Origin: Clostridium sp. DL-VIII
GTDB lineage: Bacteria; Bacillota; Clostridia; Clostridiales; Clostridiaceae
Length of the DNA: 64,000 nucleotides
Direction of reading: 5' to 3'
NCBI RefSeq assembly: GCF_000230835.1
Contig: NZ_CM001240.1
Span: 814,501 to 878,500, forward strand
Shown here: positions 1 through 64,000 of the stretch, piece after piece
Position numbering within the stretch: the first letter of the stretch is position 1
How the letters are laid out: the number at the start of each line of letters is the position of its first letter
Translations under genes and position numbers: made by a program
Notes under the pieces: model-generated
The model's database searches: none
What the model was told of the DNA's origin: nothing
The model's input: the letters and a program-made list of their open reading frames with translations, nothing else

Positions 1-2767
1 ACTAGGAAGTGTAAGTTATGCTGGAGAAACTATTGACTTAGAAGATAATAATTTATACGAAAGAGAAAATAGCAATCTATATAATATAGGTAAATCAAAT
101 GATTTAGCATATGTTATATATACTTCAGGAACAACTGGAAAGCCTAAGGGAGTAATGATAGAACAAAAAGCTCTTGTAAATTTATGTTTCTGGCATAATG
201 AATATTATGAAGTAACAGAAAATGATAGAGCAACAAAGTATGCAGGTTTTGGTTTTGATGCATCTGTTTGGGAAATATTCCCTTACATTATAACTGGAGC
301 AACACTATATATGATAGATAAGTCTATAATGCTTGATAAGGATGCACTAAATAAATATTATGAGGATAATCGAATAACAATAGGCTTTTTACCTACACAA
401 ATGTGTGAAGAATTTATGAATTTAAAGAATAAATCTTTAAGAAAGCTACTAACTGGAGCAGATAAATTAAAGGTATATAAAAAGCAGACTTATGAATTAA
501 TAAACAATTATGGACCTACAGAAAATACGGTAGTTACAACAAGCTTTGTTGTAGATAAAGATTATAGGAATATACCAATAGGAAAACCAATAAGTAATTC
601 TAGAATATATATATTGGGAGATAATAATACCTTAATGCCAGTAGGAACATGTGGAGAATTGTGTGTTTCAGGAGATGGACTTGCAAGAGGATATTTAAAC
701 AGAGAAGAATTAACAACAGAAAAGTTTGTAGATAATCCATTTGAGCCAGGAGTTAAAATGTACAGAACAGGAGATTTAGCAAGATGGCTTCCAGATGGAA
801 ATATAGAATACCTAGGAAGAATAGATAATCAGATAAAAGTAAGAGGCTTTAGAATAGAAATCGGAGAAATAGAAAATCAGCTTTTAAAAATTAAAGAGAT
901 AAAAGAAGCAGTAGTAATAGCAAAGAGTAATGAAAATGGAGACAAGTATCTTTGTGGTTATGTAACAGCAGGTCAGGAAGTAGAGATAGCATTAATAAAA
1001 GAAGAACTCTCAAAAGAATTGCCATCATATATGATACCAAGCTATATATTACAAATAGATAAATTCCCATTAACACCAAATGGGAAAATAGATAAAAAAG
1101 CTCTTCCAGAAATAGATGTTGCTAAAATGTTAGAAAGTGAATATGAGGCACCAAAAAATGAAATAGAAGAAAAATTGGTAAAGGTATGGGAAGAAGTTCT
1201 AGATAGAAATCACATAGGTATTAATGACAATTACTTTGATTTAGGTGGTCATTCGTTAAAAGCAGCATTAATTATGGCAAAAATAAAAAAAGAATTTGAA
1301 GTACAAATAGAAGTTAGAAAATTATTTGAAAATCCAACTGTAAAGACTTTAGCTAGAATAATAGAAAAAGCTGATAAAAAAGAGTACGTAACAATAAGTA
1401 AGGCAGAAGAAAAAGAAGTCTACAAAGCATCTTCAGCAGAAAAAAGAATATTCACATTATGGGAAATGGATAAGCTTAATACTGTATATAATATTCCAAT
1501 GATACTAGAGATCCAAGAAAAAATGGATAATAGAAAAGTAGAAACAATATTAAATAAGCTTATAGAAAGACATGAAGCATTAAGAACAAGCTTTAAGGTA
1601 ATGGATGGTGAAATAGTACAAAAAATTCATAATGAGTGGAAATTAGATTATGAATATGAAGAAGTAGATGAAAAGATGGTTAAAGAAAAAGTAGATGATT
1701 TTACTAAGCCATTTGATTTAACAAGAGCACCATTAATGCGAAGCAAGCTTATAAAATGTGAGGATAAAAAATATATATTCATGTTAGATGTTCACCATAT
1801 AGTATCTGACGGAGTATCCATGAGCGTGTTAATGAAAGAATTCATGAAATTGTACAATGATGAAGAATTAGAGCAGCCAATATTACAATATAGAGATTAT
1901 TCAGAATGGCAGAATAGTTTAGAAGAAAATGGTGTGATAGGAAAACAAGAAGAATATTGGTTAAATAGATTAAATGGAGAGCTGCCAATATTAAAGCTTG
2001 AAACTGATTATGAAAGACCAAAGGTACAAAGTTATGAAGGAAACAGATTAAGTTTTGCTATGGATAAAGAATTAAAAGAAAAATTAAATAATATAGCAAA
2101 GGAAACAGGAACAACATTATATATGGTACTTTTGGCTGCATACAATGTAATGTTATCAAAATACAGTGGACAAGAAGACATTATAGTAGGAACAGCACAG
2201 GCAGGAAGATCACAAGCAGAACTTGAAGATACAGTTGGAATGTTTGTAAATACGGTAGCACTTAGAAATTACCCTAATGGAAACAAGACTTTCAGAGAAT
2301 TCTTAAATGAATTGAAAAATAATACCTTAAGAGATTTTGAAAACCTTGATTATCAATTTGATGATTTAGTCAATAAGCTAAGCTTAAGAAGAGATGTGAG
2401 TAGAAATCCAGTATTTGATGTAATGTTTGTACTTGAAAACATGGATTTTGGTTTAGATAAAAACAAGATGAAGATTAAAATGGTTGAATCAGAATCAACT
2501 ATATCAAAGTTTGACTTTACATTAACTGGTATAGAGACAAAAGAAGGAATGGACTTTAGTTTAACTTATTGTAGTAAATTATTTAAAGCTGAAACTATGG
2601 AAAAAATGAAGAATCATTATATTAATGTAATTAAAGAAGCAGCTAACAATATTGACATAAAATTATGTGAGATAAAAATGTTATCAGCTGAAGAGTTAAA
2701 GGAATATGAAGAATATATTGATGATGAAAAAGTTCAAGTAGATGATTTCGATTTTTTAACTATATAA
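1..2767 (+). CDS. NRPS-A, C-terminal part: A(Leu)-PCP-C
   Basis: Partial gene: the reading frame is open to the left edge (first full codon at base 2), so the ATG at 155 is internal. The core motif YTSGTTGKPKG ends just before it. The A domain runs to about 1150. Its specificity residues read by eye are D-A-W (FDASVWE), F, L-G (LLTGAD), N (NNYGPTE), V-V and the A10 lysine (PNGKIDKKAL), the classical leucine code. The carrier follows at 1157-1365, with the phosphopantetheine serine in LGGHS (codon 1253-1255). A complete condensation domain covers about 1390-2660, with HHIVSDG near 1793. The protein stops after this C domain with a short acidic tail. Ending on C means its peptide must pass to a separate protein, presumably NRPS-B 87 bases downstream. 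No epimerase is present, so the leucine is probably L. Confidence 0.93.
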   Translation, partial: LGSVSYAGETIDLEDNNLYERENSNLYNIGKSNDLAYVIYTSGTTGKPKGVMIEQKALVNLCFWHNEYYEVTENDRATKYAGFGFDASVWEIFPYIITGATLYMIDKSIMLDKDALNKYYEDNRITIGFLPTQMCEEFMNLKNKSLRKLLTGADKLKVYKKQTYELINNYGPTENTVVTTSFVVDKDYRNIPIGKPISNSRIYILGDNNTLMPVGTCGELCVSGDGLARGYLNREELTTEKFVDNPFEPGVKMYRTGDLARWLPDGNIEYLGRIDNQIKVRGFRIEIGEIENQLLKIKEIKEAVVIAKSNENGDKYLCGYVTAGQEVEIALIKEELSKELPSYMIPSYILQIDKFPLTPNGKIDKKALPEIDVAKMLESEYEAPKNEIEEKLVKVWEEVLDRNHIGINDNYFDLGGHSLKAALIMAKIKKEFEVQIEVRKLFENPTVKTLARIIEKADKKEYVTISKAEEKEVYKASSAEKRIFTLWEMDKLNTVYNIPMILEIQEKMDNRKVETILNKLIERHEALRTSFKVMDGEIVQKIHNEWKLDYEYEEVDEKMVKEKVDDFTKPFDLTRAPLMRSKLIKCEDKKYIFMLDVHHIVSDGVSMSVLMKEFMKLYNDEELEQPILQYRDYSEWQNSLEENGVIGKQEEYWLNRLNGELPILKLETDYERPKVQSYEGNRLSFAMDKELKEKLNNIAKETGTTLYMVLLAAYNVMLSKYSGQEDIIVGTAQAGRSQAELEDTVGMFVNTVALRNYPNGNKTFREFLNELKNNTLRDFENLDYQFDDLVNKLSLRRDVSRNPVFDVMFVLENMDFGLDKNKMKIKMVESESTISKFDFTLTGIETKEGMDFSLTYCSKLFKAETMEKMKNHYINVIKEAANNIDIKLCEIKMLSAEELKEYEEYIDDEKVQVDDFDFLTI

Positions 2768-2790
2768 ATTCTTAAGCTAGTTTTAGTATT

Positions 2791-2823
2791 ATTACAGGCA
2801 TATTTAATTAATATGCCTGTAAT
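2791..2823 (+). other. perfect 13-bp hairpin between NRPS-A and NRPS-B
   Basis: ATTACAGGCATAT (2791-2803) and its exact complement (2811-2823) flank a 7-nt loop. No T-run follows, so it is a poor terminator. It lies between two genes that must be co-expressed, and it covers the first possible ATG of NRPS-B (2813). It may stabilise the upstream mRNA end, tune the A/B ratio, or attenuate weakly. Confidence 0.6.
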
Positions 2824-2854
2824 AAATAAATATATAATGGGAGAATGTTGTGAG

Positions 2855-5800
2855 ATGAGTAAGAATGAAAATGCCATACTTTCTATGGATAAATTTAGAA
2901 AAGAATTAAATTATTGGAATGAAAAATTAAAGAATGGTATTGAAAAATTAGACATTCCAATACCAACTAAAAATAAGAATGATGACTATAAAATAAGTAA
3001 TATAGAGATAAGTATTCCAAAGGAGTTATCGAATAAAATTATTAAAATAGGCAGAGATGCAGATTTGCAAATATTCATAGTATTAAATTCTATTTTAAAA
3101 GCTCTTTTTTATAAAGTTGCAGGTAAAGATAACATAACTTTCATGACTCCAGTATTGAAGAATAGTAAAGTGGATATGTTTAATAAAGCCATATTATTAA
3201 ATGATATATTAGATGATAATATGAATTTTAAACGAATCCTAACTGAAATTAAGAATACTATTTCAGATGGATATAACAATAGTGGATATCCACTAGATAA
3301 AATCCTAGAGAGCAATGGATTAAATATTGAAAATATAGATTCTGTAGTTAATGTTGGAGCTATATATGAAAATATTCATGAGTTAAAATACATAAATAAA
3401 TATAAGTTTGAGTTAATGTTTGTATTTGTAAAAGAAGATAATGAAATAAAAATTAAGCTTAGATACGATGAAAATAAATTTGAAAAAGTATATATAGAAA
3501 GTTTCTTAAAGAGATATATAATTATTGCTGAAAATTTATTCAGTGATTATGATATGCAGTTAAAGGATTTATCAATATTACTAAATGAAGAAAAAAATAA
3601 ACTATTAAATGAGTTTAATAAAATAGAGGCAGACTACCAAAAAGATAAAACAATACAAGAGGTGTTTCAGGAACAGGTAGAAAAAGCACCAGATAATATA
3701 GCAGTAGTATATGAGGATAAGAAATTAACTTATAAAGAACTAAATGAAAAATCAAATTCTCTAGCAAGGGTATTAAGAGAAAAAGGTGTTAAAGCAGATA
3801 CTATAGTTGGAATAATGTTAGATAGATCTTTAGAGATGATGATATCAATAATGGGGATATTAAAAGCAGGAGGAGCATATTTACCAATAGATCCTGAATA
3901 TCCGGAAGATAGAATAAAGTATATGCTGGAAGATAGTGAGACAAAAATCCTTTTAACACAAAAGAATTTATTGGGAAACATAAACTATGATGGAGAAGTT
4001 ATAGATTTAGAAGATAGTAAATTATATGAAAAAGAGAATGGTAATTTAGATAATTTAAGTAAATCAAACAATTTAGCATATGTTATATATACTTCTGGTA
4101 CTACTGGAAAACCAAAAGGTGTATTAATAGAACATAGAAATGTTATGAGTTTAATAAATGCATTATTTGAGTCTATATATAAAAATTATAAAGTTAAGAT
4201 AAATGTAGCACTAGTGGCTCCATATGTTTTTGACGCGTCCGTAAAGCAGATATTTCCATGCTTAGCACTAGGAAATGCTCTTTTCATTGTTCCTAAGGAT
4301 ACAAGATTAGATGGTAATTTATTATTAAAATATTATGAGCATAATAGAATAGATGTTTCAGATGGAACACCAATGCATATTAATATGCTTATTAATAGTG
4401 CTGAACTAAATAATGTAGGAATGAATGTTAAGCGTTTTATAATAGGTGGAGATGCTTTAAAGGTTAAAGCTGTTGAAAACTTCTATAATACATTTAATTC
4501 AAATGAAACAATTATTACTAACATATATGGCCCAACAGAATGCTGTGTTGATTCTACCGCCTATCATATTGATAGGATGAAGGTAGGAAAGTTACATACA
4601 ATACCAATAGGAAAGCCTATAAATAATTCTAAAATATATATATTGGGAAAAAATAATTCATTATTGCCAGTTGGAGTAGCTGGAGAATTATGTATCACAG
4701 GAAATGGGCTTTCAAGGGGATATTTAAATAAAGAAGATTTAACAAGAGAAAAGTTTGTAGATAATCCATATGAGCCAGGAAGGAAAATGTACAGAACTGG
4801 AGATTTAGCAAGATGGCTTCCAGATGGAAATATAGAATATTTAGGAAGAGCAGATAATCAAGTAAAAATAAGAGGGTTTAGAATAGAAATTGGAGAAATA
4901 GAAAATCAGCTTTCGAAATTAAAAGAGATAAAGGAAGCGGTAGTTGTAGCTAAGAGCGATAATAATGGAGATAAGTATCTTTGCGGATATATAACAGCAG
5001 AACAAGAAGTAGCAATAACATCAATAAAAGAAGAACTTTCAAAAGAACTACCAGCATATATGATACCTAATTATATGCTGCAGATAGATAAAATTCCTCT
5101 AACAACTAATGGAAAGATAGATAAGAAAGCACTTCCAGAAATAGATATGGCACAAATGCTGGAAACTGAATATGAAGCGCCAGGAAATGAAATAGAGGAA
5201 AAGCTAGTAGAAATATGGGAAGAAGTTCTAGATAGAAAACATGTAGGTATCAATGATAATTATTTTGATTTAGGTGGTCATTCATTAAAAGCAGTATTAA
5301 TAATATCAAAAATAAAGAAAGAATTAAAAGTAGAAATAAAGGTAAGAGAGTTATTTGAAAATCCTACTATAAAAGCTTTAGGGATGATAATAGAAAGCTC
5401 AGAGAAAAAGGAATACATAACAATAAACAAAGCAGAAGAAAAGGAATTTTATAAAGCATCTTCAGCAGAAAAAAGAATATTTACACTATGGCAGATGGAT
5501 AAATTAAATACTGTTTATAATATTCCAATTATAGTAGAAATAGAAGAACAAATTGATAATAAAAGGGTAGAAAAAGCATTAAATGAATTAGTAAAGAGGC
5601 ATGAAGCTTTAAGAACAAGCTTTCACGTAGTAAATGGTGAGATAGTACAAAAGATAGAGAAAGAATGGAAATTGGATTATAAATATGAAGAAGCAAGTGA
5701 GAAAACTGCTAAAGAAAGTATAAACAATTTTATTAAGCCATTTGATTTAACAAAAGCACCACTAATAAGAAGCAAATTAGTAAAATGTGAAGATAAAAAG

Positions 5801-8800
5801 TACATATTCATGCTGGATGTTCATCACATAGTAACAGATGGAGTGTCTAATGGAATACTAATGAAGGAATTTGTTGAATTGTATATAGGTGAAAAATTGA
5901 AGGAGCCTCAATTACAATACAAAGATTATTCAGAGTGGCAAAGTGATTTGGAGAAAGAGGGCGTAATAAAAAGACAGGAAGAATATTGGTTAAATAGATT
6001 AAGTGGAGAACTTCCAATATTAAATGTTGTAACGGATTATGAGAGACCAAATGTTCAAAGTTATGAAGGTGATAGAATAGGTTTTTCTATAAATAAAGAC
6101 TTGAAGGAAAAATTGAACAATACAGCAAAAGAAACTGGAACAACACTATACATGATTCTTTTAGCCGCATACAATGTGATGTTATCAAAATACAGTGGAC
6201 AGGAAGATATTATAGTAGGAACAGCACAAGCAGGAAGATCACAGGCAGAACTTGCGGATACTGTAGGGATGTTTGTAAATACAATAGCACTTAGAAATTA
6301 TCCAAGTGGAAACAAAACTTTTAGAGAATTCTTAGAAGAACTAAAAAATAATACTCTAAGAGACTTTGAAAATCTTGATTATCAATTTGATGATTTAGTT
6401 AATAAGCTAAATCTAAAGAGAGATATAAGTAGAAATCCTTTGTTTGATGTAATGTTTGTACTTGAAAACATGAATTCTGGTGTGGATGAAAATGCTATGA
6501 AATTTAAGCCTATTGATATTGAATCAGAGTTAACTATAGCAAAATTTGACTTAACACTAGCTGGAGTAGAAACGGATAATGGGATGAATTTTAGCTTAGA
6601 GTATTGTACTAAGTTATTTAAAAATGAAACTATAGAGAGAATGAAAGAACATTATATTAATATATTAAATTCCATAACCTCTAAGTTAGATAGTAAAATA
6701 TATGAAATGAATATAATGAGTGTAGAGGAAAAGAATAAGTTACTCCATGAGTTTAATAAAATAAGAGCAGAGTACAAAAAGGATAAGACAATACAAGAAT
6801 TATTTGAAGAACAAGTGAAGAAGGCTCCTAATAATATAGCAGTAGTATATGAAGATAAGAAATTGACATATAAAGAGCTAAATGAAAAATCCAATGCTCT
6901 AGCAAGAGTTTTAAGAGAAAAAGGTGTTAAATCAGACACTATAGTTGGAATAATGGTAGATAGATCCTTAGAGATGATGATAGCAATAATGGGAATATTA
7001 AAAGCAGGAGGAGCCTATTTGCCAATAGACCCTGAATATCCTGAAGATAGAATAAAGTATATGCTGGAAGATAGTAAGACAAAAATCCTTCTGACACAAA
7101 ATAAATTACTAGAAAGCATAAAATATGATGTAGAGACTATAGATTTAGAAGATAGTAAATTATATGAAAAGGAAAATAGTAATCTAGATAAAATAATAAA
7201 ATCAAATAATTTAGCATATGTTATATACACTTCAGGTACTACTGGAAAGCCAAAGGGTGTATTGATTGAACATAGAAATGTTATAAGTTTGATAAATGCA
7301 TTGTTTGAGTCTATATATAAAAATTATAAATCAAAGTTAAATGTAGCATTAGTGTCTCCATATGTGTTTGATGCGTCTGTAAAGCAGATATTCCCATGTT
7401 TAGCACTAGGAAATACTCTTTTCATTGTTCCGAAGGATACAAGACTAGATGGTAATTTATTATTAAAGTATTATGACTATAATGGAGTGGATGTTTCTGA
7501 TGGAACACCAATGCATATTAACATGTTAATTAATAGTGCTGAGTTAAATAATGCAAAGTTAAATGTTAAGCAATTTATTATAGGTGGAGATGCATTTTCA
7601 ATTAAAGTTGTTGAAAATTTCTACAATACATTTAATTCTAGCAAGATAGTTCTTACTAATATATATGGGCCAACAGAATGCTGTGTTGATTCTACAGCTT
7701 ATCATATTAATGATATAGAACAGATAAAAAATTCAAAGAGAATACCTATAGGAAAACCTATAATAAATTCTAATATATTTATTGTAGATAAAAATAGAAG
7801 TTTGCTGCCAATAGGGGTTGCGGGAGAACTATGTATTTCTGGAGATGGGCTTTCAAGAGGATATTTAAATAAAGAAGAACTAACAAAAGAAAAGTTTGTA
7901 GATAATCCATTTGAGCCGGGCACTAAAATGTATAGAACAGGAGATTTGGCAAGATGGCTTCCAGATGGAAACATAGAATATCTAGGAAGAATAGATAATC
8001 AAGTAAAAATAAGAGGTTTTAGAATAGAAATTGGAGAAATAGAAAATCAGCTTTCAAAGTTAAAAGAAATAAAGGAAGCGGTAGTTGTAGCTAAGAGCGA
8101 TAATAATGGAGACAAGTATCTTTGCGGCTATATAACAGCAGAACAAGAAGTAGCAATAACATCAATAAAAGAAGAACTTTCAAAAGAATTACCAGCTTAT
8201 ATGATACCTAGTTATATTGTGCAGATAGATAAGTTACCATTAACGACTAATGGTAAGCTTGATAGGAAATCATTGCCGGAAATTGATATTGCACAAGTTT
8301 TAGAAGCTAAATATGAGGCACCAGAAAATGAAATACAAGAAAAGCTAGTAGAAATATGGGAGGAAGTCTTAGATAGAAATCATATAGGTATTAATGATAA
8401 TTATTTCGATTTAGGTGGTCATTCTTTAAAAGCAGTATTAATTGTAGCAAAAATCAAGAGAGAATTTGAGATAGAAATAAAGGTAAGAGAAATATTTGAA
8501 AATTCTAATATAAAAGCTTTAAGTGCAATAATAGAAAAAGCAGATAAAAAAGAATATATTACAATAAAGAAAGCAGAAGAGAAGGACTTTTATAAAGCAT
8601 CTTCAGCAGAAAAGAGAATATTTACATTATGGGAAATGGATAAATCTAATACTGTTTATAATGTTCCAATGATATTAGAAATAAAAGAGAAGCTGAATGA
8701 GAAGAAAGTAGAAATAGTATTAAATGAATTAATAAGAAGACATGAGGCATTAAGAACTAGTTTTGAGGTTATAGATGGAGAAATAGTACAAAGAATTCAT

Positions 8801-11800
8801 AAAGAATGGAAACTAGAGTTTCAATATGAAGAAGCAAATAAAAAAGTAATCAAGGAGAGAATAAAGAAGTTTATTAGACCATTTGATTTAGCGAAAGCAC
8901 CATTAATACGAAGTAAACTAATAAAATGCAAAGATAAGAAATATATATTCATGTTGGATGTCCATCATATAGTAACAGATGGTGTGTCTATGGGTATATT
9001 AATGAAGGAATTTATGGAATTGTATGTAGGTGAGAACCTAAGAGAACCTCAATTGCAATATAAAGATTATTCAGAATGGCAAAATAACTTAGAAGAAAGT
9101 GGAGTAATAAAAAAACAAGAGGAATATTGGTTAAATAGATTAAGTGGAGAATTACCAGTACTCGATATTATAGCAGATTATGAAAGACCTAAAGTACAAA
9201 GCTATGAAGGAAATAGAATAAACTTTACTGTAAATAAAGAGCTTAAAGAAAAGTTAAATAACATAGCAAAAGAAACAGGGACAACATTATATATGGTACT
9301 TTTGGCGGCATATAATGTGATGCTGGCAAGATATAGTGGACAAGAAGATGTTATAGTAGGAACTGTTCAAGCAGGAAGATCACAAGCCGAACTTGCGGAT
9401 ACTGTAGGGATGTTTGTAAATACGGTAGCACTTAGAAATTATCCGGAGAGAAATAAAACTTTTAAAGAGTTCTTAAAAGAATTGAAAGATAATACTTTAA
9501 GAGATTTTGAAAATCTTGATTATCAATTTGATGATTTAGTTAATAAACTAGATTTCAAAAGAGATATAAGTAGAAATCCTCTATTTGATGTGATGTTTGT
9601 AATTGAAAATATGGACTTGGGTATTGAAGAAAATAGTATGAAGGCTAAGGTGGTTGAATCAGAGCTAACTATATCAAAATTCGATTTAATTTTAGCTGGA
9701 GCAGAGGCAGAAGAAGGTATAAATTTCAGTTTAGAATATTGCACTAAATTATTTAAAGAAGAAACAATAGAAAGGATGAAGGAACATTATATCAATATAT
9801 TGACTTATGTAGCAGGCAAATTAGAGAACAGGATATGTGAAATTGATTTAATTAGTCCAGAGGAAAAAGATAAGTTATTAAATGCTTTTAATAGAACAAA
9901 AGCAGAGAATCCAAAGAATAAAACAATAGTAGATCTATTTGAAGAGCAGGTAGAAAAAACACCAGATAATATAGTAGTAGTATATAAAAATAAGAAATTA
10001 ACGTATAAAGAGCTTAATGAGAAATCCAATGCTTTGGCAAGGATTTTAAGAGGAAAAGGTGTAGAAGCAGAAACAATAGTCGGAATAATGGTAGATAGAT
10101 CCCTAGAGATGATAATTGGAATAATGGGAATATTAAAGGCTGGAGGAGCATATTTACCAATAGATCTTGAATATCCAGAAGACAGAATAAAGTACATGTT
10201 AGAAGATAGCGGCACAAGGATTCTTTTAACTCAAAATAAATTATTAGAAAGTATAAGTTACGGTGTGGAAGCTATAGACTTGGAAGATAATAAATTATAT
10301 GAAGTGGAAAATAGTAATTTAGGTACTATAGGAAAATTAAATGATTTAGCATATGTTATATATACTTCTGGAACAACTGGAAAACCTAAAGGTGTAATGG
10401 TGGAACAAAAAGCTCTTGTGAATTTGTGCCTTTGGCATAATGAAAATTATGAAGTAACAGAAATAGACAGGGCAACAAAATATGCTGGTTTTGGTTTTGA
10501 TGCATCGGTTTGGGAGATATTCCCTTATATTATAGCAGGAGCGGCTTTGCATATAATAGATAAGAGTATAATGCTTGATAAAGCTGCATTAAACAAATAT
10601 TATGAGGATAATAAAATAACTATAAGCTTTTTACCTACACAAATGTGTGAGGAATTTATGAATTTAGAAAATAAATCTTTAAGAAAGTTGTTAACTGGAG
10701 CAGATAAATTAAAAGTCTATAAAGAGCAGACTTATGAATTAATAAATAACTATGGTCCAACAGAAAATGCAGTAGTTACAACAAGTTTTAAAGTAGACAA
10801 AAATTATAATAATATCCCAATAGGTAAGCCTATAAGAAATTCTAAAATATACATATTAGGGGTAAATAATAGTTTAATGCCAATAGGGACAGGTGGAGAA
10901 TTATGTGTTTCAGGAGATGGACTTGCAAGGGGATATTTAAACAGAGAAGAACTCACAAAAGAGAAGTTTGTGGCTAATCCATTTGAACCAGGAACAAAGA
11001 TGTATAGGACAGGAGACTTAGCAAGATGGCTTCCAGATGGAAATATAGAGTATCTAGGAAGAATAGATAATCAGGTAAAAATAAGAGGCTTTAGAATAGA
11101 AATAGGAGAAATAGAAAATCAGCTTTTAAAAATTAAAGATATAAAAGAAGCGTTAGTAGTAGCAAATAATGATGAAAATGGAGAGAAGTATCTTTGTGGG
11201 TATGTTACTTCGGAACAAAAAGTGGAGATAGCAGCAATAAAAGAAGAACTTTCAAAAGAAATACCATCATATATGGTACCTAGCTATATGCTACAAATAG
11301 AAAAACTGCCATTAACACCAAATGGAAAGATAGATAGAAAAGCTCTTCCACCGATAGATATAAGTGCGTATAAGAAAGAATATGTTGCACCTAGAAATGA
11401 GCTTGAAAAGACAATAGTAAAAATGTTTAAAGATGTACTTGGGATTAAAAAGATTGGTACTTATGATGAGTTCACATTACTTGGAGGAACTTCTATACTT
11501 GCAATAAGATTAGTTTATGAATTAAATAAAAAAGGAATTAGAATTGATTTAAAAACTATTTTCTCTTGCCAAAGTCCAAGTAAAATAGCAGAGTATATAA
11601 AAGCGCAAAACGATAAAATGGCAGAGGGTGAAAATAGAATTGTAGCTAAGCTAAGAACAAGTGATAGTAAGCTTAAAAGCAATTTAATAATGCTTCCGCC
11701 GGCAGGAGGAACCATTATGGGATATATGGATATGGCTAATAGTGCAAAAGGTATTGGTGACATATATGCCTTAGAAGATCCAAGATTATCAGGTAAAGAA

Positions 11801-12466
11801 GACAATTATTCTAACAATGATGAGAAACTTGTAAAAGAATATGTAAGTGCAGTCAAAAGTGTATTTAGACCAGGAATTGATTATATAGGAGGTCATTCTT
11901 TTGGTGGTAATTTAGCTTTCAAAATCACTTCAGAATTAGAGAAACAAGGAATATCACCTAAGGGATTAGTAATTATTGACTCTCTTCCAGAAAATAATCC
12001 AGATACTAATGCTTATTTTAAAATGAGTGATGAAAAATTAAAGGCAATGGTAGTTGTATCAGTGATGGAAGAACTTTTAGAAATAGAAGAAACAGAATTA
12101 GCAAAAATGAAGACTTTGACCTATGAAGAAGTAAAAGAATATCTTAGAGAAAAAGCTAAGGATGATATGATGCTAAATGCACTTTTAAATGAATCATTTT
12201 TAGATTTATATGTTAAAGTTCATACTGATAACATTAGAATGTACAATGAAGCTGAGTTAGTGGAAGGTGTATTAGCTATACCAATAATAGTTTTTAAAGC
12301 TAGTCAAAGTAAATCTAATTGGGAGAAGTATACTAATTGGACTAAGTACACTAATAAAAATTGTCAGATCATTGAGGTGCCAGGGAAGCATATTTCTATG
12401 CTAAGAAGTCCGAATGTGGAAACAATGATTAATCATTTAGAAAAAATTATTAGTAATATTGATTAA
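2855..12466 (+). CDS. NRPS-B: [C-lobe]-A(Glu)-PCP-C-A(Glu)-PCP-C-A(Leu)-PCP-TE
   Basis: About 3203 residues. I chose ATG 2855 (MSKNENAI) because GGGAG lies at 2839-2843; the earlier ATG 2813 sits inside a hairpin. Residues about 12-249 align only with the C-terminal half of a condensation domain (LNYWNEKL onward) and have no HHxxxDG. Then follow A1 (262-763), PCP1 (LGGHS), C1 (HHIVTDG), A2 (1312-1812), PCP2 (LGGHS), C2 (HHIVTDG), A3 (2359-2839), PCP3 with unusual LGGTS, and a type I thioesterase (2942-3202) with GHSFG and a late GKH histidine. A1 and A2 read D-A-K-D-I-G-I-V-D-K, close to the surfactin Glu code; A3 reads D-A-W-F-L-G-N-V-V-K (Leu). Predicted extension: Glu-Glu-Leu, then release. 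The condensation before A1 is probably done by the C domain ending NRPS-A. Confidence 0.93.
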   Translation: MSKNENAILSMDKFRKELNYWNEKLKNGIEKLDIPIPTKNKNDDYKISNIEISIPKELSNKIIKIGRDADLQIFIVLNSILKALFYKVAGKDNITFMTPVLKNSKVDMFNKAILLNDILDDNMNFKRILTEIKNTISDGYNNSGYPLDKILESNGLNIENIDSVVNVGAIYENIHELKYINKYKFELMFVFVKEDNEIKIKLRYDENKFEKVYIESFLKRYIIIAENLFSDYDMQLKDLSILLNEEKNKLLNEFNKIEADYQKDKTIQEVFQEQVEKAPDNIAVVYEDKKLTYKELNEKSNSLARVLREKGVKADTIVGIMLDRSLEMMISIMGILKAGGAYLPIDPEYPEDRIKYMLEDSETKILLTQKNLLGNINYDGEVIDLEDSKLYEKENGNLDNLSKSNNLAYVIYTSGTTGKPKGVLIEHRNVMSLINALFESIYKNYKVKINVALVAPYVFDASVKQIFPCLALGNALFIVPKDTRLDGNLLLKYYEHNRIDVSDGTPMHINMLINSAELNNVGMNVKRFIIGGDALKVKAVENFYNTFNSNETIITNIYGPTECCVDSTAYHIDRMKVGKLHTIPIGKPINNSKIYILGKNNSLLPVGVAGELCITGNGLSRGYLNKEDLTREKFVDNPYEPGRKMYRTGDLARWLPDGNIEYLGRADNQVKIRGFRIEIGEIENQLSKLKEIKEAVVVAKSDNNGDKYLCGYITAEQEVAITSIKEELSKELPAYMIPNYMLQIDKIPLTTNGKIDKKALPEIDMAQMLETEYEAPGNEIEEKLVEIWEEVLDRKHVGINDNYFDLGGHSLKAVLIISKIKKELKVEIKVRELFENPTIKALGMIIESSEKKEYITINKAEEKEFYKASSAEKRIFTLWQMDKLNTVYNIPIIVEIEEQIDNKRVEKALNELVKRHEALRTSFHVVNGEIVQKIEKEWKLDYKYEEASEKTAKESINNFIKPFDLTKAPLIRSKLVKCEDKKYIFMLDVHHIVTDGVSNGILMKEFVELYIGEKLKEPQLQYKDYSEWQSDLEKEGVIKRQEEYWLNRLSGELPILNVVTDYERPNVQSYEGDRIGFSINKDLKEKLNNTAKETGTTLYMILLAAYNVMLSKYSGQEDIIVGTAQAGRSQAELADTVGMFVNTIALRNYPSGNKTFREFLEELKNNTLRDFENLDYQFDDLVNKLNLKRDISRNPLFDVMFVLENMNSGVDENAMKFKPIDIESELTIAKFDLTLAGVETDNGMNFSLEYCTKLFKNETIERMKEHYINILNSITSKLDSKIYEMNIMSVEEKNKLLHEFNKIRAEYKKDKTIQELFEEQVKKAPNNIAVVYEDKKLTYKELNEKSNALARVLREKGVKSDTIVGIMVDRSLEMMIAIMGILKAGGAYLPIDPEYPEDRIKYMLEDSKTKILLTQNKLLESIKYDVETIDLEDSKLYEKENSNLDKIIKSNNLAYVIYTSGTTGKPKGVLIEHRNVISLINALFESIYKNYKSKLNVALVSPYVFDASVKQIFPCLALGNTLFIVPKDTRLDGNLLLKYYDYNGVDVSDGTPMHINMLINSAELNNAKLNVKQFIIGGDAFSIKVVENFYNTFNSSKIVLTNIYGPTECCVDSTAYHINDIEQIKNSKRIPIGKPIINSNIFIVDKNRSLLPIGVAGELCISGDGLSRGYLNKEELTKEKFVDNPFEPGTKMYRTGDLARWLPDGNIEYLGRIDNQVKIRGFRIEIGEIENQLSKLKEIKEAVVVAKSDNNGDKYLCGYITAEQEVAITSIKEELSKELPAYMIPSYIVQIDKLPLTTNGKLDRKSLPEIDIAQVLEAKYEAPENEIQEKLVEIWEEVLDRNHIGINDNYFDLGGHSLKAVLIVAKIKREFEIEIKVREIFENSNIKALSAIIEKADKKEYITIKKAEEKDFYKASSAEKRIFTLWEMDKSNTVYNVPMILEIKEKLNEKKVEIVLNELIRRHEALRTSFEVIDGEIVQRIHKEWKLEFQYEEANKKVIKERIKKFIRPFDLAKAPLIRSKLIKCKDKKYIFMLDVHHIVTDGVSMGILMKEFMELYVGENLREPQLQYKDYSEWQNNLEESGVIKKQEEYWLNRLSGELPVLDIIADYERPKVQSYEGNRINFTVNKELKEKLNNIAKETGTTLYMVLLAAYNVMLARYSGQEDVIVGTVQAGRSQAELADTVGMFVNTVALRNYPERNKTFKEFLKELKDNTLRDFENLDYQFDDLVNKLDFKRDISRNPLFDVMFVIENMDLGIEENSMKAKVVESELTISKFDLILAGAEAEEGINFSLEYCTKLFKEETIERMKEHYINILTYVAGKLENRICEIDLISPEEKDKLLNAFNRTKAENPKNKTIVDLFEEQVEKTPDNIVVVYKNKKLTYKELNEKSNALARILRGKGVEAETIVGIMVDRSLEMIIGIMGILKAGGAYLPIDLEYPEDRIKYMLEDSGTRILLTQNKLLESISYGVEAIDLEDNKLYEVENSNLGTIGKLNDLAYVIYTSGTTGKPKGVMVEQKALVNLCLWHNENYEVTEIDRATKYAGFGFDASVWEIFPYIIAGAALHIIDKSIMLDKAALNKYYEDNKITISFLPTQMCEEFMNLENKSLRKLLTGADKLKVYKEQTYELINNYGPTENAVVTTSFKVDKNYNNIPIGKPIRNSKIYILGVNNSLMPIGTGGELCVSGDGLARGYLNREELTKEKFVANPFEPGTKMYRTGDLARWLPDGNIEYLGRIDNQVKIRGFRIEIGEIENQLLKIKDIKEALVVANNDENGEKYLCGYVTSEQKVEIAAIKEELSKEIPSYMVPSYMLQIEKLPLTPNGKIDRKALPPIDISAYKKEYVAPRNELEKTIVKMFKDVLGIKKIGTYDEFTLLGGTSILAIRLVYELNKKGIRIDLKTIFSCQSPSKIAEYIKAQNDKMAEGENRIVAKLRTSDSKLKSNLIMLPPAGGTIMGYMDMANSAKGIGDIYALEDPRLSGKEDNYSNNDEKLVKEYVSAVKSVFRPGIDYIGGHSFGGNLAFKITSELEKQGISPKGLVIIDSLPENNPDTNAYFKMSDEKLKAMVVVSVMEELLEIEETELAKMKTLTYEEVKEYLREKAKDDMMLNALLNESFLDLYVKVHTDNIRMYNEAELVEGVLAIPIIVFKASQSKSNWEKYTNWTKYTNKNCQIIEVPGKHISMLRSPNVETMINHLEKIISNID
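4923..5065 (+). repeat. near-identical tract, copy 1 (A1 of NRPS-B)
   Basis: About 140 bases at the end of A1, from the GDKYLCGY region into SKELPAYMIP, match copy 2 at 8067-8209 almost base for base, including synonymous positions. The flanks diverge more. Confidence 0.7.
8067..8209 (+). repeat. near-identical tract, copy 2 (A2 of NRPS-B)
   Basis: Partner of 4923-5065. Identity at synonymous sites over this stretch suggests recent intragenic gene conversion or a recent module duplication. Confidence 0.7.
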
Positions 12467-12500
12467 GTGAAGTGGCTGTAATAATATAAGAAATTTAATA

Positions 12501-12545
12501 AAAGACATAATCATAAGATTTATTATATGATTATGTCTTTTATTT
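12501..12545 (+). terminator. terminator after NRPS-B
   Basis: A 15-bp perfect stem, AAAGACATAATCATA (12501-12515) with its complement (12526-12540), a 10-nt loop and a T-rich 3' side. It closes the NRPS-A/B unit, so NRPS-C needs its own promoter. Confidence 0.85.
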
Positions 12546-12600
12546 ATCTGTAATATTATTTAAGCTAGCAATACAAGTTATATTATATTTCCTGCTTCTA

Positions 12601-12650
12601 AGCTAATTAGCCCAATAACAGAAAGATATCTATTATTGGGCTAATTAGCT
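12601..12650. repeat. 18-bp perfect inverted repeat
   Basis: AGCTAATTAGCCCAATAA (12601-12618) is repeated inverted at 12633-12650 around 14 nt. No T-run follows. The rest of the 12546-13230 gap is A/T-rich with no gene I can support. A second, imperfect inverted repeat lies at about 12698-12768. Confidence 0.6.
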
Positions 12651-13241
12651 ATAGTAATAACTATATTAAAAATATTGAAATCAATATTAAAAAAATGTGA
12701 AACACCTCATTTAATAGTTAAAAATCAAATTGTAATTTTGAATAATTTAATATAAATGAGATGTTTATTAGGAAGAGATTCTACTAAAAATCCAATTACA
12801 AGGTTTTATGAAATGTATAATGTAGAACTAGTATTTACATTACATAAAATTTGTATGGAAATAAAAGTAGTATCAAAAGAAATCATTATTAATAATTAAT
12901 TAAATAATTTCCTTAATAAACTTATAAATATGCAATTGCATTTGTAAGGGGGAAAAATAGTATACATCCTATAAATAAGAGAGATTAAATATAGTATTTT
13001 AATATATTTTTATTTTTTATATGTCTCTTTCCATTGCGGCCTGGATAATGCATATAAATATGTATTTTACTTTATGAGAGTTTTTAAGTCAAAAAAAATT
13101 ATTATCTTTACCAAGTTTAACTTCCCTTATGTGGATAGTACCAATATACATGCAAAAAATAAGAAATTCAATATTTTTATATAAAAGTACATATTTCATA
13201 CATTAAAAGAATTATTAGGCATAATCATTACTTGTAAACGT

Positions 13242-13270
13242 TTGAATGTCAAAAAAGTTCTTTTTATATA
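13242..13270 (+). promoter_or_regulatory. candidate sigma-A promoter for NRPS-C
   Basis: TTGAAT (13242-13247), 17-bp spacer, TATATA (13265-13270). It lies about 150 bases before the NRPS-C start, upstream of three direct repeats. A/T-rich DNA makes chance matches common. Confidence 0.35.
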
Positions 13271-13301
13271 AAAAAATATACATTTAAAGTGGATAACATT
13301 G

Positions 13302-13361
13302 AATTTTGTAAGAAATACGATTAAATTTTGTAATATATAGACGATAAATTAAAATTTTGTA
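13302..13361 (+). promoter_or_regulatory. three direct repeats AATTTTGTA upstream of NRPS-C
   Basis: The 9-mer AATTTTGTA occurs at 13302-13310, 13324-13332 and 13353-13361, with starts 22 and 29 bases apart. ACGAT also recurs before the second and third copies. Same-strand 9-mers about two helical turns apart resemble sites for LytTR-type or other response regulators. Function is inferred. Confidence 0.4.
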
Positions 13362-13419
13362 GATTTTAGGAAGCAGAAAAATTAGTCAATTGATCTTAAA
13401 TTTAAGGGGAGATTATTAT

Positions 13420-16400
13420 ATGAAATATGGATTAACACACGCACAAAGAAGAATATTATATACTGATGATTTATACAAAAATTCATCAATTTCAAACATT
13501 GGAGGTGTATGTTATGTGCCTGGAGACGTGGATTTTAAGGCACTAAAACAGTCAATTGATGAATTTATAGGGAAAAATGAGATTTTTCATTTTAAGTTTA
13601 AAAATGAAAATGGACAAGTATATCAAGAATTAGTTGATTGTAAATGTAATGAAATTGAATTTATTGATTTTGATAAGAATAAAAATAAATTTGATAAGTG
13701 GTGTGAGCAGTTTTTTGATGAGGCTATTTCTGTATATGATAATTATTTATACAAGTTTGTATTATTCAAGTTAGATAATAAAACAAACGGGTATGTTACT
13801 AAAATGCACCATATAGTTTCAGATGGATATTCTTTTGCAATTTTAACAAATCAGATAGCAGAAATCTATGATAATTTATTAAAAATAAGAGAAATAGATA
13901 CAGCTGCAGTTCCATATTCAGAATATATTAAATCAGAAAATGAGTATTTACAATCAGAAAAATTTTTAAAAGATAAGGAATTTTGGAATGAGAGGTTTTC
14001 AAATCTAAATGAAGAATTTTTATATAAAGAAACATATGATTGTAGTGGAGAGAGTTACAAATATAAGATTCCAACTAAAATAACTAATAGATTAAATAAA
14101 TTATTAAATGAAAATAATATAACAAGGAATACATTTTTTATGTCTTTATTATATTTATATTTTTACAAGAAAACAGGGGAAAAGGATATAGTAATAGGAA
14201 TGCCTGTTTATAATAGAGCTAGCAAGAAAATGAGAGCAGCTATAGGTATGTTTGTAAGTACAGTACCGGTAACTTTTAGAATTAATAACGAAATTAATTT
14301 TAAAGATTTTATAAAAGAGCTAAACGTTCAATTAAGAAGCTGCTATAAACATCAAAGTTATCCATATGATATATTGATAAATGATTTGAAATTACCTCAA
14401 AAAGGATTTGATGGATTATTTAAATTTGTATTTAACTATTATAATGAGTCTTTTAGGTATCCTATGAATAATAGTGAGATACAAGTAGAAGAAATAACAT
14501 CTAAACAAGTAACACTTCCTTTAAATTTGATCTTGAGAGAGTTTCTTGAGTCGAGTTTGGAGTTAGAGTTTCAATATAGAGCAAATGAATTTAGCGAAGA
14601 AGAAATTAAAATTATGTGCAATTGCATTAATAATATGCTAGTACAATTAGTAGAGAATTTTGATACAACTATTAGTGATATAGAAATGATAAGTCCTTAC
14701 GAAAAAGAAAAAGTTTTAACTAAGCCTAGTGAGACAAAATGTATAGAAGGTATAAAGCATTATAGTATTAGTGATTTTATTGAAAGAAATAAAAGCATTC
14801 CAAAAGAAGGACACGATATGTCTGGAGCAAAAGTTTATATAGTAGATCCAGATAATAGTTTGCAGCCAATTGGTGTTGAAGGGGAATTGTGCATAGCTAT
14901 ACAAGGAGCAATTGAAGAAACTGTTAATAATTTCGGATTTCCACAAAAAAGTTTTATAGATAATCCATTTGATTCAGTAAATAATAAGTTATATAAAACT
15001 GGAGAATTAGGAAAGCTTACGTCAGATGGAAATGTATATCTTTTAGGAAGAAATGAAAGGCTGGAAAAACAAAAAAGGTATTGGATAAATAGACTGAAGA
15101 ATATACAGAACTTAGAACTTCAAGCAGACTATGTGAGATCTGCTACACAAAACTACGAAGGTAATTCTATTTATGTAAATCTGTCAAAAAGATTAGTGGA
15201 TGGGATTGAGCGAATTTCAAAGGATATGAATACGACTCCATATATGGTAATGATGTCTATATTTAATATTATGCTTTCAAGATATGTCAATCAAGAAGAT
15301 GTTGTAATTGGAACACCAATAATTGAAAGAAATAATCATGATTTAAAAAACATAGAGGGAAGATTAGTAAATACAGTTGTAATATATGATTCAATAAGTT
15401 TTAAAGATAGTTATAATTTATATTTAGATAAATTTAAAGAAGTTTTTATAGAGGCAATGGAAAATTCAAATTATAAATTTGAACAATTAATAAGTGATTT
15501 AGATATAAAAAAAGATCAAAGCAGAAACCCGCTCTTTGATTTCATGTTTGTTTGGAATGAATTAAACTTAGATTCTTTTAACCTTGAAGATGTTAAAGAA
15601 AAAACAGTAGGAATGAAAGAGGAAATTTCAAAGGTTGATTTAACTATGAACATACTCAAAAATAATGACAAGATTAATTTGAGCATAGAATATTCAGGAA
15701 ATTTATTTAAAGAAGCAACAATAAAATTTATGATAAAGCATTATTTAAATATATTAGATCAACTTGTAGAAAATGTAGCTATTTCCATAGAGGATATTAA
15801 ACTAATAGATAAAATAGAAGAAAAAATTTTATTAGAGAATTTCAACAATACAAATTTTTCATATAATAAGGCCGCAACTATAACTAAATTATTTGAAGAA
15901 CAGGCAGAAAAAACACCAAGTAATATAGTTGGAGTATATAAAGATAAGAAATTAACTTATAAGGAGCTAAATGAAAAATCAAATTCTTTAGCAAGAATTT
16001 TAAGAGAAAAAGGTGTAAAAGCAGAAACAATAGTTGGGATAATGGTAGATAGATCGTTAGAAATGCTGATAGGAATAATAGGAATCCTAAAGGCTGGAGG
16101 GGCATACTTACCAATAGATACTGAATATCCAGAAGACAGAATAAAGTATATGTTAGAAGATAGTAATACAAAAATTCTTTTAACACAAAATAAATTGTTA
16201 GGAAGCATAAATTATAATGGAGAAGCTATAGATTTAGAAGATAGTAAGTTATATGAAAGAGAGAATAGTAATGTAAATACTAGAGGAAAGTCAAATGATT
16301 TAGCATATGTTATATATACTTCTGGAACTACTGGAAAACCTAAAGGTGTAATGGTAGAACAAAAAGCCCTTGTAAATTTGTGTATTTGGCATAATGAGTA

Positions 16401-19400
16401 TTATGAAGTAACTGAAAAAGATAATGCAACAAAGTACGCAGGTTTTGGTTTTGATGCATCAGTATGGGAGATATTTCCTTATATTATATCTGGAGCAACT
16501 CTGCACATAATAGATAAGTCTATAATGCTTGATAAAGATGCTTTAAATAAATACTATGAGGATAATAAGATAACAATAGGCTTCTTACCTACACAAATGT
16601 GTGAAGAATTTATGAGTTTAGAAAATAAATCCTTAAGGAAATTGTTAACTGGAGCGGATAAATTAAAGGTTTATAAAAAGCAGACTTATGAATTAATAAA
16701 TAACTATGGTCCAACAGAAAATGCAGTAGTTACAACAAGCTTTAAGGTAGATAAAAATTATAATAACATACCAATAGGAAAACCTATAAATAATTGTAAA
16801 ATATACATATTAGGAACTAGTAATAGTTTAATGCCTGTAGGAGCAGGCGGAGAATTATGCGTTTCAGGATATGGACTTGCAAGAGGATATTTAAACAGAG
16901 GAGAACTCACAAAAGAAAAGTTTGTGGATAATCCATTTGAGCCAGGAACAAAAATGTATAGAACAGGGGATTTAGCAAGATGGCTTTCAGATGGAAATAT
17001 AGAATATCTAGGAAGAATAGATAATCAGGTAAAAATAAGAGGCTTTAGAATAGAAATTGGAGAGATAGAAAATCAACTCCTAAAAATAGAAGATATAAAA
17101 GAAGCTGTTGTAATAGCTAAAAAGGATAGGAATGAAAATGCGTATTTGTGTGCATATATAACAACAGAAAGAGAACTAGATGTATCAAGTATAAAAGAAG
17201 AATTGTCTAAAGAGCTTCCTAATTATATGCTGCCAAAATATATCATGAAGATAGATAAGCTTCCATTGACACCAAACGGTAAAGTTGATAAGAGAGCTCT
17301 ACCAGAAATAGACATGTCTAAGGTAGCACAGACAGAATATAAGGCACCTAAAAGTGAGACAGAAAAGATTTTAGCAGAAGCGTGGAAAGCAGTATTAGAG
17401 ATAGAGAGAATGGGGATTAATGACAATTACTATGAATTGGGTGGAGATTCAATAAAATCAATACAAATAGTATCGAGGCTGCATAGTCATGGTATTAAGC
17501 TCGAAATAAAAGATTTAATGAAGTATCAAACAATAGAAGAGCTAAGTAAACATGTTAAGTATAGTAATGTTAAAGCAGATCAGGGAGTAATTGAAGGAGA
17601 AGTATATCATTCACCAATACAAAAGTGGTTTTTTGACAATAAATTTGCAGTGGAAAATTATTTTAACCAAGCATTTATGTTTGACAAAAATGATGGGATA
17701 GATGAACAAATATTAAAAAAAGCCTTCATAGAGATAATGAAACATCATGATGTATTAAGAATGATATATATAAAGGAAGATAATAAAATTAAGCAAGTAA
17801 ATAGAAATATAGAAAACATAGAAAATATGTTCACGTTAAATGTATATAATTTAGAAAATGCAGAAGATTATAAAACAGAAATAGAAGATTTAACAAACAA
17901 AATGCAGGAAGGCATGGATTTAGAAAATGGAATTTTAGTGAAACTTGGTTTATTCAAAACAAGTGAGGGAGACCACTTACTCATAGCAATACATCATATG
18001 ATTATTGATGGTATATCATGGAGAATATTACTTGAAGACTTAGAAAAAGCTTATGGAAGTGTAGAAAGTGGAAAAGCAGTAGTGTTACCAGAAAAGACTA
18101 CGTCTTATAAAGTTTGGGTAGAAAAGCTTAATGAATATGCTAATAGTAAAGAAATGCTTAGAGAAAAAGAATATTGGAATAATGTAACTAACATAGAGAT
18201 TAAAGAGCTTCCAAGGGACTTCAAAAAGTGTGAAAGTACTGTAGGAGATAGTAAAAATATCATTATAAATTTATCAAAAGATGAAACCGAAAGGCTCCTT
18301 AGAGGGACAAGTACAGCGTATAATACAGAAATAAATGATATACTTCTTTGTTCATTAGGATTAACTATTAAAGAATGGTCCAAAAACGAAAAAATTCTTA
18401 TAGGGCTTGAAGGTCATGGAAGAGAAGAAATAATAGAGGATGTTTCGATAAATAGAACATTAGGGTGGTTTACATCTACATATCCAGTGATTTTAGATAT
18501 GAAAAATAGTGATGATATTGGATACTCAATAAAAAATACAAAAGAAACTCTAAGGCATATACCAAATAAAGGTGTTGGATATGGAATCTTGAAATATCTA
18601 ACTGATCCTGAGAATAAAAAGGATGTTTGTTTTGAGTTAAATCCTGAAATAGGATTTAACTATTTAGGGGAATTTAGTGAAAGTAATGCTGAAAGCTTAT
18701 TTAAGTATTCTAAGATATCAAGTGGAAAGACTATATCAGAAGAAAATAAAAAATTAAACAATATTGAGATAAATGGTTTTGTAGTGAATGGAGAACTAAA
18801 ATTCATATTTAATTATAGTATTAAAGAATATAAAGCTGAAACAATAGAGAAGCTAACAAAGTTATATACAAAAAATCTGCTTGAAATTATAAAACACTGC
18901 GAAAGTATAAGGGAAACAGAAAGAACACCATGGGATTATGGAGATAGAGAATTAAGTGTAGAGGATTTAGATAAAATACTATCATACAAAAAAGAAATAG
19001 AGAAAATACACTCTTTAACCCCAATGCAGGAAGGCATAATGTATAATTCAAGGATCAATAGAGAGTCTAATGCGTATTTTGAACAAAGTATATTTACAGT
19101 AACAGGGCCATTAGATATAGAAATATTGAATAAGGCATTTAATAAACTTATAGAAAGATATGAAATACTAAGAACAGCATTTTTCTATGAAAATATAAGT
19201 GAGCCTAAACAAGTAGTTTTAAGAAATAGAGAATTAAAGATATGCTATGAAGATATAAGTAATCTGGAAGAAAATAAAGAAGAATATTTGGAAAGATTTA
19301 AAAAGAAGGATAAAGACAAAGGATTCGACTTAACTAATGATTGCTTAAATAGATTATCGGTAATAAAAATCGATAGCGATATATATAAGATAGTATATAG

Positions 19401-22400
19401 TTTCCATCATATAATTATGGATGGGTGGTGCCTAGGCATAATAATAAACGACATAATAAATATGTATAAATTAATATCTAAAAACGAAGAAATAGTGTTT
19501 GATGAAACAGAACCTTATAGTAAGTATTTAGAGTGGCTAGATAAGCAAGATAAGGCATCAGAATTAAGCTATTGGAATAATTATCTTTCTTCATATGAGC
19601 AAGAGATTAATATACCTAAGCTTGAAAATTTAGCTGAGGAATTTGTAAATGAAGAAGAAGAAATTATAATTAGCGAAGATTTAACTTATAAATTAAAGAG
19701 TATGGCAGAAAAAGGATCTATAACTCTAAATTCTGTTATCCAAACAGCTTGGGGGGTATTGTTACAGAAGTATAACAATACAAATGATGTAGTATTTGGT
19801 TCTGTTGTTTCTGGAAGACCAAGTGAAATTAATGGCATAGAAAATATAGTCGGATTATTTATAAATACAGTTCCTATTAGGGTAAAAGGGGAAGATACTA
19901 CAGAATTCATAGAGCTTGCAAGAAAAATAAATGAGGATTTTATTGAGGCAAATTCGCATAGTTATTGCTCTTTGGCAGAAATACAGGCTTTAACAAGTAT
20001 GAAAAATAACCTTATTAATCATATTGTAGCCTATGAGAATTATCCTATTGATAGAGAAATGTTAAATTCTGGTATAAGTAGTGAATCGGGGATTAAAATA
20101 ATAAATAACGTTGAAATGTTTGAACAAATAAATTATGATTTTGCCCTTATAATAATTCCAGGTAGTAGCATGACTTTGAAAATAAAATATAATGGTAGTA
20201 TTTATAACAAAGAAATAATAAGGCAGATAATAAAGAATCTATGTAATGAATTAAAATCTGTAGTTAATAATCCAAACATTTTAATACGAGATATAGATAT
20301 ATTAAATGAAGAAGAAAAAAATAAATTATTAAATGACTTCAATAAAACAAAAATGAAATATCCGAAAAATAAAACAATAGTTGATTTATTTGAAGAACAA
20401 GTTAAGAAAACACCAAGTAATATAGCAGTGGTATGTGGAAACAACAAGTTGACATATAAAGAGCTTAATGAAAAATCCAATGCTTTAGCAATGGTTTTAA
20501 GAGGAAAAGGTGTAGAAGCAGAGACAATAGTCGGGATAATGATAGATAAATCATTAGAGATGCTGATTGGAATAATGGGAGTCTTAAAAGCAGGGGGAGC
20601 ATATTTACCCATAGATCCTGAGTATCCAGAAGACAGAATAAGGTATATGTTAGAAGACAGTAATACAAAAATACTTTTAACACAAAACAAATTATTAGAA
20701 AGTATAAGTTGTGCTGGAGAAACTATAGATTTAGAAGATAATAAATTATATGAAGGAGAAAATAGTAACTTAAATAATAGAGGAAAGTCAAGTGATTTAG
20801 CATATGTTATATATACTTCAGGAACAACTGGAAAACCTAAAGGAGTAATGGTGGAACAAAAAGCTCTTGTGAATTTGTGTTTCTGGCATAATGAGTATTA
20901 CGAAGTAACAGAAAAAGACAGGGCAACAAAATATGCCGGCTTTGGTTTTGATGCATCAGTTTGGGAAATATTCCCTTATATTATAGCTGGAGCAGCATTG
21001 TATATGATAGATAAGTCTATAATGCTCGATAAAGATGCATTAAACAAATATTATGAGGATAATAAAATAACAATAGGCTTTTTACCTACACAAATGTGTG
21101 AGGAATTTATGAATTTAAAGAATAAATCCTTAAGAAAACTATTAACTGGAGCAGATAAGTTAAAGATTTATAAAAATCAGACTTATGAATTAATAAATAA
21201 TTATGGACCAACAGAAAATGCTGTAGTTACAACAAGTTTTAAAGTAGATAAAAATTATAGAAATATACCAATAGGAAAGCCAATAAGTAATTCTAAAATA
21301 TACATATTAGGAGATAATAATACATTAATGCCAATAGGAACATGTGGAGAATTATGCGTTTCAGGAGATGGGCTTGCAAGAGGATACTTAAATAGAGAAG
21401 AGCTAACAAGAGAAAAGTTTGTAGATAATCCATTTGAACCAGGAACTAAAATTTACAGAACAGGAGATTTAGCAAGGTGGCTTCCAGATGGAAACATAGA
21501 ATATCTAGGAAGAATAGATAGTCAGGTAAAAATAAGAGGTTTCAGAATTGAAATTGGAGAAATAGAAAATCAGCTTTTAAAAATTGACGGAGTAAAAGAA
21601 GCGGTAGTGTTAGCTAAAGATAATGAGAATTTAGATAAGTATCTTTGTGGATACCTAACAGTGCAGCAGGAAGTAACAGTTACATCAATCAAAGCAGAAC
21701 TTTCAAAAGAATTACCATCATATATGATACCAAGCCATATAATTAAAATAAATAAACTTCCAATAACGCCAAATGGAAAGGTAGATAAAAAATTTCTTGA
21801 AGAAATAGCTGTTACGCAAATACCAGAGAGTGAATATGAGGCGCCAAGGAATGAGATAGAAAAAAATCTAGCAGCTATATGGGAAGATGTATTAGGAATT
21901 AAGAGGATAGGAATAAATGATAATTTTTATGATCTTGGGGGGCATTCATTAAAGGGAACTATATTAAAGAGTAAAATAAAAGAAAGATTAAAAATAGACA
22001 TACCACTTAATATAATATTTACAAAACTTACTATAAGAGAGCTAAGTGAATATATTGAGAAGGGTGAATATACTCCAGAAGATTATGTTATTTTTAACGA
22101 GCATGCTAACAAAACTATTATATGTTTTCCCCCATATATGGCATATGGTTTCTTGTATAGTGGAATTGCTAAAAGAATTAAAGATTATAAAATGTATAGT
22201 TATAATTTCATCCATAGTGATAATCTAATTGAAGATTATGTTAAAAGAATTACAAGCATAAATAGTGATAAAAAATTCGTGTTTTTCGGATGGTCTGCTG
22301 GAGGGCGATTAGCAGTTGAGATTGCGGATAAAATGAATAAAATGGGATATGATGTAACAGATATAATATTAATGGATACTATGCCTTTAAACTTCAACAA

Positions 22401-22815
22401 ACAAACTGCTGATGAAAGCAATAAGCATAAGATATCTAAAGAAAGAGAAGCACAATTTGCAGCTGAAAATATGGAAGAAGTATTAAAGTTCATATCTCAA
22501 AATATGCCAGAGTATCTGGAATTTATAAAAAATGATAGTGAAGCACAGGAGAAAATGACAAGATATTTAGAATATTATAATTCATCTAGTGATGTTAAGA
22601 GTGTTTCTTCAAGATTACACTTGATTTTGATACCAGATGAATGTAGAGAGATGGGAGATATTGATAATAATACAATCTATAATGCGTGGAAACAAATTAA
22701 TGAGGACTTGATTACGTATAAAGGATCTGGAAAACATGAAGATATGATTAAAGAGAATAATATTGATTATAACTCCAGTGTCATATTTAATATACTAGAG
22801 AAAATAGAATTCTAG
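13420..22815 (+). CDS. NRPS-C: Cs-[A fragment]-[C-lobe]-A(Leu)-PCP-E-C-A(Leu)-PCP-TE
   Basis: About 3131 residues. ATG 13420 is chosen because AAGGGGAG lies at 13404-13411; the TTG at 13390 has no such site. Residues 1-424 form a complete condensation domain (HHIVSDG) whose start (LTHAQRRILYTDD, SSISN) resembles the acyl-loading C domain of surfactin synthetase SrfAA. Residues about 467-548 are an A-domain fragment (from GAKVYIVD to YLLGRN). Residues 549-801 are a C-lobe without HHxxxDG. Then come A1 (821-1304), PCP (LGGDS), an epimerisation domain (HHMIIDGISW, EGHGRE, FNYLGEF), a condensation domain (HHIIMDG, DCL position), A2 (2324-2801), PCP (LGGHS) and a thioesterase (GWSAG). Both full A domains carry D-A-W-F-L-G-N-V-V-K (Leu). 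Predicted product: N-acyl-D-Leu-L-Leu, free or cyclised. Confidence 0.93.
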   Translation: MKYGLTHAQRRILYTDDLYKNSSISNIGGVCYVPGDVDFKALKQSIDEFIGKNEIFHFKFKNENGQVYQELVDCKCNEIEFIDFDKNKNKFDKWCEQFFDEAISVYDNYLYKFVLFKLDNKTNGYVTKMHHIVSDGYSFAILTNQIAEIYDNLLKIREIDTAAVPYSEYIKSENEYLQSEKFLKDKEFWNERFSNLNEEFLYKETYDCSGESYKYKIPTKITNRLNKLLNENNITRNTFFMSLLYLYFYKKTGEKDIVIGMPVYNRASKKMRAAIGMFVSTVPVTFRINNEINFKDFIKELNVQLRSCYKHQSYPYDILINDLKLPQKGFDGLFKFVFNYYNESFRYPMNNSEIQVEEITSKQVTLPLNLILREFLESSLELEFQYRANEFSEEEIKIMCNCINNMLVQLVENFDTTISDIEMISPYEKEKVLTKPSETKCIEGIKHYSISDFIERNKSIPKEGHDMSGAKVYIVDPDNSLQPIGVEGELCIAIQGAIEETVNNFGFPQKSFIDNPFDSVNNKLYKTGELGKLTSDGNVYLLGRNERLEKQKRYWINRLKNIQNLELQADYVRSATQNYEGNSIYVNLSKRLVDGIERISKDMNTTPYMVMMSIFNIMLSRYVNQEDVVIGTPIIERNNHDLKNIEGRLVNTVVIYDSISFKDSYNLYLDKFKEVFIEAMENSNYKFEQLISDLDIKKDQSRNPLFDFMFVWNELNLDSFNLEDVKEKTVGMKEEISKVDLTMNILKNNDKINLSIEYSGNLFKEATIKFMIKHYLNILDQLVENVAISIEDIKLIDKIEEKILLENFNNTNFSYNKAATITKLFEEQAEKTPSNIVGVYKDKKLTYKELNEKSNSLARILREKGVKAETIVGIMVDRSLEMLIGIIGILKAGGAYLPIDTEYPEDRIKYMLEDSNTKILLTQNKLLGSINYNGEAIDLEDSKLYERENSNVNTRGKSNDLAYVIYTSGTTGKPKGVMVEQKALVNLCIWHNEYYEVTEKDNATKYAGFGFDASVWEIFPYIISGATLHIIDKSIMLDKDALNKYYEDNKITIGFLPTQMCEEFMSLENKSLRKLLTGADKLKVYKKQTYELINNYGPTENAVVTTSFKVDKNYNNIPIGKPINNCKIYILGTSNSLMPVGAGGELCVSGYGLARGYLNRGELTKEKFVDNPFEPGTKMYRTGDLARWLSDGNIEYLGRIDNQVKIRGFRIEIGEIENQLLKIEDIKEAVVIAKKDRNENAYLCAYITTERELDVSSIKEELSKELPNYMLPKYIMKIDKLPLTPNGKVDKRALPEIDMSKVAQTEYKAPKSETEKILAEAWKAVLEIERMGINDNYYELGGDSIKSIQIVSRLHSHGIKLEIKDLMKYQTIEELSKHVKYSNVKADQGVIEGEVYHSPIQKWFFDNKFAVENYFNQAFMFDKNDGIDEQILKKAFIEIMKHHDVLRMIYIKEDNKIKQVNRNIENIENMFTLNVYNLENAEDYKTEIEDLTNKMQEGMDLENGILVKLGLFKTSEGDHLLIAIHHMIIDGISWRILLEDLEKAYGSVESGKAVVLPEKTTSYKVWVEKLNEYANSKEMLREKEYWNNVTNIEIKELPRDFKKCESTVGDSKNIIINLSKDETERLLRGTSTAYNTEINDILLCSLGLTIKEWSKNEKILIGLEGHGREEIIEDVSINRTLGWFTSTYPVILDMKNSDDIGYSIKNTKETLRHIPNKGVGYGILKYLTDPENKKDVCFELNPEIGFNYLGEFSESNAESLFKYSKISSGKTISEENKKLNNIEINGFVVNGELKFIFNYSIKEYKAETIEKLTKLYTKNLLEIIKHCESIRETERTPWDYGDRELSVEDLDKILSYKKEIEKIHSLTPMQEGIMYNSRINRESNAYFEQSIFTVTGPLDIEILNKAFNKLIERYEILRTAFFYENISEPKQVVLRNRELKICYEDISNLEENKEEYLERFKKKDKDKGFDLTNDCLNRLSVIKIDSDIYKIVYSFHHIIMDGWCLGIIINDIINMYKLISKNEEIVFDETEPYSKYLEWLDKQDKASELSYWNNYLSSYEQEINIPKLENLAEEFVNEEEEIIISEDLTYKLKSMAEKGSITLNSVIQTAWGVLLQKYNNTNDVVFGSVVSGRPSEINGIENIVGLFINTVPIRVKGEDTTEFIELARKINEDFIEANSHSYCSLAEIQALTSMKNNLINHIVAYENYPIDREMLNSGISSESGIKIINNVEMFEQINYDFALIIIPGSSMTLKIKYNGSIYNKEIIRQIIKNLCNELKSVVNNPNILIRDIDILNEEEKNKLLNDFNKTKMKYPKNKTIVDLFEEQVKKTPSNIAVVCGNNKLTYKELNEKSNALAMVLRGKGVEAETIVGIMIDKSLEMLIGIMGVLKAGGAYLPIDPEYPEDRIRYMLEDSNTKILLTQNKLLESISCAGETIDLEDNKLYEGENSNLNNRGKSSDLAYVIYTSGTTGKPKGVMVEQKALVNLCFWHNEYYEVTEKDRATKYAGFGFDASVWEIFPYIIAGAALYMIDKSIMLDKDALNKYYEDNKITIGFLPTQMCEEFMNLKNKSLRKLLTGADKLKIYKNQTYELINNYGPTENAVVTTSFKVDKNYRNIPIGKPISNSKIYILGDNNTLMPIGTCGELCVSGDGLARGYLNREELTREKFVDNPFEPGTKIYRTGDLARWLPDGNIEYLGRIDSQVKIRGFRIEIGEIENQLLKIDGVKEAVVLAKDNENLDKYLCGYLTVQQEVTVTSIKAELSKELPSYMIPSHIIKINKLPITPNGKVDKKFLEEIAVTQIPESEYEAPRNEIEKNLAAIWEDVLGIKRIGINDNFYDLGGHSLKGTILKSKIKERLKIDIPLNIIFTKLTIRELSEYIEKGEYTPEDYVIFNEHANKTIICFPPYMAYGFLYSGIAKRIKDYKMYSYNFIHSDNLIEDYVKRITSINSDKKFVFFGWSAGGRLAVEIADKMNKMGYDVTDIILMDTMPLNFNKQTADESNKHKISKEREAQFAAENMEEVLKFISQNMPEYLEFIKNDSEAQEKMTRYLEYYNSSSDVKSVSSRLHLILIPDECREMGDIDNNTIYNAWKQINEDLITYKGSGKHEDMIKENNIDYNSSVIFNILEKIEF

Positions 22816-22824
22816 AGGTTTATA

Positions 22825-22960
22825 ATGGAAACTTATAATGTGAAAATTTCAGATATTGATTAAAGAACCTTAAATAACTTAAGCTTATTGATTGATTCAG
22901 GAAAAAGAAATAAGATTAAAAAAATTATCAGTAAGATAGATCAAAAAGGCTTAATTTAAA
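22825..22960 (+). pseudogene. remnant of an Sfp-type phosphopantetheinyl transferase
   Basis: Ten bases after the NRPS-C stop, ATG 22825 opens METYNVKISDID, then a stop. Read through, the frame continues RTLNNLSLLIDSGKRNKIKK and ISKIDQKGLI, then stops again. The pattern K-R-x-K-I-K-K ... K-x-D resembles the first about 45 residues of Sfp-family enzymes (KREKCRRF..KEDAHRTLLG in Sfp), whose genes often follow an NRPS. Nothing of the catalytic part is visible before the terminator at 23015. Identification rests on a short match by eye. Confidence 0.5.
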
Positions 22961-23014
22961 TGTTTGGTTTTCATGTAAGTCTATTACCAATAGGATAATA
23001 AAAAGCAGATTAAG

Positions 23015-23064
23015 GGAGCATCGCAAAATGATTAAGTTTTAATCAGGAGCGATACTCCTTTTTT
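23015..23064 (+). terminator. terminator after NRPS-C and the sfp-like remnant
   Basis: GGAGCATCGC (23015-23024) pairs with GCGATACTCC (23049-23058) with one mismatch. A nested 7-bp stem TGATTAA/TTAATCA lies inside and a T-run follows. Confidence 0.8.
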
Positions 23065-23206
23065 ATATAAAACAATAAATTTTTAAATCTCTAAAATGTA
23101 GCATCTTTAACACTATTTTTTCAGTGTGTTAAAAATTGAATAAAGGTTTTTTTAATTGATTAAAAATGGAGAATTGAGGATATAATTTGAAAAGGAGGAA
23201 ATATAT

Positions 23207-23512
23207 ATGATAAATAAATTGAAATATATAAAAATATTAAGAAATGTTTGTGATTACTATGGAATTAATGAAGAAAAATTCATAGAATTATTAAAAGATA
23301 GAGATAATAAATATATTTTACTATTAGTTTTAAAAAATAATCACTGTCTGGAAATTGATAAGATTAAAGAAGTTTTTAATTTGAAAACATCTAGAAGCAT
23401 AAATAATAATCTAAAATTGGCAGAAGAAAAATTACTGGCTAATAGATATTTTAGAGAAAGGTATTTTGAATTAGAAAACACTATAGAAAAAAGCGAAATG
23501 ACTAATTTATAA
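23207..23512 (+). CDS. small DnaA-domain-IV-like protein
   Basis: 101 residues with AAAGGAGG at 23191-23198, 8 bases before the ATG. I do not recognise a named gene. The layout (VCDYYGINEEKF, then a variable helix, then DKIKEVFNLKTSRSINNNLK and AEEKL) resembles the helix order of the C-terminal DNA-binding domain of DnaA, where the second block corresponds to the helix-turn-helix. The signature residues that contact the DnaA box are not preserved, so origin binding cannot be assumed. It stands alone before pyrG. Alternative: an unrelated small helical protein. Confidence 0.7.
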   Translation: MINKLKYIKILRNVCDYYGINEEKFIELLKDRDNKYILLLVLKNNHCLEIDKIKEVFNLKTSRSINNNLKLAEEKLLANRYFRERYFELENTIEKSEMTNL

Positions 23513-23643
23513 AAAAAGACTAGATATTGATCGTAAGATGTGATATGATATTACCTATGTTATTAAGCAACACAAATAACCCATAATGTATTTTATGGGG
23601 TAATTTACATTATAGCATTAAGTATTAAAAAAGTCAACATTAA

Positions 23644-25293
<1,650 letters not shown>

Positions 25294-25356
25294 AAAGTAA
25301 ATTGTATTAATATTTGTATTATTATATAATGAATATTAGAGATAATAATTTTGAGG

Positions 25357-25385
25357 ACTGGTAAACTTTTTGAAAGGTTACCAGT
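25357..25385 (+). terminator. weak hairpin after pyrG
   Basis: ACTGGTAA (25357-25364) pairs with TTACCAGT (25378-25385); no T-run follows. The rest of the 290-base gap before rho is A/T-rich without a gene. Confidence 0.4.
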
Positions 25386-25550
25386 TCATAATTATGAAGA
25401 ATGAAAGAACATGCAAATCAACTTTATTATAGAATCAGCTAAAAATAGAAAGTAGATTCAAATGAAATTCTAAAGGATTATATCACATCTAATTATCTTG
25501 CTATTAAATTTTCCGATTGAAATAAAATTGAAGTTAAAAAAGAATGATTT

Positions 25551-25570
25551 TTATAGATTGCAATCTATAA
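25551..25570. promoter_or_regulatory. 20-bp perfect palindrome before rho
   Basis: The half-site TTATAGATTG (25551-25560) is followed directly by its complement, with no spacer. It ends 3 bases before the rho ribosome binding site (GGAGGTG, 25574-25580). It could be an operator or an mRNA hairpin limiting rho translation. Confidence 0.5.
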
Positions 25571-25585
25571 ATTGGAGGTGCGAAC

Positions 25586-27058
25586 TTGACAAAACAAGAA
25601 TATGAAAGTATGACTTTAACGAGTTTGAAAGATATTGCTAAAAAAGCAGGTGTTAAAAACATATCAAAATATAAGAAAAATGAATTAATAGAAGAGATAT
25701 TAAAAATTTCTAGTAATTTTATAGAAAAAGATGGTGTGATATTAAGAGAAAATATATCACCTAAGATTTCAAAAGATGTTAAAGAAGACACAATAAATAA
25801 AGAAATTAAAGAAAATAAAGAAGTTGCAAGAATAAGCAACAATAATACAAGAGTAAATAATTACTCAGAAACAAAAGTTGAAAATAATAATAGCGAAAAC
25901 GCTGAAAAAAAAGAAAATTTAAGAGAAATGATAAACGAATCCAATGTCATTAAAGGTATTTTGGAGATTTTGGAGAATAATAGTTTTGGATTTTTAAGAT
26001 GTAAAAATTATTTAACTAGCAGCGATGATGTTTATGTATCACCATCTCAAATTAGGAGATTCAATTTGAGAACAGGAGATGAGGTTGAAGGAAAAGTAAG
26101 AGAGGCTAAAGAAGGAGAAAAGTTTAAAGCACTTTTATTTGTCCAAAAAGTTAATGATGAACATCCTGAAAGAGCAATAGGTAGAAAATCATTTGAAACG
26201 TTGACACCTATATATCCAAAAGAAAGATTAAGGTTAGAAACTTCAGATAAAAATGATTTGGCATCTAGATTGATGGATATAATTTGCCCTATAGGTAAAG
26301 GGCAAAGGGGGATTATAGTAGCACCTCCTAAAGCAGGTAAAACTACGTTGCTTAAAAAAATTGCTCAAAACATATCTAAGAATTATCCAGATGTTAAATT
26401 AATAGTTTTGTTAATAGATGAAAGACCAGAAGAAGTTACAGACATGAAGAGATCAATAAATGGTGATGTAGTTTATTCGACTTTTGATGAAGAGCCACAA
26501 AACCATGCTAAAGTATCACAAATGGTCTTGGAAAGAGCCAAAAGAATGGTAGAGCAGGGCAAAGATGTTGTTATTCTTCTGGATAGTATAACTAGACTTT
26601 CAAGAGCTTATAATTTAACAATAACTCCTACAGGCAGAACTTTATCGGGAGGACTTGATCCTGGGGCGCTTATAATGCCTAAGAAGTTTTTTGGAGCAGC
26701 TAGAAAAATTGAAGAAGGCGGAAGCTTGACAATACTTGCGACTGCACTTATTGAAACTGGATCAAGAATGGATGACATGATATTTGAAGAATTTAAAGGA
26801 ACAGGAAATATGGAAGTTCATTTAGATAGAAGGCTTCAAGAAAGAAGAATCTTCCCAGCTATAGATATATATAAATCAGGAACTAGAAAGGAAGACTTAA
26901 TTCTATCAAAAGAGGAACTTGATGTAGCCTTTTCTGTAAGGAAAATAATGTATAAAGATGGAAATTCTGATGACATTACAGAAAATTTAATTAATATGTT
27001 ATCTAAAACGAACAATAATAAAGAATTTATAAATGTTTTTCAAAAGAGAAATCAATAA
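25586..27058 (+). CDS. rho: transcription termination factor Rho
   Basis: 490 residues, TTG start at 25586 just after GGAGGTG. Residues 1-45 form the Rho N-terminal SAP-like helix bundle. Residues about 50-115 are an N/K/E-rich low-complexity insert, common in Clostridium Rho. The cold-shock RNA-binding domain follows ([15 protein letters not shown], then [18 protein letters not shown]). The RecA-like motor has Walker A ([11 protein letters not shown]), the Q-loop region and Walker B ([16 protein letters not shown]). It works as a hexamer that pulls nascent RNA from RNA polymerase. It follows pyrG on the same strand, but has its own leader with a 20-bp palindrome. Confidence 0.96.
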
Positions 27059-27064
27059 TGTAGC

Positions 27065-27103
27065 AAAAAAGATGATCCAATAAAATTATTGGTCATCTTT
27101 TTT
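27065..27103. terminator. bidirectional terminator rho / glycosyltransferase
   Basis: AAAAAAGATGA and CCAAT (27065-27081) pair with ATTGG and TCATCTTTTTT (27088-27103). A-runs and T-runs on both sides let it serve both convergent genes; its right end overlaps the stop codon of the minus-strand gene. Confidence 0.85.
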
Positions 27104-28208
27104 AACTATTTGAAATTAAATTATCAGCTATCTGAACTATTTCAGTTAGTGAATAAGTTGATGATAATTTATTCAATTTTGATTTCATTTGAGATAATTC
27201 ATCAGGATTATCTATTAAATGATTTATGGAATCATTTAGTTTACTTATATCTTTTACGTAAATTGAATATCCTTCACTAGTAAGAAAGTCTATATTCTCA
27301 GTCTCTTGTCCTGGAATAGCAAAAGGAATTACTAGAGGAATGTTTTTTACTATTGATTCAGTAACTGTTAAACCACCAGGTTTCGAAACTATTACATCAC
27401 AATAATCCATTAAATAAGATATATCTTTTGTAAAACCTATTATGTGAAGCTTTTTATTCTTAAATTCTCTATCATTACAGTATTTTAGTAATTTGTTTTT
27501 TAAGTTTTCGTTTTTACCACAAACAACTGTAATCCTTAGTTTGTTTGGATTTTTTAATAATTCCTTAAGAACTGTAAAAATAGTATCCAAGCCTAAACTT
27601 CCGCCCATAAGTAATAAATTGAAATATTCATTATCTTTTAGAGTGTCAACAGATGTAACATCTGTATAGAAATTATTACGTATAGGAATTCCTATTGGAT
27701 AAATTTTATTAGGATTTATATTTCTTCTAACTAATGATTGCTTAGTATAATTACTTCCGGTAATATACACATCAACATAAGGGTCTACATATAAATAATG
27801 AGCTTTAAAATCTGTAACTATTAAAATGAATGGAGCTTTTAATCCATGTTTTTTTAAATCCGAAATTACACTAATGCTAAAAGAATGACTGGCAACAATT
27901 ACATCAGGGTTTATTTCATTAATTAGTTTTGCAACCTTTTTTCTTGCGAAATAAAAAGGATATTTTAAAAGCTTGTTGATATATTTAGAATCAGTTAGAT
28001 TGTATATAGCTCCATAGGTTTTTGGAAATTTAGAAGCAGACATTTCATAGCCAAATACAATTATATCATTAAGTAACCTACTATTCTTAGCAAGGAAATC
28101 CAGCTTTGTAATTTCATAACCAGCACTTTTAAAAGATTCTGCCACTGAAGTAGCGGCTTGATTATGACCTTGTCCTGTAGAAGTTGTTAAGATTAAAACT
28201 TTTTTCAT
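27102..28208 (-). CDS. GT28-family glycosyltransferase (MGDG synthase / UgtP-like)
   Basis: About 368 residues. I chose the ATG at 28208 (MKKVLILTTSTGQGHNQAA), preceded by GAGTGA; a GTG three codons earlier lies within that site. The N-terminus with GQGHNQAA and the later block GGLTVTESI with PGQETEN are typical of the MGDG synthase/UgtP group, which uses UDP-sugars to glycosylate diacylglycerol at the inner membrane face. KPGGLT marks the donor-binding region. The family is clear; the sugar and acceptor are not shown by sequence. Clostridium species make glycolipids, so a membrane glycolipid role is likely. It is a single gene convergent with rho. Confidence 0.88.
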   Translation of the reverse strand: MKKVLILTTSTGQGHNQAATSVAESFKSAGYEITKLDFLAKNSRLLNDIIVFGYEMSASKFPKTYGAIYNLTDSKYINKLLKYPFYFARKKVAKLINEINPDVIVASHSFSISVISDLKKHGLKAPFILIVTDFKAHYLYVDPYVDVYITGSNYTKQSLVRRNINPNKIYPIGIPIRNNFYTDVTSVDTLKDNEYFNLLLMGGSLGLDTIFTVLKELLKNPNKLRITVVCGKNENLKNKLLKYCNDREFKNKKLHIIGFTKDISYLMDYCDVIVSKPGGLTVTESIVKNIPLVIPFAIPGQETENIDFLTSEGYSIYVKDISKLNDSINHLIDNPDELSQMKSKLNKLSSTYSLTEIVQIADNLISNS

Positions 28209-28359
28209 TAAAGTCACTCATTTCAAATGTATTATATTACATAGTTTACCATCTTTATTATATAATTTAAATATTAATTAATGCTTATTAATATATTAAT
28301 ATTATATTAATTTATAAAAAGTATTAATTAATTTGTATACTAATAAACTACAATAATTT

Positions 28360-28388
28360 AAAAAAGGGGAAAGACAAAGTCTTTCCCC
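28360..28388 (-). terminator. terminator after rpmE
   Basis: On the minus strand GGGGAAAGAC and its complement flank a 3-nt loop, followed by a T-run (the A-run at 28360-28365 on plus). Confidence 0.88.
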
Positions 28389-28397
28389 AAAGATCTA

Positions 28398-28607
28398 TTA
28401 CTTGTTGCCAAGGTTGAATCTTTTGTTGAATTTATCAACTCTTCCACCAACGTCAACAATTTTTTGTTTACCAGTGAAGAATGGGTGGCATTTAGAGCAT
28501 ATTTCAACTTTTAATTCTGATTTAACAGAACCAGTAGTGAAAGTGTTTCCACATGCACACTTAACCACTGCATCGTGGTGGTATTCTGGATGTATGCCTT
28601 CTCTCAT
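28398..28607 (-). CDS. rpmE: ribosomal protein L31, zinc-binding form
   Basis: 69 residues; starts [10 protein letters not shown] as in other L31 proteins. Cys17, Cys19, Cys37 and Cys40 form the zinc site of the C+ type, found under zinc-replete conditions. The start follows AGAGGTGA on the minus strand. L31 sits on the large subunit and helps form the bridge to 30S. It is monocistronic, with a good promoter and terminator of its own. Confidence 0.97.
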
Positions 28608-28666
28608 TATTTTTCACCTCTTTCAATTATATAAACTTATGTTAATTATTCAATAACAACCATTAA

Positions 28667-28695
28667 ATTATAGCATAGTAGATTTTTAGCGTCAA
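28667..28695 (-). promoter_or_regulatory. rpmE: sigma-A promoter of rpmE
   Basis: On the minus strand: TTGACG (28695-28690), 17-bp spacer, TATAAT (28672-28667). Near-consensus and 60 bases before the start. Confidence 0.75.
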
Positions 28696-28796
28696 TAAAT
28701 AATTTGAAGCTATAAAAAAATATCTTTTTATGAATCGCATTAAATGATATAATCGATTATGATACCTTGAATTGAAAAAAGGAGAGAATTTTAAAA

Positions 28797-29384
28797 ATGA
28801 GTAAATTATATTTTAGATATGGTGCGATGAATTCAGGTAAATCAACACATCTAATGCAAGTTGCTTTTAATTATGAAGAACGCGGTATGAAGATTATTAT
28901 TGTGAAACCAAAGGTTGATAGTAAAGGTGGAGAAAAGCTTATATCTAGACTTGGAGTAACTAGAAACGTAGATTTATTAGTTTCTGAACATGATAATGTT
29001 TTTGAAACAGTACATAATTATCTAAAAAGAAACGAAGAAATACACTGCATATTAGTGGATGAAGTACAATTTATGAAAAGCGAACAAATAGACCAGCTGT
29101 TCGAAATTGCGGTTAAGCTTAATATTCCTACTATATGCTATGGCCTTAGAACAGACTTTAAAAGAAACGGATTTGAAGGTAGTACAAGACTATTGTTGTT
29201 AGCTCATAGTATAGAAGAAATGAAAACAATATGTGCATGTGGTAAGAAAGCTATATTTAATGGTAGAAAAGTTAATAATAGATTCGTATTTGAAGGAGAG
29301 CAAATTGCAATTGATGAAGAAAATGATATTCAATATGAATCATTATGCGGGGAATGTTATTATAAATATAAAGAAAAAATATAA
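28797..29384 (+). CDS. tdk: thymidine kinase
   Basis: 195 residues of the type II (TK1-like) family; phosphorylates thymidine with ATP in the salvage pathway. Visible: P-loop GAMNSGKST near residue 9, the VDEVQF Walker B block, and a C-terminal zinc site from CAC and CGEC. AAAGGAGAG precedes ATG 28797. TATAAT at 28748-28753 is a likely -10 box with a weak -35. The next gene begins 23 bases later, so tdk and the DUF1385-PrmC gene are probably one unit. Confidence 0.96.
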   Translation: MSKLYFRYGAMNSGKSTHLMQVAFNYEERGMKIIIVKPKVDSKGGEKLISRLGVTRNVDLLVSEHDNVFETVHNYLKRNEEIHCILVDEVQFMKSEQIDQLFEIAVKLNIPTICYGLRTDFKRNGFEGSTRLLLLAHSIEEMKTICACGKKAIFNGRKVNNRFVFEGEQIAIDEENDIQYESLCGECYYKYKEKI

Positions 29385-29407
29385 AAGAGAGTAAGTGATT
29401 ATAATAT

Positions 29408-31168
29408 ATGAAAAGACGTGACGTTGGGGGGCAAGCAGTTATAGAAGGCGTTATGATGAGAGGAAGTAAAAGCCTTGCAACAGCTGTAAGAACTCCAAAA
29501 GGAAACATAGAAATAGATTTGAAAGACAATGGTACTATAACTAAAAAATATCCGATTTTGAACATACCTCTTCTTAGGGGATTTTTTGTTCTTATTGAAT
29601 CAATGAAGGTTGGGATGGACTCTCTTAATTATTCAGCTTCTTTTTTGGAAGATGAAAGCGAAGAACCGTCAAAGTTCGAAAAGTGGCTTGATGACAAATT
29701 GGGTGAAAAAGCGAACAGTGTTTTGATGGCTATAACAATGTGCATTTCATTTATTTTTGCCATAGGTCTTTTTATTGCATTACCAACTGGAATAGCATCC
29801 ATATTTAAAAGTACAGGTACTTCTATTATAGTATTACATTTAATTGAGGCAGCTATAAGAATAACAATTCTTGTACTATATATGTATTTTATAAGTAAGC
29901 TGAGTGATATATATAGAGTGTTCCAATATCATGGAGCTGAGCATAAAACAATATTTTGCTATGAAGCTATGGAAGAGTTAACTGTAGAAAATGTCAAAAA
30001 GCAATCAAGATTACATCCAAGATGTGGAACGAATTTTTTGTTTTTGGTAATGTTTATTAGTATAATAGTTTTTTCTTTTACTGGCTGGGGAGGAATTGTT
30101 CAGAGATTAATACTCAGAGTTGTTCTAATACCAGTAGTTACAGGGATAAGTTATGAATTAATAAAATGGCTTGGTAAAAATGATAGTTTATTAGCTAAAA
30201 TAATAGCATATCCTGGACTTAAACTGCAGCTGTTAACGACTAAAGAACCTGATGATTCTCAAATTGAAGTTGCTATTGCTTCTTTAAAAGCAGCAGAAGG
30301 TATAAAGGATCCTAACAAAACAATTGAAGAATTACTTTGCACTGGTACATCTACGCTTAAAGAAAAAGGCATAGATACAGCCAGATTAGATTCTGAGTTG
30401 TTACTAGGAAATATAATTGAAAAAGATAGAGTCTATTTAATTACTCACAAGGAAGAAGAAGTTAATGAGGACGATACTAAAAAATATTTTGACTTAATTG
30501 AAAAGCGAAGAAATAAAATGCCGGTAAAATATATTTTAAATAAGTGTGAATTTATGGGCATTGACTTTTATATTGAGGAAGGTGTATTAATCCCTAGAAG
30601 TGATACGGAGATACTTGTTGAAGAAGTTCTTAAAAATATAGAAGAAAATGATGAAAAACAAATATGCGATTTATGTTGTGGCTCAGGGGCTATTGGTATA
30701 GCGTTAGCAGGTTTTAGGCAGAATATAAAGGTCGATTTAATAGATTACTATCCTGTGCCAGAGAAAGTTTCACTTATTAATATACAAAAAAATAGTTTAG
30801 AAAATAGAGTGAAATTTATAAAAAGTGATTTATTAGAAGAGGTCATAAAAAGCGGAAAAATATATGATATCATAGTTTCAAACCCTCCTTATATTGAGGA
30901 AGGAGAAATAAGTAAACTTATGGAAGATGTTAAAGATTATGAACCTCATACTGCTTTAAATGGAGGCTCTGATGGTTTGGAGTTCTATAGAAAGATAATT
31001 AGTCAAAGTGAGCATATATTAAAAAGAGGCGGGATATTAGCATTTGAAATAGGTTATAATCAAGGAGATGCGGTAAAATCTTTAATGGAAGAAGAAAATT
31101 TTGAAGATGTAAAGATAGTTAAAGATTTTGCAAGTTTAGATAGAGTTGTTATTGGAATTAAGAGTTAA
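29408..31168 (+). CDS. prmC: DUF1385 (YqhQ) - PrmC fusion protein
   Basis: 586 residues in one uninterrupted frame. Residues 1-about 290 are the DUF1385/YqhQ membrane domain: DVGGQAVIEGVMMRG at the start, hydrophobic segments near 100-160 and 205-240, and FQYHGAEHKTI with HPRCGTNFLF between. Residues about 300-586 are PrmC, which methylates the GGQ glutamine of release factors using SAM: IPRSDTEILVEE, the SAM loop DLCCGSGAIGIALA and the catalytic SNPPYIEEGE. The likely substrate, PrfA, is encoded next. The function of DUF1385 is unknown; fusion would place the methyltransferase at the membrane. The start has only a modest upstream site (GAGAGTAAGTGA), suggesting coupling to tdk. Confidence 0.92.
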   Translation: MKRRDVGGQAVIEGVMMRGSKSLATAVRTPKGNIEIDLKDNGTITKKYPILNIPLLRGFFVLIESMKVGMDSLNYSASFLEDESEEPSKFEKWLDDKLGEKANSVLMAITMCISFIFAIGLFIALPTGIASIFKSTGTSIIVLHLIEAAIRITILVLYMYFISKLSDIYRVFQYHGAEHKTIFCYEAMEELTVENVKKQSRLHPRCGTNFLFLVMFISIIVFSFTGWGGIVQRLILRVVLIPVVTGISYELIKWLGKNDSLLAKIIAYPGLKLQLLTTKEPDDSQIEVAIASLKAAEGIKDPNKTIEELLCTGTSTLKEKGIDTARLDSELLLGNIIEKDRVYLITHKEEEVNEDDTKKYFDLIEKRRNKMPVKYILNKCEFMGIDFYIEEGVLIPRSDTEILVEEVLKNIEENDEKQICDLCCGSGAIGIALAGFRQNIKVDLIDYYPVPEKVSLINIQKNSLENRVKFIKSDLLEEVIKSGKIYDIIVSNPPYIEEGEISKLMEDVKDYEPHTALNGGSDGLEFYRKIISQSEHILKRGGILAFEIGYNQGDAVKSLMEEENFEDVKIVKDFASLDRVVIGIKS

Positions 31169-31376
31169 AAATTAGAAATTGTAACTTTTAGGAAGAAAAA
31201 CTGGATATCTTTAAAAAATAAATATATTATGTTGCAATTAACAATTTACGATGTACAATTGATAATGAAGAATAAAATCTATATTAAGGGATTTTTAAAG
31301 AAAATTTAAGGATTTCATATTGAGTTATCTCATGTAAATTGTAAATTAAAGTAGGCCACTTAGTTCTAACTCATAA

Positions 31377-31405
31377 TTGTTAACTGAACTAGTTCGTGGT
31401 ATAAT
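31377..31405 (+). promoter_or_regulatory. prfA: sigma-A promoter of prfA
   Basis: TTGTTA (31377-31382), 17-bp spacer, TATAAT (31400-31405). It overlaps a dispersed repeat-like TAATTGTTAACTG stretch. The 31169-31370 interval otherwise holds only such repeat-like, A/T-rich sequence. Confidence 0.7.
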
Positions 31406-31440
31406 GAAATGATATGAAAAAATAAGTACGGAGTGATTAG

Positions 31441-32523
31441 ATGTTATTAGATAAATTAGAATTTATAGAAAGTAAATATGATGAATTATCAGTAAAAATA
31501 AGCGATCCATCAATTATGCAGAATCAGAATGAATGGAGAAAACTTTGCAAGGAACATGCTGATTTAGAGATTATAGTTAATGCTTATAGAGAATATAAGA
31601 AAGTCACAGAGGATTTGCAAGACAATAAAGAAATGTTAAGCAGCGAAAGTGATAAAGAAATGAGAGAAATGTTAAATGAAGAAATCTCTGATCTTACAAA
31701 TAAGGAAGTAGAATTAGAAAACAAAATACAGATTTTATTATTACCAAAAGACCCTAATGATGAAAAAAATGTATTCGTAGAAATCAGAGGGGGTGCAGGT
31801 GGTGAGGAAGCAGCACTATTTGCATACAATTTATTTAGAATGTATACAAGATATGCTGAAACTCAAAGATGGTCAGTAGAAATAATGAGTTTAAATGAAA
31901 CAGATCTTGGAGGCTTCAAGGAAGTTGTCTTTATGATTAAAGGTAATGGGGCTTATTCAAAATTAAAATATGAGAGCGGAGTACATAGAGTACAAAGAGT
32001 TCCTGATACTGAATCAAGCGGAAGAATTCATACATCAACTGCAACAGTAGCAGTATTACCAGAGGTTGACGATGTAGAAATAGAAGTTTTAGATAAAGAT
32101 GTCAGAATAGATGTATTTAGAGCTTCAGGTAATGGAGGTCAATGCGTTAATACTACAGATTCAGCTGTTAGAATTACTCACTTACCTACTGGTCTTGTGG
32201 TTTCATGTCAAGATGAAAAATCACAATTAAAAAATAAAGAAAAAGCTATGAAGGTTTTAAAATCAAGACTTTATGAACAAGCAGAAAGAGAAAGAGCAGA
32301 AGGAATAGCTGAAGATAGAAAGAGCCAGGTCGGAACAGGGGATAGAAGTGAAAGAATAAGAACTTATAACTATCCACAAGGAAGAGTTACTGATCACAGA
32401 ATAGGGTTAACTTTATATAAGTTAGATACGTTCTTAGATGGTGATCTTAATGAAATGATAAATGCGCTTATTACAGCAGACCAGGCAGAAAAAATGAAGT
32501 TAATGGGAAATACACAAGAATAG
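31441..32523 (+). CDS. prfA: peptide chain release factor 1
   Basis: 360 residues. Recognises UAA and UAG and triggers peptide release. Visible: long N-terminal helices, the recognition tripeptide region [14 protein letters not shown] (P-x-T), and the catalytic GGQ in [14 protein letters not shown] whose glutamine PrmC methylates. GGAGTGAT is placed just before ATG 31441. Followed by a terminator hairpin at 32537. Confidence 0.97.
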
Positions 32524-32536
32524 GCATATGAACAAG

Positions 32537-32583
32537 ATAACAAGTCAATGTTGCAAGAAATTAGCATGCTGACTTGTTATTTT
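32537..32583 (+). terminator. terminator after prfA
   Basis: ATAACAAGTCA (32537-32547) pairs with TGACTTGTTAT (32570-32580); more pairing lies inside the loop and TTT follows. Confidence 0.7.
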
Positions 32584-32660
32584 CTGAGTATGTTTAGTAA
32601 CACTCAAAAAAAGCCTTACAGTATTTTGTTGGGCTTTAAAAGTATATCGGGAGATTAACT

Positions 32661-33248
32661 ATGGATATATATAAGGCGATAAAGAGAGAAAAAAAACACT
32701 TAAAAATATTTCTAATTACTATGGTTATTATAGCGTTGATTCTTCCAACAATGTTAATGATAACTGGAAGAACTAATGTGTTCTATATAAGTTATGTTAT
32801 ATTTATTTATCTTTTAATAGTCATATCTATTATAATTAAAATGAATTCATACAGGGTCGAATATAGATATATGACCAATAAGTTAGTATTTAAAACAGGT
32901 ATTTTTGCTAAGGAATACTTAATTATATGCGACAAGGTCGCTTTAGTACATACAAATAAATCAGATTATGATTTAGAAATAGTATTAATAACTAATGTGG
33001 TTTTTAAAAATCCGGGATTGAGACCGGTGGATAAAAACTTTTTTAAAAGATACCCGCAGATAGTTGAACACTATGATGCTATTAAACAACTTAATTCTAC
33101 TAAAGATTATTATTTTCAGGTAATCAGAAGAGGTGGATTAAGAAAATATTTGTTATTGGATTCAATATACAAAAATTGTGTTAAAGCGATTTATACTGAT
33201 GAAAGCATTCAAAATATAAAGATAGCACGAGGGCAGCTTATAGTATAG
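32661..33248 (+). CDS. membrane protein, possible bacterial PH-like domain
   Basis: 195 residues, GGGAG before ATG 32661. Two hydrophobic segments at about residues 15-35 and 40-60 give a hairpin in the membrane. The rest is soluble; its stretch YRVEYRYMTNKLVFKTGIF is reminiscent of the beta-strand pattern of bPH2/DUF304 domains, but this is only a resemblance. Not recognised as a named gene. It sits between prfA and the threonylcarbamoyl-AMP synthase gene, which does not by itself suggest a role. Confidence 0.75.
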   Translation: MDIYKAIKREKKHLKIFLITMVIIALILPTMLMITGRTNVFYISYVIFIYLLIVISIIIKMNSYRVEYRYMTNKLVFKTGIFAKEYLIICDKVALVHTNKSDYDLEIVLITNVVFKNPGLRPVDKNFFKRYPQIVEHYDAIKQLNSTKDYYFQVIRRGGLRKYLLLDSIYKNCVKAIYTDESIQNIKIARGQLIV

Positions 33249-33340
33249 TATATAGTATGGTACAGTTATAAGTTCACAGTTTATGCTCAAAGGACTGTGG
33301 GATGATTCGATTGACACCTGATAGAAAGGAGATAATGTAG

Positions 33341-34390
33341 TTGAAAACTAAAATTAGTATGATTGAGAATACTAAGGAAGATGAAGCAAAAATAAAAGAG
33401 GCTGCTGAATTAATAAAAATGGGAGGAACTGTAGTTTTTCCAACAGAAACAGTTTATGGATTAGGGGCTGATGCGCTTAATGCAGAAGCTGTAGAAAAAA
33501 TTTTTAAAGCAAAAGGAAGGCCTCAAGATAATCCATTAATAATTCATGTTGCATCAAAGGATATAGAATTATATGCAAAGGAAATTCCAGAAGTAGCAAA
33601 AGAGCTTATAAATAAATTTTGGCCAGGACCATTAACAATAATATTGAAAAAGAAAGAAGTAATACCAAGTATAACCAGTGCTAATTTAGATTCTATTGGA
33701 ATTAGAATGCCAGACAATGAAATAGCTAGAAAATTAATAGAATTATCTAATACAACTATTGCAGCTCCTTCAGCTAATATAAGTGGAAGGCCAAGTCCGA
33801 CAGATGTTCAAAGATGCATTGAAGACTTAGATGGAAAAGTGGATTGCATCTTGGGAGGAATAGAAAGCGATATAGGTGTTGAGTCAACAATAGTTGATTG
33901 TACAGTAATCCCACCTGTAGTATTAAGGCCGGGAGGAATAACGCTAGAAATGCTCAGAGAAGTGGATTCGAGTATAGAAATAGATAGCGCTATTATGAAA
34001 AAACCAAGAGAAAATCTAAAACCTAAAGCTCCAGGGATGAAATATAAGCATTATGCACCTAATGCTAAAGTTACAATAATTTCTGGTGAAAGAAAAAAAA
34101 CTGTTGAAAAAATAAAAGAAATGGTACACTATAATATAGAAAAAGACAAAAGCGTATGTATTCTTACTGTTGAGGAAAATGCAAAAGAGTATGAAGAAGG
34201 AACAAGTATAGTTTTAGGAAGCATAGAAAATTTATCCACAGTAGCTAAAAACTTATTTGAAGCTTTGAGAAAATGTGATGATTTAGGAGCTGATTTGATC
34301 TTTGCAGAAGCATATGAAGAAAAAGGTGTTGGAATGGCTATTATGAATAGATTAAATAAAGCTGCTGGATTTGATATCGTGGAAGTTTAA
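33341..34390 (+). CDS. sua5: threonylcarbamoyl-AMP synthase (Sua5/YwlC type)
   Basis: 349 residues, TTG start at 33341 after AAAGGAG (33325-33331). Makes threonylcarbamoyl-AMP from threonine, bicarbonate and ATP, the first step of the t6A37 modification of ANN-decoding tRNAs. The YrdC domain (residues about 15-205) shows FPTETVYGLG, KGRPQDNPL, the SIGIRMP strand and APSANISGRPSPT. The C-terminal Sua5 domain (about 235-349) opens with APGMKYKHYAP, so it is the long two-domain form. Its place downstream of prfA and prmC matches the arrangement in other Firmicutes. Confidence 0.95.
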   Translation: MKTKISMIENTKEDEAKIKEAAELIKMGGTVVFPTETVYGLGADALNAEAVEKIFKAKGRPQDNPLIIHVASKDIELYAKEIPEVAKELINKFWPGPLTIILKKKEVIPSITSANLDSIGIRMPDNEIARKLIELSNTTIAAPSANISGRPSPTDVQRCIEDLDGKVDCILGGIESDIGVESTIVDCTVIPPVVLRPGGITLEMLREVDSSIEIDSAIMKKPRENLKPKAPGMKYKHYAPNAKVTIISGERKKTVEKIKEMVHYNIEKDKSVCILTVEENAKEYEEGTSIVLGSIENLSTVAKNLFEALRKCDDLGADLIFAEAYEEKGVGMAIMNRLNKAAGFDIVEV

Positions 34391-34470
34391 ACAGTTAACC
34401 TGAATATATTTTTCAGAAAGTGCTGATGATAATAGACTTAAGATTAATTAGATTTGGAGATGATTAAATT

Positions 34471-34920
34471 ATGAAAATTGCAATTGGATGCGATCATGGC
34501 GGATTTGAATTAAAAAATGAGATTATTAATTATTTAAAAAGTGAAAATCACGAAGTAAAGGATTTTGGCACATATTCAACTAGTTCTTGTGATTATCCTG
34601 ATATTGCTTTACCAGTGTCTGAGGCAGTTGCATCAAAAGAATATGAATTTGGAATACTAATCTGTGGTACAGGAATAGGAATCGGTATTTCAGCCAATAA
34701 AGTTCCTGGAATAAGAGCAGCATTATGTTCAGATACATTTAGTGCACATGCGACTAGAGAACATAATAATGCCAATATATTAACAATGGGCCAAAGAGTT
34801 GTTGGGACTGGGCTTGCTTTGGATATAGTAAAAACATTTCTAACATCAAAATTTGAAGGAGATAGACATCAAAAAAGAATAGATAAAATATCAGAAATTG
34901 AAAAAAAGTATAATAAGTAG
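34471..34920 (+). CDS. rpiB: ribose-5-phosphate isomerase B
   Basis: 149 residues; RpiB/LacAB fold. Interconverts ribulose-5-P and ribose-5-P in the pentose phosphate pathway. Visible: IGCDHGGFELK at the start, DYPDIA, the active-site cysteine in LICGTGIGIGI, and the AREHNNANIL-like TREHNNANIL. TTGGAGATGA precedes ATG 34471. Eighty bases after the sua5 stop and 28 before upp, it supplies ribose-5-P, the precursor of the PRPP used by Upp. Confidence 0.95.
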   Translation: MKIAIGCDHGGFELKNEIINYLKSENHEVKDFGTYSTSSCDYPDIALPVSEAVASKEYEFGILICGTGIGIGISANKVPGIRAALCSDTFSAHATREHNNANILTMGQRVVGTGLALDIVKTFLTSKFEGDRHQKRIDKISEIEKKYNK

Positions 34921-34948
34921 TGAAAAAGTTTAATTCGGAGGGATAATA

Positions 34949-35578
34949 ATGAGTAAAGTAACAGAAATAAATCACCCATTAATATTACATAAGTTAGCGA
35001 TTTTAAGAGATGAGGAAACAGGTTCAAAAGAATTTAGGAAGTTAGTAGAAGAAATTTCTATGTTAATGGCTTATGAGGTTACAAGAGACTTACATACAGA
35101 AGAAGTTGATGTGAAAACTCCTGTAGCTGTAGCTAAATGTCAAATGCTTGCAGGAAAGAAAATAGCAGTAGTACCTATACTAAGAGCTGGTCTTGGAATG
35201 GTTGATGGAGTGATCAACTTAATTCCTGCTGCTAAGGTTGGCCATATTGGATTATATAGAGATGAAAAAACACTTCAACCGGTAGAATATTTCTGCAAAT
35301 TACCACAAGATATTGCTGAGAGAGACATAATCGTTGTAGATCCAATGCTTGCAACAGGCGGTTCATCAATAGATGCTATAACAATGCTTAAAAATAGAGG
35401 AGCTAAAAACTTAAAATTAATGTGTTTAGTTGGAGCTCCAGAAGGAATTGAAGCAGTGCAAAAGGCTCATACTGATGTAGATATATATTTAGCGTCTATA
35501 GATGAGAAATTAAATGAAAGCGGATATATAGTACCAGGACTTGGGGATGCAGGAGATAGACTGTTTGGTACTAAATAA
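34949..35578 (+). CDS. upp: uracil phosphoribosyltransferase
   Basis: 209 residues. Converts uracil and PRPP to UMP. Visible: [13 protein letters not shown] and the PRPP loop [14 protein letters not shown], and the C-terminal uracil-binding [18 protein letters not shown] lies before ATG 34949. Probably co-transcribed with rpiB. Confidence 0.97.
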
Positions 35579-35669
35579 AGTTTTTAGTAAAGATTATAAA
35601 TTAAAAAATATACTGACTATATATACATAAGTAACCTGGACTAATTTATGATTTGTGGGGATTTTGAAT

Positions 35670-36164
35670 ATGGAAAGAAGAGATAAGCAAAACTATTATT
35701 TAGATATTGCAGAAACAGTTTTAGAGAGAGGAACTTGTTTAAGAAGAAATTATGGATCGATAATAGTTAAAAATGATGAAATAATTTCAACAGGTTATAC
35801 AGGCGCACCAAGAGGCAGGAAAAATTGTATAGATTTAAATAGCTGCATAAGAGAAAAACTTAATATACCAAGAGGAACCCAATATGAACTTTGCAGAAGT
35901 GTTCATAGTGAAGCTAACGCAATAATAAGTGCTTCAAGAAAGGATATGATTGGAGCAACCTTATATCTAGTTGGGAAAGATGCAAAAACTAAAGAATATG
36001 TAAAAGATGCTAACTCTTGTTCAATGTGTAAGAGACTGATAATTAATTCAGGAATTATCAGCGTTATTATAAGAGATTCAAAAGATGATTACAGGGGAAT
36101 TAGTGTAGAATCTTGGATAGAAGATGATGACTCTTTAAAAATTGCAAGAGAAGCAGGATATTGA
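35670..36164 (+). CDS. comEB: dCMP deaminase family protein (ComEB-like)
   Basis: 164 residues from ATG 35670 (GGGG at 35657-35660); an in-frame GTG at 35655 overlaps that site. Zinc-dependent deaminase: the catalytic block CRSVHSEANAI has the His and Glu, and NSCSMCKRLI gives the two zinc cysteines. STGYTGAPRG near the start is typical of the dCMP deaminase branch, which supplies dUMP for dTMP synthesis. Substrate is inferred from family. It follows upp by 90 bases, giving a pyrimidine-salvage cluster. Confidence 0.92.
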   Translation: MERRDKQNYYLDIAETVLERGTCLRRNYGSIIVKNDEIISTGYTGAPRGRKNCIDLNSCIREKLNIPRGTQYELCRSVHSEANAIISASRKDMIGATLYLVGKDAKTKEYVKDANSCSMCKRLIINSGIISVIIRDSKDDYRGISVESWIEDDDSLKIAREAGY

Positions 36165-36324
36165 ATTAAAAATTAGGGATTTATGATTTTAATAGCAAAT
36201 TCTACAATAGAATCATAGAATTTCTGAGTTATAAAGAAGGAAACCAGTGGTTTTTATCCTCAACTGTTAATTGTTAACTCTTGACTTTTAACTGAATGAA
36301 ATGTTTGAATTAGGAGGAAATGAA

Positions 36325-37485
36325 TTGAGTACTAAAAAAATAATTACTATTTTTGGAACAAGGCCGGAAGCTATAAAAATGGCACCTTTAGTAAAAGAGT
36401 TGGAAAAAAGAGAAGAAATTGAATCAAAGGTTTGTGTAACAGCTCAACATAGAGAAATGCTGGATCAAGTCTTAGAATTATTTGATATTAAACCAGATTT
36501 TGATTTAAACATAATGAAAACAAAGCAAAGCTTGACTGGAATTACGAGTAGAGTTTTAGAGGGATTAGAAGAAGTATTTAAGGAAGAAAAGCCAGATATG
36601 ATTCTAGTTCACGGAGATACAACAACTACATTTGCTGGTTCATTAGCTGCGTTTTATCAACAAATTAAGGTGGGTCATGTAGAAGCGGGTCTTAGAACCT
36701 TCAACAAATATTTCCCTTTCCCAGAAGAGATGAACAGAAAATTGACAGGTAGTTTAGCAGATTTACATTTTGCACCTACTAAGGGATCAAAAAATAACTT
36801 GTTAAGAGAGGGCATAAAAGAGAATGAAATATATGTTACAGGAAACACTGTAATTGATGCAATGAAACACACAGTTGAGGAAAATTACGTTTTTGAAAAT
36901 GAGGAATTAAACAACATAGATTTTAATAAAAAGGTTATAATGATTACTGCACATAGAAGAGAAAATTGGGGAGAAGGAATTCAGAATATCTGCATTGCAC
37001 TAAACAAGATAGTGGAACAAAACAGTGATGTAGAATTGATATATTTAGTTCATTTAAATCCGGTTGTTAAAGATGTAGTATTTGAGAGGCTTGGTGGAAA
37101 AGAGAGAATTCATTTATTATCACCACTAGATACTAAAGAAACTCATAATTTAATGAACAAATCATTTATGGTAATGACAGATTCAGGAGGATTGCAGGAG
37201 GAAGCTCCACATCTAGGTAAACCGGTACTAGTATTAAGAGATGTAACAGAGCGTCCAGAAGCTGTTGAAGCTGGAACTGTAAAGTTGGTTGGAACAGATG
37301 TAGATAGAATTGTTTCTGAGGCAAATGAATTACTTAGAAATGATGAAGCTTATTCTAAAATGAGTAAATCTATTAATCCATATGGAGATGGAATTGCATC
37401 AAGAAGAATAGTAGATGCTATATTAAAATACTTTGATTTAAATTCAAGAAATGTAGAGGAATTTGATACAGATTCAATAAGATAG
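36325..37485 (+). CDS. wecB: UDP-N-acetylglucosamine 2-epimerase
   Basis: 386 residues from TTG 36325, which lies 7 bases after TAGGAGG (36311-36317); the ATG at 36301 lies upstream of that site. Non-hydrolysing epimerase making UDP-ManNAc for teichoic acid or polysaccharide linkage units. Visible: TIFGTRPEAIKMAP, the HGDTTTTFAGSLAA motif, GHVEAGLRTFNKYFPFPEE and SGGLQEEAP. Ends at a long hairpin before thlA. Confidence 0.95.
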   Translation: MSTKKIITIFGTRPEAIKMAPLVKELEKREEIESKVCVTAQHREMLDQVLELFDIKPDFDLNIMKTKQSLTGITSRVLEGLEEVFKEEKPDMILVHGDTTTTFAGSLAAFYQQIKVGHVEAGLRTFNKYFPFPEEMNRKLTGSLADLHFAPTKGSKNNLLREGIKENEIYVTGNTVIDAMKHTVEENYVFENEELNNIDFNKKVIMITAHRRENWGEGIQNICIALNKIVEQNSDVELIYLVHLNPVVKDVVFERLGGKERIHLLSPLDTKETHNLMNKSFMVMTDSGGLQEEAPHLGKPVLVLRDVTERPEAVEAGTVKLVGTDVDRIVSEANELLRNDEAYSKMSKSINPYGDGIASRRIVDAILKYFDLNSRNVEEFDTDSIR

Positions 37486-37512
37486 CAAGTCAATATGCTT
37501 GTTTATTTCGTA

Positions 37513-37575
37513 TCATACTTTTAGGAAATACGTTAATTTAGTTTAGCAATTATGTTAACGTATTTTCTTGTATGA
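37513..37575 (+). terminator. terminator-like hairpin after wecB
   Basis: GAAATACGTTAA pairs with TTAACGTATTTTC, and an outer TCATAC/GTATGA pair extends it. T-rich 3' arm. Confidence 0.65.
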
Positions 37576-37663
37576 CACGGAATATACATGACAGTATTGA
37601 TTTGTTATTTTTTTCGTATTACTAAAAAATTTTAAAGTTTGTTTAAAATTTAACAATTTTCTC

Positions 37664-37692
37664 TTGATAAAACAAATAATAGAGGGTATAAT
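37664..37692 (+). promoter_or_regulatory. thlA: strong sigma-A promoter of thlA
   Basis: TTGATA (37664-37669), 17-bp spacer with GGG next to the -10, TATAAT (37687-37692). The sequence closely resembles the well-known C. acetobutylicum thl promoter. A second TATAAT at 37728-37733 may be another start point. Confidence 0.85.
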
Positions 37693-37757
37693 TTAGTTAT
37701 GTTAATAATTTAACGAAAAAATTATAGTATAATTAATGTGATTTGAGGAGGTCAAAC

Positions 37758-38939
37758 ATGAAAGACGTAGTTATTGTAAGTGCGGTAAGAACAGCATTAG
37801 GTAGTTTTGGTGGTTCATTAAAAGATGTATCAGCAGTTGATTTAGGAGCTTTAGTAATTAAGGAAGCAGTTAACAGAGCTGGGGTTAAACCTGAATTAAT
37901 TGAAGAAGTTATAATGGGTAACGTAATTCAAGCAGGTCTTGGTCAAAACACAGCAAGACAATCAACAATTAAAGCTGGATTACCACAAGAAGTTTCAGCT
38001 ATGACAATAAATAAGGTTTGTGGATCAGGTCTTAGAGCAGTTAGTTTAGCAGCTCAAATGATTAAAGCAGGAGATGCTGATGTTATTGTTGCAGGTGGTA
38101 TGGAAAACATGTCAGCTGCACCATATGTATTAGATAAGGCAAGATGGGGCCAAAGAATGGGCGATGGTAAATTAGTTGACTCAATGATAAAGGATTCATT
38201 ATGGGATGCTTTTAATAACTATCATATGGGAGTTACAGCTGAAAACATTGCCAAAGAATGGGGATTAACTAGAGAAGAACAAGATGCTTTTGCAGCAGCT
38301 TCTCAACAAAAAGCTGAAGCAGCAATTAAATCAGGAAGATTCAAAGATGAAATAGTTCCAGTTGTTATCCCACAAAGAAAGGGAGATCCAAAAGTATTTG
38401 ATACAGATGAATTCCCAAGATTCGGAACAACAGTTGAAACTTTAGCAAAATTGAAACCTGCATTTATTAAAGATGGTACTGTAACAGCTGGTAATGCTTC
38501 AGGAATTAATGATGGAGCAGCAGCATTTGTTGTTATGAGTGCAGAAAAAGCAGCAGAATTAGGAATTAAACCAATGGCTAAAATCGTTTCTTACGGATCA
38601 AAAGGATTAGATCCAGCTATTATGGGATATGGACCATTCCATGCAACTAAAAAAGCTTTAGAAAAAGCTAACTTAACAGTAGAAGATTTGGATTTAATTG
38701 AAGCAAATGAAGCTTTTGCAGCACAAAGTTTAGCAGTTGCTAAAGATTTAAAATTTGATATGTCAAAAGTAAATGTAAATGGTGGAGCACTTGCTTTAGG
38801 TCACCCAGTTGGTGCATCAGGAGCAAGAATCTTAGTTACTCTTCTTCATGAAATGGAAAAAAGAGATGCTAAAAAAGGACTTGCAACACTTTGTATTGGT
38901 GGGGGAATGGGAACAGCTCTTATTGTTGAAAGAGTTTAG
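37758..38939 (+). CDS. thlA: acetyl-CoA acetyltransferase (thiolase)
   Basis: 393 residues from ATG 37758 (GAGGAGGTC just upstream). Condenses two acetyl-CoA to acetoacetyl-CoA, the entry to butyrate and butanol formation. Visible: nucleophile Cys88 in [11 protein letters not shown], the [11 protein letters not shown] block, [11 protein letters not shown] with the catalytic His, and the second cysteine in LCIGGGMG. Codon use is strongly biased to favoured codons, as expected for a high-level enzyme. Single gene with its own strong promoter and terminator. Confidence 0.97.
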
Positions 38940-38959
38940 TACAAATATCATTTCTGTAA

Positions 38960-38997
38960 AAGTTACTATGATAAACTGTCATAGTAACTTTTTTTTA
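38960..38997 (+). terminator. terminator after thlA
   Basis: 12-bp perfect stem AAGTTACTATGA/TCATAGTAACTT, 7-nt loop, then at least six T. The following 38998-39545 is A/T-rich and I see no gene in it. Confidence 0.92.
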
Positions 38998-39545
38998 TAG
39001 AAGAAATTTTATAAACAAGTTAGTATAAAAGGACAAATTAAAGAAGAAAATAGAAACAATGCTTAGATTACATAAAATTTGAAGTATTATATTAAAAATT
39101 TTCATGAAAAAATTTTAGTTAAAAGGTTTTATGCGTATTATAATATGGTTCGAATCTGATGGGTTTAATAAAAGAAGAAGTAAATTTATCTAATAAATTG
39201 AAAAATGAAAATAAATTTTGAATTAGCATTAAATTATATATTCAATTTTATTAAAATCATAATTTTAAGTTTGCTATATATGAAAGTTAAAAAAGGCGTT
39301 ATTTGCACAAAATTTACAGAAATGATAAAAAAAATTTACAATAACTGTAATGAAAATGTTAACATGAATTGAAATGCAATTATTCATATAACAGAATATT
39401 CTGACAAGAGCAATGTGAAAAATAATAAACATCAAAAAATAAGAAAAATGAAGTAATATGTAAGATTTGCTGAGCATTTTGAAGAAATACAAATATAAAC
39501 TAATCATAAGCGGGCAATCGGCATAATTTAACTTAAAATAGTAAT

Positions 39546-39574
39546 TTGTTAAAGATAAATATAAAAGATATAAT
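39546..39574 (+). promoter_or_regulatory. sigma-A promoter of the atp operon
   Basis: TTGTTA (39546-39551), 17-bp spacer, TATAAT (39569-39574), 28 bases before the atpI start. Confidence 0.75.
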
Positions 39575-39602
39575 ATAAACATTGAGAGTTAGGAGGTAAT
39601 GT

Positions 39603-39968
39603 ATGAATAAAGAGATGAATAAACTGCTCTTACAAGCTATCAAGTATGATCTGGTAAGTGGTGCATTGATATCTTTACTGATAGTATTATTTTCTAATTT
39701 TACATATGCAGGGATCTATGCAGTAGGAATATGTGTAGCATTAGCTAATTTTTTGGCATATGGTTATACAATTGGAAAAAATTTGGGTAAAGGTGCAAAG
39801 AATTGGCTTTTCATACTAGAATTTTTTCTTAGAATGGCTTTCATAGTTATTACTATATTGCCATTCAGAGATAATATGATATATATGCTTTATTATATAG
39901 CTGGATTTGTTTCACATTATATTCTGCTAATAGGATCAAATATAATGAGAAGGAAAGGAAGTGTTTGA
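39603..39968 (+). CDS. atpI: ATP synthase protein I
   Basis: 121 residues with about four membrane segments (near 15-32, 34-55, 68-85 and 95-112). AtpI-type proteins assist assembly of the c-ring and may carry ions. AGGAGG precedes ATG 39603. The protein is poorly conserved; first place in a complete atp operon supports the call. Its end overlaps the start region of atpB. Confidence 0.9.
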   Translation: MNKEMNKLLLQAIKYDLVSGALISLLIVLFSNFTYAGIYAVGICVALANFLAYGYTIGKNLGKGAKNWLFILEFFLRMAFIVITILPFRDNMIYMLYYIAGFVSHYILLIGSNIMRRKGSV

Positions 39969-39969
39969 A

Positions 39970-40653
39970 TTGGAAATTACGCCTATGCCTGTATGGTCGC
40001 CTGAAATTTTTGGCTATACTGTTGATATTACAGCGGGTATAATAATTGAATGGGTTGTTATTGTGGTTTTAGCTATAGCTGCTTATGTATTGACAAGAAA
40101 TTTGAAGTTAAAACCAAATAAAACCCAGGCTGCTGTAGAAAATATATATCAGCTATTAAAAGATTTTATAGTGAACACCATGGGTAAAGAGTATGAATCA
40201 TTTGTACCATATATAGGAACATTAATGATTTATTTGCTAGTCCTTAACTGGATTGGGGCAATAGGTTTCAAACCACCGACAAGTGATGTTAGCACAACAG
40301 CATCATTTGCAATAGTTACATTTTTAGTTGTAAATATAAATGCAATTAGAAAAAATGGACTTCTTGGTTATGGAAAAGCATATTTTCATCCATTTGTACC
40401 TATGTTACCACTTAATCTATTAGAAAGAGTTATGTTGCCAATAACATTAGCACTTAGACTTTTTGGTAACATGTTTGCAGCTGTAGTATTGGTAGATTTA
40501 GTTTATTCTGGCTTAAGATCAATAGGAGTTTTTGCACAGCTAGGAATACCAATTATATTACATGGTTATTTTGATTTATTTGATGGAGTACTTCAAATGG
40601 TAGTATTCTCAATGTTAACTATGATTAATATTAAAAACGTTGCAGAAGAGTAA
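39970..40653 (+). CDS. atpB: ATP synthase F0 subunit a
   Basis: About 227 residues. TTG 39970 sits 9 bases after AAAGGAAG (39953-39960); a GTG at 39961 is too close to that site but cannot be excluded. Integral membrane stator forming the two ion half-channels. The essential arginine lies in LALRLFGNMFAA, and later helices carry the other family features. Translational coupling with atpI is likely because the genes nearly overlap. Confidence 0.95.
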   Translation: MEITPMPVWSPEIFGYTVDITAGIIIEWVVIVVLAIAAYVLTRNLKLKPNKTQAAVENIYQLLKDFIVNTMGKEYESFVPYIGTLMIYLLVLNWIGAIGFKPPTSDVSTTASFAIVTFLVVNINAIRKNGLLGYGKAYFHPFVPMLPLNLLERVMLPITLALRLFGNMFAAVVLVDLVYSGLRSIGVFAQLGIPIILHGYFDLFDGVLQMVVFSMLTMINIKNVAEE

Positions 40654-40701
40654 ATTTAAACAAACAAACAAACATTTTTGAAAATTTAAGGAGGAATTAG
40701 A

Positions 40702-40917
40702 ATGAGTTTTGGAGTTTTAGCAGCAGGTATAGCTGTATTATCTGGTATTGGAGCAGGTGCAGGTATTGGTATCGCAACAGGAAAGGCAATTGAAGCAGTG
40801 GCAAGACAACCAGAAGCACAACCAAGAATAATGACATTTTTACTTTTAGGTGCAGCCCTTGCAGAAACAACAGCGATTTACGGATTAGTAATGTCATTTA
40901 TAGTAATGGGTAAATAA
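40702..40917 (+). CDS. atpE: ATP synthase F0 subunit c
   Basis: 71 residues, two membrane helices joined by the ARQPE loop. The ion-carrying glutamate is in GAALAETTAIYG. The helix-1 position that is glutamine in Na+-binding rings (IGPGVGQG in Ilyobacter-type proteins) is isoleucine here (IGAGAGIG), so proton coupling is more likely. It forms the rotating ring. AAGGAGGAA precedes the ATG. Confidence 0.96.
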   Translation: MSFGVLAAGIAVLSGIGAGAGIGIATGKAIEAVARQPEAQPRIMTFLLLGAALAETTAIYGLVMSFIVMGK

Positions 40918-40980
40918 TAGCTAAATATGAGTTCGTATGAGTTAATTGTATTGACTCCGAAGGGAGGATATAGATAAAAT

Positions 40981-41460
40981 ATGGAAATTAGATTGTCGAC
41001 ATTAATAATCAACTGGATTAATTTTGCCATTATACTTTTGCTTTTAAGACATTTCTTTTGGAATAAACTAAAAGGAATAATTGGAGAAAGACAAAAATAT
41101 ATAAATGATAAAATGACTAAAGCTGATGAAGATGCTGAAAAAGCTAGAATGTATCTAGTTAAAAATGAGCAGATTCTACAAGGAGCCAAAGAAGAAGGTA
41201 AGAAAATCACTGAAGAACAAAGAGCTAAGGGTGATAAGCTTTATGCAGAAATCGTTGAAAATGCAAAAGTTGAAGCAACTTCATTAAAAGAAAGAGCTAG
41301 CTTAGAAATTGAAAGAGAAAAAGAAAAAGCAGAATATGAAATCAAAAAACAAGCAGTAGATTTAGCAATCGAGCTTTCAGTTAAAGCATTAGGTGAGCAA
41401 GTAGATGAAGCAACACATAGAAAACTTATCGGCGATTTTATTGCTAAGGTAGGTATGTAG
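40981..41460 (+). CDS. atpF: ATP synthase F0 subunit b
   Basis: 159 residues: one N-terminal membrane helix (about 5-25), then a long charged helix that makes the peripheral stalk linking subunit a to delta and alpha. AAGGGAGGA lies upstream of ATG 40981. One base separates its stop from the atpH start, so the two are coupled. Confidence 0.95.
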
Positions 41461-41461
41461 T

Positions 41462-42001
41462 ATGCATGAATATTTAGAAAAAAGATATGCTTTAGCTCTA
41501 TATGAAATTGCTGAGAAAAAAAATAGTGTAGATGAATATTTACGTGATTTAACAGAAATCTGCAACATTTTTGCTGAAAATGAAGATTTCTATGAAGTAC
41601 TTAAACATCCAGTAATTAATACAACAAAAAAGAAGCAATTATTTACTGATTTGTTTAAAGGAAAGATTGATGATGAATTACTTTCCTTCATGATTATTTT
41701 AATTGAAAAAGGAAGAATTCTTCAATTAAAAGATATACTAAATCAAATGGAAAATATTGATTTAGAAAGAAGAAATACTATTAGAGGTCTAGTTAAAACT
41801 GTTGTACCGCTTTTAGATGATGAATTAAAACAATTAAAGGATATCTTTGAAAAGAAGTACGAAAAAACTATATTATTTGATACTAAAGTAGACAAAAGCC
41901 TTTTAGGCGGGGTCTATGTAAAAGTTGGAAATGATGTTATTGATGGTACTTTGAAATCAAAGGTAGAAGAGATGAAAGATTTAATGCTTAAGAAAGAATA
42001 G
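41462..42001 (+). CDS. atpH: ATP synthase F1 subunit delta
   Basis: 179 residues: helical N-terminal domain that caps the alpha3beta3 crown ([17 protein letters not shown]) and a C-terminal domain that holds subunit b (near [21 protein letters not shown], residues about 144-164). Tightly spaced with atpF and atpA. Confidence 0.95.
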
Positions 42002-42011
42002 AGGTGAATCC

Positions 42012-43526
42012 ATGAATATTAAACCAGAAGAAATAACTTCTATTATAAAGAAGGAAATAGAAAATTACGAAAAAGATATTAAAACAGTGGATTCTGGTAC
42101 TATAATCCAAATCGGAGATGGTGTTGCAAGGGTTTATGGATTAGATAATTGTATGCAAGGGGAATTATTAGAATTTCCTAACAATGTATATGGTATGGTT
42201 TTAAACCTTGAACAAGATAACGTTGGTTGCGTTCTTTTAGGAGATGAAAAAGGAATAAAAGAAGGCGATATAGTTAAAGGAACCGGAAAAGTTGTTGAAG
42301 TTCCAGTTGGTGAAGCAATGCTTGGAAGAGTAGTTAATGCATTAGGGGAACCAATTGATGGTAGAGGACCTATAATTGCAGCAGGACATAGGCCAGTGGA
42401 AGTACCAGCAGCCGGAATCATTGACAGAAGCTCTGTTAATCAACCACTACAAACTGGTATTAAGGCTATAGACTCAATGATTCCAATTGGTAGAGGTCAA
42501 AGAGAACTTATAATTGGAGATAGACAAACAGGTAAAACTGCAATAGCAATAGATACTATCTTGAACCAAAAGGGTAAAGATGTTATCTGTATTTATGTAG
42601 CTATTGGTCAAAAACAATCTACAGTTGCCCATTTAGTAAATACTTTTACTGAAGCAGGTGCTATGGATTATACTATAGTTGTAGATGCTACAGCATCAGA
42701 ATCTGCACCACTTCAATATATTGCTCCATATGCTGGATGTAGTATAGGTGAATATTTCATGCTTCAAGGAAAGGATGTATTAATAATATACGATGACCTT
42801 TCTAAACATGCTACAGCTTATAGAGCTATGTCATTATTACTTAAGAGACCACCAGGAAGAGAAGCTTATCCAGGTGATGTTTTCTATATTCACTCAAGAT
42901 TACTTGAAAGAGCTGCTAAACTATCTAAGGAATTAGGTGGTGGTTCAATAACAGCACTTCCAATTATAGAAACACAAGCAGGAGACGTTACAGCGTACAT
43001 ACCAACAAATGTAATTTCAATTACAGATGGTCAAATATTCCTAGAATCTGATTTATTTAATGCAGGACAAAGACCAGCCGTAAATGCTGGTATATCAGTA
43101 TCCAGAGTTGGTGGTAGCGCTCAAATTAAAGCTATGAAGCAAGTAAGTGGTACATTAAGACTTGAACTTGCACAATATAGAGAACTTGAAGCATTTACTC
43201 AATTCGGTTCTGATTTAGATGCCGATTCTAGTAGAAGACTTGAAAAAGGTAAGAGATTAGTTGAAGTATTAAAACAAAATCAATACAGTCCACTTGAAGT
43301 TGGAAAACAAGTAATGATATTATATGCTGCAGTTAATGATTTCTTATCAGATATCAAAGTTAGCGATATAAAGAGATTTGAAGAAGAATTCTTAGAATAT
43401 GCTGACACTCATCATAGAGAAGTTGAAAAAGCAATTATTACTGAAAAAACTTTAACTGATGATATTAAAGCTAAGTTAGAGGAAGCAATAGTTGAGTTTA
43501 AAAAGATATTTTTAAAGGAAGCATAG
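42012..43526 (+). CDS. atpA: ATP synthase F1 subunit alpha
   Basis: 504 residues. Non-catalytic nucleotide-binding subunit of the alpha3beta3 head. P-loop [11 protein letters not shown], the block [12 protein letters not shown] and the arginine-containing [10 protein letters not shown] are present. GAGGTGA lies before ATG 42012. Confidence 0.98.
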
Positions 43527-43542
43527 CTTAAATTAGCTATGC
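43521..43542 (+). other. hairpin across the atpA stop
   Basis: GCATAGCT (43521-43528) pairs with AGCTATGC (43535-43542) around 6 nt. It includes the atpA TAG and ends 8 bases before the atpG ribosome binding site. Not a terminator; it may tune subunit stoichiometry or mRNA processing. Confidence 0.45.
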
Positions 43543-43564
43543 CCTTCTTTAGGAGGTGGAAATA

Positions 43565-45822
<2,258 letters not shown>

Positions 45823-45837
45823 AGGGGATGAGCAATT

Positions 45838-46248
45838 ATGGCTAATACCTTTTTACTAAAAATAGTTACACCTAGCCATGAAGTGTATAATGGAGAGGTT
45901 GAAAAAGTAATGCTAAAAACTGCTGATGGAGAATTTGAAGTTTTAGCAAATCACGCAAACTTAATATCAAGTACTATTCCTTGTATTGCTAAATTTAAAG
46001 ATGCTAAAGGAAATGATGAGGAATTATTTATTTCTAAAGCTCTTGTGCAAGTTGGAAATAATGAAATGGTAATAAGTAGTGATGCTGCTGAATTTGAAGA
46101 AGACATCGATGAAGAAAGAGCAGAAGAAGCTTTAAAAAGGGCTGAAAGCAGGCTAAAAAACCCTGAAAAATACAATAAGGGTAGAGCAGAAGCAGCATTG
46201 CTTAGAGCAAAACAAAGAATATTGTTAAAGAAATCTAGTCATAGATAA
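45838..46248 (+). CDS. atpC: ATP synthase F1 subunit epsilon
   Basis: 136 residues: N-terminal beta-barrel ([20 protein letters not shown], residues 4-23) and C-terminal helical hairpin ([15 protein letters not shown]) that can act as a brake on ATP hydrolysis. Last gene of the operon, followed by a strong terminator. Confidence 0.96.
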
Positions 46249-46264
46249 AATTTTATGACGATTT

Positions 46265-46322
46265 AAAGTGTAATATTTCTTATATGGGTGAAACTATATA
46301 AGAGACATTACACTTTATTTTT
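46265..46322 (+). terminator. terminator of the atp operon
   Basis: AAAGTGTAAT (46265-46274) pairs with ATTACACTTT (46307-46316); the inner TTCTTATA/TATATAAGAG region adds pairing, and a T-rich tail follows. Confidence 0.88.
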
Positions 46323-46507
46323 TTATTCCTCAGGTTTATGTTTATATCTTCATAAGGTAGTTTTTTTACTATTTTTTATTCTAGATATTGACAATCTATC
46401 ACAAAATTTTAAGAAATTTATATTATATAAATATAGTTAGATAAAAATGGAATATTAATTATCAGAATTGTCCATAATTAAAAAAGATAACTTAAGGGGG
46501 AAGTAAT

Positions 46508-47149
46508 ATGAAAATAAGCATGGCAATTCTTATGTTGTTGTTATCTTTTTTTGAGATAGGAGCGATTTCTGGTAATGTAAATAGTTCACAAAATGCACTA
46601 AATTCACTAGAGTTAAAGGCGAGAAATGTAAGTGTATTTGAAGAAAATGGTGTAAAGCTTCAATATAAAACAAAACAAGATATGCAAAGAGAAATTTACA
46701 GGATAAAAGAATATTTTATTCATAACACAGAGGGTGATTATGAAGAGATCAATGAAAATCAGTTTGAAATTTTCAATCATAGTTATAACATTAATGTAAA
46801 AATATGGCGTGAGGATAAATACAGCTATGTAGAAATTGTACTAATTAATAAGAATAGTGAGTATTCAACAATAAATTTAAGAGATATGATTCAAAAAGTT
46901 GAAAATAAAGAATCAGAAGATGTTCAATATTTTTCTTATTACGAAGGAAAAAATTTAAGTGATGGCTACTCAATAAATAAGTTTTTAGATGAGAATGATT
47001 TAAAAAATACAGAATTACTAGGGATTAATAATGGCTATACTGGAACAGGATATTTAAATGGCAGCTATAAAATTAATTTTGCATTAATTAGGTATAATAA
47101 AGTTTCACATATAATAATTGGTACGCCAATAATATTTACAGCATATTAA
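46508..47149 (+). CDS. YwmB-like exported protein
   Basis: 213 residues with a signal-peptide-like start (short basic end, then about 15 hydrophobic residues to ISG). AAGGGGGAAG is upstream of the ATG. The body is a soluble alpha/beta protein without catalytic motifs I recognise. Position directly before murA and spoIID is the position of ywmB in Bacillus subtilis, and size and topology agree; that synteny is the main support. Function unknown; probably envelope or spore related. Confidence 0.75.
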   Translation: MKISMAILMLLLSFFEIGAISGNVNSSQNALNSLELKARNVSVFEENGVKLQYKTKQDMQREIYRIKEYFIHNTEGDYEEINENQFEIFNHSYNINVKIWREDKYSYVEIVLINKNSEYSTINLRDMIQKVENKESEDVQYFSYYEGKNLSDGYSINKFLDENDLKNTELLGINNGYTGTGYLNGSYKINFALIRYNKVSHIIIGTPIIFTAY

Positions 47150-47299
47150 GACATATTGAAAAAACTAAAAATTAATTAGTTTTGTCGCGTGCATTGGAAC
47201 AGGGTTTTATATAAAAAACTAATTCCACTGTATAAATTCAGAACAGATTTAGTTTTTGGACAAAATTTCAGATGTTTAACAATTATTATGGAGGATAAT

Positions 47300-48562
47300 A
47301 TGGAGAAAATAGTAGTTAAAGGTGTAAAGGAGCTGAAAGGTGAAGTTGATATAAGTTGTGCCAAAAATTCAATTTTGCCTATAATTGCAGCAACTATATT
47401 ATGTCCAGAACCTATAGTTATTGAAAATACACCTCAATTAGAAGATGTAAAAGTTATATGTAAATTATTAAGTGAATTAAATTGTGATGTTAATATTTCT
47501 AATTTAAACAATGAATTGACAATAAATACAAAGAATATAAGGGAAATGGATGCTAATGCTGAGCTGATGAGGAAAATGAGAGCATCATTTTTTATTATGG
47601 GACCTATGCTTGCTAGATTTGGATATTGCAAACTATCATTGCCAGGTGGATGTAATATAGGTAGCAGGCCCATAGATTTACATCTTAAGGGATTTAAACT
47701 ACTTGGAGCTAATGTTACAATTGGCCATGGTTTTGTAGAGGTTAGAGCAAAAAAGATTAGAGGCAATAGAATATACTTAGATTTTCCTTCAGTTGGTGCA
47801 ACAGAAAATATTATGATGGCAGCAGTTTTTGCTGAGGGTACAACGATAATAGAGAATGCAGCAGAAGAGCCGGAGATATGGGATTTAGCACAATTTCTAA
47901 ATAAAATGGGTGCTGAAATAGAAGGTGCTGGATTTGGTAAGATAACAATACATGGGGTTAAAAGTCTAAATGGAACTCATTATAGGCCAATATATGACAG
48001 AATAGAAGCTGGAACATTTATGATAGCAGCGGCTATTACAAATAGCAAAATAAAAATTAATGGAGCAAATGAGGATCATTTAAGACCGATAATAGAGAAA
48101 CTAAAAGAATGTGGTGTTAAATTTACTCATAATGACAATAATTCTATAATAGTAGATGGAAGAGGACCTAAAAGGCCATTAGATATAAAGACTTTGCCTT
48201 ATCCAGGTTTTCCAACAGATATGCAAGCACAGATGATGAGTTTATTATCTATAGTTGAAGGTGTAAGTGTAATCACAGAAACGGTTTTTGAAAATAGATT
48301 TATGCATGTGGCTGAGCTTCAGAGAATGGGAGCTAATATAAAAATTGATGGAAGAACAGCAATAATTGAGGGAACTCCTAAGCTCACAGGATGTATGGTG
48401 AAGGCAACAGATTTGAGGGCGGGAGCAGCCATGATATTAAGTGGACTAATAGCAGATGGAGAGACTGAAGTAAGCGATGTTTATCATATTGATAGAGGAT
48501 ATGTTAGCATTGAAAATAAATTCAGAAATTTAGGAGCAGATATTTATAGAGTAAGTATATAA
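47300..48562 (+). CDS. murA: UDP-N-acetylglucosamine 1-carboxyvinyltransferase
   Basis: 420 residues from ATG 47300 (GGAGG at 47290-47294); the longer frame from 47189 lacks a site. First committed step of peptidoglycan synthesis: transfers enolpyruvate from PEP to UDP-GlcNAc. The catalytic cysteine, at about residue 118 in GGCNIGSRPIDLHLKGF, is present, so the enzyme should be of the fosfomycin-sensitive type rather than the Asp variant. KNSILPIIAA near the start and the late RAGAAMILSGL block match the family. Confidence 0.96.
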   Translation: MEKIVVKGVKELKGEVDISCAKNSILPIIAATILCPEPIVIENTPQLEDVKVICKLLSELNCDVNISNLNNELTINTKNIREMDANAELMRKMRASFFIMGPMLARFGYCKLSLPGGCNIGSRPIDLHLKGFKLLGANVTIGHGFVEVRAKKIRGNRIYLDFPSVGATENIMMAAVFAEGTTIIENAAEEPEIWDLAQFLNKMGAEIEGAGFGKITIHGVKSLNGTHYRPIYDRIEAGTFMIAAAITNSKIKINGANEDHLRPIIEKLKECGVKFTHNDNNSIIVDGRGPKRPLDIKTLPYPGFPTDMQAQMMSLLSIVEGVSVITETVFENRFMHVAELQRMGANIKIDGRTAIIEGTPKLTGCMVKATDLRAGAAMILSGLIADGETEVSDVYHIDRGYVSIENKFRNLGADIYRVSI

Positions 48563-48600
48563 ATTTGCTTCAGTAATATATTATTAAAAAAAGAAATGCA

Positions 48601-48647
48601 AAAGCTCAAGAAATAGATATTTTATGTTTATTTCTTGAGCTTTTTTA
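48601..48647 (+). terminator. terminator after murA
   Basis: 15-bp perfect stem AAAGCTCAAGAAATA/TATTTCTTGAGCTTT with a T-run. It separates murA from spoIID. Confidence 0.93.
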
Positions 48648-48806
48648 TTTTATTTCTAATATTAAGAAAACTATCAGCAAAGCGGGAAGGCTTAACTATA
48701 TGAACAACTTATAATTGAAATTTTTATATTTGTAGTTAACATAATCATCATAATTGTAGAAAGTAAAGAATATATTTTATAGTGCATATTTGGGGAGGAA
48801 AAATTA

Positions 48807-49865
48807 ATGAAGATAATTGGTATGAAAAATTCAAATATAAAAATTAATAATAATATAAAAATAACTGTCATTATAAGTATAATTATTTTGAGTATCTTAA
48901 TTGTATTGCCACTAATATTTTTAGATGTTGATCAGGGGAGGAGCAATTCATTTAGTTTAAAGGATGAAAGTCTGATTAAGAATTCACAAATAGTATTTCC
49001 ACAAAATGGAAAAGTAAAACTTTATCGCAAGGCAGAAGATAAAGTAGAGGAGATAGATTTGGAAGAATATATAATGGGGGTAGTAGCAAGTGAAATGCCA
49101 GCAAGCTTTGAAGAAGAGGCATTAAAGGCTCAAGCGGTAGCAGCAAGAACATTTTATATGAATAGACGTAATAACCCAAGCAAAGATGATAAGGAAAAAG
49201 GAGCAGAAGTTTGTGACACAAGTAATTGCCAAGTATACATGAGTAGAGATGAAAGGATGTCTAAATGGAGTAGTCAAGAAAAAGAAAGTAATTGGAATAA
49301 AATTCAGAAAGCAGTTCTGGATACAAAAGGCCAAGTTCTTACTTACAATGGAGCTGTGTTAGAATATCCACAGTTCTTTGCTATTAGCTCAGGTAAAACT
49401 GAAGATGCAAAAGATGTCCTTTCTATTGATGTACCATATTTGAAATCTGAAGAAAGTAAAGGGGAAGAAATTGCTCCTAAATATAAATCTACTGTAAAAG
49501 TTCCAATAAATGAATTCGTAAATAAGATTAATGCAAAATATAAAGATGCCAAGATTAAAGTAAATGACTTAGTTTCTCAGATAAAAATAGAAAGCTATAC
49601 TGAAGCTGGAAGTGTAAAAGAAATTAAAGTAGGTAATGAGAATATAAAAGGCACAGAATTTAGAGAACTGTTTAATTTAAATTCAACAAACTTCATATTA
49701 AATTTGGAAAGTGATGGAGTAGAAATAGATTGTACGGGTTATGGACATGGAGTTGGAATGAGTCAGTGGGGAGCAGATGTTATGGCTAAAAATGGTGAAA
49801 CTTATGATAAAATTCTTAAGCACTACTATAATGGGGTGGAACTTCAAACTATAACATACAAATAA
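48807..49865 (+). CDS. spoIID: stage II sporulation protein D
   Basis: 352 residues; one membrane anchor (about 18-40), then the SpoIID/LytB domain. Lytic transglycosylase that cuts stem-peptide-free glycan during engulfment, with SpoIIM and SpoIIP. The conserved block LEEYIMGVVASEMPASF contains the catalytic glutamate of the family; CDTSNCQVY and YGHGVGMSQWGA are the other signatures. GGGGAGG precedes the ATG. Probably sigma-E controlled, though I could not fix a clear sigma-E promoter. Confidence 0.96.
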   Translation: MKIIGMKNSNIKINNNIKITVIISIIILSILIVLPLIFLDVDQGRSNSFSLKDESLIKNSQIVFPQNGKVKLYRKAEDKVEEIDLEEYIMGVVASEMPASFEEEALKAQAVAARTFYMNRRNNPSKDDKEKGAEVCDTSNCQVYMSRDERMSKWSSQEKESNWNKIQKAVLDTKGQVLTYNGAVLEYPQFFAISSGKTEDAKDVLSIDVPYLKSEESKGEEIAPKYKSTVKVPINEFVNKINAKYKDAKIKVNDLVSQIKIESYTEAGSVKEIKVGNENIKGTEFRELFNLNSTNFILNLESDGVEIDCTGYGHGVGMSQWGADVMAKNGETYDKILKHYYNGVELQTITYK

Positions 49866-49921
49866 AATAAATATAAAACACGAAAAGTAGTTTAATGAAT
49901 TCAAGTATAAGCGAACTTTTT

Positions 49922-50015
49922 AGCAGTAATATACTGCTTTTTATTTACAATCGAACATCTTCAACAGATATTTAGAGAGAATAATTATTTTTTATAAAAT
50001 GATTATTCTCTTTTT
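49922..50015 (+). terminator. two terminator hairpins after spoIID
   Basis: AGCAGT/ACTGCT at 49922-49938 with a T-run, and AGAGAATAAT/ATTATTCTCT at 49976-50011 with a T-run. The remaining bases to 50190 are A/T-rich without a gene. Confidence 0.75.
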
Positions 50016-50197
50016 AATTTAGTGATTTTTAAATAATTAACAGTTTGGATGATGTTATCTAAGTTGTATGAATTTATAGTATTTAAATAATAAAAAATGG
50101 TTATTTTGTATAAAAGATAAAAAAGTGGATATACTCAAGACTAATAAGAAATTAATTGAAAAACACAAAAATATCAAATAAAAAAATATACGTTTAT

Positions 50198-50225
50198 GTA
50201 TTATTTCTCGTAAAAGGGGAAATAT
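50198..50225 (+). promoter_or_regulatory. spoIIQ: candidate sigma-F/G promoter of spoIIQ
   Basis: GTATT (50198-50202), 14 bases, then GGGAAATAT (50217-50225), close to the forespore sigma consensus. spoIIQ is sigma-F dependent in Bacillus. Confidence 0.45.
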
Positions 50226-50242
50226 AACAATTGGAGGTGTTC

Positions 50243-50980
50243 ATGTTGAACAAGAATTTAAAAGAAAGAGCAAAAAAATTATTTAGGAAGGAGGGATTTT
50301 ATATCGCTTTATTCCTCTGTCTTTGCATATTATTGGCTATTGGAACCGTCTCATATAAAATGATGAGCAGTAAAAATGAAGTAAATAAGACAGAAGATAC
50401 AAATAAAGAATTAACATTGAATTCTAGCAATGATGAAAAGGCTATAAATGAAGTTCAAAATGCAGAGAGAGTAGAAAATGTTCAGGACAATAAGGAAAGC
50501 AATAATAATAATACAAAAGCAGAGAAATCAACTACAGTAGCTACAACTAATAAAGTAAGTTTCATAAATCCTATAGATGGTGTTGAAAGTAGAAAATATA
50601 CTTATCCTGCTCCAGTAAAAATGGAAGAAGGTTCTTTTAGAACTGTTAGAGGTGTAAATATACAAGCTAATATAGGAACTGATGTTAAGGCATCAGCTGA
50701 TGGTGTGGTAGATTTTGCTGAAAATACAGGGGTTGAAGAAGGCGTAGTTGTAGAGATTAAACATGCTAATGGATTGAAAACAAGATATGGAAATCTTGAT
50801 GCAAATTTATCGGTTAAGAATGGTGAAAAGGTAACAGCTAACCAAGTTATTGGTAAGGTTGGAGAGACCGCAAAAGTATTTAGCAAAGATGTATTTGGAG
50901 AATTTTTAAATTTACAGGTAATTGATGCTAATGGAGAGCAAGTTAATCCGGAAAAATATTTCAGCTTAAAAACTAAATAA
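50243..50980 (+). CDS. spoIIQ: SpoIIQ-like engulfment protein with degenerate LytM domain
   Basis: 245 residues from ATG 50243 (GGAGGTG at 50233-50239; a TTG at 50246 is an alternative). Membrane segment at about 22-42, a polar linker rich in N/E/K, then a LytM/M23 domain (about 130-240). In this domain the metal ligands of active M23 peptidases are absent: the HxxxD strand reads VRGVNI, the middle His reads YGNL, and the final HxH reads FLNL. It should therefore be structural: the forespore half of the Q-AH channel. Position between spoIID and spoIIID matches Bacillus. Confidence 0.9.
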   Translation: MLNKNLKERAKKLFRKEGFYIALFLCLCILLAIGTVSYKMMSSKNEVNKTEDTNKELTLNSSNDEKAINEVQNAERVENVQDNKESNNNNTKAEKSTTVATTNKVSFINPIDGVESRKYTYPAPVKMEEGSFRTVRGVNIQANIGTDVKASADGVVDFAENTGVEEGVVVEIKHANGLKTRYGNLDANLSVKNGEKVTANQVIGKVGETAKVFSKDVFGEFLNLQVIDANGEQVNPEKYFSLKTK

Positions 50981-50993
50981 GATAAAAGTTAAT

Positions 50994-51029
50994 ATTAGTC
51001 ATTTGTCATAGTTAGGATAAATGACTAAT
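50994..51029 (+). other. 11-bp inverted repeat between spoIIQ and spoIIID
   Basis: ATTAGTCATTT (50994-51004) and its complement (51019-51029) around 14 nt. No T-run follows, so it may be a weak terminator or an operator for spoIIID. Confidence 0.5.
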
Positions 51030-51081
51030 TAAAAATATTAACAAACTATTATGTTAAAGACAAGATTAAGGAAGTGATATT

Positions 51082-51336
51082 TTGAAAGATTATATTGAAG
51101 AAAGAGTTTTAGATGTTGCAAGGTACATTATAGATTCAAAAGCTACAATAAGAAAGACCGCAAAGGTTTTTGGAGTAAGTAAGAGTACAATTCATAAAGA
51201 TATGACAGAAAGACTTTTAAAAATTAATCCGGAAATTGCCCAAGAAACTCATTCTATATTGGAATTAAATAAAGCTGAAAGACACATTAGGGGTGGAGAA
51301 GCAACAAAAATGAAGTATAAAATTATTGAATCTTGA
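51082..51336 (+). CDS. spoIIID: sporulation transcription factor SpoIIID
   Basis: 84 residues, TTG start after AAGGAAGTGA. Mother-cell regulator that modifies sigma-E expression. Helix-turn-helix at TIRKTAKVFGVSKSTIHKD, and the basic C-terminal tail (KAERHIRGGEATKMKYK) that adds DNA contacts. Length is normal for the family. Confidence 0.96.
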   Translation: MKDYIEERVLDVARYIIDSKATIRKTAKVFGVSKSTIHKDMTERLLKINPEIAQETHSILELNKAERHIRGGEATKMKYKIIES

Positions 51337-51415
51337 TAAATTTAAGTCTATAATATAATATTAGTAGAATTATGTAAATATAGGTATTAATATGTATTAT
51401 AGGAGTGAATAAGAG

Positions 51416-52444
51416 ATGTGGAGAACAGGGATAGACCTTGCAATTGACTTAGGAACGGCAACTGTGTTAGTTTATGTGAGTGGTAAAGGGGTGGTATTAA
51501 AGGAGCCATCCGTAGTAGCTATAAATAAAAATAATAATAAGCTATTGGCTATAGGGGAAGAGGCAAGAAAAATGATAGGAAGAACCCCGGGAAACATAGT
51601 TGCAGTACGTCCGTTGAAAGATGGAGTTATTTCGGATTACGATATAACACAAAAAATGCTAAAAGAATTTATAAGAAAAGCATGTGGTAAGAAAACTATT
51701 AGGGCACCTAAAGTAATTGTTTGTGTACCATCTCAAGCAACGGAAGTTGAGAAAAGAGCAGTAATTGATGCAGCCATGAACTCAGGAGCTAAAAAGGTTC
51801 ATTTAATAGAGGAACCATTAGCAGCTGCTATTGGTGCAGGATTAGATATTACTAAACCAAATGGATGTATGGTAGTAGACATTGGTGGAGGTACTTGTGA
51901 TGTTGCTGTAATTTCATTAGGAGGAGTAGTAGAAAGAGAATCTATAAAAGTGGCTGGAAATAAGTTTGACGATTCTATAATAAAATATGTAAGAAATAAT
52001 TATAAATTAATGATAGGCGAAAAGACTGCTGAAGAATTAAAAATAAATATAGGATCGGCCTTTAAAAATTCTAGAAATCTAACATATATGATGAAAGGAA
52101 GAAATCTTATAACAGGATTACCAGATGAAGTAGAAATTACTACTGAGGAAATAAGAAATGCAATAAAAGAACCAGTAGAAGTAATAGTTGAAACTGTAAA
52201 AAGAGTATTAGAGAGAACTCCACCTGAATTAGCTTCAGACATAATAGAAAGAGGAATATTGATGACTGGTGGTGGCGCATTAGTACATGGATTAGATAAG
52301 CTTATTGAATTTAGGACAGGAGTTGCAGCAACTGTTGCCGAGAATTCTATTGAATGTGTTGTTAAAGGAACTGGTAAGGTTTTAAGCTACATAGATAAGT
52401 TAGATAGTGAAGTAAATTCACAACAAATAGTATTAATAGAATAG
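51416..52444 (+). CDS. mbl: MreB/Mbl-type actin-like cell shape protein
   Basis: 342 residues. Bacterial actin fold: phosphate 1 loop AIDLGTATVLVYV, phosphate 2 MVVDIGGGTCDVAVI, the IEEPLAAAIGAG connection and the adenosine loop GILMTGGGALVHG. Membrane-bound filaments guide cell-wall synthesis. Directly after spoIIID, the position of mbl in Bacillus, so mbl is preferred over mreB, but sequence alone does not decide. AGGAGTGAA precedes the ATG. Confidence 0.93.
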   Translation: MWRTGIDLAIDLGTATVLVYVSGKGVVLKEPSVVAINKNNNKLLAIGEEARKMIGRTPGNIVAVRPLKDGVISDYDITQKMLKEFIRKACGKKTIRAPKVIVCVPSQATEVEKRAVIDAAMNSGAKKVHLIEEPLAAAIGAGLDITKPNGCMVVDIGGGTCDVAVISLGGVVERESIKVAGNKFDDSIIKYVRNNYKLMIGEKTAEELKINIGSAFKNSRNLTYMMKGRNLITGLPDEVEITTEEIRNAIKEPVEVIVETVKRVLERTPPELASDIIERGILMTGGGALVHGLDKLIEFRTGVAATVAENSIECVVKGTGKVLSYIDKLDSEVNSQQIVLIE

Positions 52445-52451
52445 TATTAAT

Positions 52452-52486
52452 AAATAACGGCTGGAACATTGTTCTGGCCGTTATTT
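52452..52486 (+). terminator. terminator after mbl
   Basis: AAATAACGGC pairs with GCCGTTATTT, with inner GAAC/GTTC. The T-rich part is within the 3' arm. From 52487 to 52710 I see no gene. Confidence 0.75.
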
Positions 52487-52710
52487 AAGGCACAATCAAA
52501 TAAATATCTAGTCCATCTGCTAGCCTATTTTTCATGTGCCTAATTAAAAAATATAAGGAAGGCATATAATAAGAAATAGTAAGTATATAATCATGATGCA
52601 TATTTACAAAAGAATAGAGAAATATGTTTTCCTAATATAATATTATCAGAATGACATATTAATCATGCAAATCTGGAATATAGTAAATTGTTATTGCTTT
52701 TGTATATAAT

Positions 52711-53253
52711 TTAAATCATAGGAAATTGCCCACGATTTAAATTATAGGCTTCAATAAATATTCTAGATATGATTTTTGCCATGTTCATAACAAAGGAAAG
52801 TCTTATACTACGTGAAAAAAAGAGTTCTGCATTATCGCTAGAGTCGACAATTCCTATGACAGAAGCAATTCCAACCTCAGGAAGCTCCTTACCTACTCCT
52901 TTGCCTGGATGTATCGCATAGTCTCGTATGCGAATTTCGCCTATATCACTCTCATCTCCTAAACATGCGTCAACACCAATTATGGATGCTTTAGGATGTT
53001 TAGTGTATATTTCATCTAATCGTTCATCTATATTTAAAGCATGAATTGGAAAAGATAAGGTTCCGTAAACTGGAAGTGGGAAAAAGTTTTCAGTTAATAT
53101 GGATCCTACTAAAGGTCCTAAGCAATCACCGATACATTTATCAGTACCAATACAAACTATTACAGTATTTTCAGTAATGTAATTTTTAATTTCTAAAGTT
53201 AAATCATAATAAAATTTTGAATTTGTATTAGAATTTAAATCAATCAAGGACAT
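52711..53253 (-). CDS. yyaC: YyaC-type sporulation protein (GPR-like fold)
   Basis: 180 residues. DUF1256/YyaC family, related to the hydrogenase-maturation and GPR protease fold. Visible: IVCIGTDKCIGDCLGPLVG at the first strand, ASIIGVDACLGD with a conserved Asp, and HPGKGVGKELPEVG. Thought to act during sporulation, substrate not established. Minus strand, convergent with mbl and divergent from the next gene; GGGGG lies before its start. Confidence 0.9.
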   Translation of the reverse strand: MSLIDLNSNTNSKFYYDLTLEIKNYITENTVIVCIGTDKCIGDCLGPLVGSILTENFFPLPVYGTLSFPIHALNIDERLDEIYTKHPKASIIGVDACLGDESDIGEIRIRDYAIHPGKGVGKELPEVGIASVIGIVDSSDNAELFFSRSIRLSFVMNMAKIISRIFIEAYNLNRGQFPMI

Positions 53254-53344
53254 ATACCCCCTTTATAAAATGTATATGATGAGTAATCAAAAGATAGTAT
53301 AAAAAAATATTTTATGGAAATTAATACAAGTAAAGGAGGTTAAT

Positions 53345-53752
53345 ATGAAGAAAGTTTGTGTATATTTATTATCAATATTTATAATATTACTAAATATTTA
53401 TTTAATGTTTTTTTGGCAGCCAGAAGGTCAAATTGCAGCTAGTGATACTATTAGTAAAGAAATTGTGTCTTATAATAATGGAACCGTGTTTAAAGTAGAT
53501 AAAGAAAAAGCATTAGAACAACTATCTTCTGAGGATAGAAAGGATTTTGAGAAGATACTAAAAAAGCTATCCGCGCTTGATATGGGGAAGATAAGAGAGT
53601 ATTATGAAGAAGATAATGAAGAAGAAGGAATAACGAATGCTTTTAAGCTTCTAAACAAGAGGCTTTCAGATGAAGATTATAAAGAAATAGAAAGAATAAG
53701 TTCAAATTTTATACAATTAGACAAGGTTAATGAGAAAATAAAAAATAAATAA
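53345..53752 (+). CDS. small exported or membrane-anchored protein
   Basis: 135 residues with AAAGGAGG just before ATG 53345. Residues 3-24 are a hydrophobic signal or anchor segment; the rest is charged and helical (SSEDRKDFEKILKKL, KLLNKRLSDEDYKEIERI). No family recognised. Its position beside yyaC suggests, but does not show, a sporulation role. Confidence 0.75.
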   Translation: MKKVCVYLLSIFIILLNIYLMFFWQPEGQIAASDTISKEIVSYNNGTVFKVDKEKALEQLSSEDRKDFEKILKKLSALDMGKIREYYEEDNEEEGITNAFKLLNKRLSDEDYKEIERISSNFIQLDKVNEKIKNK

Positions 53753-53911
53753 GAATGATATGTTAAATTGAAGTATATAGAAGAAATCAGGAGGAATAGA
53801 AGGATAAATTAGTCACACTAGTGGATATGAGAGTTGAAATAAAAGCTCTTTGCAGATATACTAATCATTGTCGATCAGTTGAAAAGTGACGACATTAAAG
53901 TAATTTGTTTT

Positions 53912-53996
53912 GGAGGAATTCCCGAGTGGCCAAAGGGGGCAGACTGTAAATCTGTTACGTTTCGTTTCGATGGTTCGAATCCATCTTCCTCCACCA
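53912..53996 (+). tRNA. tRNA-Tyr (GTA), copy 1
   Basis: 85 nt including encoded CCA. Acceptor GGAGGAA pairs with TTCCTCC; anticodon GTA in ACTGTAAATCT; long variable arm (type II) as expected for bacterial tRNA-Tyr; T-loop GGTTCGAATCC. Confidence 0.95.
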
Positions 53997-54003
53997 TTTA
54001 GAT

Positions 54004-54079
54004 GGGCGCATAGCTCAGCTGGGAGAGCACCTGCCTTACAAGCAGGGGGTCACAGGTTCGAGCCCTGTTGTGCCCACCA
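54004..54079 (+). tRNA. tRNA-Val (TAC)
   Basis: 76 nt with CCA. Acceptor GGGCGCA with TGTGCCC (one G-T pair); anticodon TAC in CTTACAA; T-loop GGTTCGAGCCC. Confidence 0.95.
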
Positions 54080-54130
54080 TCTAAAAAATAAAGTTTAATT
54101 GTAAAATGATAATTTTAAAGTGGATAACGT

Positions 54131-54205
54131 GCTGGCATGGCTCAACGGTAGAGCAGCTGACTTGTAATCAGCAGGTTGTAGGTTCGATTCCTATTGCCAG
54201 CTCCA
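54131..54205 (+). tRNA. tRNA-Thr (TGT)
   Basis: 75 nt with CCA. Acceptor GCTGGCA with TGCCAGC; anticodon TGT in CTTGTAA; T-loop GGTTCGATTCC. Confidence 0.95.
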
Positions 54206-54263
54206 ATAAAATAATATAAGAAAGTATTTACTTAGTAACTTATATTATATTAAAAAAGAATAT

Positions 54264-54348
54264 GGAGGAATTCCCGAGTGGCCAAAGGGGGCAGACTGTA
54301 AATCTGTTACGTTTCGTTTCGATGGTTCGAATCCATCTTCCTCCACCA
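54264..54348 (+). tRNA. tRNA-Tyr (GTA), copy 2
   Basis: Identical over all 85 nt to 53912-53996. A T-run soon after (54372-54378) with AGAAAAGAATAAAC upstream may end the tRNA transcript. Confidence 0.95.
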
Positions 54349-54463
54349 GAAAAGAATAAACTTAGTTTGTTCTTTTTTTATTTTGTATTCTATAATCATA
54401 AAGTACTTTTTAATATACATGTATGTATGTATTTAGATAGTATATTGATTGCATTCTATAATG

Positions 54464-54492
54464 TTGACTAACTTTGCGTGATGTGGTAAAAT
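54464..54492 (+). promoter_or_regulatory. metK: sigma-A promoter of the SAM riboswitch-metK transcript
   Basis: TTGACT (54464-54469), 17-bp spacer, TAAAAT (54487-54492), about 25 bases before the aptamer. Confidence 0.75.
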
Positions 54493-54516
54493 ATTTTTTG
54501 AAAATTAAATGATGTG

Positions 54517-54620
54517 ACTCTTATCAAGAGAGGTGGAGGGAAAGGGCCCTATGAAACCCGGCAACCTGTATTATATAAGGTGCCAATTCCTGTAGAGGTG
54601 TTTCTACAAGATAAGAAAGT
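54517..54620 (+). ncRNA. SAM-I (S-box) riboswitch aptamer
   Basis: P1 strand ACTCTTATC (54517-54525) pairs with GATAAGAAAGT (54610-54620). The S-box core is present: AGAGAGGTGGAGGGA, CCCTATGAAACCCGGCAACC and GGTGCCAATTCC. The 3' P1 strand can instead pair with TTCTTATC in the following terminator, so SAM binding frees the terminator and lowers metK expression. Confidence 0.95.
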
Positions 54621-54635
54621 GATTTGTAAAATTAT

Positions 54636-54660
54636 ACTCTTCTTATCGAAGAGTTTTTTT
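54636..54660 (+). terminator. riboswitch-controlled terminator before metK
   Basis: ACTCTTC/GAAGAGT stem with a 5-nt loop and seven T. Its 5' arm overlaps the antiterminator partner of the SAM aptamer. Confidence 0.88.
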
Positions 54661-54745
54661 CATTTATCTTAAATTTGTACAAACCTAATTAACAAAAGAA
54701 AAATATAATAATTATTTAAAATATTTAAGTTAAGGAGAGAAAAAA

Positions 54746-55921
54746 ATGAGAAGATTATTTACTTCAGAATCAGTTACAGAAGGCCATCCAGATAAAATGT
54801 GTGACCAAATATCAGATGCTATATTAGATGCTTTATTAGAAAAAGATCCACTTGCAAGAGTTGCATGTGAAACATGTACAACTACTGGTATGGTAATGGT
54901 AATGGGAGAAATATCAACTAATTGTTACGTTGATATTCCAAAAGTAGTAAGAGAAACAGTAAGAGGAATTGGGTATGACAGAGCAAAATTTGGATTTGAC
55001 TGTGATACTTGTGCAGTTCTTACATCAATAGATGAGCAATCAGCGGATATTGCTATGGGTGTAGATGAAGCCTTTGAATCTAAAAAAGGTGAAAAAGATG
55101 AGGTTGAAGCTGTAGGAGCTGGAGATCAAGGAATGATGTTTGGTTTTGCAACTAATGAAACTGAAGACTTTATGCCACTTCCAATATTTATGGCTCATAA
55201 GTTATCAAGAAGACTTACAGAAGTAAGAAAGAATGATACATTAGGATATTTAAGACCAGATGGTAAAACTCAAGTTACAGTTGAATATGAAGATAATAAG
55301 CCAAAGAGAATTGATACTATCGTTATATCAACACAACATGATGATAAAGTTTCTTTAGAACAAATCCAAGCAGATGTTAAGAAGTATGTTATTGATGCTG
55401 TTGTTCCAGCTGAATTATTAGATAGCAAAACTAGATACTTCATTAATCCAACAGGAAGATTCGTTGTTGGAGGACCTCAAGGAGATTCTGGTTTAACAGG
55501 AAGAAAGATAATAGTTGATACATACGGTGGATATGGAAGACACGGCGGTGGTGCTTTCTCAGGAAAAGATCCAACAAAGGTAGATAGATCAGCTGCTTAT
55601 GCTGCAAGATGGGTTGCTAAAAATTTAGTTGCTGCAGGTGTTGCAGATAAGCTAGAAATTCAATTAGCATATGCAATTGGTGTTGCTAAGCCAGTGTCAA
55701 TCGAAGTTGAAACATTTGGAACAGGAAAAATAGATGAAGATAAAATCGTTGAAATAGTAGAAAAAGTGTTTGATTTAAGACCAGGAGCTATAATTAGAGA
55801 TCTTGATTTAAGAAGACCTATATATAAACAAACAGCTGCTTATGGACACTTTGGAAGAAATGATTTAAATTTACCATGGGAACAATTAAATAAAGTAGAA
55901 GAAATAAAAAAATATATATAA
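54746..55921 (+). CDS. metK: S-adenosylmethionine synthetase
   Basis: 391 residues. Makes SAM from methionine and ATP. Visible: [18 protein letters not shown] at the start, [10 protein letters not shown] in the middle and [19 protein letters not shown] P-loop late. GGAGAG precedes the ATG. Controlled by the SAM-I riboswitch immediately upstream, which closes a feedback loop on its product. Confidence 0.98.
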
Positions 55922-55932
55922 TGATTATATGC

Positions 55933-55965
55933 AAGCTGCCTTAAAGTTGATTTAAGGCAGCTTTT
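55933..55965 (+). terminator. terminator after metK
   Basis: 13-bp perfect stem AAGCTGCCTTAAA/TTTAAGGCAGCTT, 5-nt loop, T-run. Confidence 0.93.
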
Positions 55966-56128
55966 CGCTGCAGAAAATTATAGATACTACAGTAAGAGGA
56001 TATAATTATAACACAAAGGCAATACTTGATGAAAAGTTAGCGTATAATGTATTTATGATATAATAAAAACAAAGTGAAGATTAAGATAGGTCGTAAATTA
56101 ATATACATAAAAGAGTTGGAGAGATCTT

Positions 56129-58357
56129 ATGGAAGTTCTAAGTGGTTTTATTGAAAATATTGTTTTTAAAAGTGAAGATACAGGTTATGTAGTTTGCAGG
56201 ATTAGGACAGAGAAAAATTTAATCAGTGCTGTAGGTACAGTTCCTTTTTTAAAAGAAGGCCAAAATGTAAAGTTAACAGGTTATTGGACTGTGCATAAGC
56301 AGTTTGGTAATCAATTTAATATTCAAGATTATGAAGAACTTCTACCAACTTCATTAGATGGTATAGAAAAATATTTAAGCGCTGGTATAATCCATGGGAT
56401 AGGTCCAGTTACAGCTAAAAAGATAATAGGTAAGTTTGGAGAAGATACCCTTGATATAATGGAAAACCACATTGAAAGACTTATGGAGATAGAGGGGATA
56501 GGAGAAAAGAAGTTTCAGATTATATATGAATCCTATGTAGAGCAGCAAGGTCTAAAGGATATAATTTTGTATTTTAATAAACATGGAGTAACTAATAATC
56601 AATGCGTAAAAATTTACAAAAAGTTTGGACCAAATGCAAGGCAGATAGTATGCAATAATCCTTATATACTATGTGATGAGATTTCAGGTATTGGATTTAA
56701 AACAGCAGATAGAATTGCTATGAGCATTGGCGTTAAAAGTGATTCTGACTTTAGAATTCAAAGTGGGATTAAGTATGTTATGAATCAATTTTGCGCCTCA
56801 GGAAACACATTTATGCCAAAAGATAATATAATAGAAGAATGTGAAAGAAATTTATTGATTTCAAGAGATGTGATAGAAAAAAACATCTATGATATGGCAG
56901 CAAAACAGATAATAGTTGTTGAAAAAATTAATGGCATTGAAGCAGGATTCTTACTTCAGTATTACTATTGTGAGCTTGGAGTAACAAGCAAAATAATAAC
57001 TTTAGGATTGCAGCAAATACAAACAATAAACTCAGATATTGATTTTGAGATTGATGTTTTTGAAAAGGAACAGAAAATAAAATTTGCTGAGTCTCAAAGG
57101 GAGGCAATACTTGGGGCATTTAGTAATGGAATAGAAATAATAACAGGTGGACCAGGAACAGGAAAAACAACAATTATAAAGGCAATAATACATATCTATG
57201 AGAATAATGGTATGAAGGTAATCCTTGGAGCTCCAACAGGAAGAGCTGCTAAGAGAATGACTGAGTCAACAGGAAGAGGAGCTAAAACCATACATAGGCT
57301 TCTCGAAATGGGAGTTTCAGAAGAGGATGAGTCAGTTTTTGAGAGAGGAGAATCCTCGCCTTTAGATTGTGATGTAATAATAATTGATGAAGCATCTATG
57401 ATTGATATAATCTTAATGCAGAATTTACTTAAGGCTATTAAATTAGGTACAAGATTAATAATTGTTGGAGACGTTGATCAATTACCGTCTGTTGGAGCAG
57501 GAAATGTATTAAAGGATCTTATAGAGAGTGAATATATAAAGGTAGTAAGATTAAAAGAAATATTTAGGCAGGGCTCTGAGAGTTTAATTGTAGTAAATGC
57601 TCATAGGATAAATGAAGGTCAAATGCCACTACTGAATCAAAAAGATAAAGATTTTTTCTTTATTAGTGAAGAAAATCAAGAAAGAATTGTAAATACTATA
57701 ATAGATCTAATAAATAGACGTCTTCCTAAATTTAATAAATCATGGGATATATTAAAAGATATGCAGGTATTAACGCCTATGAGAAAAGGAACACTTGGAG
57801 TTAGTAATTTAAATAACAGGCTTCAGGAAATATTTAACCCGCAATCAAAAGATAAAAAAGAGAAAACTTCTCGAGATATAATATTTAGAGAAGGCGATAA
57901 GGTTATGCAAACAAAAAATAATTATACACTAAAGTGGATTAGTGTCAGTGGAAATGGTGAAAATGAAGGTGTTGGAGTTTATAATGGGGATTTGGGATTC
58001 ATCCAAAGCATTGATGAGGAGAATAAAGTTTTAACAATCGTATTTGATGAGGAAAGAAAAGTTATTTATGATTTTAACTTTTTAGATGAATTGGATTTGG
58101 CATATGCGACTACTATTCATAAGAGCCAGGGAAGTGAGTTTAAAGTTGTAATTATTCCAGCATTTATGGGTTCACCATTTCTGATGAACCGTAATTTGCT
58201 ATACACCGGAATTACAAGAGCTAAACAATTAGTAGTAGTAGTTGGTTTTCAAAAAGCATTAATGTACATGATAAATAATACAAATAGTATAGAAAGATAT
58301 TCTGCTTTAAAATATAGAATAAGAGATATAATAACTAAAGATGAATTTGGGGAGTAA
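56129..58357 (+). CDS. recD2: RecD2-type DNA helicase
   Basis: 742 residues. SF1B 5'-3' helicase of RecBCD-independent type. N-terminal OB-like and helix-hairpin-helix part (IHGIGPVTAKKIIGKFG, IEGIGEKKF, ISGIGFKTADRIA), then the motor: Walker A ITGGPGTGKTTIIKAI, Walker B DVIIIDEASMIDI, GDVDQLPSVG, and the late motif ATTIHKSQGSEF. GTTGGAGAG precedes the ATG. Acts in DNA repair and replication stress. Confidence 0.95.
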   Translation: MEVLSGFIENIVFKSEDTGYVVCRIRTEKNLISAVGTVPFLKEGQNVKLTGYWTVHKQFGNQFNIQDYEELLPTSLDGIEKYLSAGIIHGIGPVTAKKIIGKFGEDTLDIMENHIERLMEIEGIGEKKFQIIYESYVEQQGLKDIILYFNKHGVTNNQCVKIYKKFGPNARQIVCNNPYILCDEISGIGFKTADRIAMSIGVKSDSDFRIQSGIKYVMNQFCASGNTFMPKDNIIEECERNLLISRDVIEKNIYDMAAKQIIVVEKINGIEAGFLLQYYYCELGVTSKIITLGLQQIQTINSDIDFEIDVFEKEQKIKFAESQREAILGAFSNGIEIITGGPGTGKTTIIKAIIHIYENNGMKVILGAPTGRAAKRMTESTGRGAKTIHRLLEMGVSEEDESVFERGESSPLDCDVIIIDEASMIDIILMQNLLKAIKLGTRLIIVGDVDQLPSVGAGNVLKDLIESEYIKVVRLKEIFRQGSESLIVVNAHRINEGQMPLLNQKDKDFFFISEENQERIVNTIIDLINRRLPKFNKSWDILKDMQVLTPMRKGTLGVSNLNNRLQEIFNPQSKDKKEKTSRDIIFREGDKVMQTKNNYTLKWISVSGNGENEGVGVYNGDLGFIQSIDEENKVLTIVFDEERKVIYDFNFLDELDLAYATTIHKSQGSEFKVVIIPAFMGSPFLMNRNLLYTGITRAKQLVVVVGFQKALMYMINNTNSIERYSALKYRIRDIITKDEFGE

Positions 58358-58492
58358 AGGTATTAAGTTAGTTACAAGTTATATTTCTTAAACTTATAAC
58401 TTATGACTAAATAGAAGAATTTTTATAAGTCTATATATGTTATAAATCAACTGTTAAATTATATAGAAGTGTGTAATTGAGGAGATATGTGT

Positions 58493-59509
58493 ATGAGGAA
58501 TGAATGTAAAGTAACTTTAGAAGATTTGAAATATGCATTTGATAAAATAGATTACTGGTATAAGAAGAATATTAAGGTTTTAACTATAATTACAGTTCCA
58601 TTTAATACTGCATGTGTTTTTTCAAATATAATAAGTAAAATTGCTCAAAATGGGGGACAGATATTATATGTATGGGGAAAAAATGGAGAAAACAAGGAAT
58701 TAATTAATACAATAAGAGAATTTAATTCAAGTATAACTCATTCATATATTGAAAAAAAATCTTCAAGCTCAAATTTGACATTTATACACTATAATAATCT
58801 GTCAAAAATTACTTCACAGTATGACTTGGTCATTTTCGACGATATAACATATTTCTCTAATGTAAGTAGCGTAAATTTAAGAGAAATATTAGAAAGCTGT
58901 ACTAATTTAGGAGAAAGAGTTTTGCTATACAGTATAGAAAAAATGACATTAATAGGTGAAAAGTTTGAACTTGCAGCGTACAATTATAAAAAACCTTTTG
59001 TAGAGCCTAGAATATTAACAACTAGAATAGATTTGAATTTAGATATTCCATTTACTTTGTATGACTACCTTAAGTGGTTTAAGGAAAATAATCATAAGGT
59101 AGTTATTTGTGTACCTAACAAAGAAAAGCTTAATATAGTTTATGATTATTTTGTTAATAAACTTAAACTTTCTGATGTTAAAATAATAAAAGTATCTAGA
59201 AGTGATGAAATTAAAATGTCTGAAAAGGTATCAAAATATAAAGATAAGTCAATATTTATAATAACAAATAAGATAGAGGAGTTACTTGAATATTGCTATG
59301 TTGATGATTCAGTAATATTATTTTCTGACAATGAAAGATACAATTATAAAAAAATATTATATATATGCGGTCAAATAAGAAATATAAATTCAAAGCTTCC
59401 AGAGATTCTTTTGGTAGCAAATGAGGTATCAGAAGATATGGAAAAAGCGAAAAATATGGCAAGAGAATTCAATAAAAAAGTATGGGAAAAGCGTTTAATA
59501 GAATTATAA
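58493..59509 (+). CDS. ComFA-like protein without Walker A motif
   Basis: 338 residues from ATG 58493 (GAGGAG at 58479-58484; the ATG at 58487 is too close). It overlaps comFC by 28 bases, the usual place of comFA, the DEAD-box-like motor of DNA uptake. Two-lobed layout is suggested: VLTIITVPFNTACVFSNI where ComFA has its P-loop, YDLVIFDDITYF at the Walker B position, and HKVVICVPNKEKLNIVYDY as the start of a second RecA-like lobe. But no G-x-GKT/S is present and Walker B reads DD, not DE. It is either a degenerate ComFA or an unrelated protein in the same position. Confidence 0.65.
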   Translation: MRNECKVTLEDLKYAFDKIDYWYKKNIKVLTIITVPFNTACVFSNIISKIAQNGGQILYVWGKNGENKELINTIREFNSSITHSYIEKKSSSSNLTFIHYNNLSKITSQYDLVIFDDITYFSNVSSVNLREILESCTNLGERVLLYSIEKMTLIGEKFELAAYNYKKPFVEPRILTTRIDLNLDIPFTLYDYLKWFKENNHKVVICVPNKEKLNIVYDYFVNKLKLSDVKIIKVSRSDEIKMSEKVSKYKDKSIFIITNKIEELLEYCYVDDSVILFSDNERYNYKKILYICGQIRNINSKLPEILLVANEVSEDMEKAKNMAREFNKKVWEKRLIEL

Positions 59510-60138
59510 GAAACATATGGGAAGGAATAATTGAAGTAGTATATCCAAGGGAAAATTACTGCATTATTTGTAAAGAAGAGGATTGTTTTGGAATATGCGA
59601 ACATTGTAAAAAAAGTATAAAGACCATAGATATTTTATATCAAGACAAAATAATAAGTTATGGATATTATGGCGGCGTATTAAAAGAATTAATATTAAAA
59701 TTTAAATATAAACATAATTTTACGGCAGGAAATATACTAGCGGAGTTACTTGAAGATTATATTATTAAGAATTTTAATTATAAAGAATACATAATAACAT
59801 ATATTCCGTTATCTAATAAATCTAGAAAAATTCGTGGATTTAATCAATGTGAATATATTGCAAGAAAAATAGCTAGGGATTTATGTATTGAAGTCTTAGA
59901 AGTATTAATTAAAAGCAGAGAAACTAAAGAGCAAAAGACATTGAAAAAAGATGAGAGATACGAAAACATAAAAGATGCCTTTAAATTAAAGGCTGGTTTA
60001 AGATTGGATGATTGTAATATTATACTAATTGATGATGTGACAACTACAGGAGCAACAATTAATGAAGCATGCAGATTATTAAAAAAATTTAAGGCAAAAG
60101 ATATAAAACTATTGACCTTAGCCAAAAGTCATATATAA
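59482..60138 (+). CDS. comFC: ComFC-type phosphoribosyltransferase-fold protein
   Basis: 218 residues. N-terminal zinc ribbon with Cys27, Cys30, Cys39 and Cys42, then a PRTase fold with PRPP-loop-like ILIDDVTTTGATINEA and YIPLSNKSRKIRGFNQCEYIA. Needed for DNA uptake in competent species and widely kept in non-competent ones. No good ribosome binding site of its own; the 28-base overlap with the upstream gene implies translational coupling. Confidence 0.93.
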   Translation: MGKAFNRIIRNIWEGIIEVVYPRENYCIICKEEDCFGICEHCKKSIKTIDILYQDKIISYGYYGGVLKELILKFKYKHNFTAGNILAELLEDYIIKNFNYKEYIITYIPLSNKSRKIRGFNQCEYIARKIARDLCIEVLEVLIKSRETKEQKTLKKDERYENIKDAFKLKAGLRLDDCNIILIDDVTTTGATINEACRLLKKFKAKDIKLLTLAKSHI

Positions 60139-60147
60139 TATTAATGT

Positions 60148-60351
60148 AAAGCTAGGTTTGTGGTTGAAAGTCGAAGCTAGTCGCAGGCAAAACGATCCAC
60201 GTAATTTAGATAAAATGTCTAAGGAGCATGGTGCGGTATAGAAGTAAGTCCTGCCAGTGTGTACTGAGAGGGTTAGTAGTGAGGGATTAAATTTTAGTAG
60301 CGAAAGCTCCAGCAGGCGAGTGTGGGGTCAAAAACCAGGTCAGCTAGCTTT
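60148..60351 (+). ncRNA. raiA-motif structured RNA
   Basis: A 204-nt stretch with no protein frame and much higher G+C than its surroundings. The ends close: AAAGCTAG (60148-60155) pairs with CTAGCTTT (60344-60351). Inside are conserved-looking G-rich blocks (GAGCATGGTGCGGTATAGAA, GTAAGTCCTGCCAGTG, GAGAGGGTTAGTAG, GGCGAGTGTGGGG). Its place just upstream of hpf/raiA is the defining context of the raiA motif RNA of Firmicutes, an abundant RNA reported to influence sporulation. I assign it by position and general form, not by covariance search. Confidence 0.8.
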
Positions 60352-60428
60352 ACCTTATATGATTATTAAAATAAGTTATAAATGAAATAATCTGGTCTGT
60401 TAGGCAATAATTATATTTTTTTAGTATT

Positions 60429-60455
60429 AATTATCAGAATTTACTGATAATTTTC
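60429..60455 (+). terminator. terminator between the raiA RNA and hpf
   Basis: AATTATCAG pairs with CTGATAATT around 6 nt, followed by TTCTT. It suggests the RNA is a separate transcript from hpf. Confidence 0.65.
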
Positions 60456-60484
60456 TTGTTAAGTTTGCTAAAAAGTGATAGAAT
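60456..60484 (+). promoter_or_regulatory. hpf: candidate sigma-A promoter of hpf
   Basis: TTGTTA (60456-60461), 17-bp spacer, TAGAAT (60479-60484), right behind the terminator. Confidence 0.55.
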
Positions 60485-60550
60485 ATTATTAACTTAAAAA
60501 CAAGTTAATTTTAAGTTAAAAACTTTTTCAAATGAGAGGGGCTGGAGCTA

Positions 60551-61084
60551 ATGAGAGTTACAGTTATAGCAAAGAATATGGAACTAACAGATGCACTAAG
60601 GGAAATAGTGCAAAAGAAGATAAGCAAATTGGAAAAGTATTTCTCAGGAAATGTAGAAGCAAAGGCTACATTAAGCGTTCAAAAAAATAGGCATAAAATC
60701 GAAGTGATGATTCCATTCAATGGGGTAATATTAAGAGGGGAAGAAGCAACTTCGGATATGTACAAATCATTAGATTTGGTTGAAGATAAATTAGAAAGAC
60801 AAATTAGAAAGCAAAAAACTCGATTATCAAGAAAACATAGCGAATCATTAAAATTTGCTGAAATAAATAATATAGATATAAAAGCTGAAGAAGAGGAACA
60901 TGGAAAATTAGTTAAAGTAAAGAAATTCGGTGTTAAACCAATGAATTCTGAAGAAGCTATTCTTCAAATGGATTTATTAGGACATAATTTCTTTGTATAT
61001 CAGGATGCAGATAGCAGTAAGGTAAATGTAGTTTACAAGAGGAAAGATGGAGATTACGGATTATTAGAACCAGAATTTATATAA
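60551..61084 (+). CDS. hpf: ribosome hibernation promoting factor, long form
   Basis: 177 residues. N-terminal S30AE domain (1-about 100, MRVTVIAKNMELTDALREIV) binds the 30S decoding region; C-terminal dimerisation domain (about 118-177, VKVKKFGVKPMNSEEAILQM, GHNFFVYQD) joins two ribosomes into the 100S dimer. The long form is typical of Firmicutes. GGAG lies just before the ATG. Confidence 0.96.
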   Translation: MRVTVIAKNMELTDALREIVQKKISKLEKYFSGNVEAKATLSVQKNRHKIEVMIPFNGVILRGEEATSDMYKSLDLVEDKLERQIRKQKTRLSRKHSESLKFAEINNIDIKAEEEEHGKLVKVKKFGVKPMNSEEAILQMDLLGHNFFVYQDADSSKVNVVYKRKDGDYGLLEPEFI

Positions 61085-61100
61085 GTTAAACATAAAGCGG

Positions 61101-61142
61101 CTGTCCAATGTGTATGAAAACTACATTTGGACAGTTCTTTTT
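61101..61142 (+). terminator. terminator after hpf
   Basis: CTGTCCAATGT (61101-61111) pairs with ACATTTGGACAG (61123-61134) with one bulge, then a T-run. From 61143 to 61297 I see no gene. Confidence 0.88.
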
Positions 61143-61297
61143 TAGTTTGGTATAAAAATAATAGTTTATTTTAAGTTAGATGAAGAATTAATATTGATAT
61201 TTATGTCAAAAATTATAAATAGTAACAATATAAATGTTAAGAAAAAGTTAATATTAGCCGTTTTACATAGGATCTAATACAAAAATCACTAGTTTTC

Positions 61298-61327
61298 TTG
61301 AAAAGAACATAGATAAAATGCTATAAT
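61298..61327 (+). promoter_or_regulatory. secA: sigma-A promoter of secA
   Basis: TTGAAA (61298-61303), 18-bp spacer, TATAAT (61322-61327), about 100 bases before the start. Confidence 0.6.
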
Positions 61328-61426
61328 TATAGAATACGTGATTTGTAAAATAAAACAGAAATTAAATTTTAATGAAAAGATTTATAAAATTTAATGTGAA
61401 ATATATAATTTCGAAAGGATGACATT

Positions 61427-63979
61427 ATGGGACTATTAGATGCCGTATTTGGAACATATAGTGAAAGAGAAGTTAGAAGACTTAAACCTACTATACAAAA
61501 AATAAATGATTTAGATGAAAACATGCAAAAACTTTCTGATGAGGAGCTTAAAGCAAAAACTGAAGAGTTTAAAGAAAGATTAGCTAATGGAGAAACTTTA
61601 GATGATATCTTAGCAGAAGCATTTGCAGTTGTGAGAGAAGCTTCAACAAGAGTTTTAGGGATGAAGCATTATGATGAACAACTTATGGGTGGAATGGTAC
61701 TTCACCAAGGAAGAATATCAGAAATGAAAACTGGTGAAGGTAAAACTTTAGTTGCAACATTACCAGCATATTTAAATGGATTAAGTGGAAATGGAGTTCA
61801 TATAGTAACTGTTAATGACTATCTTGCAAAAAGAGATGCAGAGCAGATGGGTGAGCTGTACGGGTTCTTAGGATTAACTACAGGGGTTATCGTACATGAA
61901 TTAAATAATGATCAAAGAAGAGAAGCATATGCTTCAGATATTACTTATGGAACAAATAATGAATTCGGATTTGACTACTTAAGAGATAACATGGTTATCT
62001 ATAAAGAAGAAAGAGTTCAAAAGCCATTAAATTTTGCAATAGTTGATGAAGTTGACTCAATTTTAATAGATGAAGCTAGAACACCACTTATAATCTCAGG
62101 TCAGGGAGAAAAATCTACTGAATTTTATAAGGTTGCAGATTATTTTGCAAAGAAGTTAGTAGAAGAAAGAGATTTTACAAAAGATGAAAAAGTTAATGCA
62201 ATATTATTAACTGATGAAGGTGTAAGAAAAGCAGAAACAACATTTAAAGTTGCAAACTATGCAGATGCTGAAAATATAGAATTACAACACTACGTAACTC
62301 AAGCCTTAAAAGCTAACTTTGCCATGAGAAGAGATAAAGATTACATGGTTAAGGATGGAGAAGTAATAATTGTTGATGAATTTACAGGAAGACTTATGGA
62401 AGGTAGAAGATACTCAGATGGTCTTCACCAAGCAATAGAAGCTAAAGAAGGAGTTAAGATTGCAAGAGAATCAAAAACTTTGGCTACTATTACATTCCAA
62501 AATTATTTCAGAATGTATAAGAAATTGTCAGGTATGACTGGTACAGCATTAACAGAAGAAAATGAATTTAGAGAAATTTATGGATTAGATGTAATTGTTA
62601 TTCCAACACATAGGCCAATTGCAAGAAAAGATAATCCGGATTTAGTATTTAGCACTGAAATAGGAAAGATAAAAGCAGTTGCGGATGAAGTAGAAAAAGC
62701 TCACGCTAATGGGCAGCCAGTTCTAGTTGGTACTGTAAGTATTGAAAAATCAGAGCTTGTTTCAAGTATGCTTAAGCAAAAGGGCGTACCACATCAAGTA
62801 TTAAATGCTAAATTCCATGAACAAGAAGCTGATATAATAAGCCATGCTGGTGAAAAGGGTATGGTTACTATAGCTACTAACATGGCAGGACGTGGTACTG
62901 ATATTAAGCTTGGTGAAGGAGTAGTTGAACTTGGAGGGCTTAAGATAGTAGGTACTGAAAGACATGAATCAAGAAGAATAGATAACCAATTAAGAGGGCG
63001 TTCAGGAAGACAAGGAGATCCAGGAGAATCTACATTCTTTATATCATTAGAAGATGACTTAATGAGAATATTTGGATCAGAAAAAATTCAAGGCGTTGTT
63101 GAAAGACTAGGTCTTAAAGAAGATGAAGCAATTGAGAGTAAGATGGTTTCAAAGGCTATAGAAAATGCTCAAAAGAAGGTTGAAGGTAACAACTTTGATA
63201 CAAGAAAACAATTATTAGGTTATGATGATGTAATGAATGTTCAAAGAGAAGTTATTTACAAGCAAAGATCAGAAGTACTTGAAGGCGAAGATGTAAAAGA
63301 AGAAGTATTAGGAATGACAAAAGAGATCATAGGAAATGCTGTTAATGCTCATATTACAGGTGAATCAGAGAATTATAGAGAAGAATTCCTTCATCTAATG
63401 GTAGCCTTACAAGAAATATGTATACCACCAAATTCAGTTAATCTGCCTAGCCTTGAAAACTTATCAAATGAAGATATAACTGAAAGTTTATTTGAAACTG
63501 CACGTGAATTCTATGAGAAAAAGGAAGAAGAATTCGGCTCAGAAAGATTAAGAGAAATTGAAAGAGTTGTTCTTTTAAGGGCTGTTGATACAAAGTGGAT
63601 GAATCATATAGATGATATGGATCATTTAAAACAAGGTATTGGTTTCCAATCATTTAAGCAAATTGATCCAGTTCAAGCATACCAAATGGAAGGTAGTGAG
63701 ATGTTTGATGAAATGATTAGAGCAATCAAAGAAGAAACTGTTAAACTATTATTCCATGTTAAGATAGAAGTAGCGCCTGAAAGAGTGAGAGTTGCACAAG
63801 AAACAGCAGCAGTCCATGCAGAAGCATCAAGTGCAGCAGTTGGCCCAGGTTCAGGAGCAGCACCAGCAAATGAAGGTCCAGCAGCACCAGTTAGAAACAT
63901 TGATAAGCATGGTAGAAATGAATTATGCCCATGTGGTAGTGGAAAGAAATATAAAAATTGCTGCGGAAGAGAAGCTTAA
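61427..63979 (+). CDS. secA: preprotein translocase ATPase SecA
   Basis: 850 residues, complete. Drives proteins through SecYEG. Nucleotide-binding fold 1 has Walker [15 protein letters not shown] and [16 protein letters not shown]; the second fold has [15 protein letters not shown] and the [13 protein letters not shown] block. After an A/P/G-rich linker (about 795-820) the C-terminal zinc site [14 protein letters not shown] binds SecB-like partners or lipid. GAAAGGATGA precedes the ATG. Typical primary SecA, not SecA2. Confidence 0.98.
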
Positions 63980-64000
63980 TTCAGTTAACAGATTAAAGTT

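Follow-up and report, generated by a model that had tools for sequence, protein, structure and literature searches.

The NRPS-C gene and its domain layout

The window analyzed here, a stretch of 64,000 nucleotides, comes from Clostridium sp. DL-VIII, whose genome is a single contig of 6,477,357 bases and whose relatives here lie in Clostridium. Three NRPS genes are found in a row: NRPS-A (starting before the window and ending at 2767), NRPS-B (2813-12466), and NRPS-C (13420-22812, plus strand). NRPS-C is an uninterrupted frame of 3131 aa with GGGGAG directly 5' of its ATG; the list of open reading frames begins it at 13390, with a TTG start. A tblastn search with 204 NRPS proteins revealed no NRPS traces in the intergenic regions 12467-13419 and 22816-23652. 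NRPS-A and NRPS-B share a frame and are separated by one stop (2765-2767) and 15 further stop-free codons (window 2700-2900). Their codes (window 155-12466 and upstream) are DAFWLGGTF (Val-like), DGFFLGVVY, Leu, DAKDIGIVD twice, and Leu, and the pair looks like an acyl-hexapeptide line; the database proteins P0022 and P0198 match NRPS-A/B at 98% and 97% identity. The window also contains a raiA RNA (60147-60352), a SAM riboswitch (54518-54617), and four tRNAs (53912-54345).

Domains were assigned with profiles derived from the 204 NRPS proteins (200 database proteins, NRPS-A, -B, and -C, and the form in genome G023), a set picked by similarity to NRPS-C that includes near-identical relatives and partial proteins and is no unbiased census. 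The order in NRPS-C is C1 / A fragment / C2 C-lobe / A-AC-T / E / C-A-AC-T / TE, the TE being assigned with Pfam:

13420..14721, plus strand: C1 (residues 1-434), complete C domain, starter type from its position, HHIVSDG at residue 130
14722..14787, plus strand: linker between C1 and A1 plus the stub left of the A1 start (residues 435-456), collinear with P0005 435-456
14788..15048, plus strand: A1 fragment (residues 457-543, junctions placed to ~4 residues), probable piece of a lost A domain
15049..15834, plus strand: C2 C-lobe (residues 544-805), without the N-lobe that bears HHxxxDG
15835..15891, plus strand: C2-A2 linker (residues 806-824), 0/19 differences between the window and P0001
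15892..17283, plus strand: A2 including the C-terminal subdomain, Leu code DAWFLGNVV
17371..17547, plus strand: PCP (T) of the first complete module, by profile
17629..18903, plus strand: E domain with HHMIIDG, a C-family domain immediately followed by another C and named E from this position
19009..20331, plus strand: C3, by profile
20389..21780, plus strand: A3 including the C-terminal subdomain, Leu code DAWFLGNVV
21868..22047, plus strand: PCP (T) of the last module, by profile
22114..22752, plus strand: thioesterase, by Pfam, GWSAG at residue 2957

The C1 profile match spans residues 3-433, and all 11 of its best matches among 955 C domains, its own match included, are the first C domains of their proteins. 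Between C1 and the complete A2 (profile match at residues 825-1158), the profiles recognized only two pieces: an A piece at residues 425-496, covering positions 277-349 of the 355 in the A profile, and a C piece at residues 544-805, covering positions 172-435 of the 435 in the C profile. A sequence-only reading had described such an A piece and C-lobe between C1 and the first complete A domain, at 14820-15830 and in an open frame; the pieces, their order, and the frame were as described, and the coordinates, placed here at 14788-15834, were right. It had also listed the end of A, the PCP, and the C N-lobe with its HHxxxDG as missing, which they are, and the first ~290 residues of the A domain are gone as well. 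What remains of the A1 start is SISDFIER (residues ~448-456), and the A1 fragment corresponds to the A6/A7 region of the lost domain.

A motif scan located HHxxxDG at residues 130, 1525, and 1996, PCP motifs at 1340 and 2839, and the A3 motif at 966 and 2465, and none of these three motifs within residues 435-824, between C1 and A2. A complete but divergent A-PCP-C unit is excluded by this absence of core motifs. An A domain interrupted by an insert is also excluded: of the fragmentary A, profile positions 277-349 are all that is left, and A2 forms a complete domain without it.

Full, scarred, and clean states in relatives

We then looked for relatives among ~5.8 billion proteins (7986 candidates scored) and found three close ones in the matches listed, which were the best 120 of 3023. 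P0001, 96% identical to NRPS-C, has the same scar and differs by 130 substitutions and zero gaps over 3131 aa. P0005 (3653 aa) contains a complete C1-A1-T1-C2-A2 in its N-terminal part, according to the profiles, and NRPS-C aligns with it in three collinear blocks (71%, 63%, and 70% identity) with ~290 and ~370 residues absent between them. The first block pairs residues 1-456 of both proteins (71.5% identity), beyond which P0005 continues with a complete A1 where NRPS-C has the stub only. The second pairs NRPS-C ~457-543 with P0005 ~749-838 (63-64%), and the third pairs 553-844 with 1220-1511 (70%, or 66% when lengthened to 546-900); from the start of A2 onward, the two proteins diverge. P0005 ~457-749, inside A1, and P0005 ~839-1211, which runs from the A1 subdomain up to the boundary of the C2 lobe, have no counterpart in NRPS-C, and both gaps are in frame. 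The A1 fragment is 64% identical to the P0005 A1 (115 bits; the next match by score has 45% and 76 bits) and the C2 lobe is 73% identical to P0005 1212-1471. Both pieces are thus orthologous, in the same order, to consecutive domains of one P0005 module. An assembly or sequencing artefact is ruled out, since P0001 has the identical layout with 130 substitutions and the pieces match consecutive domains of one relative; a chance origin of the layout is rejected on the same two grounds. Farther downstream (residues 2099-3445), P0005 has a C-family domain along with an A domain that an insert divides in two; since PF00881 is among its Pfam matches, P0005 is perhaps a thiazole-type line.

The sequence-only reading had suggested looking for a relative with the full extra module, and two were found among the matches listed: P0005 and, from a second search with the P0005 C1 as the query (best 120 of 1310 matches listed), P0231. 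The first 1478 residues of P0231 (2993 aa) align to P0005 1-1477 with 50% identity and show the same C-A-T-C start.

In P0071 (Clostridium saccharoperbutylacetonicum, 2759 aa) and the G023 form (2765 aa), whose C1 domains are near-identical, C1 stands directly before A2 and the module is cleanly absent. The scarred and clean lines have the part from A2 to TE in common (72% identity). The tail of the P0071 C1 corresponds to C1 up to the last helix and to C2 thereafter (a chimera gives 94 matches, against 75 with C1 and 59 with C2 by itself); it is best read as what recombination between two C tails would leave, and its comparison gave no recognizable trace of the scar in the clean form.

Among 68 Clostridium genomes, a C1-to-A2 match at E <= 1e-90 was found in two, the window's own and G023. 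A search of 206 family genomes for the fragment plus lobe gave matches at E <= 1e-45 in 21, with at most 10 candidates scored per genome; the window's own aside, no match listed combined the fragment (query residues ~3-89) with the lobe, all beginning at query position 68 or later. A plasmid search (16 records, 0/16 covering 80% of the query) and a scan of genome contigs (3 loci, 28-30% identity) returned distant NRPS only.

The order of these states was evaluated on a C1 tree with P0231, the NRPS-A C1, P0022, P0114, and P0033 as outgroups. Since P0231 branches first and P0005 next, the full state, with A1-T1-C2 present, is most likely ancestral. The last fork, which unites the scarred and clean lines, has support of 95/96 with the whole domain and 98/99 with the domain cut before the P0071 break. 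The tree tool gave a long-branch warning for P0114, P0033, and P0231; the same fork had 82/70 in an earlier tree from which P0231 was absent. Insertion of a module into an originally clean line is disfavored with P0231 as the outgroup.

We propose that the stretch between C1 and A2 is very probably the remnant of an ancestral A1-T1-C2 unit, the peptide having become one residue shorter and the A fragment a linker. Compared with P0005, two stretches are deleted in frame, one holding the A1 core and the other the A1 subdomain, T1, and the C2 N-lobe. The loss of an A-PCP-C segment down to a scar, as the sequence-only reading had put it, is thus borne out by the full relatives and the rooted tree, but a single clean excision is not, as there are two in-frame gaps relative to P0005; one complex event behind both gaps is possible. 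As to the clean form, its line may have shared one deletion with the scarred line in their common ancestor and lost the remainder later, or the two lines may have lost the module independently. The absence of the same module from both, their common A2-to-TE part, and their sister position fit a shared first step, whereas the clean form has no recognized scar trace; we weight the two orders equally.

Fates of the A1 fragment and the C2 lobe

We then compared the conservation of the two pieces. Of 20 A positions whose conservation reaches 90% or more across 751 A domains, the A1 fragment retains 11, against 18 in the P0005 A1 and a lowest value of 12 among the 751. It has changed far more on the window line than on the P0005 line (15:2 with P0231 as the outgroup, p=0.0023; 16:3, p=0.004, when a consensus served as the outgroup). 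When the window is set against P0001, the A fragment differs at 10/109 positions, against 107/2760 outside the scar (p=0.012), and the whole scar differs from the rest at p=0.051 (23/371); these differences by themselves are weak evidence of decay because the last T segment differs at nearly the same rate (8/93). Judged from the conserved positions and line counts together, the A1 fragment is decaying.

The C2 lobe retains 21/25 conserved C positions (P0005, 20/25) and differs from P0001 at 13/262 (p=0.41). Its changes on the window and P0005 lines number 22:16 without P0231 (p=0.42) and 26:13 with P0231 as the outgroup (p=0.053), and 26:16 for the P0001 line (p=0.16); in the lobe tree, the stem of the scar lobe is 0.33, against 0.10. 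For the control C1, the counts are 22:26 and 31:27. Acceleration of the lobe thus appears mild at most. Unlike the A fragment, the lobe shows no clear decay, so it may be a retained part and not debris.

A first structure model (mean pLDDT, 39.5) was set aside. In a second (mean pLDDT, 63.9), residues 440-543 scored below 50, a low score that means little as no other alignment row covers the fragment, and residues 540-809 reached at least 70 in 21 of 27 ten-residue blocks. Foldseek matched the predicted lobe to solved C domains, with an rmsd of 3.3 over 256 columns for TycC5-6 and of 8-12.5 for other top matches; the best matches are C-A proteins, several of them in that higher rmsd range. In an alignment, the lobe-A2 stretch is collinear with SrfA-C, LgrA, and other C-A proteins of solved structure.

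The scar lobe is a C-lobe only, begins at the lobe boundary, and stands directly before an A domain, as do truncated N-terminal C* domains, and it is internal (residues 544-805), unlike C*, which is the first domain of a subunit. The 204 proteins include 50 N-terminally cut first C domains, 43 of which start at profile positions 160-181, the range in which the scar lobe starts (172). For a randomly placed breakpoint in the ~630 residues spanning the A1 subdomain through the C2 end, we put the chance of hitting these 22 positions at roughly 3-4%, which is suggestive only. NRPS-B opens with a C-lobe-only domain (window 2861-3607, profile positions 165-435) that has 4/25 conserved C positions, and NRPS-A, which precedes it, has a complete terminal C with HHIVSDG; a complete C followed by a C-lobe and an A is therefore seen twice in the window, in trans (NRPS-A/NRPS-B) and in cis (NRPS-C).

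The common start position, together with the lobe at the start of NRPS-B, is what would be expected if a gene whose end lay partway through the A domain after C1 had been joined to a gene starting with a C-lobe-only domain, the lobe never having been a full C here. The affinities of the pieces point elsewhere. After P0001, the nearest relative of the scar lobe is the complete C2 of P0005 (390 bits), followed at 195 bits by other complete C domains; N-terminal lobes reach at most 130 bits, and two P0189 lobe matches reach 156 and 118. By sequence, the scar lobe does not group with the N-terminal lobes, which keep a mean of 10.7/25 conserved positions (n=43) against 21 for the scar, and the A fragment matches the A1 that precedes that very C2 in P0005. 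On this sequence affinity, we reject a fusion with a C-lobe-starting subunit and regard the scenario as very improbable.

Internal truncated C or A pieces numbered 12 in the survey of the 204 proteins, four of them belonging to the window NRPS-C and P0001 and five being weakly matching last domains. In P0189 (residues 1828-2567), one chain carries C pieces (profile positions 2-186 and 171-432), next an extra C-lobe (173-435), and then an A; this extra lobe has no A piece before it, and a weak A piece lies near the P0189 start. The internal piece of P0149 represents, at least in part, a duplicated A or an interrupted one.

Predicted function and relation to known systems

Because its motifs are missing, the remnant unit would have lost the ability to select, carry, or condense an amino acid. 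C1 would then attach the acyl chain straight to the Leu held by the next carrier, E would epimerize this first Leu, C3 would add a second Leu, and TE would be expected to release an N-acyl-D-Leu-Leu. The product would be one residue shorter than the ancestral chain, that residue being Val going by P0005, whose A1 code (DAFWIGGTF) reads Val and exactly matches the code of the second, Val-activating A domain in gramicidin S synthase 2 (P0029). The A2 and A3 codes of NRPS-C are both DAWFLGNVV, which is given as Leu for ThdA_A1 (PMC7253712).

We infer that the line still works and is under selection, going by its intact motifs, the lack of stops or gaps relative to P0001, and purifying selection relative to the clean form. 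The 130 substitutions between the window and P0001 include no stops, against 7-11 expected without constraint, a comparison biased by P0001 having been found as a long intact protein. Across six segments, NRPS-C and the G023 form show pN of 0.10-0.14 and pS of 0.44-0.53, values that mostly reflect the time before their split. If NRPS-C were instead a dying pseudogene with the scar as one of its signs, one would expect what the two remnants show, the absence of catalytic motifs and a decaying A fragment, and in-frame deletions in another NRPS gene have been interpreted as inactivating (PMC13324335). The motifs of the remaining domains are intact, however, and the stop counts and pN/pS values, with the limits just given, also argue against it, so that we consider a pseudogene very unlikely.

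In a functional line, the A1 fragment would now be a decaying linker. The C2 lobe may still be a platform on which A2 sits, as N-terminal C-lobe-only domains may be; we put the chances of this at about even. The idea comes from the alignment of the lobe-A2 stretch with solved C-A proteins, the C-like predicted lobe, and McyB/McyC, in which, according to a review (PMC11546977), a C-lobe alone, when co-expressed, narrows the substrate range of the neighboring microcystin A domain. In both cases a C-lobe would affect the adjacent A domain, but the McyB/McyC proteins are laboratory constructs and NRPS-C carries a natural scar. The thermoactinoamide synthetase ThdA has a truncated N-terminal C* that is called probably inactive and suggested to influence A selectivity (PMC7253712). 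Like the scar lobe, it is a truncated C before an A domain; it is the first domain of its subunit, whereas the scar lobe is internal and stems from a full C2.

Remnant A domains within NRPS have been taken as evidence of a lost module before: in complestatin synthetase, a corrupt A domain after X* was read as an additional ancestral module (Rausch et al. 2007, PMC1894796). That remnant follows X* and has insertions and deletions, whereas NRPS-C has a fragment and a C-lobe between intact domains, together with full and clean relatives. Whole modules have also been lost in Pseudomonas lipopeptide synthetases, by excision (PMC9948697), and in nostopeptolide clusters, by A-T-C deletions (PMC12184294), the latter unit being the one absent from the clean P0071. 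Leftover in-chain pieces, as found in NRPS-C, are not described in the excerpts of these two papers considered here. Among titles and abstract openings on module loss, remnants, truncated C domains, and Clostridium products, with few subscription journals covered, we found no publication naming NRPS-C. Both module loss and A remnants have been published before; the addition here is a rooted series of full, scarred, and clean states with uneven decay.

More tentatively, and rather doubtfully, the scar may be a C-lobe-only domain at birth, the lobe being retained as a platform for A and the dead A fragment becoming a linker; with the same layout seen in trans at the NRPS-A/NRPS-B joint, the widespread N-terminal C-lobes may be relics of such losses. 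If true, the C-lobe boundary could serve as a natural cut point for shortening assembly lines. Because a single natural module loss can be seen in its full, scarred, and clean forms among relatives, with the ancestral state rooted, the tolerance of a shortened NRPS can be tested. Does C1 act across a remnant of ~370 residues, does A2 need the C-lobe, and is the clean form more efficient? Engineered module deletions meet identical questions.
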